A stretch of 64,000 nucleotides of DNA, taken from positions 195,300 through 259,299 of the forward strand of contig JABHSE010000004.1 in NCBI GenBank assembly GCA_018697035.1, written 5' to 3'. A model generated the notes under the pieces. The model was given only the letters and a program-made list of their open reading frames with translations. It was not told the origin of the DNA and made no database searches. Positions within the stretch are counted from its first letter, which is position 1. Each line of letters starts with the position of its first letter. The position numbers and the translations under genes were made by a program. Source of the DNA: an archaeon. GTDB taxonomy: Archaea > Nanobdellota > Nanobdellia > Pacearchaeales > GW2011-AR1. This document shows, piece by piece, positions 1-64,000 of the stretch.

Positions 1-243
1 AGGACTAAGCCCCTCAATCGCATCAACATCAGGCTTATTCATAACACCCAAAAACTGCCGAGCATAAGCACTCAAGGATTCAACATAGCGTCGCTGCCCC
101 TCGGCATAAAGCGTATCAAAAGCCAAAGTCGACTTCCCCGAACCAGACAGCCCAGTAATAACTACAAACTTCTCCCGCGGCAAATCAATGCTCACGTCCT
201 TCAGGTTATGTTCCCTAGCGCCCTTAATACTAATCTTTTTCAT
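1..243 (-). CDS. uvrA: Excinuclease ABC subunit A, N-terminal fragment (runs off window)
   Basis: Reverse-strand translation [81 protein letters not shown]; classic UvrA Walker A and [13 protein letters not shown]. Confidence 0.97.
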
Positions 244-295
244 AATAAAACTTCTAAAATTTCCTTTAAATGGTTTTTGCTAATATCATTATCCA

Positions 296-712
296 TTAGG
301 CAGTTTTCTTCCGATAAACTTCAATCGCCTTCCGCAAAGCATCTGCTGCCAAGTTACTACAATGCTCCTTAATCGGAGGCAACTCACCCAAAGCCAAACT
401 CACATCCTTATTACTAATCTTCTCAGCCTCCTCCAAAGTCTTACTCTTAGCCAACTCAGTCGCCATAGAACTAGTAGCAATAGCAGCAGCACAACCCATC
501 GTCTGAAATTTTATATCAACAATCACATCATCTTTGACCTTAATCATAATCTTCATAACATCCCCACAACTAGGATTCCCAACCGTCGCCTCAGCATCAG
601 CATCCTCAAGCTCCCCCATATTCCGCGGATTCCGAAAATGCTCCATTACATTCTTATTATAATCAACATTTCCCATCACAACAGCATCCATATTTAACCT
701 CTTCAACTCCAA
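296..712 (-). CDS. iscU: Fe-S cluster assembly scaffold IscU/NifU-like
   Basis: [40 protein letters not shown] motifs; start probably internal. Confidence 0.93.
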
Positions 713-1466
713 CTCTCTTAACCAGTTTTAACTTCAAACTTTCCAAATCAACCCCATCATACTGCCTCTTACTAATATCCTTATCCTCACCCAAAATCTC
801 AACATCAAACCCAGCACCTTTGGCAATATCAATATAATCATCCCTCAATAAAGCGCCACCGACACACCCACAAAGCATCTTGTCATCATTTTTCTTTTCC
901 GCACTCAAGTCACTGAGCAATACAATATCAGAAACATACATACTCCCATCATCTTTCAAAACTCGATAAGCCTCATCGAAAACCTTCCTCTTATTCGGAG
1001 CCAGATTAATCACACAGTTACTAATAATAACATCCAATGATTTAGTACTCACAGGTAAATTTTCAATATCCCCAAATCGAAACTCAACATTATTATAACC
1101 ATTTTTCTCAGCAATTCCCCGAGCCTTGTATATCATCTCTTCAGTAAAATCAACCCCTATAACCTTTCCAGATTCACCAACCTTTCGCCTAGCGATAAAA
1201 GCATCAAACCCAGCACCACTTCCCAAATCCAAAACAACATCCCCCTCAGTAATCGCAGCCATCGCAACAGGATTCCCACAACCAAGCCCAAGATTAGAAT
1301 CACTAAAACTTCCCATCTCCTCGTCGCTATATCCAATAGATTTACTTATAACTTCATTGCTAGAGCCAGCATCACAAGCACACTCACTACCACAACATCC
1401 GTCACCAGCTATCTTAGAATAATTCTCCCGAACTATTTCCTTAACATCCTCACTTTTTCTCATCAT
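663..1466 (-). CDS. arsM: Arsenite S-adenosylmethionine methyltransferase-like (ArsM family)
   Basis: [38 protein letters not shown], Cys-rich C-terminus. Confidence 0.85.
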
Positions 1467-1656
1467 TCAATTCCTCCAATAACTCGTCAACATCAACACC
1501 GTGCGCCTTCGCTCCATTCTCAAGTGTTTCAAAAGCAGCCATAGGACATCCCCCACAAAACAATCCCTTATCTGCCAATTTCTCAGCAGCATCCTTGTCC
1601 TTGTCCATAACGTCTCTAAAAGTCATATCTTTAGTAATCTTTTTACTCATCTTCAA
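1450..1656 (-). CDS. DUF1858-type small redox-disulfide protein
   Basis: [50 protein letters not shown]. Confidence 0.85.
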
Positions 1657-2851
1657 CCTCCCTTGCTACTCCCTTAATCTTCCCCTCTCCCAACTCCGAA
1701 CCCCCAACACCCAACTCTTCAAGCGGCAGCTTGAAGGGACTCATCTCCCGAAGTTTCTCCACAGCCTCACTAACTTTCCCCACAATATAATCTTCCTTCC
1801 CAATCACATCCACCCCAAGCGACAGCCTAATGCTCCCATGAATATACATCTCATCAACATCCAACGCCTTCAAAACATAACTTTCCTTAAGCTTAGTCGA
1901 AGCACATGCACTACCAGTCGAAACAAAAATACCCATCTCATTAAGCATCAACATCAAAGCCTCTCCCTCGATTCCATAAAATGACACGTTAATGTTATTA
2001 TACACCCTATGAGTCAACGACCCATTTATCCGAGTCCCAGAAATCTTCATCAACCCCTCAATAATTTTATCACGACTATAACGAACTTCGTCAATCTTAA
2101 AATCCACATCTATAGCAGCAGCTAACCCAACAGCTCCAGGCACATTCTCAGTCCCACTTCTCAAATTATTTTCCTGTCCACCTCCAGTAAGAATAGGTTT
2201 AATCTTAACGCCGTTACGAATATACAAAATTCCAACACCCTTAGGAGCTTGGACTTTATGCCCAGAAATACTCATCAGATCAATCGAAGCCAATGCCAAA
2301 TCCTCCTTCAAAAATCCTTGCACATTGTCCGTATGAAAATAAACCCCCTTCTTCCGACAAATAATCCCAATCTCCTCAACAGGCTGCAGCGTCCCAATCT
2401 CATTATTAACATGCATAACAGAAACAACCAAAGTATCATCCCGAACTTTCTCCCGAACCTCATCCAAACTAACTATTCCCTGCTCATCCACCTTCAAATA
2501 GTCAACCTCATAACCTTCACTTTCCAAATCCTTACACGTATCCAAAACACAAGGATGCTCAATCACACTCGTAACAATATGCTTCTTCTCAGGATTAGCT
2601 TTAGCCAAACCTCGAATCGCCAAGTTATTAGATTCAGTCCCACCACTTGTAAAAGTAATTTCTTTAGGTTCACATCCAAAATAAGCAGCAATCTTCTCAC
2701 GCGAGCCCTCAAGATGTCTTTTAGCCTCCTGCCCAACATCATGCAAACTAGAAGCGTTCCCATAACTCTCCAAAAAAACTTCATTCACAGCTAAAGCAAC
2801 CGCATCATCAACACGAGTCGTAGCCGCATTATCCAAATAAATCATTTCCAT
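1643..2851 (-). CDS. iscS: Cysteine desulfurase (NifS/IscS family)
   Basis: MIYLDNAATTRVDDAV, TSGGTESNN, SGHKVQAPKGVG, STGSACAS; start placed at ATG 2851 next to promoter. Confidence 0.95.
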   Translation of the reverse strand: MEMIYLDNAATTRVDDAVALAVNEVFLESYGNASSLHDVGQEAKRHLEGSREKIAAYFGCEPKEITFTSGGTESNNLAIRGLAKANPEKKHIVTSVIEHPCVLDTCKDLESEGYEVDYLKVDEQGIVSLDEVREKVRDDTLVVSVMHVNNEIGTLQPVEEIGIICRKKGVYFHTDNVQGFLKEDLALASIDLMSISGHKVQAPKGVGILYIRNGVKIKPILTGGGQENNLRSGTENVPGAVGLAAAIDVDFKIDEVRYSRDKIIEGLMKISGTRINGSLTHRVYNNINVSFYGIEGEALMLMLNEMGIFVSTGSACASTKLKESYVLKALDVDEMYIHGSIRLSLGVDVIGKEDYIVGKVSEAVEKLREMSPFKLPLEELGVGGSELGEGKIKGVAREVEDE

Positions 2852-2867
2852 GTTCACAATAGTTAAC
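2852..2867. promoter_or_regulatory. Palindromic operator GTTCACAATAGTTAAC upstream of iscS operon
   Basis: Near-perfect palindrome between TATA-like TTTATAAA (2873-2880) and start codon; same motif and spacing at 3272-3287. Confidence 0.75.
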
Positions 2868-2905
2868 ATTACTTTATAAAAATATCGGAAACACCCTTAA
2901 CAAAA

Positions 2906-3271
2906 TCAATACTTAGGCGAACAATTGCAATACTTAATCACATCCTTATTATACTGCTTACAAACATTACAAGAACAATGATTATCCTTCATAAACTTCA
3001 AAATCCTCTGCATCTCAACCATCGCAACCTTAGGATTCTCAAAAATCAAAGCAGCCGACTTCTTAACTTCCCTTTTCGTTTTAGCATCCAAACAAACCTT
3101 ATTCGCCCTCTTATTCGACAAATACTGACTAACCGCAGCCTTACTAACTCCCAAAGCAGCCCCAGCCTTCTCATAACTAAGCCCATGCTCTTTAGTCAAC
3201 AACCTAGCCAACTCCTTCCGAACAGCCGGGATGATATACCAAACTTCGATTTCTTGCGGTAATAAATACAT
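2906..3271 (-). CDS. HTH transcriptional regulator with C-terminal Cys cluster
   Basis: LSYEKAGAALGVSKAAVSQYLSNKRANKV helix-turn-helix; C-terminal CSCNVCKQYNKDVIKYCNC. Confidence 0.85.
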   Translation of the reverse strand: MYLLPQEIEVWYIIPAVRKELARLLTKEHGLSYEKAGAALGVSKAAVSQYLSNKRANKVCLDAKTKREVKKSAALIFENPKVAMVEMQRILKFMKDNHCSCNVCKQYNKDVIKYCNCSPKY

Positions 3272-3287
3272 GTTCACTATAGTTAAC
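3272..3287. promoter_or_regulatory. Palindromic operator GTTCACTATAGTTAAC upstream of HTH regulator
   Basis: Palindrome between TTTATAAA (3293-3300) and start ATG. Confidence 0.75.
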
Positions 3288-3323
3288 TTTCCTTTATAAA
3301 TTTTACCCTAACACTAAATAATT

Positions 3324-3506
3324 CTACTTAACATTTATTGCCTCAACCGGACATCCAGCTTCAGCCGCTTTTTCACAACTCAACTCCTCAACCTCACTCT
3401 TAACTGCATGAGCCTTACCATCCTTCATTTCAAAACTATCACTACAAGGAGCTGCACAAGCACCGCAGCCAATACACTTATTCTGGTCGACTGTTATCCG
3501 ATGCCC
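3324..3506 (-). CDS. Ferredoxin, single 4Fe-4S
   Basis: MGHRITVDQNKCIGCGACAAPCSDSFEM...AAEAGCPVEAINV. Confidence 0.9.
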   Translation of the reverse strand, partial: GHRITVDQNKCIGCGACAAPCSDSFEMKDGKAHAVKSEVEELSCEKAAEAGCPVEAINVK

Positions 3507-3687
3507 CATCTTCCACCTCATTTAGTCTACTACCAAAATCACTAATTCTATAATATTCTTCCTCAATAACTTTATCACTAACAATCGACCCCATAATCAC
3601 ATTTCCAATAGTCGTCGACATAAACATAAGACCCAAACCAACAAGAACCAAAATACCAATTCCAATCGCAACATTCCGCTTTATCAT
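3478..3687 (-). CDS. Small membrane protein, unknown
   Basis: ORF with one N-terminal TM segment. Confidence 0.6.
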   Translation of the reverse strand: MIKRNVAIGIGILVLVGLGLMFMSTTIGNVIMGSIVSDKVIEEEYYRISDFGSRLNEVEDGASDNSRPE

Positions 3688-3737
3688 AACAAAAATAACA
3701 CAAGAACATTTATAAATTTAATCAAACTAGGCAAACC

Positions 3738-4286
3738 ATGATAATCTGGATCTCCGCAACTTTAGCAATAATCATAGCTATAACTTTCCTAATCTACTAC
3801 AACCGCTTCGTCACACTCTCACACCAAATCGACAATGCCTTGTCCCAAATAGATGTCCAGCTCAGAAAAAGAGCAGATCTAATACCAAACCTACTATCTG
3901 CAGTAAAAGGCTACATGAAACACGAAAGAGCAGCGATCAAAGAAGTAACCGACGCACGAAAAGCAATGATGTCAGCGAAGGGAACAGAAAAGAAAATGAA
4001 AGCTGGAAACCAAATGCAAGAAGCACTAAAATCAATATTCGCAATCGCAGAAGGCTACCCAGACCTAAAGGCAAACACAAACTTCTTACAGTTACAACAA
4101 GAGCTATCAGCTATAGAAGACAAAGTCGCATACGCACGACAATTCTACAACGACGGAATCATGACATACAACGTAATGACACACAAAGTCCCAGGAATCT
4201 GGTTTGCCTCAATCTACGGATTCAAACCAAAAGAATACCTAAAAATACCAGAAGCAGCAAAAGCAGTTCCAAAAGTAGAATTCTAA
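3738..4286 (+). CDS. lemA: LemA family protein
   Basis: IDNALSQIDVQLRKRADLIPNLLSAVKGYMKHE...QFYNDGIMTYN. Confidence 0.95.
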   Translation: MIIWISATLAIIIAITFLIYYNRFVTLSHQIDNALSQIDVQLRKRADLIPNLLSAVKGYMKHERAAIKEVTDARKAMMSAKGTEKKMKAGNQMQEALKSIFAIAEGYPDLKANTNFLQLQQELSAIEDKVAYARQFYNDGIMTYNVMTHKVPGIWFASIYGFKPKEYLKIPEAAKAVPKVEF

Positions 4287-4287
4287 T

Positions 4288-5178
4288 ATGCAACCAACAC
4301 GCCTATCCTTCCATGACGAAATCAAAAAAAACATCTTCTCAACCTACCTACTCATAGGAATAATCCTAGTCACCCTTCTAGCCCTAACATATGCAATAGC
4401 ATTCACAATCGGCGGCGACTACTTCTTCATAATCCTAATCATCGGAATACCAATTTCGATTGCATACATAGTCTTCGGATTCTACAACTCTCACAAAATC
4501 GCAATCAAATCCGCCAACGCAAAACCAGCAACAGGCCCACAATACCGACAATATCACAACACAGTCGAAGGATTATGCCTAGCTTCAGGATTACCAAAAC
4601 CGCGTCTCTATATCATGAACAACCAACAAATAAACGCCTTCGCATCAGGTCGAGACCCACAACATGCAGTCATAGCAGTCACACAAGGTGCCCTAGATAA
4701 ACTTTCCAAGCAAGAACTAGAAGGAGTCCTCGCACACGAACTTTCTCACATCGCAAACTACGACATCCGCTTCATGACCTTAACCGCAGTCTTAGTCGGA
4801 ATGATCGCGATAATCTCAGAAATATTCCTAAGAAGTTTATTCTTCTCATCAATAACAGGGAGTCGAGACAGAGAAAGTAGCAATGGAGTCATGATGATAA
4901 TCGGAATAGCCCTCGCAATCCTAGCCCCAATAATCGTCGCACTAGTCCAACTCGCAATATCAAGAAAAAGAGAGTATGCAGCAGATTCAAGTGCAGTAAA
5001 ATTCATGCGAACTCCAACAGGATTAATAGGCGCCTTAAAGAAAATAAACGGCAACTCTGAAATGAAAATGTCAGGAGCAGTAGCACCTTTATTTATAGCA
5101 AAACCAAACAGAAAAAAAGAATGGTTCTCAACTCATCCGCCTTTAGCTGAAAGAATCAAACGATTAGAAAAAATGTAA
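4288..5178 (+). CDS. htpX: HtpX-like M48 zinc metalloprotease
   Basis: HELSHIANYD, NAFASGR, EYAADSSAV. Confidence 0.95.
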   Translation: MQPTRLSFHDEIKKNIFSTYLLIGIILVTLLALTYAIAFTIGGDYFFIILIIGIPISIAYIVFGFYNSHKIAIKSANAKPATGPQYRQYHNTVEGLCLASGLPKPRLYIMNNQQINAFASGRDPQHAVIAVTQGALDKLSKQELEGVLAHELSHIANYDIRFMTLTAVLVGMIAIISEIFLRSLFFSSITGSRDRESSNGVMMIIGIALAILAPIIVALVQLAISRKREYAADSSAVKFMRTPTGLIGALKKINGNSEMKMSGAVAPLFIAKPNRKKEWFSTHPPLAERIKRLEKM

Positions 5179-5210
5179 AAAAATAAATATATACTAGATG
5201 TCAACGTTAG

Positions 5211-5714
5211 TTAATTCCTTGAAATTAATCTTGAAAGCTCTACGGATTCTTCAAGCGATAAATTTCTTTCCAAAATAACCTTTCCATTATTATCTCTAGT
5301 TATAGTAGTTGCAGAGTATGCCTGAAAACGGGAACAGTAATCGTTTACTTTTCCAATCATACCAGGAATAATTACAGGGAATTTCTCATTTTCGGTTATC
5401 TTTGAAATTTCTATTGCTATTTCCCCTAGAGAACTTGCTACTATTTTCCCCTTTTCATAATCTTCAAAAGGATTAGTACTGTAATGAAAATTAACTCTAG
5501 CTCTTTCTTCATTGCTCCTATAACCAGCGCCTCTTTTATGTTCTTCGTCATATGTTTTTTTGTCAATTATACGCGTTGTCAACTGATCCTTTTGTGAATC
5601 CATTCTTGACACATCATTACATCTTGATGCCAAATATTTTGTATCAATTTTTTCTCCTTCTTTGAAAAAATCATAACAAGTTACTTCGATTGCTTCTCTA
5701 TTTTTACATATCAT
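5211..5714 (-). CDS. Hypothetical protein
   Basis: Intact 167-codon ORF, no recognised domain. Confidence 0.6.
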   Translation of the reverse strand: MICKNREAIEVTCYDFFKEGEKIDTKYLASRCNDVSRMDSQKDQLTTRIIDKKTYDEEHKRGAGYRSNEERARVNFHYSTNPFEDYEKGKIVASSLGEIAIEISKITENEKFPVIIPGMIGKVNDYCSRFQAYSATTITRDNNGKVILERNLSLEESVELSRLISRN

Positions 5715-5892
5715 TTTATTTTACCTCCCTGAATTTAGTTATATCAAACCAATTTTTGTTTGACCATGACCTTTCCATTTTTCTACTTGTTATTACCATA
5801 CAATGGTCACACATTACATATACTTAAACACTCACACCCCCCTAAGGGGTTGAACTGGAAAGATTTATATATCTCCAAAACCATAATTAAGC

Positions 5893-6639
5893 ATGGAAGA
5901 TACAATACTACAAGATGCAGGTCTAACAAAAGGAGAAACAAAAGTTTATCTCGCACTCTTAACCATGAACGAAAGCACCGTAGGACCAATAGCTAAAAAA
6001 GCAAGCGTCTCATTGTCAAAAATATATGAGATATTAAACAATTTAGCAAAAAAAGGATTAGTAACCTCAATAATAAAAAGCAACATCAACCATTTCGTAG
6101 CATCAGATCCAGAAAGAATTCTAGAATATATGGAAAAAAGAAAAAAGAAAATCTCTCTCTCAGAGGAAAAAATAAAGCAAATTCTACCTAGTTTAAAGCT
6201 AAGAAAAAAAGAAGAGAAAGAAAGTTTAGCAAAACTATATGAAGGAACTAAAGGAATAAAAACATTCTATGAAGAAATGCTAAGAGGTCTCAAGAAAGAA
6301 GATGTCATTTATGGCATGGGAATACCAAAATATGCAGCTGAAGAACACGAAGGATATTTCTTAGATTTTAATAAAAGAAGATCAAAAAAAGAAGTTCAAT
6401 TAAAGGCTATATACAACTATGACGCTAAAGAAGCAGGTAAAAAAAGGGAGAAAATACCTTTCACAAAAATAAAATACCTTCCAAAAAAATTCACCTCTCC
6501 TTCCTGGATAATAATTTTCAAAGACACAGTCGCAACAATTCACATGATTGGTAAACCTATTTGTGTAGTAATTCAAGACCAAAACGTATCAGAAAGTTAT
6601 TTAAATTTTTTCAATTCCTTTTGGAATCTATCAAAATAG
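5893..6639 (+). CDS. TrmB family transcriptional regulator
   Basis: LQDAGLTKGETKVYLALLTMNESTVGPIAKKASVSLSKIYEILNNLAKKGLV. Confidence 0.9.
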   Translation: MEDTILQDAGLTKGETKVYLALLTMNESTVGPIAKKASVSLSKIYEILNNLAKKGLVTSIIKSNINHFVASDPERILEYMEKRKKKISLSEEKIKQILPSLKLRKKEEKESLAKLYEGTKGIKTFYEEMLRGLKKEDVIYGMGIPKYAAEEHEGYFLDFNKRRSKKEVQLKAIYNYDAKEAGKKREKIPFTKIKYLPKKFTSPSWIIIFKDTVATIHMIGKPICVVIQDQNVSESYLNFFNSFWNLSK

Positions 6640-6650
6640 TTTTTCATTGT

Positions 6651-6716
6651 AAACCGCCAAGTCGGCGAAATATTTATTTCGCCTTACAAATTGAAAACGA
6701 CGGAATTTATTTCCGT
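6651..6716. repeat. Mosaic hairpin element (AAACCGCCAAG header plus two hairpins)
   Basis: GGCGAAATATTTATTTCGCC (6664-6683) and ACGGAA-TTTAT-TTCCGT (6700-6716); header also found at 36405-36415. Confidence 0.65.
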
Positions 6717-6759
6717 AGGCTTTTCAGAATCTAAAATTCCTGCAAATTTTCCCAACGAT

Positions 6760-7692
6760 TTACGCACCAGCGGAAATGTTGAGTAAGTACTCATGCGCAC
6801 CTTTAGCAGCAATAGCCCCTTCTCCGGCCGCCGTAATCATCTGCCTCATAGCAACATTTGTAACATCACCAGCAGCAAACACACCATCAACATTCGTCTT
6901 ACAATCCTTACCAGTAATAACATAATTCTTTTCCATAGTCAAATCCAAATCCTTCAAAACTTCAGTCGCAGGAACAGCTCCAGCCTCGATAAAAACCCCA
7001 CTAACATCTAAAGTTTCTTCGAGAACCTTCTTCTCTGGCTCTTCCCTTAAAACTCGTAACCCTTTCACAACCCCATCTCCAACAACCTCAAGAGGTTTAG
7101 CAAAATACTTAATCTCAATATTAGAAGTCGAACAAATCTTAGAAAGCGAAATAGGCTCACAGGTCATCTCATGCTTCCGATAAACAACCGTCACCTTATT
7201 ACAAATATCAGCCAAATACAAAGCAGCCTTAGCAGCCGAATTAGCTCCACCAATCACAACCACATCCTTCCCCTTAAAAAAATTCCCATCACAGGTCGCA
7301 CAATAACTAACTCCCTTCCCTAAAAACTCTTTCTCTCCCGGAATATTCAACTGCCGATGCTCCGTCCCCAGGGCAATAATCAAGCTCTTCCCTTTAACAA
7401 CTTTATCTCCATAATTCAAAACAAACAAATCACCATCTTTCTTCACACCTTCAAAACCACTTTCCAAAAACTCCGCACCAAACTTCTCAGCCTGTCCCTT
7501 AATATTATTCATTAATTCTTGTCCAGACCCAATAAATCCAGGCCAATTCTCAACCTCTCCAGCTAAATTAGCCGTCCCCCCAAAATTTTGCGAAACAACC
7601 AATGTTTTCAAGTTATAACGCCCACAATAAATCGCAGCAGTAAGACCAGCCGGACCACCACCTAAAATTAAAACATCATATATTTCTTCCAT
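6760..7692 (-). CDS. trxB: Thioredoxin reductase
   Basis: DVLILGGGPAGLTAAIY, SYCATCDGNFFKGK, GVFAAGDV. Confidence 0.95.
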   Translation of the reverse strand: MEEIYDVLILGGGPAGLTAAIYCGRYNLKTLVVSQNFGGTANLAGEVENWPGFIGSGQELMNNIKGQAEKFGAEFLESGFEGVKKDGDLFVLNYGDKVVKGKSLIIALGTEHRQLNIPGEKEFLGKGVSYCATCDGNFFKGKDVVVIGGANSAAKAALYLADICNKVTVVYRKHEMTCEPISLSKICSTSNIEIKYFAKPLEVVGDGVVKGLRVLREEPEKKVLEETLDVSGVFIEAGAVPATEVLKDLDLTMEKNYVITGKDCKTNVDGVFAAGDVTNVAMRQMITAAGEGAIAAKGAHEYLLNISAGA

Positions 7693-7742
7693 ATTAAGTC
7701 TCAGAATAAAATCTTTTTATATCTTTGTCAACAGCGAAAACT

Positions 7743-8846
7743 TCACCGCGTAACAACAAACCCTTCAACCTGCTCCTTCAACCCCTTCGCTCTCTCATCC
7801 TTCTCAAAATACTCCCTCACAGGAACCAACAACTCATCAATATATCCAGCACAGCAATTCTTTAAGTCCAAGGGATGAACATCTCCACTGACAAAAGCCT
7901 TCTCCAAATCATCATAACTATCATAAGTCAAATCCCCACCAAACTTCTCATCCCTCTCAATCTTAATGGAATCAAACTTCCCAAAAACAATATACTTCAT
8001 ATATTCCAAAACCGGATTATCTTCAACTTTTCCAGCAGGACAAAAGGCCTTCTTAAATTTACGAACAACGTCATCCTTACTGTCCGTCATAAAAATAGCA
8101 GTATCAGGCTTCGACTTACTCATCTTAATATCAATCTTCCTATCCACAGAATTTTCAGCATCACTTTTCGGCTCACTAAGTCCCATTAACATATGATGGC
8201 TAACAACCACAGGAGCAACAAACCCCATCTTCGGAAAAACATCCCGAGCCAACATATTCACTTTCCTCTGATCCATCCCCAACTGAGCAATATCCGCACC
8301 TAAATGATGAATATCAGCAGCCTGCATCAAAGGATACATAATCTGAGAAGCCGGATTCGAAGTCGAATCCTCACGTCCCATAATCTGCCCACATCTCAAA
8401 ACCCGATTAACAGTAGTATTCATAGAAAGTTTCAAAACAGTCTCCCAATACTCAGGATGGTCTCGAACAAACTCACTAGTCCAAACAAATTCAACATTCT
8501 TCAAATCCATGCCACACGCCTTCCAAACCTCAATAAAATACTCCCCGACAATCTTGATCTTCGCCAAATCTCCACCCATCTTATTATTCAGCAACCCAAA
8601 CCAATCAGCAACCCAAAACCTAAACTTAATCCCAGTCGAAGTCAACTTGTTAACATTAATAGCCCGCAATAATCCCTGAGCAATATGAATATTTCCAGAC
8701 GGCTCAAACCCATCATATGCAATAGGATGTTTCTTTTTCTCAAATAACTCTCGTAACTCTTTCTCGTTAATAATCTCCTCACCAACTTCCTTCACAAGCG
8801 ATATCTTTTCATCTATAGACAATTTCTTCATCCCAAAACCAACCAA
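7743..8846 (-). CDS. tyrS: Tyrosyl-tRNA synthetase (archaeal type)
   Basis: YDGFEPSGNIHIAQGL, KMSKSKPDTAIFM. Confidence 0.93.
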   Translation of the reverse strand: MVGFGMKKLSIDEKISLVKEVGEEIINEKELRELFEKKKHPIAYDGFEPSGNIHIAQGLLRAINVNKLTSTGIKFRFWVADWFGLLNNKMGGDLAKIKIVGEYFIEVWKACGMDLKNVEFVWTSEFVRDHPEYWETVLKLSMNTTVNRVLRCGQIMGREDSTSNPASQIMYPLMQAADIHHLGADIAQLGMDQRKVNMLARDVFPKMGFVAPVVVSHHMLMGLSEPKSDAENSVDRKIDIKMSKSKPDTAIFMTDSKDDVVRKFKKAFCPAGKVEDNPVLEYMKYIVFGKFDSIKIERDEKFGGDLTYDSYDDLEKAFVSGDVHPLDLKNCCAGYIDELLVPVREYFEKDERAKGLKEQVEGFVVTR

Positions 8847-9006
8847 TAAGCTTTTATTAATTTAATGCCTACCCCAAATATATATAAACTTCCCCATCCT
8901 ATTCTAACCATGCAATCAAAGAGGATGAATCATAAAAATTCTGTCACCCTCCTAGTCTGCACTGGGTTCTCCATTATTAACTTCTATTAACCTCGCGACA
9001 TCTCTT

Positions 9007-9411
9007 ATGAAAAATAAAAGAAATGTCGCTAAACAGACATACTATTTTGAAAAAGAAATTCACAACGATTGCCTCTCCTGCGGGCAAGACATAAAACACC
9101 CACTCTGCCCAAATTGCATATCGAAAGCCTTCAACCTCTGGACAAAGAAATTCCCAGAACACAAAATGCTAAAGGCAAAACTAAATCCTCTAATGAAGCA
9201 TCACAACCATACAAATGCAAAGTCAAAACCTTGCGTCGCATGTCAAAAACCCGTCCACATCTGCCCCCTCTGCTTCACCGAACATCTCCACAGTTTAGTA
9301 AAAGAAGCCGGTCTAGGAATCCGAGCAACAACACAATTCCTTTTCATATTTAATTTCGATTTTGAACACACCGGCTACTCGAAAGAACTAGAGTTCTACG
9401 GCGGATATTAA
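9007..9411 (+). CDS. Hypothetical Cys-rich (zinc-binding) protein
   Basis: CLSCGQDIKHPLCPNC and CVACQKPVHICPLC pairs. Confidence 0.7.
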   Translation: MKNKRNVAKQTYYFEKEIHNDCLSCGQDIKHPLCPNCISKAFNLWTKKFPEHKMLKAKLNPLMKHHNHTNAKSKPCVACQKPVHICPLCFTEHLHSLVKEAGLGIRATTQFLFIFNFDFEHTGYSKELEFYGGY

Positions 9412-9448
9412 TCAAAACCTTTAAATAAAAACATATCTTTAACCAATC

Positions 9449-9922
9449 ATGAAAGAGGATGAAACATTTTGTTGCAAAAGATTCGATGTAAAAAAATGGG
9501 ATAAAAAAAAGGTAACATGGAAAAACAAGTTGTTTGTCAAGGATACAGTATTGGCATTCTTCCACATACCACTCAACTTCGGAAGCGTCGTAAAAAGTAA
9601 TATGAAGAAACTAAAGGACGCGAACGCAATTCCAAAAGATTCGATGATTCTATCCGACGAGAAATCCATGTTCTACTCTAACTTATACATTACCACAAAA
9701 AAGGCAATTCCAAAAGCCAAAGATGTAAGAGTATCTGGAACATTCCTGACAAAAGTATTCGAAGGTCCATATAAAAATATAGGTAAATGGATTAAAGAAA
9801 TGGAAGAATATGTAAAATTAGAAAAAAAGGAACTTAAACAAATGTATTTTTACTATCCATATTGCCCGAAGTGTGCAAAAAAATATGGAAACAATTACAT
9901 CGTAATTTTCGCCGAAATCTAA
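9449..9922 (+). CDS. Hypothetical protein with C-terminal CPKC
   Basis: Intact ORF; YYPYCPKCAKKYG. Confidence 0.65.
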   Translation: MKEDETFCCKRFDVKKWDKKKVTWKNKLFVKDTVLAFFHIPLNFGSVVKSNMKKLKDANAIPKDSMILSDEKSMFYSNLYITTKKAIPKAKDVRVSGTFLTKVFEGPYKNIGKWIKEMEEYVKLEKKELKQMYFYYPYCPKCAKKYGNNYIVIFAEI

Positions 9923-9954
9923 AACTTCTTAAATTCCCTTAATCTCCTTGATAT

Positions 9955-10902
9955 ATGCAACGTAAACCGACAACCGACAACCGACAACCGACAACCGAAC
10001 CAAAGCAAGCTTTGGTTCTCTATTCCGGCGGCCTCGACTCTCGACTAGTGATTCGCCTCCTCCAAGACCAAGATTTCCAAATCACTGCACTCTATTTCGC
10101 ACTCCCATTCGGCTGTGGCTGCTGCAATATAAATTGCAACTTCAACTTTACTCAAAAAGAAAAAGTAAGATTAGAAATCATGGACGTCAACAAAGAGCCA
10201 CTTCTTTCAGAATATCTAGACATTCTAAAAAACCCAAAACACGGAACAGGAGCAGGCATCAATCCATGCAAAGACTGCAAAATCTTCATGTTCAAAAAAG
10301 CCAAAGAATACGCAGACAAACACAATATCGAACTCATAGCAACAGGCGAAGTAATCGGCCAAAGACCAATGTCCCAAATTCCCTCAGCCATGAAAACAAT
10401 CGACGAACAACTAGACTTTGAAATTCTCCGGCCACTTTCAGCAAAAAAATTAAAAGAAACCCATGTGGAAAAATCAGGATTAGTAAATAGAGAGAAGTTC
10501 CTAAGTATAAGGGGACGAGGAAGAAAAGAACAAATGGCATTAGCAGAAAAATATAAAATAAAATATCCAACACCAGGAGGCGGATGCTTCCTATGTGAAA
10601 AATCTCCAGCATCAAGGTTAAAACATCTATTAGAAAAAAATCTCATCACTGAAAAAACATTACCACTTACGATGATTGGCAGACACTTCTATATCAACAA
10701 CACATGGCTCGTAGTAGCACGAGACGCAAAAGAATCCAAAACAATCAACTCATTTGAAAATCGCATCCCAGACGAAAAAGGAAAACCTTCAGTATACTAC
10801 TCAAACCCAAAAGAAAAAGAAACAGTACTAAGTCTCCAACAGGCATATTCAACAGGAGACAACGAAAAAGAAAGAGATAAATTCAAAAAATACAAATTAT
10901 GA
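9955..10902 (+). CDS. PP-loop ATPase, tRNA thiolation (ThiI/MnmA-like) family
   Basis: ALVLYSGGLDSRL PP-loop, ATGEVIGQRPMSQ, GGGCFLCE. Confidence 0.8.
   Translation: MQRKPTTDNRQPTTEPKQALVLYSGGLDSRLVIRLLQDQDFQITALYFALPFGCGCCNINCNFNFTQKEKVRLEIMDVNKEPLLSEYLDILKNPKHGTGAGINPCKDCKIFMFKKAKEYADKHNIELIATGEVIGQRPMSQIPSAMKTIDEQLDFEILRPLSAKKLKETHVEKSGLVNREKFLSIRGRGRKEQMALAEKYKIKYPTPGGGCFLCEKSPASRLKHLLEKNLITEKTLPLTMIGRHFYINNTWLVVARDAKESKTINSFENRIPDEKGKPSVYYSNPKEKETVLSLQQAYSTGDNEKERDKFKKYKL
9964..10018. repeat. Heptamer tandem repeat (CAACCGA x4 plus degenerate copy) abutting a 10-bp hairpin
   Basis: Four exact CAACCGA copies 9971-9998, then GAACCAAAGC-AA-GCTTTGGTTC 9997-10018. Confidence 0.9.
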
Positions 10903-11420
10903 AAACCGTCTGGACATTCACCAATAAAAAAGAACTAGACAAAAACCAATTCATAGATTACTTCGAACGAAAAGTTTTCCGAACAATCCGAAAACATCAA
11001 CTCTTGCCAAAAAACAAAATTTTCACCCTAAAAAAAAGCCAAGATATAAACACAGCAGTCCTAAAACAAATCCTAGAAACAAAATTCCAAGTCAAACTAT
11101 TGCCTTCCAGAGAAGGTACTTACCGCAGTGCAACAAAGCCAAACACCTCAACAACTAACCTTTCAAGTGAAGCAGAAAACATATTCAAAAAAATAATCAA
11201 AGGAAACTTCGGCCACAAAACAAAACCCTCCCCACTCCTAAACTTATCAGACAAAGAAATAGAACTCTACGCCAAGCTAAAAAACATTAAAGGAACGAAA
11301 AGAAAAGAAAATAAAAAAATTCAAAATCTCTTTAAAAAGTTCTTAACAAAAAATCAAGACCTAGAAGTCAATATCCTTAATGCACAAAATCAAATTATAC
11401 CACAGAATTATTTATCTTAG
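10899..11420 (+). CDS. Hypothetical protein, coupled to upstream PP-loop gene
   Basis: ATGA overlap with upstream stop. Confidence 0.7.
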   Translation: MKTVWTFTNKKELDKNQFIDYFERKVFRTIRKHQLLPKNKIFTLKKSQDINTAVLKQILETKFQVKLLPSREGTYRSATKPNTSTTNLSSEAENIFKKIIKGNFGHKTKPSPLLNLSDKEIELYAKLKNIKGTKRKENKKIQNLFKKFLTKNQDLEVNILNAQNQIIPQNYLS

Positions 11421-12048
11421 AAACAACCTTCCGCAACCCATAAAAATCCCTCACAACATAATCAGGCCCAGCCTTCCTAATCCTCTCCAGCGTCGACCAA
11501 GAACACTTATTATGAACAGCCACTGAAACACATCCAGCCTTCTTAGCAAACTCAACATCCGAGAACCTATCCCCAACATAAACAGCCTCACTAGATTTAA
11601 TCTTCATGCGCCTAAACAATCTTCGCAACATTCTATCTTTACTGACAAACTTTTCCGCACCATAAATTCTATCAAATAAACCTTCGATACCCAAGCTCTT
11701 GATTGAAGCCAATAGAAACGAAGTCCGAGAATTACTAACAACAATCAACGATATCCCATCTTCCTTCATCTTCCAAAGCGGCTTCAAAGAAACACACGTC
11801 TTAATCTCACCAGCTGCAGCTGCACCAGTAAACCTCCGATAAAACCTATCACGAATCTCCCGAACCTTCCCGACACCAATTCCCAATTTCCGCAACATCC
11901 TTCCCATCTTAATACCTAACAAACCAAGCAACCTTCTCTCACTGAACTTATATCCAAATTCTTCAAATGTCCGAACTAAAGACAAAAAAGCAATTCCCTT
12001 ACTGTCTGAAATAGTCCCATCAAAATCCAAAAACACTGCCTTAATCAT
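11395..12048 (-). CDS. HAD-superfamily hydrolase
   Basis: VFLDFDGTISDS, VVSNSRTS, VYVGDRFSDVEFAKKAG. Confidence 0.92.
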   Translation of the reverse strand: MIKAVFLDFDGTISDSKGIAFLSLVRTFEEFGYKFSERRLLGLLGIKMGRMLRKLGIGVGKVREIRDRFYRRFTGAAAAGEIKTCVSLKPLWKMKEDGISLIVVSNSRTSFLLASIKSLGIEGLFDRIYGAEKFVSKDRMLRRLFRRMKIKSSEAVYVGDRFSDVEFAKKAGCVSVAVHNKCSWSTLERIRKAGPDYVVRDFYGLRKVVSKINNSVV

Positions 12049-12139
12049 TTTTCCTCTCCCAAGAATGAATGGTTTCGTGAAACATTTTCAACGTTACTCT
12101 AATCACCATACATGACTAATCAAAATATTCTTTATATAA

Positions 12140-13942
12140 TTACTTAATATACCCGCCTCTCTGCAACTTCCAAAGCCGGTAATACTCACCCTTCCTCCGA
12201 AGTAAGGCTCCATGCGTCCCCATCTCAACAATCTTACCTCGCTTCATAACAACAATCAAATCCGCATGCATAATCGTAGACAACCGATGCGCAATAATAA
12301 TCGAAGTCCGACCCTTCATCAACTTAGCTAAACTCCTCTGAATCTCAAACTCAGTCTCACTATCCAGTGCACTCGTAGCTTCATCCAAAACCAAAATCTT
12401 CTTGTCCGCCAAAATAGCCCTAGCTATCGAAACCCTCTGCTTCTCCCCACCGCTAAGTTTAACCCCGCGCTCTCCAACAATAGTCCGCTCCTTCTCGGGC
12501 ATCTCACGAATAATCTTATCAAGTTGAGCAAATCTAATAGCGTTCTTTACTTCTTCAGGGCTAGCACTAGGCCTAGAAAATTTAATATTATTCCAAATAG
12601 TATCGTCGAACAAAACACATTCCTGAGGAACAATACTCATAGCCCCTCTCAAAGACTCCTGTTTAAAGTCCCGAACATCCTCGCCATCAATCATAACCGC
12701 ACCCTTATCAACATCATAAAACCGATACAACAAGTTAACAAGAGTCGACTTCCCACAGCCCGAATGCCCAACAAACGCAACCTTACTCTTCGCCGGAATA
12801 TTCAAATTAAAATCCTTGAAAATCTTCCGCTTAGTATATCCAAAATCGACATCCCGAAACTCAATTTCACCATTCCCGACCTTCATACTCCGAGCTCCCT
12901 CAGCATCCCGAATATTATTCTCAACCTTCCCATAACTAAACAAATCCTGAAAATCAATAACCGATCTATGAAAACCCTGCAATCCCTCAATGAAACCCCA
13001 AATCGGTCCCATCAAACTCCTAAAAGTAGTATAGATAAAAACAATCTCTCCGACACTAAGAGCACCCTTCAAAAATCTCAAAATAGGAAACGTCAACAAA
13101 ATCACAGTCCCAATAATAATAATCGCAACCTGTCCACTCGTCAACCAAGAATAACTTCTCCAAAATTTATAATTAGTAGTCTCCGATTTCATAGCTAACT
13201 TACTAAACATCTTCGAAATCCAATTCTCCCTTCCAAAATATTTAATAGAATCTATATTAGTAAAAACATCACTAACTCCTGCCTTCTCATTATCATCAGC
13301 CACATTGGAAGCTATCTTAAGCGGTTCCTGCGTCCTCTGATAAAGAATACTAAACAAAACAAAAGACGTCATAATTCCAACTACAACAACAGCAGAAACG
13401 ATATCAAAATAAGCGATAGAGACACCAACAATCATCATCTGCAAAAATGGACCTACGAAACTATAGATAATCGCATCACTAATTCTCTCAACAGAAGCAA
13501 TTCCCCGATTCATTCTCGAAATAAGCGAACCCGTCTTATGCGTAGCATGAAACCCCTGATCCAATTTAACAATATGCCTAAAATATTTCATCTTTAAATA
13601 AGTCATAATCCTAACTTCAATCAAAGAAGAATAGAGATTCCTAAACCAAAGAGCAATTATTTCAACCACAGCATTCAAGATATATAATCCAAGAACAATC
13701 AGCAAAATAAAATAAAACTCCTCCAACCCAAGACTCCCCTCTGCAAAAAGTGCTCCCTTATCTATAATCTCCTTAAACAAAAAATTCGGCACAATATTAG
13801 TCAATCCTACAACAAAAATAGTCAACAGTAGCAGCCACATCAACCCCTTATGCCTTCTCAAAGCGCCCCAGTATTCACTAAGATTATACTTCCAGTCTAT
13901 CTTTCTACTTTCTTCATTTTTTACCATTTTACATAAATTCAA
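12140..13942 (-). CDS. ABC exporter, fused permease-ATPase
   Basis: TM region; GHSGCGKSTLVNLLYR, LSGGEKQRVSIARAIL, LDEATSALD. Confidence 0.96.
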   Translation of the reverse strand: MNLCKMVKNEESRKIDWKYNLSEYWGALRRHKGLMWLLLLTIFVVGLTNIVPNFLFKEIIDKGALFAEGSLGLEEFYFILLIVLGLYILNAVVEIIALWFRNLYSSLIEVRIMTYLKMKYFRHIVKLDQGFHATHKTGSLISRMNRGIASVERISDAIIYSFVGPFLQMMIVGVSIAYFDIVSAVVVVGIMTSFVLFSILYQRTQEPLKIASNVADDNEKAGVSDVFTNIDSIKYFGRENWISKMFSKLAMKSETTNYKFWRSYSWLTSGQVAIIIIGTVILLTFPILRFLKGALSVGEIVFIYTTFRSLMGPIWGFIEGLQGFHRSVIDFQDLFSYGKVENNIRDAEGARSMKVGNGEIEFRDVDFGYTKRKIFKDFNLNIPAKSKVAFVGHSGCGKSTLVNLLYRFYDVDKGAVMIDGEDVRDFKQESLRGAMSIVPQECVLFDDTIWNNIKFSRPSASPEEVKNAIRFAQLDKIIREMPEKERTIVGERGVKLSGGEKQRVSIARAILADKKILVLDEATSALDSETEFEIQRSLAKLMKGRTSIIIAHRLSTIMHADLIVVMKRGKIVEMGTHGALLRRKGEYYRLWKLQRGGYIK

Positions 13943-14080
13943 CCATCGATAAATAAAACATTATAAAATATCTATAAAAAACATACTCACGCCAACTCAG
14001 TTGCCGCATATCTTATCCAGTTGAGGCCGAACAAACAAAATCCGTTAACACCGTTTATAAGTTTTTCCCTAGTAGAAAAT

Positions 14081-14088
14081 TTTAAATA
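14081..14088 (+). promoter_or_regulatory. TATA box TTTAAATA at leaderless distance from 14110
   Basis: Centre about 25 nt upstream of ATG. Confidence 0.5.
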
Positions 14089-14109
14089 CAAGGTTACCTT
14101 AAAATAATT

Positions 14110-14289
14110 ATGAAGGGGAAATATGACATAACACCATTAGGAGAGATACATAATTTTACAGCCAAAAAAGAATATGTAGCTCCAGAATATAAACTAGAAA
14201 CAACAATGACTTTCCAGTACGACGCATTAAAAAACCAAGATACAAAATATACCTGCAGACAATGTTCAAGTTGTCATGGATGCAGATAA
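14110..14289 (+). CDS. Cys-rich small peptide (59 aa), absent from ORF track
   Basis: MKGKYDITPLGEIHNFTAKKEYVAPEYKLETTMTFQYDALKNQDTKYTCRQCSSCHGCR*; TATA box at correct spacing. Confidence 0.7.
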   Translation: MKGKYDITPLGEIHNFTAKKEYVAPEYKLETTMTFQYDALKNQDTKYTCRQCSSCHGCR

Positions 14290-14334
14290 GTAATAAAATT
14301 CTACCTAATCAATACTCGAAATTTCAATTTAAAA

Positions 14335-16458
14335 TTAAGAATTAGCCCTCTTCAACAACTCCTTCAACCTAGCCGCATCCGCACCCTTGCTCTTAACTTC
14401 ACTAACAACATAAGTCATCTTCTCTCCAATATCCTTACCCTTAACAACCTTCAAGTCCCGCAACAACTTCTTCCTAACAACATCCGAAACAACCAGCACT
14501 CCACTATCAGAATCCGACATACGCTTAGCAAAAGAAACCGTATTCCCGATACTCGTATACTTCAACTTACCTCCACCCTTCGAGGCCACCAGATCCCCAC
14601 TATGCACTCCAATCCCAAACTCAACCTTATCCTTAAACTTCTTATTATAATCATTCAACTTCTCAATAACCGCCATACCACACTTAACAGCCAAACCTTC
14701 ATTATCATAAGTCCTAGTCATAAGCGGATTAAATACAACAAAAACAAAATCCCCTCTCCAGTCAACTAAACCCTTTTCCTTCGACTCATCGACAATCTTA
14801 TGTAAAGCATCTTTTCCAGCATCCCCCAACCCCTCATGATTCTTAACTGCAATCGCAACCACACTAGACACCTGCTTCTCTCCCTTCATGACCAAAGCAG
14901 ACTCTGCCGTCATCTTATTCCCCTTCGTCAAATCAACCATCGTCTTATCCGTTCCACTATAATTCTTAACATCAAGCCCCTGAACAGCAGGAGATTTATT
15001 AGTAAAATTCAAGCTATCATCCATATGCGCTTTAACTTTATCAGGCACCTTCTCTTTAATCTTATCTCCAATTTGTGTCCCAACATTATGCAATTGAGCA
15101 ACTTTCTTCTTACCTGGCATCTTTCCCCAAAGTTTAGAAAAAAAACCATCACCAACGACCTTAGTCTTTCGGTACCTCATCAATAACATAATACCAACTC
15201 CACCCAAAATCAAAATCAAAAAAATCCAAAACAAACCATATCCACTAAAAAACCCCTTCTCTCTAATATCATCAATAGAAACTGCATTCCCCGTCAATAG
15301 AACCCGTTTACTTAGGGAAGTTTCACCATCATTTACCAAAACTTCATACTCACCATTAGGAGCATCAACATTAAACTTCCGAACCTCGTCAACACCGATA
15401 TTCAACTCCAAAGACATGATATCATCACCAATAGTAACATCAATAGTTCTATTATACAAAACATTTCCAATATTTTTAATGGTCAACACCGAATCCTCCA
15501 AGTCAAATTCAATCTTCTGCAAGCCTATCATCTCAAACTCTCGAACATCACTCAAAGAATCAAACGAACTAAAAATTTTCCAAGTCCCAGCACTAGAATT
15601 CAAAACAAAATCAATATCACTAAATTCTCCAGCCTGAACATTAGCCTCAATAAATTCATCATTCGGAGAAACAATCCTCAAAAGAACATTGCCTTCCATT
15701 CTAACACCCGATTGATCAAAAAGCTCAACACCAATTCTAAACTTCTCTCCAGGTGTAGCAACAACATCAGCCAAACTCATAACTAAAGAAGATGCAACTT
15801 GATTAATCTTATAAGAAACACTTCCCAAACCCTCATTCAAAATACCATTAGAGTCAACATCATAGGCACGAATATCCAAAGAATAGAAACCACTCTCAAT
15901 AGTTTCAGGCATAGAAAAAGTCTCAATAGCAATACCACCCTCAACGGCCTTACTAAAAATACTAGCACCAGTCGCATCAATAAATCCTTCCAACAACTCA
16001 CCATTTGCTTTAACGGCTTCGACATTAACACTAATTACCTCACCAGGATTATATGCAACCTTATCTAAAGAAACACTAACATCAACATCTCTAGTAACTG
16101 AAAACACTTTTGTCGACGCGGCACTCGTGCCAATAGAAATAACAACCTGGCAATTTCCAACAATATCACTAAGATTCAGAATCTCTAAATCATCCAAACG
16201 CAAGTTCTTATAAAAACTCCAAGAAGATTCGTCATCTAAAGAAAAAGAACTAGCAGGAAGCCTAACCAAATTCGTTGTCTTATTTCCGCACGCCAAATTA
16301 AAGTTCAAATTCCCACTCCCAGCTCCAACCAAACCGTCAACCGAAACATCCAACCTATCTCCCAAATTATAAACATCAAACGGCTCTGAAATAGAAATCT
16401 CAGCCAAAACACCAGAACTCATTAAAACAAAAATTAATAATAACACGAGCTTTTTCAT
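14335..16458 (-). CDS. Signal peptide/extracellular beta-type domains/TM/cytoplasmic class III nucleotidyl cyclase-like domain
   Basis: N-terminal signal; TM GLFWIFLILILGGVGIMLLM; VEFGIGVHSGDLVASKGGGKLKYTSIGNTVSFAKRMSDSD. Confidence 0.75.
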   Translation of the reverse strand: MKKLVLLLIFVLMSSGVLAEISISEPFDVYNLGDRLDVSVDGLVGAGSGNLNFNLACGNKTTNLVRLPASSFSLDDESSWSFYKNLRLDDLEILNLSDIVGNCQVVISIGTSAASTKVFSVTRDVDVSVSLDKVAYNPGEVISVNVEAVKANGELLEGFIDATGASIFSKAVEGGIAIETFSMPETIESGFYSLDIRAYDVDSNGILNEGLGSVSYKINQVASSLVMSLADVVATPGEKFRIGVELFDQSGVRMEGNVLLRIVSPNDEFIEANVQAGEFSDIDFVLNSSAGTWKIFSSFDSLSDVREFEMIGLQKIEFDLEDSVLTIKNIGNVLYNRTIDVTIGDDIMSLELNIGVDEVRKFNVDAPNGEYEVLVNDGETSLSKRVLLTGNAVSIDDIREKGFFSGYGLFWIFLILILGGVGIMLLMRYRKTKVVGDGFFSKLWGKMPGKKKVAQLHNVGTQIGDKIKEKVPDKVKAHMDDSLNFTNKSPAVQGLDVKNYSGTDKTMVDLTKGNKMTAESALVMKGEKQVSSVVAIAVKNHEGLGDAGKDALHKIVDESKEKGLVDWRGDFVFVVFNPLMTRTYDNEGLAVKCGMAVIEKLNDYNKKFKDKVEFGIGVHSGDLVASKGGGKLKYTSIGNTVSFAKRMSDSDSGVLVVSDVVRKKLLRDLKVVKGKDIGEKMTYVVSEVKSKGADAARLKELLKRANS

Positions 16459-16508
16459 ATTAAAAATAAACTATCTTACTATATAAATATTATGAACAAC
16501 TTAGAAAT

Positions 16509-16859
16509 CTAAAACTCAAATTCATCCGCAATCTTAGACAACCCATCCATCCAATCTTCATGTTTCTGCCAAGCAATTTCCTGTCTAGTCTTCTCCATAA
16601 TCACCGGAGCATCCATAGGTCGCAAATATGAAGGCAGTTCAGCTCTCTCAGCCATAATCTCATCAGTTCTAGGTGTATCATACTTCAATCGCTGATAACA
16701 ATGCCCACACAAATTATCCTTCTCATTAGCATCTCTATGCTTTTTATCACAATCATTATACCTCTCCTTAAGAATAGGTGAAGCCTTGTCAATCCGCTCA
16801 CCCCAACGTTTTATCTTACTCTTTATTTCAACATAATCCTCATCACTGATAGCACTCAT
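16509..16859 (-). CDS. Hypothetical protein
   Basis: Intact ORF with CDKKHRDANEKDNLCGHC. Confidence 0.6.
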   Translation of the reverse strand: MSAISDEDYVEIKSKIKRWGERIDKASPILKERYNDCDKKHRDANEKDNLCGHCYQRLKYDTPRTDEIMAERAELPSYLRPMDAPVIMEKTRQEIAWQKHEDWMDGLSKIADEFEF

Positions 16860-16934
16860 ATATCCTTAAAATATAACATATACTTAAACTTTATCATACT
16901 AAAAATATAAAAACAACTTAAACAATATATCTTT

Positions 16935-18041
16935 ATGAAAACAAAGGTGAACCCCTACGAAGTCCAAGGCGAAGTAGACTACGACCGCCTAATCAAAGAA
17001 TTCGGAATAAAAAAAATCGACAAAAAACTTCTAGATAGAATTGAAAAAATAACAGGTGAAATCCATCCATACCTAAAACGAGAAATCTTCTTCGCACATC
17101 GAGACCTAGAAAAATTACTAGACGCTCACGACCAAGGCAAAAAATTCTTCCTCTATACAGGCTGCGGACCATCAGGCCCAATCCATCTAGGACACTACTC
17201 AGTCTGGTCTTTCATAAAATGGCTCCAAGATAAATTCGACGTAGAACTATGGTTCCAATTCACAGACGACGAAAAATTCCTCTACAAAAATAAAACATAC
17301 GAAGAGATACAAGAATGGACAAATCAAAACATGTTAGACGTAGCAGCAATAGGATTCAATCCAAACAAAACACACTTCCTAATCGACACAAAACACGCCG
17401 GCATAATGTACCCCGAAGCAATCAAAGTCGCAAAAAAAATAACCTTCTCAACAATCAAAGCCTCCTTCGGCTTCACAGACTCAAACAACATCGGCTCAAT
17501 ATTCTACACAGCAATGCAAACAGTTCCATGCTTTCTACCAAACGTCCTGAACAACAAAGACGAATACTGCCTAATTCCACTAGCCGTAGACCAAGATCCA
17601 CACTTCAGAATTTCCAGAGACGTAATCCAAAAACTAGGCCACAAAAAACCTGCAATCATACACGCAAAATTTATGTGCCCATTAACAGGGATAGAAGGAA
17701 AGCAAGGAAGCTCAACCGACGCAAAAGCAATCCTAATGACAGATACACCTCAACAGGTAAAGAAAAAAATCAACAAATACGCATTCTCAGGAGGACAAGA
17801 TACAGTAGAAGAACACCGTAAGAAAGGCGGAAACGTAGATGTAGACGTTGCATGCCAATGGCTAAAATACTTCGAACACGACGACAAAAAGCTAGCAGCA
17901 ATATATAAAGATTACTCAAAAGGAAAACTATTATCAGGCGAAGTCAAAACAATCCTAATAGAAAAAATCAATAAGATATTATCAGAGCATCAAAAAACAA
18001 AAAACAAAATAGATGTAGATAAGTTCATTTACAAAGAATAA
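16935..18041 (+). CDS. trpS: Tryptophanyl-tRNA synthetase (archaeal/eukaryal type)
   Basis: YTGCGPSGPIHLGHY, IPLAVDQDPHFR, GKQGSSTD. Confidence 0.94.
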   Translation: MKTKVNPYEVQGEVDYDRLIKEFGIKKIDKKLLDRIEKITGEIHPYLKREIFFAHRDLEKLLDAHDQGKKFFLYTGCGPSGPIHLGHYSVWSFIKWLQDKFDVELWFQFTDDEKFLYKNKTYEEIQEWTNQNMLDVAAIGFNPNKTHFLIDTKHAGIMYPEAIKVAKKITFSTIKASFGFTDSNNIGSIFYTAMQTVPCFLPNVLNNKDEYCLIPLAVDQDPHFRISRDVIQKLGHKKPAIIHAKFMCPLTGIEGKQGSSTDAKAILMTDTPQQVKKKINKYAFSGGQDTVEEHRKKGGNVDVDVACQWLKYFEHDDKKLAAIYKDYSKGKLLSGEVKTILIEKINKILSEHQKTKNKIDVDKFIYKE

Positions 18042-18042
18042 T

Positions 18043-18498
18043 CTAAAGTTTCAATAAATCTTTAACTTTACCAGATTTTCCTAATCCTCGAATCTTTTCC
18101 GCAATATCTCCTAAGGGCTTTCTTACAAATTCCCTTCCAGTATTAGATAAATTAGTCTTACACTCAAAAACACGACAATCTTTTGGTCTATCATTATAGG
18201 CATCACAAGAAGTTACTTTAGCATCAGCATCGTAACGCAGATATTCACAAGCCTCCCATCCCGGACTAATCACCTTCATTACAGGTTTAACCGAAACTAA
18301 AGGCAAATTCTCTCTATCAACATCTTCAATCCTAAAATAAACACAACAAGCCCCACATCTATCACAGCCCTGATTATCAACATCGTTAGTACGGTCAATA
18401 CGAGTAAAATAATCCAACAACTTACCCATTCTGAACCACCTTCCCTTCAAACGGCAAACCAACGGCATCAACATCAAGCATTCCCAAGAGCCCATCAT
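18043..18498 (-). CDS. YkgJ-type Cys-cluster protein
   Basis: CDRCGACCVYFRI...CEYLRYDADAKVTSCDAYNDRPKDCRVFEC. Confidence 0.85.
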   Translation of the reverse strand: MMGSWECLMLMPLVCRLKGRWFRMGKLLDYFTRIDRTNDVDNQGCDRCGACCVYFRIEDVDRENLPLVSVKPVMKVISPGWEACEYLRYDADAKVTSCDAYNDRPKDCRVFECKTNLSNTGREFVRKPLGDIAEKIRGLGKSGKVKDLLKL

Positions 18499-18874
18499 TC
18501 AAACCACGAACGAACATACTCCTTTTATCCTTTTTATCAATATTCATCTGCGCAACCAAAGCAGCAGCCCAAAAAATACCTTTACCAGAAACTCCCTCAA
18601 AATCAACAATATACTCATCTTTGTTCTTAGCAAAATCCATTAACTTATAACCAAGATTAGGAACCTTATTACTATAATCAGACGCGTTACTAGAATCAAT
18701 CATATCACTCCCAAGCTCACTAGAAACGTAAAACACATCCCCAGATTTCACTTTTCCAGAATAAAACAAAGGATTCTCTATACTTGCCCCCTCATGTCTC
18801 GTTTCGTTCCCATGAACAGCATCTGCCAAGTTCTCAAAATGATAAATCTCTTTCATAATAACCCAACACATCAA
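18422..18874 (-). CDS. Hypothetical protein
   Basis: Intact ORF. Confidence 0.6.
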   Translation of the reverse strand: MMCWVIMKEIYHFENLADAVHGNETRHEGASIENPLFYSGKVKSGDVFYVSSELGSDMIDSSNASDYSNKVPNLGYKLMDFAKNKDEYIVDFEGVSGKGIFWAAALVAQMNIDKKDKRSMFVRGLNDGLLGMLDVDAVGLPFEGKVVQNG

Positions 18875-18900
18875 AACTATATAAACCTTTCGTTTTGTAA

Positions 18901-19665
18901 CTATTGTTTGGTAACAACAGAATTAACTTCTGGAGCAGCCCTTTTAACGACTTCAACCCTGGCAACATCATCTCCGATATTAACTCCCTTATTCCCGATC
19001 TCCATCACAACAGCCTTCCTCTCGTGCGCCGTCCTTCTCATCTTCGCAATCCGAACAGCCCTATCACCTCGCCCAGCAATCCCAGATTCATAAAAAATAC
19101 TAACCGAATCACTAAGAAACCGCAAGATATCAGTCTTCGTCCACTCATCTCCACTAGTCCAATTCATATCACCCTCCAAGCTCTCATCTGCAAAAACCGT
19201 TGTCACCTTCAACCTCTTCATCAAACTCGACAACTCAAAAATCGTCTCACGAATCTTCCCTTGATCACTCAAATTCAAAGCCAAAACAGAAATAGGATCA
19301 AAACAAATCCTCCGCACATCACCCTTAGAAATCATCTTAGTTAACTCCTTCTTCAGCTCATCAATCCCAGTCTGTGGCGAAAACCTCATAAACGTAATCT
19401 TACCCTCCTCGCTAGCCCTAGAAAAATCCCAACCATAAGCCATAGCATCATTCATAATCCCAACGATATCCGGCTCAAAACTACAATACAACCCATTCTC
19501 ATTAAACTTCGTCGCACCATTCCAAAGAAACTGCAACAAAAAAGTACTCTTCCCTGAACCTGGCCCACCAACAATCAAATTATCACTATTCCGAACGAAA
19601 CCCCCGTCACATAATTTATCAAACCCTACAATCCCCGTCGGACACCTATCAATCACCCCACTCAT
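18901..19665 (-). CDS. KaiC-like RecA-superfamily ATPase
   Basis: GFDKLCDGGFVRNSDNLIVGGPGSGKSTFLLQFL; GLYCSFEPD. Confidence 0.9.
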   Translation of the reverse strand: MSGVIDRCPTGIVGFDKLCDGGFVRNSDNLIVGGPGSGKSTFLLQFLWNGATKFNENGLYCSFEPDIVGIMNDAMAYGWDFSRASEEGKITFMRFSPQTGIDELKKELTKMISKGDVRRICFDPISVLALNLSDQGKIRETIFELSSLMKRLKVTTVFADESLEGDMNWTSGDEWTKTDILRFLSDSVSIFYESGIAGRGDRAVRIAKMRRTAHERKAVVMEIGNKGVNIGDDVARVEVVKRAAPEVNSVVTKQ

Positions 19666-19715
19666 ACTTCAACTAAAGTATAAATCTTTATAAATTCTCC
19701 TTTTCTTAATTTCAC

Positions 19716-21014
19716 ATGGAAAAAGAATTATCCCCAGAAGAAGGGTCTCAAATTTTAAGAAAGATGACAAAGATAAAAATGCAGGCTACTCGAGGAAAAG
19801 ATGATCTAAAAAGCAATGTAGAACTAGGAAGAGACTTAGATCTATACATAGTAAGCGATGTAGTAGGAAAGGGATTGCCTCTCCTAACACCAAAGGGGGC
19901 AACAATAAAAAGAGAACTTGAAAGATTCATAACAGATGAAGAATTAAAGAGAGGTTATGAGTATACATCAACTCCAATAATGGCGAAAAGCGATCTTTAC
20001 AAAATATCTGGACACTGGCAACACTACAAGGACGACATGTTCACACTAAATGTACATGGAGAAGATTACGCATTAAGACCAATGACATGCCCATTTCAAT
20101 TCGTTCTCTTCAAAAGAAAACCAAGAACATACAAAGATCTCCCAAAAAAATACGCCGAACTTGCAACGCTATTCAGAAAGGAAAAATCAGGAGAACTAAG
20201 GGGATTAACGAGATTAAGCCAATTCACATTAGCAGATGCACATGTCTTATGCACACCAGAACAAATAGAAGAAGAATTCATTAAAGTCATGGATCTAATA
20301 AAATACACAATGAAGATCCTAGGAATTGAAGTTTGGTATAGGTTTTCGAAATGGGACCCAGAAAACAAGAAGGGTAAATATGTGGATAACCCAAAAGCAT
20401 GGGAACACACACAAAAATTTATGAAAAAAATTCTAGATAAAATGGAAGTAAAATATATAGAAGCAGAAGATGAAGCTGCATTCTATGGGCCAAAACTGGA
20501 CCTGCAATATAAAGATGTATATGGAAAAGAGGATAGCTTAATTACTCTCCAAATAGATTTCGCGTTACCAGAAAAATTCGATCTAAAATATACAGATAAA
20601 GACGGAAAAGAAAAATTAGCAATGGTCATTCATAGATCTTCAACGGGCTGCACAGAAAGAACAATTTCCTATATATTAGAAAAAACACAAGGAAATCTTC
20701 CACTATGGCTAAGTCCAATACAAACCAAAGTAATGAGTATGAATGAAGATGTGAAAGATTATGCATTACAAATAAACAAAAAACTATTAGATACAGGGAT
20801 TAGATCAGAATTAGATAACAGAAACGAATCAATAGGCAAAAAAGTAAAAGGCGCTATAACAGAAAAGGCATTTTACTTAATAACAGTCGGAGAACAAGAA
20901 ATGAAAGAAAACAAAATCGCTGTAAGAAAAAGAGACTCAAAAGAAATAATAACAATGACACTAGAAGAATTCAGGGAAAAAATAAATACCGAAATTTTCA
21001 AGAAAACCTTATAA
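19716..21014 (+). CDS. thrS: Threonyl-tRNA synthetase lacking TGS and editing domains
   Basis: Begins at class II catalytic core: LPLLTPKGATIKREL, LRPMTCPFQF, HRSSTGCTERTISYIL, plus anticodon-binding domain. Confidence 0.93.
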   Translation: MEKELSPEEGSQILRKMTKIKMQATRGKDDLKSNVELGRDLDLYIVSDVVGKGLPLLTPKGATIKRELERFITDEELKRGYEYTSTPIMAKSDLYKISGHWQHYKDDMFTLNVHGEDYALRPMTCPFQFVLFKRKPRTYKDLPKKYAELATLFRKEKSGELRGLTRLSQFTLADAHVLCTPEQIEEEFIKVMDLIKYTMKILGIEVWYRFSKWDPENKKGKYVDNPKAWEHTQKFMKKILDKMEVKYIEAEDEAAFYGPKLDLQYKDVYGKEDSLITLQIDFALPEKFDLKYTDKDGKEKLAMVIHRSSTGCTERTISYILEKTQGNLPLWLSPIQTKVMSMNEDVKDYALQINKKLLDTGIRSELDNRNESIGKKVKGAITEKAFYLITVGEQEMKENKIAVRKRDSKEIITMTLEEFREKINTEIFKKTL

Positions 21015-21036
21015 ACAACGACATCGTTAATCAAGC

Positions 21037-21294
21037 ATGAGGTGGGGCAAAATAGTACTAGTTTTTCAAGCAGTCATGGTATTGATAATAGGAATTATTT
21101 TCTTTTCTCAATTCACTATCATAGAAAATTCCGAAATTCTAGATTTAAGGGAAGAGTTCAAAAGTGAAAGTTATATCGAAAATGAACTCCCCCCAACAAT
21201 TCAAGAAATAAAAGACAGATTCAAACTCTCAGCTTACATCCTGATTGTAGTCTCATTAACCGAATTGGCAATAATCTCAAGATTAATAAACTAA
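21037..21294 (+). CDS. Small membrane protein
   Basis: Two predicted TM segments. Confidence 0.6.
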   Translation: MRWGKIVLVFQAVMVLIIGIIFFSQFTIIENSEILDLREEFKSESYIENELPPTIQEIKDRFKLSAYILIVVSLTELAIISRLIN

Positions 21295-21313
21295 ATTCTC
21301 GACCAAATTAGCA

Positions 21314-21829
21314 ATGAAAATAATCAACCTCATAGAAGAGTTACAAGAAACACAACACTACAAAATGTTCCAACAACAAAATACAGATTCCTATTTTTCG
21401 GCAGCATTTTTAATTTTAAATCTAGAAGATAAGACAGAACAAATCCAATTAGACTATTTCTTACCACAAACAAAACAAATCGCAGCATTCGCACATCCAT
21501 GGACAGAACCAAAAATCCACGACGATATAATCTCAGTTAAAGAAGGAAAAACCGAACCTAAAAAAATAGAACAAATGAAACATCAAACTACAGAAATCAA
21601 AATAGATATAGACAGCTTAGAATCAGAATGCAAAAAACTAATCAAAGAAAATAACTCTTCAATAGCCCCAACAAAAATAATAACGATACTAAAGGACGAT
21701 ATCTGGAACCTAACATGTATGGACAACATGCTAGGAATCGTCAGAATAAAAATCAACGCAATATCAGAGGAACTTATAGATTTCAATAAGGGTGGCCTAA
21801 TGGACTTTATGGGAATCAAAAAGCAATAA
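21314..21829 (+). CDS. Hypothetical protein
   Basis: Intact ORF. Confidence 0.65.
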   Translation: MKIINLIEELQETQHYKMFQQQNTDSYFSAAFLILNLEDKTEQIQLDYFLPQTKQIAAFAHPWTEPKIHDDIISVKEGKTEPKKIEQMKHQTTEIKIDIDSLESECKKLIKENNSSIAPTKIITILKDDIWNLTCMDNMLGIVRIKINAISEELIDFNKGGLMDFMGIKKQ

Positions 21830-21863
21830 TAACTTTTATATAACATCAAACATTTAAGAAAAT

Positions 21864-22136
21864 ATGAAATTATTAGACTTCATAAAGCCCTCAATAACAA
21901 AAATCATCTTGACAATAATTGGATTATTTTTGATCCCGGCAATGGGATATCAAAATCGGTGCCTAATAGAACCCTGTGGAAAAACACTTAGGCCACTAAT
22001 AGTACATTTAGTCAAAGGCATAAACATCGATAGTATCAACTTCCCAAGTTTAATCATCGGAATAATCTTAATCTATATCCTATCCAGCCTAATAGTCGCA
22101 GGCAGCAATGTCCTAATTAGACGGCACAAACGTTAA
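21864..22136 (+). CDS. Small membrane protein
   Basis: Hydrophobic segments. Confidence 0.6.
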   Translation: MKLLDFIKPSITKIILTIIGLFLIPAMGYQNRCLIEPCGKTLRPLIVHLVKGINIDSINFPSLIIGIILIYILSSLIVAGSNVLIRRHKR

Positions 22137-22137
22137 A

Positions 22138-22725
22138 CTACTCCTTCCTCACAACAAAAACAATATTTCTCCCCTCTTCAACCTTCAAAATCTCGAACCC
22201 AACACTCTCCAACTCGCTTCTCAACTCATCCACATCATAAATATAAGTATACCTCTCAACCTTCTTACTCCCAACACTCCAAGGCACAAACCCCTCTTTC
22301 GCCCTATTCTTCAACCTCTTCTGCCCCCGTCCCCAAACCGAAACCAAAGCTTCGCCTCCATTTTTAAGAACCCGAAAAACCTCCTCTAAAGCCTTCCGCC
22401 TCTTCTCCGCCGAATCAACACAATGCAAAACCGCACTAAAAATAACACAATCAAAAAACCCATCATCATAAGGAACCGCATCGACACCAGCCTTCTTCAC
22501 CTCAACATAACCTCGAGCTCCAGCCAACTCAACCATCTTCTCAGAAAAATCAACTCCATAAAAATCCAAACCCTCAATATCATAAAAATTCCTTCCACTT
22601 CCACATCCCAAATCCAAAACACGACCCTTCTTATTTTTCAAAAATTCAACAACATCCGAAACATCATACTGCCGAAACTCCTTCCACGGCCTAGCAATCG
22701 CATCCCAAACTTCTTCCTGCTTCAT
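22138..22725 (-). CDS. SAM-dependent methyltransferase, Trm9-like
   Basis: VWDAIARPWKEFR...LDLGCGSGRNF...FDCVIFSAVLHCVDSAEKRRKALEEVFRVLKNGGEALVSVWG. Confidence 0.8.
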   Translation of the reverse strand: MKQEEVWDAIARPWKEFRQYDVSDVVEFLKNKKGRVLDLGCGSGRNFYDIEGLDFYGVDFSEKMVELAGARGYVEVKKAGVDAVPYDDGFFDCVIFSAVLHCVDSAEKRRKALEEVFRVLKNGGEALVSVWGRGQKRLKNRAKEGFVPWSVGSKKVERYTYIYDVDELRSELESVGFEILKVEEGRNIVFVVRKE

Positions 22726-22767
22726 AGTACATAAATATATTTAAACAATAAAAACCTTCCTAATATC

Positions 22768-22959
22768 ATGTTCCCTAGATTAGAAGAATTAACACAGCAA
22801 CAAATAAAAAATTTCAACATAACAATAGTAAAGAACCCCGAAGATCCCTGTAACTTCTGCGATAGAAAAATCCAAACAGGACTCGAGTGCAACGATTCAA
22901 AAAATCCCTACTGTTCAATGGACTGCTATTATTCTGCACTCATAAAAGATAAAAATTAA
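22768..22959 (+). CDS. Small zinc-finger protein
   Basis: CNFCDRKIQTGLECNDSKNPYCSMDC. Confidence 0.65.
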   Translation: MFPRLEELTQQQIKNFNITIVKNPEDPCNFCDRKIQTGLECNDSKNPYCSMDCYYSALIKDKN

Positions 22960-23038
22960 TAATCATAAAAATATTACTTATCTTCTTTTCGCCTTGTCTT
23001 CCCTCAACACATTTAAACCATGAAAGCTTTTTCCCTCA

Positions 23039-24430
23039 ATGAAAACAAGAAGCCTCACAAAACCAGGAGCAAAACGAAAGCCCACCAAAACAATATCAGG
23101 AGTAGCACCTCTAGCCGTAATGCTCCCACCAAGAAAATGCGACCACGGAACATGCTTATACTGCCCATCATTCGACGCCCCACAATCCTACACCCCAGAA
23201 TCTCCAGCCGTAATAAGAGCGCGAGAATGCGGTTACGATCCCATAAAACAAATCAACGCAAGACTAAAGGCATTCGAACATATGCGACACCCAACAGAAA
23301 AAATCGAACTCATAATAATGGGAGGCACCTTTCTTTCATACTCAAAAGAATTTCAAAGAGACTTCATAAAAAAATGCTATGACGCGCTAAATCAACAAAA
23401 AGCGGAAAGCCTAGAGCAAGCAAAAAAAATAAACGAAACATCATACCATCGCTGCATCGCACTCTGCATAGAAACAAGGCCAGACGTTTGTACTGAAAGT
23501 CAAATCAAGGATATTCTAAGCTACGGAGCGACACGAGTAGAACTAGGAGTCCAGGCCATAGACGACAAAATATACAAAAAAGTAAACAGGGGTCACACAG
23601 TTCAAGATGTTATTGATGCGACCCAAAGACTAAAACAGGCTGGTTTCAAGGTCGGCTATCATTTAATGCCAGGTATACCTGGGTCTACTTCAAAAAAAGA
23701 CATCGAAATGTTCAAAGAAATATTCACCTCACCAACTTTTAAACCAGATCAAATCAAGATATATCCATGCCAAGTTCTAAAGGGAGCAGCAATTGAAAAT
23801 CTTTACTACGGTGGTGAATACATCCCTTATTCAAAAGAGCAAGCAACAGAATTAATAATCGAAATGCTAAAACTAACTCCACGCTATTGCAGAATCATGC
23901 GAATCATGCGAGAAATTCCACCTCACTATCTAGTTGCCGGAATAAAAAATATAGACATGCGCCACGACATAGAAAAAAATATACGTCCGAATAATATAAA
24001 AATAAATGAAATAAGATTTCGAGAGATAGGGTTTGCAGTTAGAGACAAAAGGAAAATCAATACAAAACTAAAACTCAAAACAACAAAATATAAAGCCTCA
24101 GGTGGAACGGAATATTTTCTAGAAATTATAAACTCCGACAACATATTATTCGGACTCCTAAGATTAAGGTTAGATAAAAAATTGCCAGCAATGATTCGCG
24201 AAATTCATGTGTATGGCCAAGCTCTAAATATAACAAAAACGCAAATCAACAACAAAGCCTCTCAGCATACAGGATTAGGAAAACAACTAATGCAAGAAGC
24301 AGAAAAAATAGCAAAGAAAAAACGGTTCAAAGATATAAGAGTGATTTCAGGAATAGGAGTAAGAGAATACTACAAAAAGTTGGGATATAAATTAGATAAA
24401 CAAAAAATTTATATGGGAAAAAGTCTATAA
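23039..24430 (+). CDS. elp3: Elp3-type tRNA U34 carboxymethyltransferase
   Basis: CDHGTCLYCPSF radical-SAM motif plus C-terminal GNAT (QHTGLGKQLMQEAEKIA). Confidence 0.95.
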   Translation: MKTRSLTKPGAKRKPTKTISGVAPLAVMLPPRKCDHGTCLYCPSFDAPQSYTPESPAVIRARECGYDPIKQINARLKAFEHMRHPTEKIELIIMGGTFLSYSKEFQRDFIKKCYDALNQQKAESLEQAKKINETSYHRCIALCIETRPDVCTESQIKDILSYGATRVELGVQAIDDKIYKKVNRGHTVQDVIDATQRLKQAGFKVGYHLMPGIPGSTSKKDIEMFKEIFTSPTFKPDQIKIYPCQVLKGAAIENLYYGGEYIPYSKEQATELIIEMLKLTPRYCRIMRIMREIPPHYLVAGIKNIDMRHDIEKNIRPNNIKINEIRFREIGFAVRDKRKINTKLKLKTTKYKASGGTEYFLEIINSDNILFGLLRLRLDKKLPAMIREIHVYGQALNITKTQINNKASQHTGLGKQLMQEAEKIAKKKRFKDIRVISGIGVREYYKKLGYKLDKQKIYMGKSL

Positions 24431-24506
24431 TCCAAAACCAACCCATTCTCCAATATATACGTAAGGGCACAATAATCTTTAAATCCCCAACTAACCAACT
24501 ATTTCT

Positions 24507-24971
24507 ATGTCACAAATATCCAACCTAAAAAAACTAACAAAAAAGAAACTCAAAGTCTTCGACACTAAACTCAAAACCTCCTTTATCCTAATCCGCCAAG
24601 ACCTAGACGACATGCAAATCATAGTAGACGCCATGCGGAAATACCTCAAGAAAAAAGATCGCGAGTATGAAAGACAAAACAAACACATAATCAAATCCCA
24701 AGTAAAAATTCAAGAAGATATAGACGAATTCACACAAAAAATCTCCCAACTAAACCTCGCACTCTCTCAAGTCAGCACCATCAAACAAGAACTCATCCTA
24801 AGGAAAGACCTCGCACAAATCGAAGACCGAATCAAAACCTCCTTCAAAAACGAAATCGAAAAATACAAATCCGAAACAATATCTCTAAAAGAGCAATTGA
24901 AAGAATCAGAAAAAAGAATCAAAGCACTAGAAAAAGGAACAGTCCACAAAAGGAAATTCTGGTTCAAATAA
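24507..24971 (+). CDS. Coiled-coil hypothetical protein
   Basis: Heptad-rich sequence. Confidence 0.65.
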   Translation: MSQISNLKKLTKKKLKVFDTKLKTSFILIRQDLDDMQIIVDAMRKYLKKKDREYERQNKHIIKSQVKIQEDIDEFTQKISQLNLALSQVSTIKQELILRKDLAQIEDRIKTSFKNEIEKYKSETISLKEQLKESEKRIKALEKGTVHKRKFWFK

Positions 24972-25679
24972 TCACAAAGAAACTCTACCCTTACCAGCTT
25001 TCTTAGCCCGATACAAAGCCTTATCCGCTTTATCAAAAGAACTCCTAAAATCATCATCTTTTTTAACTAAGTAAAGTCCAAGACTAACTGTTGGACTAAC
25101 AATAACATCTCCCTGACCATGAACCCTAGAAGTAGAAACCCTCTCAACAGCCTTCTTCGCAGCAGTAACAGCATTCCCATTTGAAACACCAGAATATATA
25201 CCAGCAAACTCATCCCCAGCATAACGATAAACATCATCCCCAGCACGACCACTTCCAAGCCTAAACGCAATTTCCCTCAAAACATCATTCCCGACCAAAT
25301 GCCCATAGCTATCATTAACCGACTTAAAATCATCAACATCTGCAATCATAATCGCAAAAGGAACCTTACTACGATTCAATAAAGAATGAGCTCTACCAAA
25401 ATCCCTCTTAAAACTATCCTTGCCATAACGACCAGTCAAACTATCAAAATCCCCCTCTTCCTTAAGTTTAGCAATAACCAAATCCAAATATCCATGATCC
25501 TTAGTGCCTAAAACGCTAAACAATTTATCAGCAGCTGCTTCCACAATATCATTATTAGAAGCAGACTCACCAAAGCCCAGTTTTTGAACCAATTTACCTA
25601 AATCTTTCATATAATCCATAGTCGAAAAAACTATATAAATCTTTCGATTAGGCGTCACAATATAGTAACAACACCCCAA
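24972..25679 (-). CDS. GGDEF-domain protein (AGDEF variant)
   Basis: DFDSLTGRYGKDSF, MIADVDDFKSVNDSYGHLVGNDVLRE, RYAGDEFAGI, ADKALYRAKKAGKGRV. Confidence 0.92.
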   Translation of the reverse strand: MGCCYYIVTPNRKIYIVFSTMDYMKDLGKLVQKLGFGESASNNDIVEAAADKLFSVLGTKDHGYLDLVIAKLKEEGDFDSLTGRYGKDSFKRDFGRAHSLLNRSKVPFAIMIADVDDFKSVNDSYGHLVGNDVLREIAFRLGSGRAGDDVYRYAGDEFAGIYSGVSNGNAVTAAKKAVERVSTSRVHGQGDVIVSPTVSLGLYLVKKDDDFRSSFDKADKALYRAKKAGKGRVSL

Positions 25680-25722
25680 TCACAACAAACTCTATAAACC
25701 GAAATCTCAAACAAGGAATAAA

Positions 25723-27603
25723 ATGTGGTCCCTAAATAAAAAAATATCTAATTCAGACTCAATTCTAGACGACGATAGTGAAGCCCTAAGTCCTCTAACA
25801 TTCTCAAACAACAAAACCCAGGCAGACATAGTCAAAGAAATACTCGACGAAATCGAAAAAGGCAACAAACTAATCTTCATCAAAGGAGTCTGCGGAACCG
25901 GCAAATCAGCAATCGCCCTAAACCTAGCAAGACACTTCAAAAAAACATCCATAGTCGTCCCAATCAAATCCCTCCAAGAACAATACGAAGTAGACTACAC
26001 AAAAAGGAAATTCATCCTAGGTAAAGACGGCGAACCCCTAAATATCGCAATCATAAAAGGCCGAAACAACTTTCGATGCCCATTCAACGGAGAACGAGCA
26101 GATGACAACGACTTACCATGCACAATCGAAATTCGCGAAAAAAACACAGACCAACTCCTCAAATACATTGCACAAAACCCAGCAGTCGAAAAAGAAGACT
26201 TCTCAAAAGCATCCGACATCAAACGTATGAACATCGCACCGGCCTGCCCCTACTGGGCCCCAATTATGCCCACGGAGATAAACCCTAAAGGATTACCTGA
26301 AGTCAAAAAGATAAAATACGAATCAATATGCGGAAAAGAATTTGCACTATTCCACAGAAAAAAAGGGTGCCCATGGACAGACCAATATACAGCATACAAA
26401 AACGCCGACGTTCTAATCTTCAACTCAATGAAATACCAAATCGAAACAATGCTCGGCAGAAAACCAAAAACCGATCTCGATATAATCGACGAATGCGACG
26501 AATTCCTAGACTCCTTCTCCTCCGAACGAAAACTCAACCTAAACCGTCTAGCCTCATCCCTAAACAACCTCATGCCAAAAGACCAAGAAAAACGAACCGC
26601 CGTCAAAAACCTAATCCACCAAATCAACGACATACTATACAACCCACCAATCACTGACATAGAAAGATTAGACAAATCCCCAATCATATCAATACTCGAA
26701 ACAGCACTAGAAAATCCAAACTTAGCAGAAGACGAAGAATTAAACTACTATAACACATTAGTTGAAATCGCAAGATCATTCGAGAACCTCCTCGACGAAA
26801 CATACATATCAATTCAACAGCAGGAAAACTATCAATCCCAAAAAGGCCTATTCAACTCATCCTCAAAATCAAAAGAAGACCCAATCATCGTAACAATCGT
26901 CTCAATCAATCTCGCACAAAAACTCCAAGAACTAATAGATCAAAACAATATCCTCGTCCTAATGTCAGGCACTCTCCACTCAGAAAAAGTGTTGAAAGAA
27001 ATCTTCGGCCTAAAGGAATTCAAAATAATAGAAGCCGAAGCAAAGAACCCAGGAACAATAAACAAAAAGAAAACAGGCGCCGAACTAAACTGCTCATACG
27101 CCAACTTCAAAAACGGGACAATAACAAGAGAAAGATTCCTAAAAACTCTAGATATGCAACTAGCAAGAGCAACACCTCCAACCCTAGTCCATGTCTCCGC
27201 CTTCAACGACCTCCCTTCAGAAGAAGAAAACCAAAAACTCATACTAGACAACATAATAACAAAAGAAAGACTCCGAGAACTCCAAAAACGAGACAACACA
27301 AATATAGACGACTTCACATCGGGAGTACACAACATCCTCTTCACAACAAAATGCGCAAGAGGAGTAGACTTCGCCGGCGACACATGCAACTCAATCATCG
27401 TCACAAAATTCCCCTACCCAAACATTCAAGGCCTCTTCTGGAAAATCCTCAAACAAGAACAGCCAGACAAATTCATGCAGTTCTACATGGATAAAGCAAG
27501 AAGGGAATTAATCCAAAAAGTCTCAAGAGGTGTAAGATTCAAAGGAGACAAAGTAGATTTATGGAGTCCAGATATTCGAGTTTTGAATGCCAAATTAGAT
27601 TAA
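25723..27603 (+). CDS. Rad3/XPD/DinG-like superfamily 2 helicase
   Basis: GVCGTGKSAIALNLAR; Cys residues between motifs I and II; DIIDECDEFLD; C-terminal QKVSRGVRFKGD. Confidence 0.85.
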   Translation: MWSLNKKISNSDSILDDDSEALSPLTFSNNKTQADIVKEILDEIEKGNKLIFIKGVCGTGKSAIALNLARHFKKTSIVVPIKSLQEQYEVDYTKRKFILGKDGEPLNIAIIKGRNNFRCPFNGERADDNDLPCTIEIREKNTDQLLKYIAQNPAVEKEDFSKASDIKRMNIAPACPYWAPIMPTEINPKGLPEVKKIKYESICGKEFALFHRKKGCPWTDQYTAYKNADVLIFNSMKYQIETMLGRKPKTDLDIIDECDEFLDSFSSERKLNLNRLASSLNNLMPKDQEKRTAVKNLIHQINDILYNPPITDIERLDKSPIISILETALENPNLAEDEELNYYNTLVEIARSFENLLDETYISIQQQENYQSQKGLFNSSSKSKEDPIIVTIVSINLAQKLQELIDQNNILVLMSGTLHSEKVLKEIFGLKEFKIIEAEAKNPGTINKKKTGAELNCSYANFKNGTITRERFLKTLDMQLARATPPTLVHVSAFNDLPSEEENQKLILDNIITKERLRELQKRDNTNIDDFTSGVHNILFTTKCARGVDFAGDTCNSIIVTKFPYPNIQGLFWKILKQEQPDKFMQFYMDKARRELIQKVSRGVRFKGDKVDLWSPDIRVLNAKLD

Positions 27604-27869
27604 AGATTACCAGGAACTACCATGTCAGGGATTAAAGTATTTTTGTCTGAGTTGTATTCAACCTTCCCTGTAGTAATTTTTCTGAAATTTCTTCCTCTAA
27701 ATTTCACATAATGCTCATAAAGATTATTTATAAGAGAATGATTTAACGAGGTTAATTCCCCTCCATATCCAATCAAATAAGTCATTTCTAAAAGAGAAAC
27801 CTCAGTACCAACAATAAATCTATCCTTTTTACTTAAAATCTCAGTAAGCTGACTCGAATCCTTTGACAT
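27600..27869 (-). CDS. Hypothetical protein
   Basis: Intact ORF with TATA-like upstream sequence. Confidence 0.6.
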   Translation of the reverse strand: MSKDSSQLTEILSKKDRFIVGTEVSLLEMTYLIGYGGELTSLNHSLINNLYEHYVKFRGRNFRKITTGKVEYNSDKNTLIPDMVVPGNL

Positions 27870-27950
27870 AACAGTTAACCATAAAGACTATTTATAAGAA
27901 TTATTATACTCCACAACCCTTAAAAATCAAAATCAATTCTAAGCAACAAG

Positions 27951-28030
27951 CCCATATCGCGTAATGGTATCGCACACGACTGGAACTCGTGACCCCTCGG
28001 GGTATCCAAGTTCGATTCTTGGTATGGGCG
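27951..28030 (+). tRNA. tRNA-Ser (GGA)
   Basis: Acceptor GCCCATA/TATGGGC, anticodon loop CTGGAAC, extended variable arm, T-arm CCAAG-TTCGATT-CTTGG. Confidence 0.9.
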
Positions 28031-28067
28031 TAAAACCTTAAAAACCAAAACCATCTCAAACAACCAA

Positions 28068-28146
28068 GCCTGTATCGCATAATGGTATTGCACCGGACTA
28101 GAAACCCGGGCCCTTGGGCATCCCCGTTCGATTCGGGGTACAGGCG
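28068..28146 (+). tRNA. tRNA-Ser-like with anticodon AGA (possibly degenerate)
   Basis: Acceptor GCCTGTA/TACAGGC, T-arm CCCCG-TTCGATT-CGGGG, anticodon loop CTAGAAA, A31-C39 mismatch. Confidence 0.65.
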
Positions 28147-28282
28147 TTCTAGAATCGAATGGCTTGCCGTTTAAAGAAAATCTTATGATTTACTTTAGAA
28201 ATCTTCGATTTCGTGTCCGAGTTTTTCTAAAGCGAAGGCGATTTGCCCTTTAGGGTACTTGCGAAGCGTGGGGTACAGGCGT
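28135..28282. repeat. Structured insertion flanked by 13-bp direct repeats of tRNA 3' end
   Basis: GGGGTACAGGCGT at 28135-28147 and 28270-28282; internal core 28170-28238 matches 61174-61242. Confidence 0.85.
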
Positions 28283-28288
28283 ATAACC

Positions 28289-28912
28289 CTACCTCTCCCC
28301 ATAAACTAAAATAGCACCATATCCAGCAGCCGCCCAAGCATTAACAAAAACCATCCTATCTACCTCTCTATTCTTCACCTGATTATTCGGCCCAGAATCA
28401 TGATAAAAAACCTTATCCCCTTCTCCACCAGTAAAGGTAACACTATGCCCCTGATGACAATCATCTCTACCAATAATCTTATTATGATCAATCCAAACAA
28501 TTGGAATACCTCCCTTATCAACACAAGATTCCAAATCTCTAGAAAACAATCTCTTCCTTTCAAAAATACCATATTCATGCACTCTCTTAATTGAACCAGA
28601 GACAATAGGTATATCCACATGCTTCAAAATTTTCTCCGCATTCTTCCCAAACCGTTCTCTAATATCTCCCTCATTCAAGGAAGGGGACAAATCATCTTTA
28701 GAATACTGCCGAACATCCAAACCTAAATTATAAAGAGCACCCGAAACCTGAGGCATCCAAGTCCAATATCCCTCCTTCCTACCAGTCATCACATCAAGCT
28801 CAGCCAAACTAACATTCCAATCATAAAAATGCTTCAACACATTTCTCATAGCAATCTGCGCGCACTGCTTCCCATCTCCACAGTCCTCAAAAAACGGAAT
28901 ATCCTTTATCAT
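28289..28912 (-). CDS. Papain-like (C39-type) cysteine peptidase domain protein
   Basis: GDGKQCAQIAMRNVL, HQGHSVTFTGGEGDKVFYHDSGP. Confidence 0.75.
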   Translation of the reverse strand: MIKDIPFFEDCGDGKQCAQIAMRNVLKHFYDWNVSLAELDVMTGRKEGYWTWMPQVSGALYNLGLDVRQYSKDDLSPSLNEGDIRERFGKNAEKILKHVDIPIVSGSIKRVHEYGIFERKRLFSRDLESCVDKGGIPIVWIDHNKIIGRDDCHQGHSVTFTGGEGDKVFYHDSGPNNQVKNREVDRMVFVNAWAAAGYGAILVYGER

Positions 28913-28952
28913 AAAAATACAAAAAACATTCCCATTAAAAACCTACCTAATC

Positions 28953-29807
28953 CTAATAAAACGAAGCACCCAAATCCACAATCCCACCCTCAAAACTCAC
29001 AACAATATTTTCCCCATCCTCATCATACCCTTCACTATACCACTTCCCATCTCTCTTCACAAACCCATCAAAATCCTTATCCAACAACCCACCTTCAACT
29101 TCAATCACAACACCACTACCTTCCGCAAATTCGAAATCAATATCACCAACACCACCTTCAATTTTGGCAACAGTCGGATAGTCCCCAAACACAATTCGAC
29201 TATCACTAACTCCCTGACTAATTTCCAACTTATTAATCTTCAATCCCCTAAGGTCCAAACTAACATCTGCAACACCATACTCCATATCCAAATCATAAAT
29301 AACACTATCACTAAGAAAAATCTTCCAACTTTCATTATCCCCTAAATTAACACCATCTCCTCTAGAAATATCAATAATCTTTTTAGCCTCACTCTCAATC
29401 ATCCTTTCCTCAATCACCGGATCTTCTCCACTAGTAGTCGCCCAAAAAATAATCTCATCAGCATAACCTGATTCACCTAATACGATAGATCCAGCTCCAT
29501 ACTCCAAGTTCAAATCAACATATTCAGATCCATTCAAATCAACATGCCTAGAGAAATCCCTACTCTCTCCAGCACAGCAATCCCAACCACTAGAAAAAAT
29601 CCCAAGGACAATCAATAGTAAAATACCAATAAAAGCCAATCCCTTCTGTCTAACCATAAACAAAACCCCAACAACAATTAACCCAATAGGCCAAACCTGC
29701 CAAGGAAGACTAATCGCAAGAAATCCCCACAAATCAAAAATCCCAATCAAACCAAAGGCCGCAAACAACATCCCAAAAAATAACTTAAAATGACTTCTTA
29801 CTTCCAT
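28953..29807 (-). CDS. Membrane protein with LiaF/DUF4097-like C-terminal region
   Basis: N-terminal TM block followed by Gly/Asp beta repeats. Confidence 0.6.
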
Positions 29808-30487
29808 CTTACACTCCTAAAAATTAAATACAAACCCCAAACCAAAAGTACCCATGGAAAAACAATCTCCGTACTATACAAATTAGCAAACCCAATAAAA
29901 ACCAACAACCCACCAAAAAACAAAGCAAAACCTCCACCTCGCCTCTTCTTCTTAAGCTTCTTAGTCTCCATCTTCTCAAACTTATCCTTTATCCTAGTGT
30001 CAACTCCCTTTCCCGAATCGAGCGGCACAACAACCCAAGCAATCAAATAAGCAACAATTCCAATACCAGTGAAGATAGACAAAACCGCAATCAACCGAAT
30101 AATAGTAGAATCAATCCCAAAATACTTCCCCAAGCCCCCACAAACACCACCAATCATCTTGTCGCTAGAACTTCGATACAATTTCTTATTCTTAATAATA
30201 GAATCCCCAGATTTTAAAGGAACAATTATCCATCCAATTAAATAAGCAAGTGCACCAATACCATGGACAAAAACAAGAGCCACAGTAATCAACCTAACAA
30301 TCACAGGATCAATCTTAAAGTACTCAGCTATCCCACCACAAACTCCAGCAATCATCTTCTCCGAATCACTCCGGTAAAGCCTCTTAGTTTTATCTTTCAT
30401 AAAATAACCACGAACATTTTCTTTAAAAAGATTAGGTAGGATTCCTACATTGTTTCTAATCTTGCTGATCAACAAGATAACTTGCAT
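29798..30487 (-). CDS. Tandem PspC-domain protein
   Basis: [32 protein letters not shown] and [31 protein letters not shown]. Confidence 0.93.
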
Positions 30488-30797
30488 AATCTTCCTTATC
30501 TTTTATTGCAGCCTTCGCCAAAACCCAACCCAATTCTTCTAAAGAAATATTTCTCTTTCTCATTTCATGCCATACTTCTTCCCCAACCATCCTCAAACTA
30601 GATTCAAGTCTCCTAACATCAGCTCTTGCCAATTCATTAAATATTCCCCTACCTAAAAAAGCATAAGAATCATTAACAAGAAGATTATGTTCATCTGTTC
30701 CCATACTACTTACTCCAATCATATACCTCTCATCCTCATACAAAATTCGCGAACTTTCTTTCCTTACACCTTCTCTCATTTGACTTTCGTTTTCCAT
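30456..30797 (-). CDS. Hypothetical protein
   Basis: Intact ORF. Confidence 0.55.
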
Positions 30798-30829
30798 AAT
30801 TTACCCACTTAATTTGTATTTTTAATAAT

Positions 30830-31483
30830 TTGTATAGTCTAGAACAACCCAAGTTATTTAATCTCCCAAACCAAAACCCAATTAAACCCACCCATCTTAA
30901 CAACCCCATGATAACAACCCTCTTCCAAATCCTAGCAATAATCCTAACAACATCAATCTACATCAAAACTCGCAAAATCTCAACCCTCTCATCCCACCAA
31001 GGAATAAACCTAATCAACTCCGCCTTCCTCTTCTTCTCCCTAGCCTACATCACAACATTCCTAATCCAAACAGCATCCCTAAACATAGCAAGACAGTCCA
31101 TCCTCCAAGCCCTAACGTCCCCAATCCAAACCTACCTCTTCACAATAGCAGCCCTCTATCTAGCAGCCTCCCTATTCTGGAAGAATCAAAAGAAAGAAAC
31201 CTCCCCTCTCCATATCATAGCCCTCCTAGTAACAGTCCTCAGCAATTTCACCTCAATCCTAACATTAACCCTAACAACAATCTACGCCATAACGACAATT
31301 CAAGCCTACACAAATTATCAAAAAAAGAAAACGCCATTCTCTCAAATCTATCTAATAGCAATCGCACTCCTACTCATTAGCCAAATCCTAACACTAATAA
31401 ATTTCGCTCCAATAACCCCTCAATCCATGACAATCACAGCGTTCTCAATATTCCTCTACGGAACTCTAAAAATAATAAAATAA
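30830..31483 (+). CDS. Polytopic membrane protein
   Basis: Multiple TM segments; start probably 30908. Confidence 0.7.
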   Translation: MYSLEQPKLFNLPNQNPIKPTHLNNPMITTLFQILAIILTTSIYIKTRKISTLSSHQGINLINSAFLFFSLAYITTFLIQTASLNIARQSILQALTSPIQTYLFTIAALYLAASLFWKNQKKETSPLHIIALLVTVLSNFTSILTLTLTTIYAITTIQAYTNYQKKKTPFSQIYLIAIALLLISQILTLINFAPITPQSMTITAFSIFLYGTLKIIK

Positions 31484-31530
31484 AAATGATATCTAAACTC
31501 CCCCTATCTAAACTTCAGCTGAACAAGTCA

Positions 31531-31561
31531 AACCGGCAACCGGCAACCACGCCAAAGGCGT
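31531..31561. repeat. Heptamer repeat AACCGGC x2 followed by hairpin ACGCC-AAA-GGCGT
   Basis: Direct reading; flanked by diverged 26-bp duplication 31451-31476 / 31570-31595. Confidence 0.8.
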
Positions 31562-31606
31562 CCATAGTCTTCCTATACGGAACCCTAAAAACTATTCCCA
31601 ACTAAA

Positions 31607-31861
31607 ATGGCAAAAAGAGAACGATTAGAAGTAATACACGACATCCTAACAACAATAAACAAATCCAAACAAATCCGTCCAACAAAACTACTCCACAAAT
31701 CAAACCTATCCCCACAGATGTTCAAACAATATATAGAAGAACTAACAAAGAAAAAATTCATAATCAAATCAGAAACAGAATTCTCCCTAACAAACAAAGG
31801 AAAAGAATTTCTAACAGAATATAGAACAATTCTAAGCTTCATAGACAACTTCGGACTCTAA
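31607..31861 (+). CDS. Winged-helix DNA-binding protein
   Basis: LEVIHDILTTIN...RPTKLLHKSNLSPQMFKQYIEELTKKKFI...LTNKGKEFL. Confidence 0.8.
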   Translation: MAKRERLEVIHDILTTINKSKQIRPTKLLHKSNLSPQMFKQYIEELTKKKFIIKSETEFSLTNKGKEFLTEYRTILSFIDNFGL

Positions 31862-31884
31862 TTAATCAAGCACCCCGCAAAAGC

Positions 31885-31991
31885 AACTACCATTTTTCGC
31901 AAGAAAAATAACCACCAAATTCAAAGAATTTAACCACCGAACATTGAAAATGTTCAACCACCCGATTAACGCGAAGCGTTAATCAACCATC
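31885..31991. repeat. Array of four variable hairpins separated by AACCACC
   Basis: TTTTTC/GAAAAA, AAATTC/GAATTT, GAACATT/AATGTTC, GATTAACGC/GCGTTAATC between AACYAYC linkers at 31885, 31910, 31932, 31956, 31985. Confidence 0.92.
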
Positions 31992-32287
31992 TCAATTTTG
32001 ATCTTAACCGTTCGAGGAATAGAAATCCTCATAACATTATGCAACACCCTATCATTAGCCGGCAAATCAACAATCCGCTTATGAATCCTCATCTCATACC
32101 TATCAAATGTAGCAGTCCCATCACCACAAGGAGATTTCCTCGTCGTAACTTTCAATCTTTTAGTAGGCAAAGGAATTGGCCCAGAAATCGGAATCCCCGC
32201 TCCACTAGCAATAGTCTTTATCCGATCGATAACAGCATTCAACTTATCGATCTCCACGCTCTGCAATTTAATCCGCACGGTTGTCAT
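31979..32287 (-). CDS. rpsJ: 30S ribosomal protein S10
   Basis: RIKLQSVEIDKLNAV...GPIPLPTKRLKVTTRKSPCGDGTATFDRYEMRIHKRIVDL. Confidence 0.95.
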   Translation of the reverse strand: MTTVRIKLQSVEIDKLNAVIDRIKTIASGAGIPISGPIPLPTKRLKVTTRKSPCGDGTATFDRYEMRIHKRIVDLPANDRVLHNVMRISIPRTVKIKIEMVD

Positions 32288-32341
32288 AACATCAAGATAA
32301 AAATTAGACTTTTAAACCTTACTACTCATAAAAATAAAATG

Positions 32342-32677
32342 TTAAAATTTAGAGAGATATTTCTCTGCTAACTCCAATGTTCCCTCGACAAACATCCCAG
32401 GTTCCGCTAAGTATAAATAACCTTTTGAATAACTTCCACTGAAAACTTCAAATCCCTTACTGCTATCTAAACTAAATTTCTTAGAAATATCATCCTAGAT
32501 AAGTTCGATACTTCCTCCAATATAATGTCTACGAGGAAGAGCAACATCGTTATAACGAGCAGCTCTGGCAAATCTTCTTTCAGAAATTTTAAATAATGTG
32601 GGATTAATTCGGAACCCCTTAGCGAGAACAATATCTCCTGCCTTATGCTCAAAAAACCAATCCTGAAACGTACCCAT
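32342..32677 (-). pseudogene. 111-codon reading frame interrupted by one in-frame TAG (32495-32497)
   Basis: Same frame continues after TAG for 50 codons: ELI*DDISKKFSLDSSKGFEVFSGSYSKGYLYLAEPGMFVEGTLELAEKYLSKF*. Confidence 0.6.
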
Positions 32678-32727
32678 ACAAATAAATAAATAAGACGATT
32701 AATAAATATTTAGGTGCCCTAGAAACA

Positions 32728-33414
32728 ATGCAAGCAAAACACGTCCTAATAACAATCTTATTCCTAACCTCCCTAACATTCTACTACAATCTAACCGACC
32801 CAACACCAGACGCAACAACAGCCCAAGTAACAAGAATAATCGACGGCGACACCATAGAACTAAACGACACAACCAAGATAAGATTAATAGGCATCAACAC
32901 TCCAGAATCCAACCAACCATTATATCAAGAAGCAAAAAACTACCTAACCGGTCTAACCCAAAACCAAACAATCCGAATAGAATCCCACGGCCCAGACAAA
33001 TACCAACGAACCCTAGCCCACATCTACCTCCAAAATGAAAACATCAACGCCCAAATATTACAACAAGGCCTAGCAACATTATACTATTACGAACACGACA
33101 CCCACTACCAAGAACTAAAAGCCGCCGAAGAATTCGCAAGACTAAACCAACAAGGCCTCTGGAAAAAATCCCCAAACGCCCACTGCATCAACATAACATC
33201 CTTCCAATATACAGAACCAGAACACCTAATCCTCAAAAACACCTGCCCATTTCAACTCAATATAACATACAAAGACGACGCAACACACATCTATCAAGCA
33301 ACAATAAATCCAAACTCTCAATACACAAATAATTTCTCCCACATCTGGAATACAGACGGCGATTCAATTTACATCTACGACACAAAAGGTTTATTAAAAT
33401 TCTTACGATACTAA
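32728..33414 (+). CDS. Secreted thermonuclease (SNase) with C-terminal domain
   Basis: VTRIIDGDTIELNDTTKIRLIGINTPES...GPDKYQRTLAHIYL. Confidence 0.93.
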   Translation: MQAKHVLITILFLTSLTFYYNLTDPTPDATTAQVTRIIDGDTIELNDTTKIRLIGINTPESNQPLYQEAKNYLTGLTQNQTIRIESHGPDKYQRTLAHIYLQNENINAQILQQGLATLYYYEHDTHYQELKAAEEFARLNQQGLWKKSPNAHCINITSFQYTEPEHLILKNTCPFQLNITYKDDATHIYQATINPNSQYTNNFSHIWNTDGDSIYIYDTKGLLKFLRY

Positions 33415-33418
33415 TCAT

Positions 33419-33799
33419 ATGAAAGAAACCCCAGAAAGACACATTTCAAAATACGCAGCACCAGCACTAGGAATCTGCACCAAAATACCCCAAGAAGAAA
33501 AAAGCAAACTTCTAAAAAAAATAGACGAAGGCGGAAGCTTCACAAAAAAACAAATACAAGAATTCTTTCCAAAAGCCTACGAAATGATGAACGCATTATC
33601 AGAAGGAGAAGAAATAACCTTAGAAACCAGCAAAGAATACTGGTACAAATATCACAACACAATCGCAGAGCACGAACTATGCAGGGTATCATTCACAACA
33701 TATCGAGATCAAAACCTAAAAATTCCATCATACTTAAACCTCAAAGAAGGAGATGTTATTGCAACTCATTTAGGAACAATAATAGAAAAACTTCAATGA
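33419..33799 (+). CDS. Hypothetical protein
   Basis: Intact ORF, overlaps next gene by ATGA. Confidence 0.6.
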   Translation: MKETPERHISKYAAPALGICTKIPQEEKSKLLKKIDEGGSFTKKQIQEFFPKAYEMMNALSEGEEITLETSKEYWYKYHNTIAEHELCRVSFTTYRDQNLKIPSYLNLKEGDVIATHLGTIIEKLQ

Positions 33800-34191
33800 A
33801 AATTCTAACCTTCGGCAATCCACTCCTCAAACAAGACTCCCTTCCTCTAAAAATACTCCCAACCCTAATAAAACAATTCCCAAACATAACCTTCCTCCAC
33901 ATCGACCCAACAGAAGACCTCGAACAATACGGCCCACATTTAACAATCCTAGACACCGTCCAAAACATCGACAAAATAACAATCCTCACCTCAATCGAAC
34001 AACTCCATGCCAACAAAGTCTACTCAATGCACGACTTCGACCTAGCCCTCAATTTAAAACTCCTAAGAAAACTAGACAAAATAAAATCCGTCAAAATAAT
34101 AGGTATACCAATGAATACCACAGAAGAGATACTTCCTCAACTCCAGTCTATTCTCAAAAAATGCGCCGCACAAGACATGCAAGGATCATAA
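33796..34191 (+). CDS. Hydrogenase maturation protease-like protein
   Basis: MKILTFGNPLLKQDSLPLKI...HIDPTEDLEQYG...TILDTVQ; convergent with hydrogenase genes. Confidence 0.75.
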   Translation: MKILTFGNPLLKQDSLPLKILPTLIKQFPNITFLHIDPTEDLEQYGPHLTILDTVQNIDKITILTSIEQLHANKVYSMHDFDLALNLKLLRKLDKIKSVKIIGIPMNTTEEILPQLQSILKKCAAQDMQGS

Positions 34192-35422
34192 GCCCGAATC
34201 ATCTTCTCAACTTCAAACATAATATCTTTTTTGCCCAATCCCTTTTTCAACAAATTCTCAACATAAGCCCCAATAGTCTTTTCCATACTAATCACATTCT
34301 GCTGCGTCGGAATACATAAATCCGCAAAAGTCACAACTCCCTTGTCATCCAAATCCAACCTATAATAAAGCGTCCCCCTCGGAGCCTCCATAACACCAAC
34401 ACCAGTAGACTTCTTCGGCACAACATCAACCAAACCCTCCTTCCGAATCGGCACACCCAACATCTCAATAGAAGTGTCAACGATATTCAACATCTCAATA
34501 GCCTGCGCCAAATTATTATCAAACACATTGTCCGAAGGAAAAACCCCCAAATACTTTTCAACATCACCACTAGTCTTAACATTCAAACAATCTCGATTAA
34601 CATTCATCCTAGCCAACGCCCCAGTCAAAAATTCCTCACCAGCAAACTCAAAAGCAGCAGCATTAGAATAAGGCAAAATCACCCGCTTCAAATGCTCGCC
34701 AAAATCCGCCTCCGCAATCTCACTCCCATCCGCACCCTTAATCACTCCTTCCAAAAAACTATAATCATCATTCATCAACCCAACATAATTCGTCTTCCTC
34801 TCAAAACAAAACTTCCCCCTATTCTCAAACAACAAATCAATCAAACCCAAAATCTTCCCACGACAACTCTTCAACATCCGGGCAGCCTCAACAATTTCAT
34901 CCTTACTAGCAAAATTCGTAAATCCACCAACAACTCCAAACGGAGGGTGCACAGCACGACCACCAATAATCTTCGACAAAAAATTCCCAGCCGCCTTGAC
35001 ATCAAGACCATCCTGCAACAACTCATGCCTATCCTCACCGAAATCCAAAACCGAATCAACACCAAACAAATCAGGCAAAACAAAAAACCATAAATGCATC
35101 GCATGATCTCGCAAATGATTCGCATTAATTAATAAATTCCGAAGCCTCATGGTCTGCTCACTAGGAATAACACCAAACCCCTTCTCAATCGCCTCAATCG
35201 AACACAAAACATGCGCACTACTACAAGTCCCACAAATTCGCCCCATCACCGACGACACCTTATCAAACGACATCCCCACAAGCGCGTCCGTAAAAAACCT
35301 CTTATTCTCTGAAATCTTCAACTTACAATTCACAACCTTCCCATCCCGGACCTGAATACTCATATTCGTATGCCCCTCAATCTTAGAGATATCCTTCAAC
35401 TCCAAATCCAAATTATTATGCA
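34137..35422 (-). CDS. [NiFe] hydrogenase large subunit
   Basis: SSVMGRICGTCSSAH and RAYDPCMSCAAHFLRI Ni-binding motifs; start revised to MHNNLDLEL. Confidence 0.93.
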
Positions 35423-35883
35423 TCGAAAAAACTCTCCATTTTTTTAACAAAATCATCCTCGCTAACCGGACATCCAGCAACCTCATCATCAACATCAACA
35501 ACTTCTTTTACCGGCACAACCTTAGCATTCTGTCCAAATCCAGCAACCAACTCCATCACCTTTTTCTTCTTAGCCCCCTTAAAATCATTCCTCAAATTAC
35601 TCGGCCAACCATTAATCGCCCCACTCCCAAGCGCAACCAAAATCTTAGCATTAGCTCGAATCTCTTGCAGTCTCAAAACCTCATCATCCGTCGAAATCGC
35701 ACCCTCAACAAACGCAACATCCATCTTCCTAATCTTCTTAACTTTCTTCAACGCCCTAAAATTAACAAACTCAATCCTTTTCTTCCAATCAAACAACCTC
35801 GCATTCAAACTCTCAATCACAGAAATACAACAACCCTCACAACACGTAAACGAAAAAACACCAACCCTCAATTTCCTCTTCAT
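35416..35883 (-). CDS. [NiFe] hydrogenase small subunit, short form
   Basis: VGVFSFTCCEGCCISVIESLN, FVEGAIS, ALGSGAINGWPSN, AGCPVSEDDF. Confidence 0.9.
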   Translation of the reverse strand: MKRKLRVGVFSFTCCEGCCISVIESLNARLFDWKKRIEFVNFRALKKVKKIRKMDVAFVEGAISTDDEVLRLQEIRANAKILVALGSGAINGWPSNLRNDFKGAKKKKVMELVAGFGQNAKVVPVKEVVDVDDEVAGCPVSEDDFVKKMESFFDA

Positions 35884-35931
35884 ACAACCTCATAGCAACA
35901 CACTTTTAAAAACACTTCCCCTCATATCTAA

Positions 35932-36393
35932 ATGCTAACCCAAATATCAGAATTCATAGCTACAACAACAGAACCCCTCATCCTCCTAACCCTAGCCATC
36001 ATAATCTCCATAATTCTCTACAGCAAAAATAACTCAAAGGCAATTCTCCTAGCCTCAACATCCCTAATCACAGCTATCGTAATCAAAATCCTAAAGACAA
36101 CAATCCAAGCACCAAGACCAATATCAAACCTAATCCAAGAAACAGGATACTCATTCCCATCAGGTCACACAACATTCGCCGTAATATTCTTCGGACTCCT
36201 AGTCTACATCTTCACAAAAACCAAAAACCAAAAAATCATAGCATCTGTCATCGCAACCCTAACAGTAACAACAATCGCCCTTTCCCGTCTAATTCTAAAA
36301 GTTCACTATCCAATAGACATAATCGGAGGCTTAATAATTGGAACCTCAATCCTAATAATCTCAATTCTAGCCCACAAAAAACTAACATCTTAA
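35932..36393 (+). CDS. PAP2-family phosphatase
   Basis: KTTIQAPRP...SFPSGHTTFAV...SRLILKVHYPIDIIGG. Confidence 0.93.
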   Translation: MLTQISEFIATTTEPLILLTLAIIISIILYSKNNSKAILLASTSLITAIVIKILKTTIQAPRPISNLIQETGYSFPSGHTTFAVIFFGLLVYIFTKTKNQKIIASVIATLTVTTIALSRLILKVHYPIDIIGGLIIGTSILIISILAHKKLTS

Positions 36394-36404
36394 ACCCAGC
36401 TTCA

Positions 36405-36516
36405 AAACCGCCAAGCCCCGCGAAGCATTGAACCACCCACATTCAAAGAATGTGAACCACCCATCGGAAAAGCCGATGAACCACCCTCAATCTTAAACAT
36501 TAACGTTTAAGATTGA
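36405..36516. repeat. Array of variable hairpins with GAACCACCC linkers at exact 24-bp period
   Basis: GAACCACCC at 36430, 36454, 36478; hairpins 36438-36454, 36462-36478, 36487-36516; header AAACCGCCAAG at 36405. Confidence 0.92.
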
Positions 36517-37534
36517 CGTCCATCTGCGGAAACGGAATCTCAATCCCAGCCTTATTCAAAGCATTATAAATCCGAGTATTAGCATCATCCGTAGCATCAG
36601 CAACATCATCAAAAGAGGTAATATAAAAATACGCCTTAAAATTCAAACTCGAATCCGCCATCTCCATAAACCTAACAACGATATCCTTCTCCTCAAACAA
36701 TCCCTTAACCTTCTTAATCTCCCCCAACGCCAACTTCTTCACCTTCTTAACGTCACTACCATACGCAACACCAAACGGAACAACAACTCTAGTTTCAGGT
36801 CCAGGCAAAGCAACATTCTTAATATTCGATTCACTCAACTTCCCATTCGGAACAATCACTAGCTTATTATTAAAAGTCCTAATCTTAGTACTCCTCAAAT
36901 TAATCTTCGAAATATACCCAGCAGTCCCATCATCCAAATTAACCAAATCACCGACGCTAATAGACCTATCCAATATCATCGAAATCCCACCAAATACATT
37001 CGCAAGAGTAGACTGCAAAGCAAAAGCAATAGCAATACCAGCAACTCCAAGACCAGCCAAAAGCGGTCCAATCGCAATACCCCAGCTAGCTAAAATAACC
37101 AAAAACGCAACAACAATCATAATAACAGCCAACATACTATGGAAAAACTGCAACAAACTCTCATTAACTCGTCCCTTAACCTTCGTCCCAAAATCCTTAT
37201 ACCCAATCGTCACCAAAGCATCCACAATATAATAAACCAAAACAGCCACGAACACAATCATAAAAGTCAAAATAATCCCCTCAATCGTCCCATTCAAACT
37301 CTCCTCGATATTCAACTCCCCAATCGCAAACCTAACACCAGCCAAAAGCGCAAGCAAAGTCAAGGGCATAGAAGACTTCCTCAATATAACATCATCCAAA
37401 TTAGTTTTAGTCTTCCGCGTAAAAACAGGAACAACTCTAGCCAAAAAAAACATCAAAATCCTTATAGCCAAGAACACAATTAAAAAAACAGCCCCAGCCC
37501 TCAAATACGCATTACCAATATATTCTTCTAACAT
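36500..37534 (-). CDS. mscS: MscS-type mechanosensitive channel
   Basis: GLGVAGIAIAFALQSTLANVFGGISMILDRSISVGDLV. Confidence 0.95.
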   Translation of the reverse strand: MLEEYIGNAYLRAGAVFLIVFLAIRILMFFLARVVPVFTRKTKTNLDDVILRKSSMPLTLLALLAGVRFAIGELNIEESLNGTIEGIILTFMIVFVAVLVYYIVDALVTIGYKDFGTKVKGRVNESLLQFFHSMLAVIMIVVAFLVILASWGIAIGPLLAGLGVAGIAIAFALQSTLANVFGGISMILDRSISVGDLVNLDDGTAGYISKINLRSTKIRTFNNKLVIVPNGKLSESNIKNVALPGPETRVVVPFGVAYGSDVKKVKKLALGEIKKVKGLFEEKDIVVRFMEMADSSLNFKAYFYITSFDDVADATDDANTRIYNALNKAGIEIPFPQMDVNLKR

Positions 37535-37535
37535 T

Positions 37536-38051
37536 TTATTTCTCCAACTTCTTATATCCCAACCAAATCAAAACCACCAAAGCAAACCCAAGCATCAAAG
37601 TCCGCCAAACGTCACTCAACTCACCCCAATACCTCATACTCCCATAAACAATCAACATAACAGCTCCACCCATCAAACCACTAGAAACAGCCTCAATCCC
37701 CAAGAAAAAGGCAACAACAAACAAAATAATACCAATTCCCAAATTCGCAAAAAACACATTCCTCTCATACGGTTTCCTTGCCTCTTCATAATATTTTTGA
37801 CACTGAGAATACTGATCACACCAACCAGGAATATCCATATTCAAACTATCCCTCTCAACACCAATCCACTCACCACCCTTACTGACACACTCAGCCTCAT
37901 TACTAACAGCTTTAACGGGTTCTCGCTCCCCACAAAAATCTTCGAACGTTGGTGCCGGATAAAAAGCCTGAACCGCATAAGCAAAAAAGAAAACCGAAAC
38001 GAAAGCCACAGCTACACTAAAAATCACAGCCTTAGATTTACTCACCTTCAT
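37536..38051 (-). CDS. Membrane protein, unknown
   Basis: TM segments. Confidence 0.6.
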   Translation of the reverse strand: MKVSKSKAVIFSVAVAFVSVFFFAYAVQAFYPAPTFEDFCGEREPVKAVSNEAECVSKGGEWIGVERDSLNMDIPGWCDQYSQCQKYYEEARKPYERNVFFANLGIGIILFVVAFFLGIEAVSSGLMGGAVMLIVYGSMRYWGELSDVWRTLMLGFALVVLIWLGYKKLEK

Positions 38052-38075
38052 AATAAACTAAGGAACAATTCCTTT

Positions 38076-38585
38076 TTATTTCTTTTGGGTCTTCTTCTCG
38101 GCCAAAACAGCATCATGCAAAACACTATCCGACAAAACAACTCGGCTCAGTGTCTTCATCCCAGAAACAAAATTCGGAGCATTAACCCTAGCAATCTCAT
38201 AATTCAAACCCTCAGATTCATACCCGCCAACACCAAGAGAAACATCAGCAGTATACCTAAATGGATTAGACTTATCATAACTCCTTTCCGCTACTACCCT
38301 AAAAGTTCTCATATCACTCATACCATCAATCCTTTTATTTAAAACATTATCCAAACTACTAAAATGAAGAGGCATGATAAAAGAATCCCAAGAACTAAGC
38401 TTAGAACTAAGTTCAGCCAAAGCACTCCCCACAGAATCAGAAATAGCATTATTTGATAATTTCCAACAACCATTCTCCATAAACCATGCAGCTGCCTCGT
38501 ACCCAGAATTACACATTCCATTAATATCAAGGATGTGTCTTTCACTAGGATCCCCATTATTCAAAAAAATATCAATTCCTACCAT
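38076..38585 (-). CDS. Hypothetical protein
   Basis: Intact ORF. Confidence 0.55.
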   Translation of the reverse strand: MVGIDIFLNNGDPSERHILDINGMCNSGYEAAAWFMENGCWKLSNNAISDSVGSALAELSSKLSSWDSFIMPLHFSSLDNVLNKRIDGMSDMRTFRVVAERSYDKSNPFRYTADVSLGVGGYESEGLNYEIARVNAPNFVSGMKTLSRVVLSDSVLHDAVLAEKKTQKK

Positions 38586-38630
38586 ACATCTTAAGTATTC
38601 GGAGTCTATATAAGTTTTACTATTATAGAA

Positions 38631-39851
38631 TTACACTATTTTATTCCGAATCACATAAACCTCAGTCCCACTCCCAATTCTTCCTGCCACCTGCGACCTG
38701 CCACCTGCGACCTCATGGTCAAAGACCACCCCAACATCATCCCCCTTCCGAGCAACCTCAACAGATTTCCCACCCAACTCAATACTCAAAACCTCAGCCC
38801 GCTTAATCCCAATCTCATCACTAATCAAATAAACCTCATCCCCAACCTTCAATTTCCCCGTATTAATCAAAACAGAACAAGCCCCAGCCTTCCGCCAATA
38901 TTTATACACCTTACCCACAAACTCCTTCCTCTCGCTCTGCTCCCCATTCTCACTAAAAGAAAAATCATCTGCAGTCGGCGTGCCCAAATAAAACCCAGAA
39001 CTAAACCCCCGATGGTATACTTGTCTCAAGTTATGTATACCCTCAACAATCTCACCCCTCGTCAACTTCTCATCAACCGCCTTCCGATATTCCGCAACAA
39101 CTCCAGCGACATACTCAGGTCCCCGATTCCTCCCCTCAATCTTAAAACTAACAACCCCAGCGCTCTTCATCTTATCAACAAACGACAAAGCACACAAATC
39201 CTTCGCCGACATAACCCTCGAATTCTCCAACTTCAATTCATTCCCATTATCATCCCTAACATTCCAAGCTCGACGACAAAGCTGCGCACACTTCCCACGA
39301 TTAGCCGACAACCCATGAACATGTTCCGACATAAAACACCTTCCACTAACAGCAACACACATAGCCCCATGAACAAAACACTCTACATCAATCACTTTAG
39401 AAATTTTAGCAATCTGTTTCAACGACAACTCCCTCGCCAAAACAATTCTTTCCGCCCCAAGCTTCTTATAAAACTTAGCAGCTTCAACATTCGAAACCGA
39501 CGCCTGAGTAGAAACATGAAACGGAATCTTATACTTATTACAAAACCCAATCACAGCCAAATCCCAACAAATCACCGCATCAACTCGTCCCCGAACCTTC
39601 TTAACAATCTCCTCAACCCGCTTCAACTCACCATCATAAACCACAACATTCAAAGTCAAATACATCTTAACATTTCGTTCACTAGAATCACAAACCTTCC
39701 GAATCTTATCCAAATCCCTCAAAGAAAAATTCCGAGCCGAATCTCTCATATTAAAACCACGAACCCCAAAATAAACCGCATCAGCTCCCGCTTCAACAGC
39801 AGCCCTAAGATTACGAAAATCCCCGATAGGTGCGAGCAATTCATACTTCAT
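38631..39851 (-). CDS. Peptidase U32 family protein
   Basis: ELLAPIGDFRNLRAAVEAGADAVYFG, ECFVHGAMCVAVSGRCFMSEH. Confidence 0.95.
   Translation of the reverse strand: MKYELLAPIGDFRNLRAAVEAGADAVYFGVRGFNMRDSARNFSLRDLDKIRKVCDSSERNVKMYLTLNVVVYDGELKRVEEIVKKVRGRVDAVICWDLAVIGFCNKYKIPFHVSTQASVSNVEAAKFYKKLGAERIVLARELSLKQIAKISKVIDVECFVHGAMCVAVSGRCFMSEHVHGLSANRGKCAQLCRRAWNVRDDNGNELKLENSRVMSAKDLCALSFVDKMKSAGVVSFKIEGRNRGPEYVAGVVAEYRKAVDEKLTRGEIVEGIHNLRQVYHRGFSSGFYLGTPTADDFSFSENGEQSERKEFVGKVYKYWRKAGACSVLINTGKLKVGDEVYLISDEIGIKRAEVLSIELGGKSVEVARKGDDVGVVFDHEVAGGRSQVAGRIGSGTEVYVIRNKIV
38684..38711. repeat. In-frame heptamer repeat CTGC[CG]AC x4 within U32 gene
   Basis: CTGCCAC-CTGCGAC-CTGCCAC-CTGCGAC; encodes VAGGRSQVAGR. 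Confidence 0.9.
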
Positions 39852-39966
39852 AGAAACAAAAGAAAAAAGAAAGTTTTAAACCTAATCATCCCAAAAGAAC
39901 ACTATCGTCGTAATTACAAAGTTACAAAACAAGAAAACTTTATAAACACCAAAATCATAAACCAAC

Positions 39967-40554
39967 ATGGAAAACAGCCCAAGACAAATAGAAAAAAATG
40001 TATCAGCATCTTTTGGATACGTAAAAAAGGACATGTTAATGCTAAACGATGCATTCTCAGACATTCACGATAAAGTCCAACACTTATCTCTAAACCACGC
40101 AATGCTTCTAGAACAAATAACAAAACTTCGAACAGAAATATCCAAGGTCTCAGGAAAGAAAGTTACTAAAACAAAAACAGTTACAATAAAAAAATCAACA
40201 AAGAAAAAAGACGACCTAGCAAAAATTGAAGGAATCGGACCAGCTATAAAAAAACTTCTCTGGAAAAATAAGATTAGAACATACAAAGATCTAGCAAACA
40301 CTCCTGTTCAAAATCTTCGAGAGATTCTAGAAAAATCAGGATCAATGTTTAAGATGCATAATCCATCAACATGGGCAAGACAATCCAAACTAGCTTTCGA
40401 GAAAAGATGGGATGAATTAGAAAAGTTACAAGAGAAATTAGATGGCGGAGTAGTAAAGAAAATTGAAACCAAAAATGTCAAAAAAGTAGCTACTAAAAAT
40501 TCAGAAGACAAAGGAATCAAAAAAGTTGTAAAAGAAACTATAACATATGAGTAA
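39967..40554 (+). CDS. Helix-hairpin-helix (DUF4332-like) protein
   Basis: DDLAKIEGIGPAIKKLLWKNKIRTYKDLANTPVQNLREIL. Confidence 0.75.
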   Translation: MENSPRQIEKNVSASFGYVKKDMLMLNDAFSDIHDKVQHLSLNHAMLLEQITKLRTEISKVSGKKVTKTKTVTIKKSTKKKDDLAKIEGIGPAIKKLLWKNKIRTYKDLANTPVQNLREILEKSGSMFKMHNPSTWARQSKLAFEKRWDELEKLQEKLDGGVVKKIETKNVKKVATKNSEDKGIKKVVKETITYE

Positions 40555-40556
40555 AC

Positions 40557-40662
40557 ATAATCTTTACATCACCAGATAAACTACAGAATAAAAACTCATT
40601 TTTAATTATTCAATCATAATCTTCACATCACTAGATGTACCTACAGGGTAAAAACCGTTTTT
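40557..40662. repeat. Imperfect ~47-nt direct duplication upstream of tRNA-Asp
   Basis: ATAATCTTTACATCACCAGATAAACTACAGAATAAAAACTCATTTTTA vs ATAATCTTCACATCACTAGATGTACCTACAGGGTAAAAACCGTTTTTA. Confidence 0.75.
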
Positions 40663-40709
40663 AAAAACCAACCAAATCTTTAAAAACCAATTCTCCAATA
40701 TTCATTCAT

Positions 40710-40781
40710 GCCTCAATAGTATACTGGTTAGTACACGGCCCTGTCGCGGCCGAGATCCGGGTTCAATCCCCGGTTGGGGCG
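40710..40781 (+). tRNA. tRNA-Asp (GTC)
   Basis: Acceptor GCCTCAA/TTGGGGC, anticodon loop CTGTCGC, T-arm CCGGG-TTCAATC-CCCGG. Confidence 0.95.
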
Positions 40782-40829
40782 TAGTTAGGGCGTAGGTGGT
40801 TTTTTAAAGGCATTAGACGTGAGTATATT

Positions 40830-41987
40830 ATGAAACTAGACGTCCATGGGCACGAACAAAGATATAAACGTTGGAAAGAATATGTTCTGAAAGACGGTGA
40901 AGACCGATTATCTAAAAAAAATTCTGACACTTTATTAGCATTCATTTTTGATATGGAAGTTGGGGCCAACGTTTCTAGAAAAGCAAAGAAGGGTGGAAGA
41001 AGTTTTCCAAGGCTGAATAATATAAGACAAAGAATGATTCAAATGATGAGAGTGTTCGAAAAGAATGGATTAAATGATCTAACGAAATTAACGGAGAAAC
41101 AAGCGATGGATTATTTTAATGCACTGAGAACTGGCGAGATTAAAACAGCAAGGGGAGAGGTATACAAATCCGTTCAGGATTATGCAAAAGTTTTCAAATC
41201 CTTTTGGCATTGGTGGATGAAGTCACAAAGAAAAAAGGGAACAGCTATAATAGATATTACTGAGGATATAGATACCTCAAAAGACATGAAGCCTTCATTT
41301 GTTTATATGACTAAGAATCAACTCTACAATCAATATCTACCTTATTTTGAAGAAGATGAGCAGGTAATACTATCATTCGTTTTTGATAGTTTGATAAGAA
41401 GTCCAACCGAACTTCTAAGCCTGGAAGTCGGAGATTTGTTTGAGAAAGAGGGAGACCTTTGGGTTAATGTCCCAGATGAAATATCTAAGGTCAAAGGAAG
41501 GTTATTTAATTTGATGTATTGCGGAGAAGACGTAAAAAAATATATCGAAAGAAAAGGACTCAAGCCAAAAGATAAATTATTTGATTTTTCTCCAGAATAC
41601 TTCAATAGAAAAATGAAGAAAGTTGCCAAACAAATTTGGGGAGATTCAGTTTCTCATCCAAAAGCAGGAGGAAAATTCTCAGAAATTACATTATATTCCT
41701 TAAGACACTCTGGGAGCATTCATCTTAGAATGTTAGCGCAGGAACACCCTGAGGCCCTTAGTCTGGACACTCTGCGAGAGAGGGGCGGATGGAAGGACTT
41801 TAAGATGGTAAATTATTATACCGAGTTTATCGGACTAAGTGGAAAAATAGAGAAAGGGAAACTCTTGTTAAAAGAGGACAAAACAAGATTAGAAAAAGAG
41901 GTTGAAGAGTTAAAGGAAATGTTTGCAAGATTTCAAAGAGGTGAAGTTGTTTATGATACAGAAAAAGAGGAATACATTAAAAATTAA
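40830..41987 (+). CDS. Tyrosine recombinase / integrase
   Basis: Core-like SLIRSPTELLSLEVGDL, SLRHSGSIHL, ERGGWKDFKMVNYYTEF. Confidence 0.88.
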   Translation: MKLDVHGHEQRYKRWKEYVLKDGEDRLSKKNSDTLLAFIFDMEVGANVSRKAKKGGRSFPRLNNIRQRMIQMMRVFEKNGLNDLTKLTEKQAMDYFNALRTGEIKTARGEVYKSVQDYAKVFKSFWHWWMKSQRKKGTAIIDITEDIDTSKDMKPSFVYMTKNQLYNQYLPYFEEDEQVILSFVFDSLIRSPTELLSLEVGDLFEKEGDLWVNVPDEISKVKGRLFNLMYCGEDVKKYIERKGLKPKDKLFDFSPEYFNRKMKKVAKQIWGDSVSHPKAGGKFSEITLYSLRHSGSIHLRMLAQEHPEALSLDTLRERGGWKDFKMVNYYTEFIGLSGKIEKGKLLLKEDKTRLEKEVEELKEMFARFQRGEVVYDTEKEEYIKN

Positions 41988-42829
41988 TTAGATATAGCTT
42001 CAAGGAATACATTTTTTCTCATCTCCGATTTATTTACATTTAACATATTAACAGTGAACCAAAGACTTTTAAGATCCTTTTTACCCATTTTATTGATAAT
42101 TTTTAAATTTTTATTTGCAATTAAATTTTCAAATTGTCCAAATTTAAAATCTGATAAGGATAGTATTATATTTTGAATTAAAACATCAATTGTACTTATT
42201 TTAAGTCCTTCTTTTTCTAACCCCATATTGTAAGCAAGATAAAACTTTTTTACTAACACTCTACAGAGCGGAAGATTATTTCCAATTCTATGCTCCCAAT
42301 CTTTTTTATCTGTCAATACCAATCCATGAATCATCTCGGAGAATATATACTTGTAGAACTCTTTTTCTTTCAAATAATACTTCTTGGAATCTTTTAATCC
42401 TATTAACCCTTCCCCTTTTAATTGCCTAATTTCATTATTTTTTAAATTTGGTAAAAGATACTTCCTTTTTTTGTATGGAAGTTCAAATATATAATTTCTT
42501 TTACAAATTGTTATTAGTTTATTTTCTTTATCATATTTTAATAGCCTCTTTCCGCAATAAGAACAGCGTAATTCAGGAATTTTACATTCGTTGATTTTAT
42601 ATTTGAGAATACAATCCTTTTTAATATTTTGAGGGATATTTCTCTCTTTGGTAAAATTTTTTAATACCAACCCATAATTTCTGATATTATTCTCCATGCA
42701 ATATCTACACTTTATCAGAGTACAGTTTGTTTCAACTTTGTTTCTTGAATAAATTATCTCAGAAATTTCTAACAAAGTTCTTTCTTTTTCTAGCAATGAT
42801 AATAAAATTATATCTTTATTTTTGGTCAT
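41984..42829 (-). CDS. Hypothetical zinc-finger protein
   Basis: CTLIKCRYCMEN, ELRCSYCGKRL. Confidence 0.6.
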   Translation of the reverse strand: MTKNKDIILLSLLEKERTLLEISEIIYSRNKVETNCTLIKCRYCMENNIRNYGLVLKNFTKERNIPQNIKKDCILKYKINECKIPELRCSYCGKRLLKYDKENKLITICKRNYIFELPYKKRKYLLPNLKNNEIRQLKGEGLIGLKDSKKYYLKEKEFYKYIFSEMIHGLVLTDKKDWEHRIGNNLPLCRVLVKKFYLAYNMGLEKEGLKISTIDVLIQNIILSLSDFKFGQFENLIANKNLKIINKMGKKDLKSLWFTVNMLNVNKSEMRKNVFLEAISN

Positions 42830-42845
42830 TTTAACTTATATTTAC

Positions 42846-42880
42846 AAGCTATTTAAACCAGTAAGCGGTTAAATAACTTT
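42846..42880. promoter_or_regulatory. Imperfect inverted repeat in divergent promoter region
   Basis: AAGCTATTTAAACC-AGTAAGC-GGTTAAATAACTTT. Confidence 0.5.
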
Positions 42881-42895
42881 TGGTAATTATTAATA

Positions 42896-43081
42896 ATGGC
42901 AATACTGAGGACTATATCTATAAAAAAAGAATTAGACGAAAAAACGAAAAAACATTGCAGGGATACGGGGAAATCGATAAGTGGACTTATCTCTGTCCTC
43001 TTAATTAAATATTTTTCAGAAAATACCCAAGAAAAAGAATGTATCATAAATAATATTGAAATAAGGGATGAAGATGGTTGA
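42896..43081 (+). CDS. Small ribbon-helix-helix-like protein
   Basis: AILRTISIKKELDEKTKKHCRDTGKSISGLISVLLIKYF. Confidence 0.65.
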   Translation: MAILRTISIKKELDEKTKKHCRDTGKSISGLISVLLIKYFSENTQEKECIINNIEIRDEDG

Positions 43082-44021
43082 CAAGCAAAAAAAGTCAACT
43101 AAAAATGGTTTACATTCCCCCCATATTGATAAGCTTACAAAGACAGAAAAAGAAGTTCTCAGGTCTCTTACAGAAGATTTTTTAACACCAACACAAATAC
43201 GAATTAAGAGGGGCTGTAGTAGGCAAGCTGTCTACAAACACCTTAGATCTCTGAAGAAAAAAGGGGCTTATACCCCTGGTCTACAAAACACAGAAAAACC
43301 CATAGGGAGTCGTCAACCAAATGAGAAAGATGTCAACCAAGTAAGACTCCACGGGCAACAATTTCATATAAAAATAATACAACAGGAACCAAACGACCAG
43401 AAATATCAGAAATTATTGAAAAAATCAAACAAACTCTACATAGATGGACACACAATAAATCTATATCAGGATTCAATAGAAATCTATGCCGGAAGAGGAG
43501 CAAGTTTTTATGGGGCCGATGCGCAAGAGGCAGACAGAAAGGCATCTGAATACTGGCAAAAATTCTTCACAAGAATGGAGCACGAACTAAAGGTTATGCT
43601 AATAAAAGATAGGAGTAGAAATATCAAAGAAGTCAATCATCACTATGCAAGGGGAGAATCAGGGGTATGTGAGAACACATTAGAAAATGAAGGAAAACAT
43701 ATAAGAGTATTTTGCCCAAGAGATGGCAAATTAGCATTCATAACCGATGAGTCCTTCGGAGACAAAGAAGATGAAACAGTACATCCACTAACAGCAAAAC
43801 AAGATAGGGAAGCTATAGACAGGCATTTTAACGACTTGAGGCTGAACAATCCTCCAACAATCTCGGAGGTAATGAACTTGATGAAAGAGCATGTCGAATT
43901 AAACAAAGAGACTGCTGCGGGATTACTGGCAATTACGAACTATTTAACACCGCCCCTAGCCAAATTACAAAACAGAACTAAATCAAGCAATTTTCCTAAC
44001 AAATTAAGCTATATAATGTAG
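43068..44021 (+). CDS. HTH-containing element protein
   Basis: KLTKTEKEVLRSLTEDFLTPTQIRIKRGCSRQAVYKHLRSLKKKG. Confidence 0.75.
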   Translation: MKMVDKQKKSTKNGLHSPHIDKLTKTEKEVLRSLTEDFLTPTQIRIKRGCSRQAVYKHLRSLKKKGAYTPGLQNTEKPIGSRQPNEKDVNQVRLHGQQFHIKIIQQEPNDQKYQKLLKKSNKLYIDGHTINLYQDSIEIYAGRGASFYGADAQEADRKASEYWQKFFTRMEHELKVMLIKDRSRNIKEVNHHYARGESGVCENTLENEGKHIRVFCPRDGKLAFITDESFGDKEDETVHPLTAKQDREAIDRHFNDLRLNNPPTISEVMNLMKEHVELNKETAAGLLAITNYLTPPLAKLQNRTKSSNFPNKLSYIM

Positions 44022-44047
44022 TAAAAAATGGAAAACGTAAATACACA

Positions 44048-44284
44048 ATGTTAACTCCGACAAATAAAAGAAATATAAAAAACTTCGAGAATCTTAATGC
44101 AAACCATCAGAGAGTATTCAAGTGCAGATTAATAAAAAAATGTGGTGCATCATTTCAAGAAATAGAATTTGTTTTGAGAAATTATAAAAAATTAGGAATA
44201 AAAATAGAAAAAGTTGTGGACATAGTTCAATTAGCAACATTATTGGAATTATATTCAAAATTAAATTTGTTACAAAATATGTAA
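44048..44284 (+). CDS. Hypothetical protein
   Basis: Intact ORF. Confidence 0.5.
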   Translation: MLTPTNKRNIKNFENLNANHQRVFKCRLIKKCGASFQEIEFVLRNYKKLGIKIEKVVDIVQLATLLELYSKLNLLQNM

Positions 44285-44324
44285 ATAATTGAAAAACATA
44301 TTTGTAAAAATTACATAAGGGACA

Positions 44325-44945
44325 ATGAATAACTTACAAAAACCTCAAAAAAAAGAAAATGTAAAAGAAGAGAACTTAGATAGAGTATTTAATCCTGCAA
44401 AGTTTAGAACAACTTACTATAATGAATTTCCAGATTGGAAAGAGAAAAAAGATAAAGAGAAAAAAGAAACTGAAGAAAATTTATACAATGAAGTTATAAA
44501 AGGCTTAGAGTCTGATCTTAAAATGTTGGGAATGGAACCAACTTATTCTGCAAAAATAATTATTAGGGAAATTGCTCAAAATATGATTTTACTTGGAAGA
44601 ACCAAAGGACTAATTGTTTGCTCAGGGATATTAGAGACAAAATTTGAATTTAAAAAAACAAATACCTTTTATAGAACAAATTATGAATTTAAGAGAGATT
44701 CAAAAACAGAGATTTATGAGCAATTACATAATGGAAGAGAAGTAGACCCAGTTATTAGGGATTACCTTCCAAGACTACATAAAAATATCAACGAGGGATT
44801 GAAGCAACTTGCATTATTACCGATTCAGCAAATTGAAAGGCAAAAGTTAACAGTTATTAAAAAACTCAAACAAACCTGTGAATCAATTGAAAAAGAATAC
44901 ATTTTAAAAGCTGAAAAGAAAATTAACCAATTCGCCAAAGTTTAG
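44325..44945 (+). CDS. Hypothetical protein
   Basis: Intact ORF. Confidence 0.6.
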   Translation: MNNLQKPQKKENVKEENLDRVFNPAKFRTTYYNEFPDWKEKKDKEKKETEENLYNEVIKGLESDLKMLGMEPTYSAKIIIREIAQNMILLGRTKGLIVCSGILETKFEFKKTNTFYRTNYEFKRDSKTEIYEQLHNGREVDPVIRDYLPRLHKNINEGLKQLALLPIQQIERQKLTVIKKLKQTCESIEKEYILKAEKKINQFAKV

Positions 44946-45064
44946 ATATGTCTACACCCTTTTCTTTTGAAGTCACTTCTTCCTATTCTTCCATTCTCCG
45001 CACCCATTTTTAATGCCCAATACCTTACAGAATAAAGGAAACATTGCCTAATCAATAATTTTAA

Positions 45065-45622
45065 TTACACTCTCTTAAGCATCATATTCATAAACTTCTT
45101 CCCATCACCCGTATAAGAATAAGAGCTAGAAGTAGATTTCACATAAAGCACAACATTATTTCTGACACAAAATCCTTCTGCATAACCCGACAATGTATTA
45201 TCTCTTTCGATTCCAAAACAACCAATTCCAAGGCTCCATTCTTCAACGCCCCTAATGTCTATTTTAGTTTTTTCTTGCTCATAAAACTTATTAGAATTAT
45301 TAATAGAACTAAAACGGTAAACTCTCGCAACAACGACACTTCCTCCAAAAGTTTCAGATTTACTCATTTGTTTTTCTGATCCATCAAGAAATCCGGTAAA
45401 ATTGGAGTCTATGACTAAATCCTTAATTCTCCATTCTCTATCGACTTCTGAATCCTGAGGCACAATCGAGTGGGATTCTATTGAAATTAATTCTCCGTCC
45501 GAATAATCAGAATTTATATCCGAATCAGAAAGCATGCCTAATATAGTTAAAAATATGAAAAATCCAAGAATGCCCGTTAAGATCCAATGTCTTCTAAACC
45601 AAGATTTCTTCGCAGCTTTCAT
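45065..45622 (-). CDS. Membrane-anchored hypothetical protein
   Basis: N-terminal TM WILTGILGFFIFLTILGML. Confidence 0.6.
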   Translation of the reverse strand: MKAAKKSWFRRHWILTGILGFFIFLTILGMLSDSDINSDYSDGELISIESHSIVPQDSEVDREWRIKDLVIDSNFTGFLDGSEKQMSKSETFGGSVVVARVYRFSSINNSNKFYEQEKTKIDIRGVEEWSLGIGCFGIERDNTLSGYAEGFCVRNNVVLYVKSTSSSYSYTGDGKKFMNMMLKRV

Positions 45623-45654
45623 AAATTTATATGGGTTTCATCTTTTTTAAACAT

Positions 45655-45703
45655 TGTCTATCTGTTGTCAATCTTTCTATTAAATGTCTACTTGCTGTCT
45701 ATC
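45655..45703. repeat. Pair of 19-nt direct repeats upstream of winged-helix gene
   Basis: TGTCTATCTGTTGTCAATC and TGTCTACTTGCTGTCTATC, 30 bp apart. Confidence 0.65.
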
Positions 45704-45705
45704 TT

Positions 45706-45990
45706 ATGGAAAATCCAAAATTTTGGAAAACTTATTCTTGGGTAAATCTTGGTAGCCAAAGAAAGGAAGTAATGAAACTGTTGCCCGATAAACCGATTAC
45801 TGCAGAGGAATTAAGAAAGAAAATTAATGAAAAAGGCCCCCTTAATCTAAGCCTCCGGGAAATGTCGAGACACTTAACTTCATTTTTAGAACAAGGTCTC
45901 ACAGAATGCTTAAACCCAGAAGATCCATATAATAGGCTTTATATGATTACAAGTATGGGGAAAAAGATAAGAGATTCTTTCTTTGCATAA
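45706..45990 (+). CDS. Winged-helix-like small protein
   Basis: Start revised to MENPKFWKTY; LPDKPITAEELRKKINEKGPLNLSLREMSRHLTSFLEQGLTECL. Confidence 0.65.
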   Translation: MENPKFWKTYSWVNLGSQRKEVMKLLPDKPITAEELRKKINEKGPLNLSLREMSRHLTSFLEQGLTECLNPEDPYNRLYMITSMGKKIRDSFFA

Positions 45991-46020
45991 TTATAAAAAT
46001 ATAGTTATGAGTCTTTTAGT

Positions 46021-46242
46021 ATGACAAAAATTGGACTTGTAATCTTTGTTTTGTTTGTGGGAATCTTATTGGGGGGTATTTTGCAAGAATACGTTTGCCA
46101 TATAAATGAAACTGGAGAACTCGGAAGCGGAAAGCCAATGGTTGATTTGACATGTAAAATATTATCAATTCCTTTAGAATTGATTTTACTGATTTTCGCT
46201 ATTTCCGGAGCAATTATTTATTATATAAAAACAAAAGAATAA
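46021..46242 (+). CDS. Small membrane protein
   Basis: Two TM segments. Confidence 0.55.
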   Translation: MTKIGLVIFVLFVGILLGGILQEYVCHINETGELGSGKPMVDLTCKILSIPLELILLIFAISGAIIYYIKTKE

Positions 46243-46243
46243 A

Positions 46244-47704
46244 ATGAACCAAACAGAAGAAGTAAACAAAATTATAGAAGAAGAACTAAAGAGATTAGGG
46301 AAAGAACCAAAATTTTTAGAGAGATTAGAAGTCAAATCTATTTCAGAAATGGAAACTTATGCTAATGTATTATGGCATTCTTATGTCCAAATAAGTTCTT
46401 TAGAATATCAATATCCTGAACAAATAGAAATAATCAAAGAAAAATCTCTTGGCTTGCTTAATAAATATGCAGAAATAAACCAAAAAATAGGTGAATTGCT
46501 ATTGAAGCTAAAACCTGAATCTTTTAAACAGAATAATTATTTTAAAGATATGGCTGCTCAAAAATTTATAATTGCTGCTGGAAAATTATTTGATTTTTTA
46601 CAAAGTAAGGAAATAAAAAGTGACTGCTTGGTAGAAGAGAAAGATGGAATAAAGAGTTTTTGTTCAACAAAATCAGCATACCATAAGGTAAGGGAGCTTC
46701 TCAATAAGGCTGAATCTATATATGAGGATTTAGCTGTTTATTACACTTCAAAAAATAATTATAATATGGCCCATATTTATTATTACTTGGTTGGAGAATT
46801 ACTAATAAAAGAAATCGCTTATGGGAAAAAGATTAATGATTGGATGATGTATGATGATTTTGAGTTTGGCAACATTTTCTATTGGGCAGGGTTAGCTTTT
46901 ATGAAGTGTTATACATCTTTAAAAGATAAGTATATCTTAACAAGTCACGGTCCCCCTTCGGTATCCTTTATTAATTCTGCAATATCTGAAGTTTTTTCTT
47001 TAGGGAACCGAGGGCTAATGCCAGAACAGTTAGCAATAAAAAGTTTTGAAGCCGCTAAACCCTTTTTATTAAAGTCTGGGGAGAAAATCATTTATGCAAA
47101 GATTCAGGATTATCTATATGAATTAAAATCAGAATTAAACGATTTTGAAAAAAATGTTATAGAACTTTTTATTAAGATCTCAAGAGAATTTCTGAAAAAA
47201 GAAAATATAGTAATTAGGAAGACTGCAGGAAGACTGCAGGAAGAAGATGTTAGAGATTATTTTCTTTCTTGTCTCAATGTCGTTATAGAAGAAATTGCAG
47301 TAGCCGAAAGTCTGAAATGCAGAGGAGAAACAGACCTAATTTTATTTGGTAAGGATAATTTTAGAAATAATTTAGAAGGTATTTCTGAGTTTAAGGTATG
47401 GCCAAGAAATAAGTATAAGGAGATTATAAAACAAATAAAATCTTATCTAACCGATTTTGAATCTTTTGGAATTATAGTTATGATAAATGAGGGGGAAAGC
47501 TCTATCAACGAGAAATATAAAAAAGAAATTATTGATAAAGATGAATTGATAGTTCCAAACTCATTCGAAAAACTTAACTTTGGAGGAACCGGCTTTGAAT
47601 ATTTTAAAACAAAAAGTTTTTTAGATAAAAGTAAGACAAAAGAAATTTCAATCTATCACATTATACTGAATATTTTTTCATCAATTAAAAAAGACAATCC
47701 TTAA
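46244..47704 (+). CDS. Large protein with putative C-terminal PD-(D/E)XK nuclease-like domain
   Basis: EEDVRDYFLSCLN...GETDLILFG...ISEFKVWPRNKYKEIIKQIKSYL. Confidence 0.6.
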   Translation: MNQTEEVNKIIEEELKRLGKEPKFLERLEVKSISEMETYANVLWHSYVQISSLEYQYPEQIEIIKEKSLGLLNKYAEINQKIGELLLKLKPESFKQNNYFKDMAAQKFIIAAGKLFDFLQSKEIKSDCLVEEKDGIKSFCSTKSAYHKVRELLNKAESIYEDLAVYYTSKNNYNMAHIYYYLVGELLIKEIAYGKKINDWMMYDDFEFGNIFYWAGLAFMKCYTSLKDKYILTSHGPPSVSFINSAISEVFSLGNRGLMPEQLAIKSFEAAKPFLLKSGEKIIYAKIQDYLYELKSELNDFEKNVIELFIKISREFLKKENIVIRKTAGRLQEEDVRDYFLSCLNVVIEEIAVAESLKCRGETDLILFGKDNFRNNLEGISEFKVWPRNKYKEIIKQIKSYLTDFESFGIIVMINEGESSINEKYKKEIIDKDELIVPNSFEKLNFGGTGFEYFKTKSFLDKSKTKEISIYHIILNIFSSIKKDNP

Positions 47705-47818
47705 TTATCATGAGCTCCATTGGTTAGGAGGTTGACAAAAGCAAGTAACAAGGAGTATCTTAAAAATAGTTTACTTAAAAACAATTAATCATAAAAACTT
47801 CCTATTTGTCTTATTTCC

Positions 47819-49288
47819 ATGCTACTAACAAAATCAAATTATCTCCTAGGCCTGCAATGCCCAAAATTACTCTGGGTTGCAAAGAATGATAAGCAAAGAA
47901 TGCCCGAGCCAGATAATTCTGCGAAACATAATTTTATGATGGGAGATATTATTGGAGTTTTAGCCACAAAAGCCTTTCCTGGAGGAATCGACCTTGCAGA
48001 TTTAGGTTTTATGGAAAATATTAGTAAAACGAAAAAGGCGATTAAAGATAGAGAAACGATTTATGAAGCAGGAATTATGGTCAATAACTTATTCTCTAGA
48101 GCAGATGTTTTATTGCCAGTTGGAGAGAATGAATGGGATATTATTGAAGTTAAGAGCGCGACAAAAGTCAAAGACATAAATATTCATGACGTTTCTTTCC
48201 AGAAGTATACCTATGAAAAAGCCGGACTTAAAATTAGAAAATGTTTTTTGATGCATATTAATAATGAGTATATTAAGGACGGGGAGATTGAGCCAGGGGA
48301 GTTGTTTGTACAGACTGATATTACTGAGAAAGTTGATGAGTATACCGAGGGAATTGAGGAGAGAATTGAAAACATGTTTAAGATTATTCGGGCTAAAAAG
48401 GAAAAAGATACACCTATTGGCATACAGTGCTCAGAGCCATATAAGTGTGCCTTGAAAGGTGAATGCTGGAAGAATGTTCCAGAAGGGAGCGTATTCGAGT
48501 TTTATTATATGCTTAAGAATAAATGTTTTGAGCTTTACAATGAAGGAATTATTCGTCTGAAGGATGTTCCAGAAGATGTTAAGCTGAATAGTAATCAGCA
48601 GGTACAAAGAAGGCTTGCATTTGATGGCGGAAAGCATGTAGATAAACTACAAATCAAGAATTTTCTTCGGAACTTGAAATATCCAATTTATTATTTAGAT
48701 TTTGAAACTATTGCGCCTGCGATCCCTAAATTTAATGGGATGAAGCCATATCAGAGGATTCCATTTCAATTCTCATTACATACCCAAAGTAAGACTGGAA
48801 AAATTAAGCATATTTCTTTTTTAGCTGATGGCACGAGCGATCCTCGACCGAAGTTTATGCAGGCTCTTAGAGACAATTTAAAGAAGCGTGGGAGCATTTT
48901 AGTTTACAATCAAGGGTTTGAGAAGGGAATTATGAATGAGTCAGCCGTGGCCTTACCAGAGTTTAAAGGCTGGTATAAAGATAATATTGAGCCGAGAGTA
49001 AAAGACCTCTTAGATGTCTTTAGAGATTTTTCTTATTACGATCCCAAACAAAAAGGTTCCGCTTCGATAAAGGCGGTGTTACCAGTTATGTCTGATTTGA
49101 AATATAGTGATTTAGAAATTAGCGAGGGAATGTTCGCAAGTAATGAATACGAAAGGGTTACTTATGGGGATGTTGAGAACTCGGAAAGATTAAGAGTAAG
49201 GGAAGACTTGGAAAAGTATTGCGAGCTGGATACATTGGCTGAGGTTGAAATTATAAAAAGATTAAAAGAAATAATTACCAATTCTTAA
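47819..49288 (+). CDS. DUF2779-type RecB-like nuclease
   Basis: MLLTKSNYLLGLQCPKLLW; IIEVKSATKV; YYLDFETIAPAIPKFNGMKPYQRIPFQFSLH. Confidence 0.85.
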   Translation: MLLTKSNYLLGLQCPKLLWVAKNDKQRMPEPDNSAKHNFMMGDIIGVLATKAFPGGIDLADLGFMENISKTKKAIKDRETIYEAGIMVNNLFSRADVLLPVGENEWDIIEVKSATKVKDINIHDVSFQKYTYEKAGLKIRKCFLMHINNEYIKDGEIEPGELFVQTDITEKVDEYTEGIEERIENMFKIIRAKKEKDTPIGIQCSEPYKCALKGECWKNVPEGSVFEFYYMLKNKCFELYNEGIIRLKDVPEDVKLNSNQQVQRRLAFDGGKHVDKLQIKNFLRNLKYPIYYLDFETIAPAIPKFNGMKPYQRIPFQFSLHTQSKTGKIKHISFLADGTSDPRPKFMQALRDNLKKRGSILVYNQGFEKGIMNESAVALPEFKGWYKDNIEPRVKDLLDVFRDFSYYDPKQKGSASIKAVLPVMSDLKYSDLEISEGMFASNEYERVTYGDVENSERLRVREDLEKYCELDTLAEVEIIKRLKEIITNS

Positions 49289-49378
49289 AACCATATAGAC
49301 TTCTAAGACTTGTCGTAAAAAATTAATGAATTGCCCTTTGACCACTAAATCTATAAAGTTCTTAACTTATTTATAAAA

Positions 49379-50119
49379 ATGGAATATCGTGGATTCGCTG
49401 ACGATTTAAACGAAACAGTAAGTAGTTATAATGGAGAACACAAAGAATTAATCAAACATTTGCCTGCTCTCTTTGACCTTTTATGCAAAATTTTATATGA
49501 TAACAGGTCTAGTTGGAGTACGAGGATAATAGTTTCTTCGGTTTTAGGATATTTTGTACTTCCTGAAGATGTTATTCCTGATTATGAAGAAGAAACCGGC
49601 TATTTGGACGATTTATTTATTGTCACTTTTGCTCTTAAACAAATTGAACTTTCTTCAGACTACGATTTAATAAAAAATAACTGGAATGAAAGTTCGGATA
49701 TAGGCAAAATAATAGAAAAAACCTATAACTCTTGCCAGGATTTATTGGGAGGGCTTTCAGAAGAGGTTTTAGGGATGGTTGGGCTGAGAAGGTATTTATC
49801 AGTAGAAAGAGAATACAATAATTTGAGTCATTCTACCAAAATGAGAAAAATAATGGATGAAAAAATAGAGCTAATAGGACTTTTATCATTTGTCACCGCG
49901 AAACTCTATAATACGCCAAGGACAAGGTCGGTTGAGGAATTGATAGAGTTTATTCAGAAACACGAAGACTACGGAGAAATAGAAAGAATAATTCAATTAG
50001 TTAGAGAAAAAACCATATCCAAGACAATTAACGAATTACCCAAAGACACTCTCTCTCTTGAAAGAAAACTTAGGAGAAAAAGAATTAAAAAATTATTATC
50101 TCAATCCAATGTCACTTAA
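49379..50119 (+). CDS. DUF1232 (YkvA-like) protein
   Basis: TRIIVSSVLGYFVLPEDVIPDYEEETGYLDDLFIVTFAL. Confidence 0.8.
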   Translation: MEYRGFADDLNETVSSYNGEHKELIKHLPALFDLLCKILYDNRSSWSTRIIVSSVLGYFVLPEDVIPDYEEETGYLDDLFIVTFALKQIELSSDYDLIKNNWNESSDIGKIIEKTYNSCQDLLGGLSEEVLGMVGLRRYLSVEREYNNLSHSTKMRKIMDEKIELIGLLSFVTAKLYNTPRTRSVEELIEFIQKHEDYGEIERIIQLVREKTISKTINELPKDTLSLERKLRRKRIKKLLSQSNVT

Positions 50120-52121
50120 TGATATTAATCTAAAAAACACTTATGACTCTGACGAGGATAATATTCTCAAAGACTTCTATATCCCCACCTTAAAAGAATC
50201 TATCTTATACAAAAGAATAGCATCTTATTACAGCTCCTCAAGCTTAGTAGTTGCCTCTGAAGGAATTACTAGCCTAATCGGCAAAAGAGGAAAAATGAAG
50301 TTGCTAATAAATGTCGGACTTAGTAAAGAGGACTATGAGGCGATAAGGGAGGGGATTGAAAATCCTGAAAAAATAATTTCGGCTTTAATGATAAAAGACA
50401 TAGAGGAACTCAGAGAGCAAATAAAAATAAATCACCTAAAAGTTCTTTCATGGTTAATAGCTATGGGAAAGGTAGAAATAAAAGTTGCTATTATAAAGGA
50501 AAATGCTAAAGGAATTTTGCATCAAAAAGTTGGACTTTTATATGATGAACTAGGAAGCAAAATTTCATTTAGTGGATCTGAAAATGAGACTGCAAATGGA
50601 TTCATTCATAATATAGAAGAATTTAAAGTTTTTAGAGGATGGATTGAAGATGAAAGAAAATATTTAATTGAAGATGAAAGAAAGTTTGAAAAATTTTGGT
50701 CTGGTGAGGGGAATCGAGTTAAAACAATATCGCTTCCAGAAGCTGTTGAAAAAAAACTAATAGAAATTCGGCCAAAAGATAAAATAGAATTGAACAAGAT
50801 TATCGATGAACTAGAAAAGGGCATTTCTAAGAAAAAGCTAAGACCCTACCAAAAGGAAGCTATTGATTGCTGGATGGAAAATGGGAAGACTGGCGTACTA
50901 GAAATGGCAACTGGAAGCGGGAAAACATTTACTTCTATATCAATAATAAAAGAACTTTCAAAAGAAACTAAGCCATTTCTAGTAGTTATTGCTTGCCCCT
51001 TTCAACACTTAGTTACTCAGTGGACCAAGGAACTGGAAGATCAAGGAATAAGTTCTGTCAAAGCATTTGGGAATAGAAAGTCTTGGGTTGACAAAGTTGC
51101 AGATAAGGTCTCCAATTTAAACAGGGGCTATGAAAACTTACTAGTTTTAGTTACAACATACGACACGTCTTCAAAAGGATATTTTCTAGAATTAATAAAA
51201 AAATTTAATCAAAATTCCCTATATATTGGAGATGAAGTACATTATGTAGGGGCAGAATCACGAAGAAAGGGATTGTTGGAAGAATATTCATTTCGCCTTG
51301 GATTAAGTGCAACTCCTTCCAGGTGGATGGATGACGAAGGAACAAAAATAATCAATGATTATTTTGGGAAAACTGTTTTTGAATTTGGTCTAGAAGAAGC
51401 GATAGCAATGAAATTTTTAACTCCCTATAAATATTATCCTCATATAAGTCACCTCTCAGATGAAGAAATGCAAGAATATGAGGCATTTGCGCCAAGGATT
51501 GCCAGATTGATGCAGGGAGACAGTAAAGAGAATAATGAAAGACTCTCTCTCTTATTAATACAGAGACAAAAAATAATAACTAATGCAATTGCAAAATATG
51601 ACATATTAGAAGAAATTATTCAAAAAGAGGAAATGGATAAAACTTTAATCTATTGTTCAGATAAACAAATCATAGAAGTTCCAAAATATCTTTCAAAAAA
51701 GAACACAATTTTTCACAGGTTTACCTCAAAAGAAAAGAATAAAGAAAGAAAGAAAATTTTAGAAAATTTTGAGAAGGGTGTATATCAGGTTTTACTAGCA
51801 ATAAAATGTTTAGATGAAGGAGTAGATGTGCCTTCAACAAAGACCGCAATAATTATGGCAAGTAGTGGAAATCCTAGGGAATATATTCAGCGAAGAGGAA
51901 GGATATTGAGGACACACCCATCAAAAAATTTTTCTGTTATCCATGATATTATAGTCCTACCCCCAAAAGGTTATTTTTATAAATACGCCTCATCTGATAT
52001 GGATAAGAAAATGTTAAAAAAAGAACTTAAAAGATATATGGAATTTTCAAACTCTTCAATGAATCCCATATCTTCAACAAAAAAGGTAATCTCCATAATG
52101 GAAGATTATGGATTAATGTAA
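50109..52121 (+). CDS. PLD-domain plus SF2 helicase fusion
   Basis: HQKVGLLYDELGSKISFSGSENETANG; GSGKTFTS, GDEVHYVGA, LSATPSRW, QRRGRILR; start revised to MSLNDINL. Confidence 0.9.
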   Translation: MSLNDINLKNTYDSDEDNILKDFYIPTLKESILYKRIASYYSSSSLVVASEGITSLIGKRGKMKLLINVGLSKEDYEAIREGIENPEKIISALMIKDIEELREQIKINHLKVLSWLIAMGKVEIKVAIIKENAKGILHQKVGLLYDELGSKISFSGSENETANGFIHNIEEFKVFRGWIEDERKYLIEDERKFEKFWSGEGNRVKTISLPEAVEKKLIEIRPKDKIELNKIIDELEKGISKKKLRPYQKEAIDCWMENGKTGVLEMATGSGKTFTSISIIKELSKETKPFLVVIACPFQHLVTQWTKELEDQGISSVKAFGNRKSWVDKVADKVSNLNRGYENLLVLVTTYDTSSKGYFLELIKKFNQNSLYIGDEVHYVGAESRRKGLLEEYSFRLGLSATPSRWMDDEGTKIINDYFGKTVFEFGLEEAIAMKFLTPYKYYPHISHLSDEEMQEYEAFAPRIARLMQGDSKENNERLSLLLIQRQKIITNAIAKYDILEEIIQKEEMDKTLIYCSDKQIIEVPKYLSKKNTIFHRFTSKEKNKERKKILENFEKGVYQVLLAIKCLDEGVDVPSTKTAIIMASSGNPREYIQRRGRILRTHPSKNFSVIHDIIVLPPKGYFYKYASSDMDKKMLKKELKRYMEFSNSSMNPISSTKKVISIMEDYGLM

Positions 52122-52122
52122 A

Positions 52123-52314
52123 ATGGTAAAAAACGAAATTAACAAACTAATTTTAGAAAAGCTAAACAAAGCCAAATGCGAAAACAAAGTAAAGGAATTG
52201 ATAAAAAATTTATTAGAATTTGAGAGAGATTCTTTAAACGAAGATGTTATGCGATACACTGATCAATATAAAAATTTCGTAGAACATTATGCCAGGAGGG
52301 TTGACAAAAAATGA
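52123..52314 (+). CDS. Small helical protein of operon
   Basis: 63-codon ORF tightly packed between neighbours (1-nt gap, ATGA overlap). Confidence 0.6.
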   Translation: MVKNEINKLILEKLNKAKCENKVKELIKNLLEFERDSLNEDVMRYTDQYKNFVEHYARRVDKK

Positions 52315-54287
52315 AATTTATAAGCTTAGAAATGGAAAATTTTAGACAATATTATTCAAAACAGAAAATTGACTTTTCAATAAAACCTAAGAAAAATTTC
52401 ACTATAATCTCTGGAGCAAATGGATGCGGCAAAACGAATCTATTGGGTGCAATAAACTGGTGTTTTTATAACGACGAAGGAGTAGAAAATGGCAAATACA
52501 AAGAGACAAAAAAATTAGAAGTCCTTAATGAAAAAGTTCTGGACGACATGAAGATAGGTGAGAAAAAAAATGTTTCAATTAAAATATTTTTAGGGGAAGG
52601 CCAAACAACTGATTTTGTTATAGAAAGGAAAAAAACATTCAAAAAAACAGACACTGGACGCCTAGCCTTGGTTGATGAAGATTTTAAAATTCTTAAAAAA
52701 ACCTCAGGAGGTTTTGAAGAAGAGGACAATAAGCAAATATTAATTAAACAAATACTCCCAAAAGAAATTAGAAGCTTTTTCTTTTTTGATGGAGAAAAAT
52801 TAGACTCCTTTTTTAAGATTGGTAGTGGAACTAATATCAAAAAAGCAATTTTTGATGTATCCCAAATAGAGTTAATTAATAATACAATAAGTCACACGCA
52901 AAGGGTATCAAGAGAGATAGAAAAGGGTGTTGACGATGTTAATCCAAAGATAAAAGAAAAATCAGAAGAAAAAAGTAGCTTTATGGAGAAAAAAGAAGAT
53001 TTAGAAAAGCAAAAAAAAGAACACGAGGCTTCTATAGAAAATACTGAAAAAGATATTCTACAGATAGATAATTTTTTAAGAAAATTTGGAAGATCGGATG
53101 TAAGTTCTTTACAAAAAGAAAGAGATAGATTAAAGGAAGAGGCAAAAAGTATTCAAGACAGGGAGGGAGAGATAAAATCAAAGATTACAGAAGTAGTTAT
53201 TGACAACTATCCTTCATCTATACTCTCGGGGGTTATAGAAAATACAATTAATGAAGTAGAAAAACTAGACAAACAAAAGAAATTACCTCCAGAGATTGAC
53301 CCAAAATATTTAGAAAAGATATTAAAATTAAACAAATGTATTTGCGGAAGATGCGTAGACAAAAAATCTAAAGAATTTAAATTAATAGATTCTTTAATAG
53401 ATAGAAATAGTTTCGGAGAAAATGCATCTTTATTAATCGAAGGGAGAGGCATATTAAATAGGGATTCGGAAAGAAAAGAAGATGACATCAAGAAATTAGA
53501 TGAACTTAATAAAGAATTTTTGCGACTTGAAGAGAGATATAAGCAAGTCGGAAATCGTAATAAGGAAATTAATTTGGCACTAGAAGGTCTAGACGAAGAA
53601 GAAATATCACAAAAAGAAACAAAAAGAAACATGTTACACATGGCACTGATAAAAGAGGAATCATATTTGGCCGTTTGCAAAAATGATATAAAAAATTTAG
53701 ACGAAGAAATTGGAGATCTTGCAAAAGAACTAGATGACTTATGGAAGAAATCTAATGAGTCAAATGAAGTAGTGAGTCAGATTAGATTATTGAACGAATC
53801 TTCGGATGTCTTAAATAAAATATTAAATGAAATAGTTGAAGAAGTTAGAAACACAATCCAAATAAAAACTGAAGAGTATTTTTTCTCTATGATTTGGAAT
53901 AAAGAGAGTTTTGAAAAAGTTAGAATAGATGACAACTACAATTTATCAGTTATAAATAGCTACGGAAACGAATGCTTACATTCCTTATCGTCAGGACAGA
54001 GACAAGTACTAGCACTTTCATTTATGGCCGCATTAAAAGAAGTCTCTGGATTTGATGCCCCTGTTGTAATAGATACCCCACTAGGAAGAATATCTGGAGA
54101 ACCAAGAGATAATATAGCCAAGAACCTACCAGAATATCTAAAAGGAACACAGGTAACTCTTTTGGTAACTGATACAGAATATACAACTTCATTTAAAGAA
54201 AAAATAAAAGAGCGTACAGAATTAGAATATCAAATTAAACTAAATAAGAAGACAGGCACTTCTAGCATAGAAAAATATGAGAGATGA
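52311..54287 (+). CDS. SMC/Rad50-like ATPase, DndD-like
   Basis: MENFRQY, GANGCGKTNLLGAINWCFY, FFFFDGEKLD, CICGRC hook, LSSGQRQVLALSFMAAL, DTPLGRIS. Confidence 0.87.
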   Translation: MKFISLEMENFRQYYSKQKIDFSIKPKKNFTIISGANGCGKTNLLGAINWCFYNDEGVENGKYKETKKLEVLNEKVLDDMKIGEKKNVSIKIFLGEGQTTDFVIERKKTFKKTDTGRLALVDEDFKILKKTSGGFEEEDNKQILIKQILPKEIRSFFFFDGEKLDSFFKIGSGTNIKKAIFDVSQIELINNTISHTQRVSREIEKGVDDVNPKIKEKSEEKSSFMEKKEDLEKQKKEHEASIENTEKDILQIDNFLRKFGRSDVSSLQKERDRLKEEAKSIQDREGEIKSKITEVVIDNYPSSILSGVIENTINEVEKLDKQKKLPPEIDPKYLEKILKLNKCICGRCVDKKSKEFKLIDSLIDRNSFGENASLLIEGRGILNRDSERKEDDIKKLDELNKEFLRLEERYKQVGNRNKEINLALEGLDEEEISQKETKRNMLHMALIKEESYLAVCKNDIKNLDEEIGDLAKELDDLWKKSNESNEVVSQIRLLNESSDVLNKILNEIVEEVRNTIQIKTEEYFFSMIWNKESFEKVRIDDNYNLSVINSYGNECLHSLSSGQRQVLALSFMAALKEVSGFDAPVVIDTPLGRISGEPRDNIAKNLPEYLKGTQVTLLVTDTEYTTSFKEKIKERTELEYQIKLNKKTGTSSIEKYER

Positions 54288-54681
54288 ATTAAAAGAAAGA
54301 TTTCCTAGAAATTACAACATAGAGAAAAAATATCAAAAAGATTATAATGACCTTAAGAAGAAAAATATTTTATTTAAAGACAGGACTTTCAATGATATTT
54401 TTATGATTTCTCTTGCTTTGGGATTTAAGAATAAATGTCCAAAAAACCTCAAAAGTCCCTACCCTGTTGTAAATTGCAATGCATTTGATGTCAAATCTAC
54501 ATGGATAATTGCATCTCTTGCCATTAAAGAAAAGGGAATAGGCGTCTTGAGTGACATGGTAGAAATACGTAAAACTGCTGAAAAATATGCGAATGGGGGA
54601 TTCGAAATTTTAAAGAAAAAACTTAGCTCGGACGACCCAGGGAGTATAATAAAAAGATTTGAAGAAGAACTTTTAGATTAA
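54277..54681 (+). CDS. Small protein, possibly like Dnd-associated protein 4
   Basis: FKDRTFNDIFMISLALGFKNKCP; 11-nt overlap with ATPase gene. Confidence 0.5.
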   Translation: MRDELKERFPRNYNIEKKYQKDYNDLKKKNILFKDRTFNDIFMISLALGFKNKCPKNLKSPYPVVNCNAFDVKSTWIIASLAIKEKGIGVLSDMVEIRKTAEKYANGGFEILKKKLSSDDPGSIIKRFEEELLD

Positions 54682-54682
54682 A

Positions 54683-56308
54683 CTATTTCATCAAAGACAC
54701 TATAAGACTGCAGGAATATATTGCTGCTCCAATTCTTAATGGCATGGAGCCATTACCTATAGAAAATCCCTTCTTTCGGTGTTTTAAATCCTCAAAATCT
54801 TTTCTTTCAGGATAATGGTTATCTATCAGTTCTTTTAGTTCAGCTAAAAGATTATATGGCCCGACCGATGAGGAGTTTAAAATATAATCATTCTGTAATT
54901 TATGATGAGACAAGCCGAGCTCCTTAGCAAGTTTCCTCAAATCTCTATCAAAACTCCTAAACCCTGGGGCATTATAAAATAATCTCCTGGCATCAGAAAA
55001 ATTTAAAATAATATTTTTTGCATCTTTGCCAGTACCATGATGCAAAACCCCCTTCCATTTAATTATTCCTTTATCAAAATTTGAATCTCTATTATCTATA
55101 CTTACACGATAATTTCTAATTTTCAAATAAGGTATATGGAAATCAAATATGGCATCTCTTTTTCTATTTTTAATTGTTTTTTTCTTTCTTTTGGCGCCAT
55201 TTAAATTAATTTTGGAGATAATCTTATCATTTGACTTTCTTTTTCCATAAATTTTATTTTCCTTTTTTAATATAGCCCTAGCCAAGGCGAAAGAAAGTTT
55301 TGGACAAACTGCATTCCCAACCAAACGATATTTAACAGCTTCACTACCGCCCTCAAATTGATAGGTTATAGGAAATGACATGAAGCATGCGGCTTCCCTT
55401 ACTGTTGGCACCCTGTATCCATTTTTATTTGAATTTGAGTTGAATGAATAAAAGATTAGGGACTCCCTAGTAGAGGCGGACATAGTTGCCATAACAGTCC
55501 TACTCGGATTATCAATATTTTCAGGAAAAGACATTTTCCCCATATATCCATGATCCAACTTTAATCTCTTTGCCTTTTGCCACTCAAAATTCATCACCCT
55601 AGTGTCATAGAAATGGTCAGTCAAATATTTTGACTTAATCTTTACCCCATATAGTGGATCAGTTATGTTTTTATCTTTATATTCTAAGGGATTTCCAAGA
55701 GAAGAAAATATGTTTTTTATAGAAATGTATTTTTTATTATCTATAATTTTTTTTGGTGCTGGAAAATCCCCGCAAATAAATCTCTTTCTAATCTGGGGAG
55801 CACCAAAATCAGCAGAATTTAGTATATCTCTAATTCGGATTTGTAACTCAGGACCCTTTCCAGGGAGACCCAATTCGGTCCAAGAGTAAGAATTTTTCGT
55901 ATATTTATTTGAATTTGGAACATTCTCCATAACCCAATATTTTAACACACCTTTCTTTTTCTTCCATGCAACAATTCTAAGAAAAGCTTTAATCAGCTCC
56001 AGACCCTTTGTTTTATCTGCCTTCCCAGATTTATTCGAATTTGAGAAAGATATACACGGAGGACTTCCAATTATAATTTCCGTATCTGGCACTACTTCAT
56101 CAATTTTTTGAGGAGTATCTAATTCAAGAATATTTATCAATTTAGAATCACAGTTTGGATGATTTAAGTGGTGTGTTTCAATAGCAGGAAGCCAATTGTC
56201 TAATGCAAAGACAACATCAAATCCTTCTTGGCTAAATCCCTCTGAAAAACCCCCGGCACCGCAAAAAAAATCTGCCACTCCCATCCTTTTCATATTCTCA
56301 TTAAACAA
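54683..56308 (-). CDS. C5-cytosine DNA methyltransferase
   Basis: DFFCGAGGFSEGFSQEGF, GSPPCISFSNSNKSG, WVMENVPNS, RLVGNAVCPKLSFALA. Confidence 0.95.
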   Translation of the reverse strand: MFNENMKRMGVADFFCGAGGFSEGFSQEGFDVVFALDNWLPAIETHHLNHPNCDSKLINILELDTPQKIDEVVPDTEIIIGSPPCISFSNSNKSGKADKTKGLELIKAFLRIVAWKKKKGVLKYWVMENVPNSNKYTKNSYSWTELGLPGKGPELQIRIRDILNSADFGAPQIRKRFICGDFPAPKKIIDNKKYISIKNIFSSLGNPLEYKDKNITDPLYGVKIKSKYLTDHFYDTRVMNFEWQKAKRLKLDHGYMGKMSFPENIDNPSRTVMATMSASTRESLIFYSFNSNSNKNGYRVPTVREAACFMSFPITYQFEGGSEAVKYRLVGNAVCPKLSFALARAILKKENKIYGKRKSNDKIISKINLNGAKRKKKTIKNRKRDAIFDFHIPYLKIRNYRVSIDNRDSNFDKGIIKWKGVLHHGTGKDAKNIILNFSDARRLFYNAPGFRSFDRDLRKLAKELGLSHHKLQNDYILNSSSVGPYNLLAELKELIDNHYPERKDFEDLKHRKKGFSIGNGSMPLRIGAAIYSCSLIVSLMK

Positions 56309-56489
56309 CTCAGGCTTTTAAATCTTATGATCTTTATAATAATAATTTTATTAAATTCATTCAAAATCATTTCCCTGACTTTTAATCTAAAATCTCCAAT
56401 ATAGATGCTCAGAATAAAGATATAATCTACTTCGATTAAGTATTTAGTCTTATGATTTGAAATTCAATGAATACCTATGTAGCATTAAT

Positions 56490-57086
56490 TTATCTTAAAA
56501 ATCTAACTTCGGGACATTTAAATTTTAAATTTTCTATTTTTTCCTTGATTGGTATAATCTTCCAGTCATTTTTATCAAGAGTAAAAGCTATTAATTCATT
56601 TTCTTGATGCTCTTGAATCGCAGAAGAGATTATTTTTGCATCAGCTTTATTTTTATTTTCCTTGGTTATTAAGCTCACAAGAGTTGGATCTATTTTTTCT
56701 ATGGGTATTACTTTTTTTGAAATTCTTGTTTGAATAAATTCATTAATTTTTTTTCTTATAAGCAAAATTTCTCTTTGTTTTTCTATTAATCCATCTTCTG
56801 TTTCAAGTCCACTTGCTATTTGATGCCTTAACTTTTTTAATATAATTTTTTCTTTATCTGTAAATATTGAATAATCAGTAATATGACTTCTATTCTTTGA
56901 GAATTTTATAGCTTCCATAAAAAATCTTTGTTTTCTTAGAAATAATTTTGGTATTTCTTCTTTTTCTTGATATATAGATATTAAGAAATCATCTTGATTC
57001 TCTAAAAAAATACAAACTTCCTCATAATGGGCATCCCTAGTATCAAATGCTGTAAAAAGTATGCAAGTATCTAGAAAATCTTTCAT
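56490..57086 (-). CDS. PIN-domain-like protein
   Basis: KDFLDTCILFTAFDTRDAHYEEV...NKADAKIISSAIQEHQENELIAFTLDKNDW. Confidence 0.7.
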   Translation of the reverse strand: MKDFLDTCILFTAFDTRDAHYEEVCIFLENQDDFLISIYQEKEEIPKLFLRKQRFFMEAIKFSKNRSHITDYSIFTDKEKIILKKLRHQIASGLETEDGLIEKQREILLIRKKINEFIQTRISKKVIPIEKIDPTLVSLITKENKNKADAKIISSAIQEHQENELIAFTLDKNDWKIIPIKEKIENLKFKCPEVRFLR

Positions 57087-57087
57087 T

Positions 57088-58110
57088 TTAAGAATTTAAC
57101 AATTCATGTATTAAATCTGAAGTTTCTGAACCTGAATCTATTTTTAGTAAATTTATTTCACTTTCTATATCATCTAAAACCCTTGACACTTGTGTTTTTT
57201 TTGTATTCATATAATTAATTTTTATTTGATTAAACAATTCTATTTTTTCTTCAACAACGGCCTTTTTCGCATCTTGAAAAAAAGCTTCTGTGGTTATTAA
57301 ATCCCAGAAGAGAGAGAATATCTCCTTAAGCCTTGTCAGATATATTTCTGCTTCTTCGGACTGAGAGATTGAGACGGTATTGGCACAATAGACTATCCTA
57401 TCAAAGAGTGTAAAGCTTTCCATTAATTCTGTTGGATAAGATGCCATCATGTTAAATAATTCTCTGGATAGAGTCTCTTTGTCTTTAAGACAAAAATAAT
57501 TCATTACTTCTTCTTTGTCCTTATAAAATTTCATTGAATCTTTTTCATATTGTTTTAATCTTGCTTTATTTGCAGTAAGAGTTTTATATTTGTCAATAAG
57601 TTCGAGTAAATTATTCATTTGTTCCGTATTTACTTTAAACTCATTAGACCCTACCACCTCTTCATATCTCAACAATAAAGTCTGTCCATAATGGAATCTT
57701 GCTATGGGAACTTTATTTTCTAAGTTGTTATTTTCTACAAATTCTACTGCAAGTTTTTGTAAGACGGTTCTTTGAAGGGGTTCATTTACACGTTCTTTCC
57801 ATATTTTATTTATTGTATACAATAGGGAAGTGGTCTCTTCTCTTATCTCTTCTCTCAGTGGTAAATAAAAAAATGATAGATCTTCTTTGCTGGCATAAAT
57901 CTTAGATTTCGTAGCTGATATTAATTCTATAATTTTATCTTCATTGATTAATTCATTTAGAAATTTTTCTATAGTTAGCCAATTAGAATTAATATCTTCA
58001 GAGATTTCATGAGCATTTTTAGGACCGCTATTCAAGTTGTTTAGAATATCTTCTTTTATCTGCTCTGGTGTTTTTTTTACTCTAGTCTTACTATCCATTA
58101 TAAAAAACAC
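57088..58110 (-). CDS. Winged-helix-like partner of PIN protein
   Basis: QIKEDILNNLNSGPKNAHEISEDINSNWLTIEKFLNELINEDKI. Confidence 0.65.
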   Translation of the reverse strand: MFFIMDSKTRVKKTPEQIKEDILNNLNSGPKNAHEISEDINSNWLTIEKFLNELINEDKIIELISATKSKIYASKEDLSFFYLPLREEIREETTSLLYTINKIWKERVNEPLQRTVLQKLAVEFVENNNLENKVPIARFHYGQTLLLRYEEVVGSNEFKVNTEQMNNLLELIDKYKTLTANKARLKQYEKDSMKFYKDKEEVMNYFCLKDKETLSRELFNMMASYPTELMESFTLFDRIVYCANTVSISQSEEAEIYLTRLKEIFSLFWDLITTEAFFQDAKKAVVEEKIELFNQIKINYMNTKKTQVSRVLDDIESEINLLKIDSGSETSDLIHELLNS

Positions 58111-58203
58111 CTCTCATAATATTATCTTGAAAAACATATTTATAAACTTTTGCTTAAACAATGTAATGAATAGCACATCATCATATAACGAAAGCTTTAT
58201 AAG

Positions 58204-58515
58204 TTGAGTTCTCGTGAAATAATTATGGTTTTCAAGAAGAAGAAAATAAAAAAATGGGATGATGGCGATAGCGGCATTTTTGCCGATGGCACAAGATTCA
58301 GACTAAATAGAGTTAGGGCACCAGAATCTTATCAGTATGGATCCAGTAGAGCCACTAAGACTGCAGCGGGGATGACTGGAAGGACTAAGGGTACTGTTTC
58401 TGTTCGAAAAGTTGCTAGAGATAAATTTGGCAGAGACTTAGTGGATATGAAAAATAAGGATGGGTCTATCAATGATCGAATGAGAAAAAAGGGGTATAAA
58501 AATAAAGGAAGATGA
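58204..58515 (+). CDS. Minimal SNase-like protein
   Basis: WDDGDSGIFADGTRFRLNRVRAPES...VARDKFGRDLVDM. Confidence 0.75.
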   Translation: MSSREIIMVFKKKKIKKWDDGDSGIFADGTRFRLNRVRAPESYQYGSSRATKTAAGMTGRTKGTVSVRKVARDKFGRDLVDMKNKDGSINDRMRKKGYKNKGR

Positions 58516-58712
58516 GGGGCAAGAAAGGACAAACCAGCTCAGAGACTGCAGTTTTGATAGGAATTGGGATAATCTTATTTCTAATTGTCCTAGCATTACC
58601 CGTAACTGGTAATATCTTTGGCCAAGAAGTAAAACTCCCATTGATAGGATGGATTGGGTTTGCAGCATTTGCGGTTGTGGCCTTAGCTTTATTTTTCAAA
58701 CATAGAGCTTAA
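58512..58712 (+). CDS. Small pilin-like (class III signal) membrane protein
   Basis: MRGKKGQTSSETAVLIGIGIILFLIVLALPVTG. Confidence 0.65.
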   Translation: MRGKKGQTSSETAVLIGIGIILFLIVLALPVTGNIFGQEVKLPLIGWIGFAAFAVVALALFFKHRA

Positions 58713-58866
58713 ATTTATTAAACTTCCCTATTGCTCTCAATTGGAACAGAATTTAACTTTATCAACGACAGAACATACGCACCAATGAACTCCGGTTGGG
58801 GCGTGGTACCATTGTGGCACATTGTATTCTCAACCAAAAAATAATACCAACATCCCTTCTAATGTC

Positions 58867-59769
58867 TCAATTTTTTGGAAATCCATGATCTTCAGCATAC
58901 TTTAAAATGTCCTTTGCTTTTTTCAGAGAAGGTGAATCCTCCATCCCCTCAGAAGATATAATCACTGCAGTTCCATCCTTCAATTCTTTTTTCTTAAATT
59001 CATCGATAATATTCTGTGCATCTAGTATTTGCTCACTAGTGATCTCAAACTCTCGATTTATGATTTCTATCTGACTAGGATGAATCGCAACTTTTCCAAC
59101 AAAACCCATTTTTTTTAAATAGGCACATTCTTCAGCCAACTCCTTAAAATGACTAGGAGTAGAATATCCTCGAGTTATTGGACCGATACTCTGAATCCCA
59201 TACATACGACACTTCATAGAAAATTCTATTAACATATAATTAAGAATTGGATTCTTCCAGATTTCTCCTCGCTCTATTCCCAATTCAGCTACCAAATCCT
59301 CAACACCTAAAATTGCCGCCGTTATTTTTTTAGAGCTACCCAAAATTTCATCCATATTATAAAATGCCGATAGTGACTCTATACCAACAAAAATATCGAT
59401 ATTCTTAATTCCCGCATCAAGCAGGGAACTCTCAAGTTGTTTAATATCCTCTGCTCTCTCAACCTTTGCAAAGGAAATAGTATCAGGCTTTAGATTCTTA
59501 ATCAATTCCACATCTTCCTCATAAAATTTACTTCTGAAATCATTAATTCTTACCATTAACTCCTTTTTACCCGAGTAATCTTTAGGAAATTCTTCACATA
59601 GAACATCTCGCGCAAGGGTTTTCGAAGAAGAAGCAATACTATCTTCCAAGTCTATCTCTAATGAATCCGCTTCACTCTCTAGGGCTACAGAATAATACCT
59701 TTTTTTAATTGCCGGAAAGACAAGAAGACTTTTCCTTTTGAAAGCATGCCCGATTGACTTTTTTGACAT
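58867..59769 (-). CDS. HpcH/HpaI aldolase / citrate lyase beta-like
   Basis: RKSLLVFPAIKKRYY, EIDLEDSIAS, ILGVEDLVAELG, KVAIHPSQIEIIN. Confidence 0.9.
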   Translation of the reverse strand: MSKKSIGHAFKRKSLLVFPAIKKRYYSVALESEADSLEIDLEDSIASSSKTLARDVLCEEFPKDYSGKKELMVRINDFRSKFYEEDVELIKNLKPDTISFAKVERAEDIKQLESSLLDAGIKNIDIFVGIESLSAFYNMDEILGSSKKITAAILGVEDLVAELGIERGEIWKNPILNYMLIEFSMKCRMYGIQSIGPITRGYSTPSHFKELAEECAYLKKMGFVGKVAIHPSQIEIINREFEITSEQILDAQNIIDEFKKKELKDGTAVIISSEGMEDSPSLKKAKDILKYAEDHGFPKN

Positions 59770-59826
59770 GTTATTAACAAAGATAAATCTTATTTAAGAT
59801 TTACTAATTTTAACAGTAAACAAATC

Positions 59827-60951
59827 TTACCTAACAGAAACAAAATTTCCCTGCCCACCTTCCTTAGAAAACATAACCTGCCACAACTGATTCCTCCCAG
59901 CCCGAAAACTCCCCGCACAACTCAACAGATAATACTCCCACATCCGCTTAAACCTCTCATTATACTTCCCGCTCAAACCTTCCCATCCCGCCTGAAAATT
60001 TCCATTCCAAGCCATCAACGTCTTATCATAATCCTTCCCAAACTCATGCCAATCTCTCATCACAAGCCTCCCTTCAGCAGCAGTACCGATCTGTTTCACC
60101 GACGGCAAAACCCCACCCGGAAAAATATACTTATCAATCCATCTCTCGGACCCTCGCCCAGAACCATTACACCCAATCGTCTGCAACAAAAACAACCCAT
60201 CGTCAGCCAAACAATCCCGAACCTTATCAAAATAAACATCATAATTCTTAGGCCCAACATGCTCAAACATCCCCAAAGAAACAACCCTATCAAATTTACC
60301 CTTAACATCACGATAATCCTGCAACCTCAACTCAACCGGCAACCCTTCACACATCTCCCTCCCCAACTTAACCTGCTCCTTCGAAACCGTCACCCCAACA
60401 ACATCAACCCCATACTTCTCCGCCGCATACTTCGCAAAACTTCCAAATCCACATCCAACATCCAAAACCCGCATCCCTGCCTCAAGCCCAAGCTTCCGAC
60501 AACTCAAATCCAACTTCGCCTCCTGCGCCCCATCCAAATTAAAAGCATTTTTCCAATATCCACAAGTATAAACCATCCTATCATCCAACATCTCACGATA
60601 CAAATCATTCCCAATATCATAATGCCTCTCCCCAATTTCAAATGCCTTCGACTTCCTCTGCCGATTAAACAACTTCGACTTCACTCTAGCAATAACAACA
60701 TCCTTCCCCGAAATCCTCTTCTCAAGATTCGCCCCCAAAACTCTATCAAAAAACATATCCACCCTATCGCAATCCCACGACCCATCCATATACGTCTCAC
60801 CCAACCCAAGCGAACCCTCATTCAAAACACGATCATAAAAACGATTATCAGAAACCCTAATATCCCAAGGCTCATTTCCCCCAACCTCAACACCCGCAAG
60901 CCCAGCAATATCACGAACCACACTCTCGGCATTCATACAAAAACAAAGCAT
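59827..60951 (-). CDS. cfa: Cyclopropane-fatty-acyl-phospholipid synthase family
   Basis: LGLGETYMDGSWDCD, HYDIGNDLYREMLDDRMVYTCGYW, LDVGCGFGSFAKYAAEKYGVDVVGVTVS. Confidence 0.95.
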   Translation of the reverse strand: MLCFCMNAESVVRDIAGLAGVEVGGNEPWDIRVSDNRFYDRVLNEGSLGLGETYMDGSWDCDRVDMFFDRVLGANLEKRISGKDVVIARVKSKLFNRQRKSKAFEIGERHYDIGNDLYREMLDDRMVYTCGYWKNAFNLDGAQEAKLDLSCRKLGLEAGMRVLDVGCGFGSFAKYAAEKYGVDVVGVTVSKEQVKLGREMCEGLPVELRLQDYRDVKGKFDRVVSLGMFEHVGPKNYDVYFDKVRDCLADDGLFLLQTIGCNGSGRGSERWIDKYIFPGGVLPSVKQIGTAAEGRLVMRDWHEFGKDYDKTLMAWNGNFQAGWEGLSGKYNERFKRMWEYYLLSCAGSFRAGRNQLWQVMFSKEGGQGNFVSVR

Positions 60952-61056
60952 TCCCTATTTATTTAATTTTCTATATAACCAAAACCTACAAGCTCCTAAT
61001 ATATATGATATATACCAAACAAACTTTTTTAAAACCTAAAATCAACAATCTTTTAT

Positions 61057-61128
61057 GCGTGGGTAGTATAGTGGTTATTATTCGACGTTGCCAACGTTGG
61101 GGCCCGGGTTCGATCCCCGGCCCGCGCA
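61057..61128 (+). tRNA. tRNA-Gly (GCC)
   Basis: GCGTGGG/CCCGCGC acceptor, CGACG-TTGCCAA-CGTTG. Confidence 0.95.
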
Positions 61129-61163
61129 TTTATTTTTTATACTTCTTTTAATACATGCTTCAT

Positions 61164-61302
61164 GCTTGGGTAGTTTAAAGGAAATCTTTGATTTTCTTTA
61201 GGGAACTTTAGTTCCCGTGTCCGAGCTTTTCTAAAGCGACGGTAGTGGTTAGAATCTGTCGTTGCCAACGATGGGACCGGGGTTCGAGCCCCCGCCCGCG
61301 CA
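61164..61302 (+). tRNA. Second tRNA-Gly (GCC) interrupted in D-arm by ~67-nt insertion
   Basis: GCTTGGGTAGT[insertion]TAGTGGTTAGAATCTGTCGTTGCCAACGATGGGACCGGGGTTCGAGCCCCCGCCCGCGCA; GGTAGT repeated at 61169 and 61241. Confidence 0.85.
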
Positions 61303-61303
61303 T

Positions 61304-61393
61304 TTATATTTTCCCAATCATCCCCTCAACAAAAGACAAAACTCTACGAAACAACTTCTCGTGCTCTAAAGCATTAGCATGCACCCCATCTCC
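61304..61393 (-). pseudogene. Possible C-terminal remnant of an SGNH/GDSL-type hydrolase
   Basis: GDGVHANALEHEKLFRRVLSFVEGMIGKI*; no open frame upstream. Confidence 0.35.
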
Positions 61394-61460
61394 TTATCTC
61401 CAGAACCATAAGGTACGTGAGCGTTTTTCCAACGAAGTATAAACCACTAAGAATCAAATT

Positions 61461-61937
61461 TTACCGAGCCCACTTAGCAAAAACCCAGCCAGCAATAAGC
61501 CCATTAGCCGCAAGCATATCTACCCAAGTTCCAATCATCATAATAGGTAAATCAAAACTACCTACATTGATAAAGAATATAGGAATACCAGCGATTACGA
61601 AATAGGCCCATCCAAACTTTAGTCCAGCCCAAAAAGTAGAATCTTTCTTAAAAATTCCCTTCGTATAGCTCCAAATCCAAGCAAGACCAATCCCAAGCAC
61701 TAAAGGATAGATAAAAAACAACATCATCAAAGGATCCCCCATAGAACGAAAAACATCCATACTAGAATACATTTCAGTAATACCAGGAAAAACTTTACTA
61801 TAAATAACATTCAACAACATATTCACAACTATCATTAACACAGCAGCTAAAACACCAGTCCACAAAATCTTTGCCCGCTTAAAATGGGACTTCGAAGAAG
61901 TTCCCAATCTAAAGGGTATACTATTACGTACCTTCAC
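61461..61937 (-). CDS. Polytopic membrane protein
   Basis: Several TM segments. Confidence 0.65.
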   Translation of the reverse strand: MKVRNSIPFRLGTSSKSHFKRAKILWTGVLAAVLMIVVNMLLNVIYSKVFPGITEMYSSMDVFRSMGDPLMMLFFIYPLVLGIGLAWIWSYTKGIFKKDSTFWAGLKFGWAYFVIAGIPIFFINVGSFDLPIMMIGTWVDMLAANGLIAGWVFAKWAR

Positions 61938-61984
61938 ATCACACCTCCTTCAATATATCAAGAATTAAATCTATTTAAAATCTC

Positions 61985-62941
61985 TCACCAATTAACAGAA
62001 TCAACATCAAACCTGTCCCCACCAATCACCTTAGCAATCTCATCATAAATACGTCCTCGCCAAATACGGTCAGGTTCAGATTCCTTACCCCAGAGATAGT
62101 TCGTGGCCATGTGATTAGCATGAGCAATCCCACCCAAATCCAATAAACAACTCTCCAACCTCCCCGTCTTAAAACCCCGTTCCCTCAAATTCTCAACAGA
62201 CCTCCTAATAATAGCAGCATTCTCATCTATAGAAATAGCCTCCCCATCCAAATCAAAAATTTCCATACCATTTCCCGACCTCAAGTAATCAGGATCAGAA
62301 GCAGCCATCTTTGTTCCATCCAAATCAAAAACACTAGGTTGCGGATAAAGCGTCATATCATCTCCAATAGATTCAAAACCATCATAACCGCCTCTCTCCA
62401 AAGCAATAGTAGGTATATATCGCGGAAGCCCAGAGCTATGATGCCCCTCTACCTTCGTCATCTGATGCCTTATCTCATTCATACAAACAGCCTCCTCACT
62501 TCCCCCATTAGAAAACTTATCAGCAAGAATCCCCGTCGAAATCTTATCCTGCAAAACCCAATACCACAGATACATATATTCCTCCTGCGACCACCTCTGT
62601 TTCTTGGCCTCAAAAACACTAGGCGCAATAACCGTCCTATTAGGATTCTCATCCTGAATCCCCTGAGCAATCCCAGTATACTTCTCAATATTAGGCAAAA
62701 TTATCTCATTATATAAAACCCCATCTGGCAACTTCGCAGAATCCATCACGCCATAAGATTCCAAAACATCATAAAACCTCTCACCAGAAGTTATCGGCAT
62801 ACTCACATATGTAAGATTATTAGCCATCACAGAACGATAGGCACTCCGAACAATATGCATATTATCAATCATCTCAGAAGAACAATTCTGTAAAAGCTCA
62901 GTCTCTCTAAAAGTCGCAACATTTTTTCTAAATTTATTCAT
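61985..62941 (-). CDS. Hypothetical protein
   Basis: 318-codon intact ORF; no secure family. Confidence 0.65.
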   Translation of the reverse strand: MNKFRKNVATFRETELLQNCSSEMIDNMHIVRSAYRSVMANNLTYVSMPITSGERFYDVLESYGVMDSAKLPDGVLYNEIILPNIEKYTGIAQGIQDENPNRTVIAPSVFEAKKQRWSQEEYMYLWYWVLQDKISTGILADKFSNGGSEEAVCMNEIRHQMTKVEGHHSSGLPRYIPTIALERGGYDGFESIGDDMTLYPQPSVFDLDGTKMAASDPDYLRSGNGMEIFDLDGEAISIDENAAIIRRSVENLRERGFKTGRLESCLLDLGGIAHANHMATNYLWGKESEPDRIWRGRIYDEIAKVIGGDRFDVDSVNW

Positions 62942-64000
62942 TAGTCATACCCGCTCATATTACCAACCTTTCCCCCTCTCCCCTCACTCTTCCGCGCCGC
63001 AACAACATCATCAATCCTCAAAATCATAATCGCAACCTCCGTCGCACTCGCAATCGCCTGCGTCTTAACCTTCAATGGCTCAATCACACCACCAACCATA
63101 TTATCCTCAATCCCACCACTAAACAAATTGAGTCCCATATCCCGACCCCCAGAATCATGCGCAGTCCGAAGCTCCGTCAAAACATCAATCGGATCCATAC
63201 CCGCATTCTCTGCCAAAGTCGTAGGAACAAACTCACACGCCGCAGCAAATTCCTCAACAGCCAACCTCTCACGACCACTAAGACCCCGAGCATACTCTCG
63301 CAACCTCCTCGACAACTCAATCTCAACAGCACCACCTCCAGCCACAACCTTAGAATATCTAACAGCAGCACTCACATCTCCAAGCGCATCCTCAACAGCC
63401 CGCTCAACCTCATCAACAACATGCTCAGTCCCACCTCGAATCAAAATCGTAATCGCCTTCGGATTCGAACAACCCATAACATAAGTCATCCCATCCTCAC
63501 CATCCTTCCGCTCCTCAACCAACTCCGCATTCCCCAAATCTCCACTCGCAATCTCACTCAACTTAGAAACAATCTTCCCACCAGTCGCCTTCGCCAAATT
63601 CTGCATATCACTCCTCGGCACCCGACGCACAGCATAAATCCCAGCCTTCGCCAAATAATGCTGCACCAACTCATCAACACCCTTCTGAACAAAAACAACA
63701 TTCGCACCACTCCCTCGAATCAACTCAACCTTCTCCTTCAAAACCAAATCCTCCTGCCCCAAAAAACTAGTCAACTGCTCCGGCGTCGAAACCGAAATTC
63801 GCGCATCCATCTCCGGAGATCGAACCTCCAAAGCCTCTTCAATCAAAGCGATCCGTGCGTTCTCAACCCTAGATGGCATATCCAAATTAATCCGCTCCTT
63901 ATCAATCACAACACCTCGAATCAACTCCGACTCATCAATCGCCCGACCCTTCTGCTTCTCAATCCGAACATCACCTAAATCAACCCTATTCCCTTCAGCA
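62941..64000 (-). CDS. thsA: Thermosome (group II chaperonin) subunit, 5' end off window
   Basis: Frame continues to window edge (AEGNRVDLGDVRIEKQKGRAIDESELIRGVVIDKER); AGGGAVEIELSRRLREYA, NAGMDPIDVLTELR. Confidence 0.97.
   Translation of the reverse strand, partial: AEGNRVDLGDVRIEKQKGRAIDESELIRGVVIDKERINLDMPSRVENARIALIEEALEVRSPEMDARISVSTPEQLTSFLGQEDLVLKEKVELIRGSGANVVFVQKGVDELVQHYLAKAGIYAVRRVPRSDMQNLAKATGGKIVSKLSEIASGDLGNAELVEERKDGEDGMTYVMGCSNPKAITILIRGGTEHVVDEVERAVEDALGDVSAAVRYSKVVAGGGAVEIELSRRLREYARGLSGRERLAVEEFAAACEFVPTTLAENAGMDPIDVLTELRTAHDSGGRDMGLNLFSGGIEDNMVGGVIEPLKVKTQAIASATEVAIMILRIDDVVAARKSEGRGGKVGNMSGYD

Follow-up and report, generated by a model that had tools for sequence, protein, structure and literature searches.

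A 67-nucleotide folded unit at archaeal tRNA genes that appears to represent an undescribed family of miniature mobile elements

The window (the whole stretch of DNA analysed, 64,000 nucleotides; G000:C3:195300-259299) belongs to an 809-kb draft Pacearchaeota genome, G000, and contains two copies of a 67-nt structured unit, termed family A, each positioned at a tRNA gene (Table 1). At the first of these, the tRNA-Ser gene and both of the 13-bp GGGGTACAGGCGT repeats are present as originally described, and the core of the unit could be aligned with the insert at tRNA-Gly, including the compensatory changes claimed for hairpin 2. The original prediction had treated positions 28135–28282 as a single element; this interval is structured and repeat-flanked, but the structured unit proper is shorter, and the repeats enclose a larger 122-nt insert composed of an antisense copy of the T-arm, the 67-nt unit, and a second structured tail. 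The Ser copy by itself folds only weakly (RNA z, −1.2), so that its structure rests on the alignment with other copies. A tRNA-Ser with the predicted anticodon AGA occurs in two species, in the window and at locus L047 of genome G008; A34 is unusual for archaea.

The second window copy had been described as an insert at tRNA-Gly, and it is found there, but not simply behind a tRNA: it splits the D-arm of a second tRNA-Gly(GCC) gene that is complete in all other respects. Omitting 61176–61242 in silico converted a stretch without a tRNA call into a complete tRNA-Gly(GCC), indicating that the unit was inserted into the D-arm without a target duplication. That a full tRNA results from the removal of a clean insertion is also what would favor a different reading, namely that the unit has a function as RNA, intron-like or other, being either excised from precursors or acting as a tRNA-linked small RNA, and is kept by selection. 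Elsewhere in the window, an 18-kb integrated element (40709–58804) is located at tRNA-Asp, with a tyrosine recombinase at 40830–41987 and a 13-bp repeat at its far end (CCGGTTGGGGCGT; 58792–58804). From a look at the sequence, a DNA cytosine methyltransferase, an SMC-like ATPase, and a protein resembling helicases are part of its cargo. The 67-nt unit is absent from this element.

Table 1. Features at the two family A loci of the window, and positions of family B inserts in G000.
Feature	Position	Strand	Basis or remark
tRNA-Ser, intact, predicted anticodon AGA, host of the insertion at its 3' end	28068..28146	+	ARAGORN; Rfam RF00005, 47.7 bits
Duplicated tRNA-Ser 3' end, first copy, GGGGTACAGGCGT	28135..28147	+	tRNA 3' end plus one base
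Antisense copy of the tRNA-Ser T-arm, GAATCGAATGG versus CCGTTCGATTC	28152..28162	+	inverted repeat; permutation result for own-tRNA antisense matches in text
Family A unit, 67 nt	28172..28238	+	covariance model, 87 bits, E 6e-18; pair counts on 40 copies
Hairpin P1 of the unit	28172..28197	+	
Hairpin P2 of the unit	28198..28212	+	followed by linker GTGT
P4/P3 of the unit (CC-GA-stem-GA-A-GG)	28217..28238	+	
Second structured insert tail, CGATTTGCCCTTTAGGGTACTTGCGAAGCGT	28239..28269	+	resembles, by eye, an insert standing alone after tRNA-Val in sister genome G003
Duplicated tRNA-Ser 3' end, second copy, GGGGTACAGGCGT	28270..28282	+	
tRNA-Gly(GCC), intact, upstream of the interrupted copy	61056..61129	+	ARAGORN
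Second tRNA-Gly(GCC), 5' part, broken in the D-arm	61163..61175	+	ARAGORN: 74-nt tRNA-Gly only once the unit is omitted in silico
Family A unit, 67 nt, no target duplication (GTT^TAG)	61176..61242	+	covariance model, 81.8 bits, E 1e-16
Second tRNA-Gly(GCC), 3' part	61243..61303	+	flank joining in silico
Family B inserts in G000	C3:32437, 43275, 353032; C4:8504, 16805, 19577; C1:19894, 73306		also in G003, G008, G009, G011

The likeness of the two window copies is not random: a pattern derived from them matched six genomic sites at ≤3 mismatches, compared to none for a reversed-pattern control, and a covariance model built from six copies identified 10 copies in G000 (E ≤ 1e-6), including both window copies and all six used to build it. 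Extending this search to related genomes, as the original prediction had proposed, revealed further tRNA-associated copies in five of the 15 other genomes of the genus (G008, G010, G002, G011, and G012), such that family A occupies 6 of 16 genomes with about 40 copies in total. Across 378 genomes of the class, no genus but this one yielded family A (one of 247 genera at E ≤ 1e-4), and no viral contig matched the core pattern. In a collection of named genomes, the pattern had many matches in one organism only, Ca. Pacearchaeota RIFOXYB2_FULL_43_25; seven matches in other organisms had no tRNA nearby, were at chance level, and were set aside. No Rfam family reached threshold on the units at gathering or relaxed thresholds, with only tRNA and 5S of note. 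Based on these sequence searches, family A is probably restricted to one genus.

Across 40 aligned copies, standard pairs occupied 97.6% of pair cells, so that the stems are maintained in further copies as predicted, and two-sided changes occurred at 19 of 21 pairs; these values derive from an alignment that was fitted to the model, and is hence biased towards structure, and that mixes orthologous and paralogous copies. None of 500 shuffles reached any of the covariation measures, and slid structures scored far lower. Hairpin 3, read directly, maintains the same pairing through the stem variants GCTTC/GAAGC, GTGTC/GACAC, GTGAC/GTCAC, and GCTTG/CAAGC. Taken as a comparison of sequences, a fold of three hairpins (P1, P2, and P3/P4) is strongly supported. 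G-U cells far exceed A-C cells (33 vs 7), indicating that the unit strand is the folded strand; strong covariation and G-U tolerance on one strand are properties that would also suit a functional RNA. As P1 begins at the first nucleotide of the unit and a CC/GG helix closes at the last, the structural and insertional boundaries coincide. The end motif, CC-GA-stem-GA-A-GG with tandem G.A pairs, looks K-turn-like. All of the genomes are incomplete draft MAGs (copy-bearing genomes 69–87% complete, tool estimate), which might suggest an artefact of assembly or chance, but this is hardly credible for units recovered from separate assemblies of several species, at different tRNAs, with covariation beyond all shuffles and none in outgroups.

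Almost all family A copies (39 of 40) are located at tRNA genes, at a median distance of 27 bp, and the sole copy unrelated to a tRNA (L060) is the weakest match (27.5 bits); the tRNA targeting predicted from two copies thus holds well past them, for 10 copies in the genome and about 40 in the genus. Most copies lie downstream of an intact tRNA. Insertion of the unit without a target-site duplication was seen both at tRNA-Gly and nested in an element at the second tRNA-Cys, where the element is uninterrupted in G008 (CGCTTTGAG) and a unit sits between CTT and TGA in G000. Joining the flanks gave GGTT^CRA, corresponding to T55^C56 of the T-loop, for the majority of the remaining tRNA-strand copies. 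Tandem units are arranged head to tail with no repeats between them. The idea that the unit itself generates a 19-bp target duplication had been considered and was dropped after the clean unit insertions were seen. Of the tRNA-associated copies, 31 are on the tRNA strand, a bias that would suit a functional RNA, but the remaining eight are antisense to the tRNA and still keep the fold, and splicing is unneeded where the unit follows an intact tRNA. No bulge-helix-bulge (BHB) motif was recognized at TT^UAAAG...GAAGG^CGA, as judged by eye. One tRNA in G000 (L009; C3:183473-183644) has a long internal insert, and after this tRNA come family A and a repeat of the tRNA 3' end spanning 17 bp; the tRNA is called Ser-TGA by ARAGORN, while the sequence suggests Ile-TAT.

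Repeats of the tRNA 3' end (≥11 bp; range, 11–24 bp) were identified for 18 of 37 tRNAs in G000, 11 of 29 in G008, 8 of 27 in G003, and 5 of 27 in G009, counting tRNAs with enough sequence, compared to 0.6–1.2% in a mismatched-pair control in which tRNA ends were set against the downstream regions of other tRNAs. Two outgroup genomes had no such duplications (0/28 and 0/28). The unit itself mostly lies inside the second copy of the tRNA end. Of the earlier proposal of insertion or recombination at a tRNA 3' end, the duplication of that end is supported, but the reading of the repeats as att-site scars is wrong, as one unit occurs at many tRNAs, each duplicating its own 3' end, and enters T-loops and D-arms without target duplication and in both orientations. 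Scars left at tRNA genes by tyrosine-recombinase integrations that have since decayed would be in keeping with the integrases found in every genome tested and with the repeat-bounded element at tRNA-Asp in the window, but are a very improbable source of a unit that inserts without duplication and in both orientations: an att site of the phage type carries a tRNA 3' end of its own, so that one element family cannot leave perfect duplications of >20 different tRNA 3' ends.

Inserts tend to start with sequence antisense to the T-arm of their own tRNA (54 inserts; mean longest match, 7.0 nt, compared to 5.5 nt for the arms of other tRNAs), a result that 0 of 2000 permutations equaled. Where the arrangement is clearest, the T-arm is present as sense, antisense, and sense copies, with the unit within the last copy, as for the antisense GGATTTGAACCC that precedes a second T-arm on G002:C9. 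A palindrome test of the joined flanks was only moderate (11/39, compared to 10.9% for the control), and no landing pads without any unit were found. A layout specific to the local tRNA is what a passive origin would produce. In that scenario, stalling of replication at a tRNA gene would let the nascent strand change template at the T-arm, which is palindromic, and structured units of RNA or single-stranded DNA that happened to be present would be captured with no dedicated recombinase involved. Other duplications were observed at tRNA genes of the genus. In G009, repeats of the tRNA 5' end occur at nine tRNAs, some accounted for by adjacent tRNAs, and in mirror-image cases (L145, L148, L157, and L158 in G009; L015 in G000) 11–15 bp of the tRNA 5' end are duplicated upstream, around short D-loop inserts. 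Downstream of a tRNA-Met in G003 (L135), a 69-bp tandem array contains three copies of the tRNA 3' end spaced by an identical 49-nt insert.

Occupancy of the same tRNA genes differs between species. At tRNA-Lys(TTT), G008 and G003 run from the tRNA end straight into the sequence that is found after two inserts in G000. tRNA-Arg(TCT) is empty in G003, has family A in G000 and G008, family A in reverse in G010, and another family in G009. One and the same partial tRNA copy at tRNA-Leu(TAA) is occupied by family B in G000 and by family A in G008 and G010, while at tRNA-Thr(TGT) a family B insert is common to G000 and G003, with G008 and G009 empty. The search for empty sites proposed with the original prediction was answered in sister species by empty sites, at least one of them clear, or by other families at the same tRNA. 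Compared at the sequence level, such a mixture of shared and independent occupancy is the pattern that mobile elements would leave. A patchy presence, with different families at a given tRNA among sister species, is awkward for a functional RNA kept by selection, a reading that is distinctly unlikely.

Family B (CGAACAATTYGCT...AGAGTGAATTGTGAGTA) has a long hairpin with some paired changes and, within this genus, is inserted in the T-loops of tRNA copies that are partial; this family and the smaller insert families were described by eye and from one alignment. A third, small family (L093 and L094 in G000; L024 in G010) is on the strand opposite to the tRNA and has a GCGAAGG end in common with family A. 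The several unrelated unit families share the same layout at tRNA landing sites, which again would suit a passive origin.

Searches for an enzyme acting on the unit returned no candidate that tracked family A among the searched genomes. The Y1 transposase (PF01797) is absent from G000 and G008, which have the most copies (genomes 80–84% complete), and is present in some copy-free genomes; among the genus genomes searched, Cas1 (PF01867) occurs only in G009, and so in neither G000 nor G008, and reverse transcriptase (RT; PF00078) in none. Two XerA-like groups of recombinases were considered as helpers and rejected, with no adjoining tRNA and no match to copy number. Given the incompleteness of the copy-bearing genomes, the absence of a helper is weak evidence. 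That no helper gene was found would be expected of a passive origin, but constant unit ends, an insertion point that is fixed at T55^C56 in many copies, tandems running head to tail, and one fold over 40 copies point to a specific process, and a passive origin is rather unlikely.

Compared to known systems, the unit can be set beside IS200/IS605-type elements and the REP/REPIN sequences moved by Y1 (HUH) transposases, which are likewise short, have hairpins, are read as a folded single strand, leave no target duplication, and include non-autonomous copies moved in trans (e.g. PMC6006769, PMC3116915). In these elements, subterminal hairpins are recognized as a single strand; the 67-nt unit has three covarying hairpins on one strand, and differs in targeting tRNA T-loops and D-arms, in having three hairpins, and in the absence of a Y1 gene from the two copy-richest genomes. 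Casposons (Cas1 casposase) likewise occur in archaea and are able to insert at tRNA 3' ends, where direct repeats result (PMC4046053, PMC6977970), with target duplications of about 14–15 bp, compared to repeats of 11–24 bp here with the unit inside the second copy. Further differences are the lack of Cas1 in G000 and G008, the insertion of the unit with no duplication, and its size of 67 nt, compared to kilobases; terminal inverted repeats were not seen. Tyrosine-recombinase elements of the SSV and pNOB8 type have tRNA genes as target and a repeated tRNA 3' fragment in common with the present inserts, but here the repeats track the 3' end of whichever tRNA was hit, rather than a fixed attP replacing it, the inserts (about 45–250 bp) leave no room for an integrase gene, and both orientations occur. 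The lack of RT in the genus genomes searched offers nothing for a group II intron or other retroelement. Disrupted tRNAs and tRNA introns of archaea, as modeled by Sugahara et al. 2012 (PMC3293823), also entail precise interruption, with fragments of tRNAs that mobile DNA leaves behind, but here the same folded unit is found at many tRNAs, usually beside an intact one, and no BHB was recognized. Group I introns have been reported in Pacearchaeota in rRNA genes (PMC6125680). The R-box (GTTRRRY) and RYYYAAC of integron attC ends were not seen at the unit ends by eye. Rickettsia palindromic elements and similar small palindromic repeats are short structured repeats that invade genes, RNA genes included, and differ from the 67-nt unit in sequence, fold, and host domain, the unit having a strict placement in T-loops and D-arms. 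As explanations, tyrosine-integrase scars, casposons, retroelements, and ordinary introns fit poorly, and no description of such elements was found in the literature.

Overall, the reading that we favor, with a probability of roughly 0.55, is that the 67-nt unit represents a mobile micro-element, non-autonomous and directed at tRNA genes, which inserts precisely and is read as a folded single strand. We infer its mobility from comparison between genomes; most copies are diverged and no transposition has been observed, points that stand against this reading. In the proposed mechanism, the unit would be recognized as a folded single strand in which P1, P2, and P3/P4 together use the first and last nucleotide, and would enter, precisely and with no duplication of the target, either the T-loop between T55 and C56 or the D-arm. 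Recognition of a single strand fits best, as the fold is kept even antisense to the tRNA. Most surviving insertions are located within a second, partial copy of the tRNA end, often after an antisense copy of the T-arm, so that the host keeps one intact tRNA. The sense-antisense-sense layout may reflect snap-back or template-switch synthesis during insertion, and a helper protein would act in trans. Family A probably moves as a folded single strand at the tRNA gene with the aid of a putative helper.

The wider proposal, that family A constitutes a novel class of minimal mobile genetic elements, in which a folded nucleic acid of 67 nt, recognized by its fold, invades tRNA T-loops and D-arms with sense-antisense-sense target duplication, beside several unrelated micro-element families using the same sites in one archaeal genus, is tentative and falls somewhat short of even odds. 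About half of the tRNA genes in this one reduced archaeal genome have 3'-end duplications around short structured inserts, making the process a major force on the tRNA loci of G000. Should the unit be mobile, its 67 nt would place it with the smallest elements for which a fold and a target are defined. The exact boundaries and covarying fold provide direct substrates for finding the enzyme and, if the unit is mobile, the interruption, duplication, and splitting of tRNA genes in archaea would become testable.

Follow-up and report, generated by a model that had tools for sequence, protein, structure and literature searches.

The 3′ end of mscS

What is a chain of different hairpins, held together by one recurring short sequence, doing at the 3′ end of a gene for a mechanosensitive channel in a tiny DPANN archaeon? 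Is it an mRNA tail maintained by selection, the product of a local mutational process, or DNA that moves? With a probability of about 60%, we read the array as one copy of a genus-restricted, non-autonomous, modular family of palindromic mobile DNA. A common grammar recurs at 24 places in four genomes, stems covary, whole hairpins are reused, and arrays are present or absent at orthologous sites; from these observations we infer mobility, duplication of targets and renewal of stems by fold-back copying.

The array (36401-36516 of the window, as we call the whole 64-kb stretch analysed here) lies on the minus strand at the end of mscS (36500-37534, minus strand) and faces a convergent PAP2 phosphatase gene (35932-36393, plus strand); both genes are supported by open reading frames and by Pfam. 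On the plus strand, GAACCACCC occurs at 36430, 36454 and 36478 and nowhere else in the window, a number of copies that 0 of 100 dinucleotide shuffles matched. The three copies (36430-36438, with GGGTGGTTC and its core GGTGGTT on the sense strand; 36454-36462; 36478-36486; all minus strand) alternate with near-perfect hairpins that differ from one another, namely CACATTC-AAA-GAATGTG (36438-36454, with a 7-bp stem and a 3-nt loop), CATCGG-AAAAG-CCGATG (36462-36478) and a terminal TCAATCTTAAAC-ATTAAC-GTTTAAGATTGA (36487-36516), whose 12-bp stem is perfect; these too are on the minus strand. According to the mscS reading frame, the stop codon (TTA on the plus strand, 36500-36502) falls inside the terminal loop. 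Up to this point we confirm an earlier note on this DNA, which had described the 24-bp spacing, the hairpin sequences and the position of the stop codon, but the repeat unit is better read as a 17-nt hairpin, with a C..G pair counted in, plus a 7-nt linker, AACCACC (sense GGTGGTT). The array's tail (36401-36429, minus strand) reads CAATGCTTCGCGGGGCTTGGCGGTTTTGAA in the sense direction and includes the GCTTCGC..GGGGCTTGG tail common to other arrays. Folded as single-stranded DNA, the array reaches z = -7.4, and its mRNA-sense strand folded as RNA reaches z = -3.6, with no shuffle equal in either case.

A constant linker between changing hairpins

The note had also pointed to a second array of the same kind (locus A, 31892-31992, minus strand), and this array is real as well. 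Its hairpins are GATTAACG..CGTTAATC, GAACATT..AATGTTC, AAATTC..GAATTT and ATTTTTC..GAAAAAT, its linkers are AACCACC, and a tail, GCTTTTGC GGGGTGCTTG, stands farther along. The host gene is rpsJ (ribosomal protein S10; 31979-32287, minus strand; Pfam), whose stop lies within the 5′ arm of the hairpin GATTAACG..CGTTAATC. At both loci the genes are convergent and the minus-strand gene merges at its 3′ end with the terminal hairpin, as the note had said. Neither this layout nor the exact 24-bp period can be generalised: units measure 22-25 bp in locus A and 16-28 bp in other arrays, several arrays stand between genes that run in the same direction, and at least five sit within genes, in frame.

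The note had reasoned that the idea would fail if the genome held no further copies; a genome-wide search at the 24-bp period turned them up. Paired linkers 24 bp apart occur at five exact places in the 809-kb genome (0 in the reversed control), and allowing mismatches adds locus A and partial copies. Arrays with the same linkers and different hairpins lie inside the genes for the tRNA ligase RtcB, a PP-loop ATPase and leucyl-tRNA synthetase (LeuRS), where the reading frames continue through the arrays and yield peptides such as GGSDSVNLGGSQSEIVGGSKTVSLGGS; these host genes are backed by Pfam. A covariance model and a linker-free scan gave more copies, for example 3′ of proteasome-subunit-like and rhomboid-like genes (names assigned by inspection of the sequence).

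From these searches we compiled by hand a set of 24 arrays over four genomes, each present verbatim in the fetched DNA; the set is not exhaustive. On the sense strand, a first and often long hairpin is followed by linker, hairpin, linker and so on, and arrays often end in CAGC-TTC-GCTG and then GGGGCTTGG. The linker is a near-constant 7 nt, GRKGGYT. Because unit length differs between arrays (exactly 24 bp in the mscS, RtcB and PP-loop arrays and in most of array L100; about 16 to 28 in others), it is the linker and not the period that is constant. It is also what tells arrays from noise; the linker-free scan for chains of at least three hairpins gave a total count near background. Stems are usually closed by a C-G pair. 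Twelve hairpin sequences recur between arrays, some of them across species: CAGCTTCGCTG is found in eight arrays from three genomes, and CATCTGCGGATG five times in a single genome, G011.

How far does the family extend? Convincing arrays occur in 4 of 16 genomes of one DPANN genus (the source genome, G000, and G003, G008 and G011), a set that includes the deposited MAG Nanoarchaeota archaeon KR11_0.1_MetaG.mb.26; linkers are mostly GATGGCT in the sister genomes versus GGTGGTT in the source. No convincing array was seen in 180 genomes of the family outside the genus, and in a phylum sample of 371 genomes matches fell in this genus alone, both scans having used stricter filters that would miss arrays with other linkers. 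Weak covariance matches in G001, G002, G015, G021, G025, G055 and G080 were inspected and resemble chance coding matches. When the triple-linker pattern was searched in GTDB genomes and IMG/VR, perfect hairpins were found, among the 520 matches listed, only in G011 contig JAHIEP010000048.1. As far as we have seen, the array family is confined to one archaeal genus.

Empty sites and flanking repeats

In 14 of the 24 arrays the start lies -28 to +48 nt from a same-strand stop codon, which in most cases the first hairpin contains. An open reading frame runs through another eight, and two belong to neither class. Five of these eight are clear in-frame inserts (RtcB, LeuRS, the PP-loop ATPase, a thioredoxin reductase and a wyosine radical-SAM enzyme); at L089 and L093 a gene end has been extended or broken, and the status of L088 is uncertain. 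One array, L072, is apparently antisense to its neighbours. Relatives supply the empty sites. For example, the RtcB insert of about 42 aa is missing in 29 relatives at a gap-free site, and the match to the PP-loop protein is split by its insert into two halves in 10 genomes of the same genus.

The orthologous comparison that the note had recommended is equally informative for mscS itself, whose orthologues in G009 (81% identical), G008, G007 and G006 have no array at their ends; judging by our own reading of the downstream bases, mscS in G009 and G006 passes directly into the convergent gene. Therefore, the 5′ arm of the terminal hairpin, on the sense strand, belongs to the native coding sequence for the mscS C-terminus (..VNLKR*); the 3′ arm, GTTTAAGATTGA, is either new or duplicated flank. 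That arm and the far flank form a 9-bp direct repeat, so that GTTTAAGAT stands on both sides of the array; its right-hand copy (ATCTTAAAC on the plus strand; 36387-36395, minus strand) overlaps the PAP2 stop codon. The 5′ arm of the first hairpin is likewise native coding sequence in RtcB (DYI) and LeuRS (EIS), and TTGATTAA stands on either side of the S10 array. Over the whole set, direct repeats between flanks exceed those between swapped flanks (permutation p ~0.01), an excess driven by four arrays (mscS, 9 bp; L084, 11 bp; L101; L088); the repeats are clear at only ~5 of 24 arrays and vary in length from 8 to 14 bp, and an earlier, stricter test gave borderline values only. No array site that is polymorphic within a species was seen, and movement is for this reason inferred from presence and absence between species, at about 70-80% protein identity.

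Structured RNA, mutation or mobile DNA

The stems are evidently kept paired. In 13 aligned units, 96.7% of cells pair compared with 67% after shuffling, and there are 23 double (compensated) changes versus 5.3 expected, a count that 0 of 500 shuffles reach; the signal is gone once the partner is slid by 1-3 columns. Units within a genome are related, and this covariation marks constraint on pairing or its repair, without telling which.

Are these stems, in other words, selected as RNA? In this main rival to mobile DNA, the chains would be mRNA 3′ ends that block 3′-5′ decay or antisense read-through, or would bind protein through GRKGGYU linkers, and the stems would covary since RNA structure is under selection. 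The 14 arrays that start at gene ends do so in sense orientation, many with the stop in the first hairpin; the sense RNA of the mscS array outfolds all shuffles; the stem covariation is strong; and the single-stranded linker is kept across species save for G/A and T/C changes. Sense-strand loops are often TTT or TTC (28 distinct hairpins, versus 8 with AAA or GAA), and this bias, together with the strict orientation, counts against mobile DNA, as an RNA role could explain both. However, chains run in frame through at least five unrelated genes, orthologues in sister species do without them, and Rfam offers no match (at its curated threshold it finds only tRNAs in the window, and a permissive search of the array loci gives a best E of 0.44). 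Nor do the pairs carry a significant RNA-strand signature, i.e. G-U over A-C: distinct hairpins are 92% Watson–Crick (430/465 pairs, smallest loop enforced), and the excess of G-U (18) over A-C (11) on the transcribed strand is not significant (p = 0.26). We find RNA selection rather doubtful as the explanation of the family, and a role for mRNA structure at 3′ ends possible.

Could mutation suffice, with local template switching and slippage making hairpin chains anywhere and no mobile copying at all? Perfect stems, first-hairpin 5′ arms that come from the host gene's own coding sequence, and an abundance of other short tandem repeats in this genome are what one would expect of such a process. 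Yet linker, tail and whole hairpins are common to unrelated loci and species, which independent local events would not yield, and arrays are limited to one genus, and there to 4 of its 16 genomes, making a purely mutational origin unlikely. Much less probable still is selection for an encoded linker peptide, GGSxxxxx: in-frame arrays do read GGSDSVNLGGSQSEIVGGSKTVSL and DGSQLKVVDGSTASDGSQSKIV, but most arrays come after stop codons, and the existence of arrays outside coding sequence refutes this as a general explanation; moreover, coding repeats of the ordinary sort that share the spaced linker motif are not palindromic, the sister-genome array being the sole exception among the 520 matches listed. 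Chance or an assembly artefact, for which we found no supporting point, can practically be dismissed on the 0/100 shuffles and on a grammar shared by four separate assemblies, and copies in four genomes that were assembled independently exclude the assembly noise that the note had named as a possible refutation.

How, then, might mobile palindromic DNA produce these arrays? The element would be a chain of short hairpins and GRKGGYT linkers, often ending in CAGC-TTC-GCTG GGGGCTTGGCGG. Insertion would occur in a single orientation at the 3′ ends of genes, where the cost to the host would be low and the chain would become a structured mRNA tail; insertion inside genes would be tolerated if the frame is kept, and would give flexible loops rich in GGS or DGS. 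Some insertions would leave a target duplication of 8-14 bp. Chains may lengthen and swap units through duplication and recombination at the linkers, and intrastrand template switching (fold-back copying), not slow selection alone, would create the stems and restore their perfection, with the palindromes kept at the DNA level. In one step, template switching yields both a perfect stem and compensation at several bases (PMC8794818), which fits stems that are unrelated yet perfect and the missing G-U excess.

As for the enzyme that moves them, the Y1 transposase (PF01797) was not detected in G000, G003, G008 or G011 (79-87% complete, which makes absence uncertain) and is present in 6 of the 12 array-free genomes of the genus; with no Y1 transposase detected in any array genome, we reject mobilisation of the REP/RAYT type. 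Reverse transcriptase (RVT_1) was not detected in G000, G003 or G008 (at the same completeness, with absence again uncertain), and among array genomes it matched in G011 alone, as two broken pieces; a match in one of four array genomes leaves it unsupported as a common mover. We also put forward, tentatively, a hairpin-cassette system in which units of one hairpin and one 7-nt linker would be excised, exchanged and re-inserted at linkers, with new units arising as fold-back copies of the target gene's end. If so, each locus would carry its own changing series of hairpins, and the family would be mobile DNA that inherits secondary structure and not sequence.

Known palindromic repeats

In habit, the arrays come closest to Rickettsia palindromic elements (RPE), along with REP and PARCEL. 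Both RPE and the archaeal arrays are palindromic and non-autonomous, and both occur in frame inside unrelated genes as well as outside genes, the in-frame habit of RPE having been described in a review of MITEs (PMC10969869). RPE, however, are single elements of ~150 bp with a conserved family sequence in a bacterium, whereas the arrays are unrelated short hairpins with a constant 7-nt linker at archaeal gene 3′ ends; homology to RPE is not expected, the stems not being conserved. REP and REPIN resemble the arrays as short palindromes with a constant unpaired tag, and REP are usually found 3′ of coding regions, the spaces between convergent genes included, and at times inside genes (PMC3733652). 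The GTAG or CGTC tag of REP/RAYT is nevertheless absent from the compiled arrays, where the linker is GRKGGYT and stems are not conserved, and Y1 was not detected in the four array genomes. PARCEL are tandem protein-coding repeats with dyad symmetry that spread by transfer and shuffling (PMC2996958). In PARCEL, each unit is an amphipathic motif of 25 residues within a repeat protein; the coding arrays lack this motif and have units of 6-8 residues, GGS or DGS in character, that interrupt core enzymes, and most arrays are noncoding. Measured against MITEs, the compiled arrays have no visible common terminal inverted repeat, sharing linkers and tail; as regards the fixed-length target-site duplication of MITEs, they show the 8-14-bp direct repeats already described (~5/24, p ~0.01).

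Mobile-looking short hairpins in compact genomes are also known from fungal mitochondria, as double-hairpin elements. To our knowledge, no chain of variable hairpins on a constant linker is known among mitochondrial hairpin elements. Those of sponges and fungi reside in organelle genomes, unlike the archaeal arrays; for sponge mitochondria, repetitive, hairpin-forming, mobile-looking elements have been described in compact genomes (PMC2800124). We found no matching description of such repeats in archaea or DPANN in the open-licence literature.

If the arrays are mobile, palindromic gene-invading repeats known from Rickettsia would extend to tiny DPANN archaea in a form that conserves nothing but a 7-nt linker and the capacity to fold. 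Since many independent, perfect and unrelated stems stand beside datable empty sites in sister species, the family would offer a natural test of whether hairpins originate and are repaired by template switching. It would also show how repeat DNA, inserted in frame, gives core enzymes such as RtcB and LeuRS flexible Gly-Ser loops.

Neighbouring repeats

Several further observations concern protein-coding genes. On the plus strand of L002 (~1640-1680), 7-bp AACCAAG repeats (protein KNQEPRTKNQ) come directly after the hairpin array of the PP-loop gene. In the window (9961-10018), the N-terminal end of a PP-loop gene apparently includes, in frame, five copies of the 7-bp repeat AACCGAC and a GAACCAAAGC/GCTTTGGTTC hairpin. 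The LeuRS reading frame (L009) has a NUDIX domain within its editing region. The rtcB gene of G008 (L029, 1455-1525) has an unrelated short repeat insert, of GATGATAGA units, where G000 has the hairpin array, and another array of G008 (L080, G008:C6:183136) has on either side a nearly identical copy of one coding stretch (GCGATTGTTGGTGTGACTCCGATTCCTGCGACTGGAGAATGG) and thus sits inside a local duplication.

Genes for tRNAs have hairpin repeats of their own. In sampled stretches of G000, G008, G013 and G003, about 16 of 80 tRNA genes are followed, within 40-350 bp, by a second copy of the ~18 nt with which they end, a count in which one or two pairs may be neighbouring tRNA genes. The intervals are rich in hairpins, often with GCGAACAATTTGCTC..(hairpin)..GAGTGAATTGTGAG; examples are the window at 61056-61129, with a copy near 61259-61303, and L095, L096, L100, L104, L105, L110 and L134-L149. 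They look like mini-elements aimed at tRNA 3′ ends. Finally, a second family of hairpin chains, with the linker GTGTCCGAG, lies directly 3′ of tRNA genes in G000 (28158-28257 and 61154-61237 of the window) and in G008, with a further chain in L122 (2987-3085).

Follow-up and report, generated by a model that had tools for sequence, protein, structure and literature searches.

A family of short hairpin elements associated with tRNA genes interrupts a second tRNA-Gly(GCC) gene in a Pacearchaeota genome

Results

An interrupted tRNA-Gly(GCC) gene beside an intact one

The window, meaning the whole 64,000-nucleotide stretch of archaeal DNA analysed here, contains two tRNA-Gly(GCC) genes side by side (Table 1). 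At this locus ARAGORN called copy 1 only (61056-61129). The second gene, copy 2 (61164-61302), is complete apart from 67 additional nucleotides in its D-loop, and the Rfam tRNA model, run at a lax threshold, aligns to it end to end, treating the insert as a gap, with 31.1 bits (the gathering score of the model is 29). When the two flanks are joined in silico, they yield a 72-nt tRNA that is called tRNA-Gly(GCC). Copy 2 is preceded by a TATA-like box, and the gene with its insert folds better than shuffled sequences (z = -3.3).

A sequence-only reading of this region had described about 67 extra nucleotides in a second Gly tRNA beside an intact copy, two hairpins and a T3-C70 acceptor mismatch. 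All of these were confirmed: the insert is exactly 67 nt long, with a junction ambiguity of 2 nt (TA), both hairpins, TAAAGGAAATC/GATTTTCTTTA and GGGAAC/GTTCCC, exist and are kept in homologues, and relatives with an uninterrupted gene have G3 in place of T3. The closing pair CTTTAG/CTAAAG that the same reading proposed had to be abandoned, since homologues place CTTTA in hairpin 1 and AAAGC in a local third hairpin.

Table 1. Coordinates of the two tRNA loci of the window that carry family A elements.
Feature	Position	Strand	Basis
Intact tRNA-Ser(AGA), adjoining the window's other family A copy	28068..28146	+	ARAGORN
H0: inverted T-loop copy of tRNA-Ser(AGA) (AATCGAATGGC), TT, T-arm 5' strand (GCCGTT)	28147..28171	+	Sequence inspection
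Second family A element of the window, in split T-loop of partial tRNA-Ser copy	28172..28238	+	R1 hit 28170-28240, 93.5 bits
Partial second tRNA-Ser(AGA) 3' end from C56 (CGATT...GGGGTACAGGCG) with small hairpin insert	28239..28280	+	
Intact tRNA-Gly(GCC), type I (copy 1)	61057..61128	+	ARAGORN/Rfam; same type in relatives G001, G012
Copy 2 tRNA-Gly(GCC), type II, 5' part (acceptor and D-stem 5' strand) GCTTGGGTAGTT	61164..61175	+	Matches intact genes in G014, G005, G009
Family A element, 67 nt, in D-loop between TAGTT and TAGTGG	61176..61242	+	Homologues in own genome and relatives; empty sites
Hairpin H1, TAAAGGAAATC-TTT-GATTTTCTTTA	61176..61200	+	Covariation: two-sided changes at 10/10 modelled pairs
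Hairpin H2, GGGAAC-TTTA-GTTCCC	61201..61216	+	Covariation: two-sided changes at 6/6 pairs
Conserved GTGTCCGAG and hairpin H3 (CC GA GCTTT TCT AAAGC GAC GG)	61217..61242	+	Kept across ~40 copies; two-sided changes at 6/7 pairs
Copy 2 tRNA-Gly 3' part (rest of D-arm to discriminator)	61243..61302	+	Rfam tRNA model match; intact genes of relatives

Two conventional identities for the insert were rejected. Above the gathering score, Rfam returned only tRNA matches in the region, which excludes a known Rfam RNA family. A tRNA-Leu/Ser chimera was discarded as well: GTGTCCGAG resembles the D-arm of a type II tRNA, but is a conserved part of the element.

Empty sites in relatives

Once joined, copy 2 is identical to the intact gene at 70 of 72 positions in both G014 and G005, and at 68 of 72 in G009, the genus median for tRNA orthologues being about 88%. 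Two positions differ from G014 and G005: position 3, where G has become T, and the end of the T-loop, where T has become C. Because these three relatives carry the tRNA of copy 2 uninterrupted, they represent empty sites, and the insertion is clean; the junction (TAGTT^TAGTGG) shows no target duplication beyond the TA ambiguity. A tRNA-Gly adjoins the thermosome gene in G005, G006 and G012 too, in conserved synteny, and another empty site is seen in G003, where the Arg-Cys spacer lacks the element. Judged by its relatives, copy 2 represents a long-standing gene of the genus (type II), and copy 1 is of a second type. The redundancy of copy 2 with the adjacent intact type I gene would make a clean D-loop hit tolerable, and from its G3 to T3 change copy 2 is now probably a young pseudogene.

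A structured repeat family

As its homologues indicate, the insert is one copy of a structured repeat family not previously named, hereafter family A. Its members are about 65-80 nt long, have the common ends TAAAG...GAAGG, form three hairpins and encode no protein. DNA and covariance searches of genomes that are incomplete MAGs, with counts that depend on one model seeded from four copies, recovered about ten copies in the window's own 809-kb genome and about 40 in total, all in a single genus of Pacearchaeota (DPANN archaea). Numbers of this order place the insert far from chance. Strong matches occur in G002, G008, G010, G011 and G012, all of the same genus, with a patchy spread, and nothing convincing was found among the other relatives searched outside the genus. 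An apparent bacterial occurrence in LSNS01000020.1 (L066), labelled 'Parcubacteria', was rejected, as this contig has archaeal genes and an archaeal-type tRNA-Leu unit and is probably misbinned; two tandem 120-bp family A units adjoin its tRNA-Leu. A viral origin was also rejected, IMG/VR yielding neither exact matches nor a relative of the integrase of G015 (see below).

In the alignment of 40 copies, 22 of 23 pairs show two-sided (compensatory) changes and 97.7% of cells are paired, figures that lean towards structure because the alignment was fitted to the model. Shuffled controls and slid structures all score far below the family A structure, and H3 and part of H2 emerge even when MAFFT aligns the copies without the model. 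Since G-U pairs outnumber A-C mismatches by 29 to 7, the element strand is probably the strand that folds. Between genomes, copies linked to the same tRNA show a slightly higher similarity than expected, a value attained in 22 of 2000 permutations. Some copies look old and vertically inherited, and their persistence with structure could mean function.

Copies are bound to tRNA genes and to partial tRNA copies

Thirty-seven of the 40 copies have an intact tRNA gene within 150 nt and the remaining three have one within 350 nt, while all ten confident copies in the window's own genome adjoin tRNA genes. Throughout the genus the sites are found almost only inside tRNA genes or partial tRNA copies, and in both orientations, ten of the 40 copies being antisense to the tRNA.

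Most copies interrupt the T-loop within an incomplete repeat of the adjacent tRNA's 3' end, the tRNA fragments measuring about 18 nt. In the commonest layout, the intact tRNA is followed after a few nucleotides by an inverted copy of its own T-loop, a short loop (often CTTG) and the T-arm 5' strand; then come the element and a repeat of the same tRNA from C56 to its 3' end. It is thus the partial second 3' end that takes the element, and the intact tRNA remains. The inverted T-arm copy (H0) tracks the adjoining tRNA (CAAATC, CGATTC, CGAATC), even in the odd GGTCC of one tRNA-Ser. Entry occurs after GGTT in one orientation and after GGAT in the other, which corresponds to the second T-loop nucleotide on either strand.

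Family A also occupies full second tRNA copies, such as the Gly gene of the window and a tRNA-Met with a clean T-loop insertion (L053). Tandems of elements occur at L054, L034 and L066, one copy is nested in a B-type cassette (L006), and one lies on the 5' side of a tRNA together with a copy of the tRNA 5' end (L016). A mirror layout, in which a partial tRNA 5' end cut in the D-loop precedes a cassette and the intact tRNA, is shared by L016 and by two loci upstream of tRNA-Gly, L173 (G013) and L174 (G006). A third small cassette type (CCCTTTAGGG-TA-CTTGCGAAGCG), which sometimes adjoins family A, is present in partial tRNA copies at 28239-28280 of the window, at L127 (G003) and at L051.

A downstream repeat of the tRNA's own 3' end was found for 19 of 37 tRNAs in the window's own genome, or 18 once Ser TGA is removed, whose 'repeat' is merely the next tRNA-Ser gene. 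The same census gave 7 of 31 tRNAs in G003 and none of 34 in G017, which belongs to a sister genus, and its reversed-sequence control gave none.

Other occupants of the same sites

The sites of family A are also occupied by family B, a single long imperfect hairpin present in 12 of 16 genomes of the genus and in none of 170 others. Thr-linked family B copies of G000 and G003 differ by compensatory changes. A second tRNA-Cys copy with a B-type cassette near position 26 was observed in G000 (L006 1264-1338) and G008 (L054 8114-8330); the nested family A copy mentioned above lies in the cassette of the former.

In G015, a 136-bp unit made of tRNA-Glu, H0, family B and the tRNA 3' end stands at both ends of an apparently integrated element of about 4.9 kb (L242 = G015:C24, L243, L244), which encodes a reverse transcriptase and has an integrase-like ORF; its near-identical repeat of 80 bp is likely the template/variable region of a diversity-generating retroelement (DGR). 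The segment beside it encodes a large surface protein and a likely toxin-antitoxin pair, with family B units between. The window itself has a tyrosine-recombinase domain (41358-41825, in a 400-aa open frame, with a weak match to PF00589) about 570 nt past tRNA-Asp (40709-40782), a possible remnant of an integrated element.

Discussion

These comparisons identify copy 2 as a recently disrupted, redundant tRNA and its disrupter as a member of a tRNA-bound hairpin element family. Between the two possibilities that the sequence-only reading had raised, a mobile element disrupting the gene or a noncanonical intron, the former is borne out by the existence of a repeat family with empty sites, clean insertion, tandem and nested copies, and both orientations. 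We consider it likely that family A is a genus-specific, non-autonomous hairpin insertion element that targets tRNA loops and is moved by an enzyme acting in trans.

Under the mechanism that we propose, family A would insert at approximately (T/A)T^(C/T)(A/G), without target-site duplication, into tRNA loops (the T-loop on either strand, the D-loop for Gly), inside other such elements or next to itself. Insertion into a hairpin-folded single strand is suggested by junctions that are clean and have no core in common, and by the symmetric position in the loop; where single-stranded DNA extrudes a tRNA arm as a hairpin, the enzyme may attack its loop. In an essential tRNA present as a single copy, an insertion would survive only together with a local duplication by template switch, because the intact tRNA is then regenerated upstream. 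Such a switch would leave behind H0 (the inverted T-arm), followed by the element and the second 3' end, a step that we infer solely from the layout.

Two candidate movers were rejected. Neither a Y1 HUH transposase (searched in G000, G002 and G008, which are the genomes richest in family A and are incomplete) nor a reverse transcriptase was found in the family-A-richest genomes. Tyrosine recombinases occur in most genomes of the survey, whether family A is present or not, and no autonomous relative with family A ends was seen.

Such recombinases lead to the alternative that the copies are attachment-site DNA or excision scars of integrative elements at tRNA 3' ends, the cassettes being integrase arm sites. 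Integration of this kind classically leaves tRNA 3' ends as direct repeats, and the family B unit of G015 does flank an element with an integrase-like ORF. However, the Gly, Met and nested copies were inserted cleanly, with no direct repeat of the tRNA, the junctions GGTT^TAAAG and GAAGG^CGA have no core common to the target, and neither family lies near the integrase loci of G000, G008 and others, the G015 contigs excepted. As the covariation moreover points to a folded single strand, we regard this explanation as unlikely.

Slightly less probable again is that the cassettes are domains of a tRNA-linked trailer RNA under selection, which might for example regulate tRNA processing. The very strong covariation, the excess of G-U over A-C that makes folding of the element strand probable, and the compensatory changes in Thr-linked family B would all be expected of a functional RNA, but the need to move can also keep structure, and a mobile element better fits the patchy distribution between species, the ten of 40 copies antisense to the tRNA, the nested and tandem copies and the insertion in a full tRNA.

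The intron, in which the 67 nt would be removed by the tRNA splicing endonuclease or another activity so that copy 2 works, we hold to be very improbable: the 70/72 identity of its exon body to intact orthologues, the upstream TATA-like box, the ordinary tRNA introns of the same genome and the complete tRNA left by removal of the insert (for the Gly copy only, not most copies) speak for it, but bulge-helix-bulge (BHB) geometry (3-nt bulges, 4-bp helix), the check suggested for the junctions, is absent from other copies and from all three possible Gly junctions, which offer at most two of four central pairs, most copies sit in unspliceable tRNA fragments, about a quarter are antisense and copy 2 carries the T3-C70 mismatch. 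A random distribution of the element outside tRNAs, which had been named as a further argument against a processing role, was not seen.

Returning to the non-autonomous insertion element, we tentatively raise a broader and doubtful proposal, that of a new class of protein-free elements that would recognise the folded shape of tRNA arms, enter the loops of either strand and provoke a local repair by copying and inversion through which the tRNA is rebuilt, with several unrelated cassette families served by a common enzyme in the genus. If true, tRNA genes become safe homes for such elements.

Short hairpin elements without a known enzyme, such as the Rickettsia palindromes and mitochondrial GC clusters, are a long-standing puzzle, to which this archaeal case brings a sharp target (tRNA loops), precise empty sites and strong covariation; with several independent families at the same sites, target choice and mechanism become testable. 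In a reduced genome, about half of the tRNA genes can have such insertions next to an intact copy, which is a warning that tRNA annotation of DPANN genomes will contain split pseudo-tRNAs.

Comparison with known systems

Integrative elements that use the T-loop or 3' end of tRNAs through tyrosine recombinases leave an intact tRNA and a displaced 3'-end copy. Family A units differ from them in having about 100 bp between the repeats, no integrase, many different tRNAs, and clean cassette insertions as well. Archaeal BHB introns share with the Gly copy a position inside a tRNA gene, but the BHB is absent here. Non-autonomous derivatives of IS200/IS605 (PATE/MITE) make no target duplication, have hairpins near both ends and insert strand-specifically after a short motif. 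Family A resembles them in all of these features, and is MITE-like in its dispersed copies with defined ends and its empty sites in relatives; it is unlike them in its preference for tRNA loops, and in that no Y1 transposase was found in G000, G002 and G008 and no IS with matching ends was seen.

In the open-licence papers searched, we found no description of tRNA-loop hairpin elements in DPANN. The GC clusters of yeast mitochondria and the fungal double-hairpin elements are short mobile hairpin DNAs with fast spread and merging of units (PMC4478555), although GC clusters, unlike family A, are mitochondrial, show a putative 2-nt (AG) target duplication and do not target tRNAs (PMC4478555). Compared by description only, the Rickettsia palindromic elements (RPE; Ogata et al. 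2000/2002, as cited in PMC6649704) are short selfish palindromes inside genes of a small genome, and like family A are short hairpin elements within genes. RPE are bacterial and described from protein-coding genes, whereas family A is archaeal, consists of three separate hairpins, is tied to tRNA loops and comes with a partial duplication that regenerates the tRNA.
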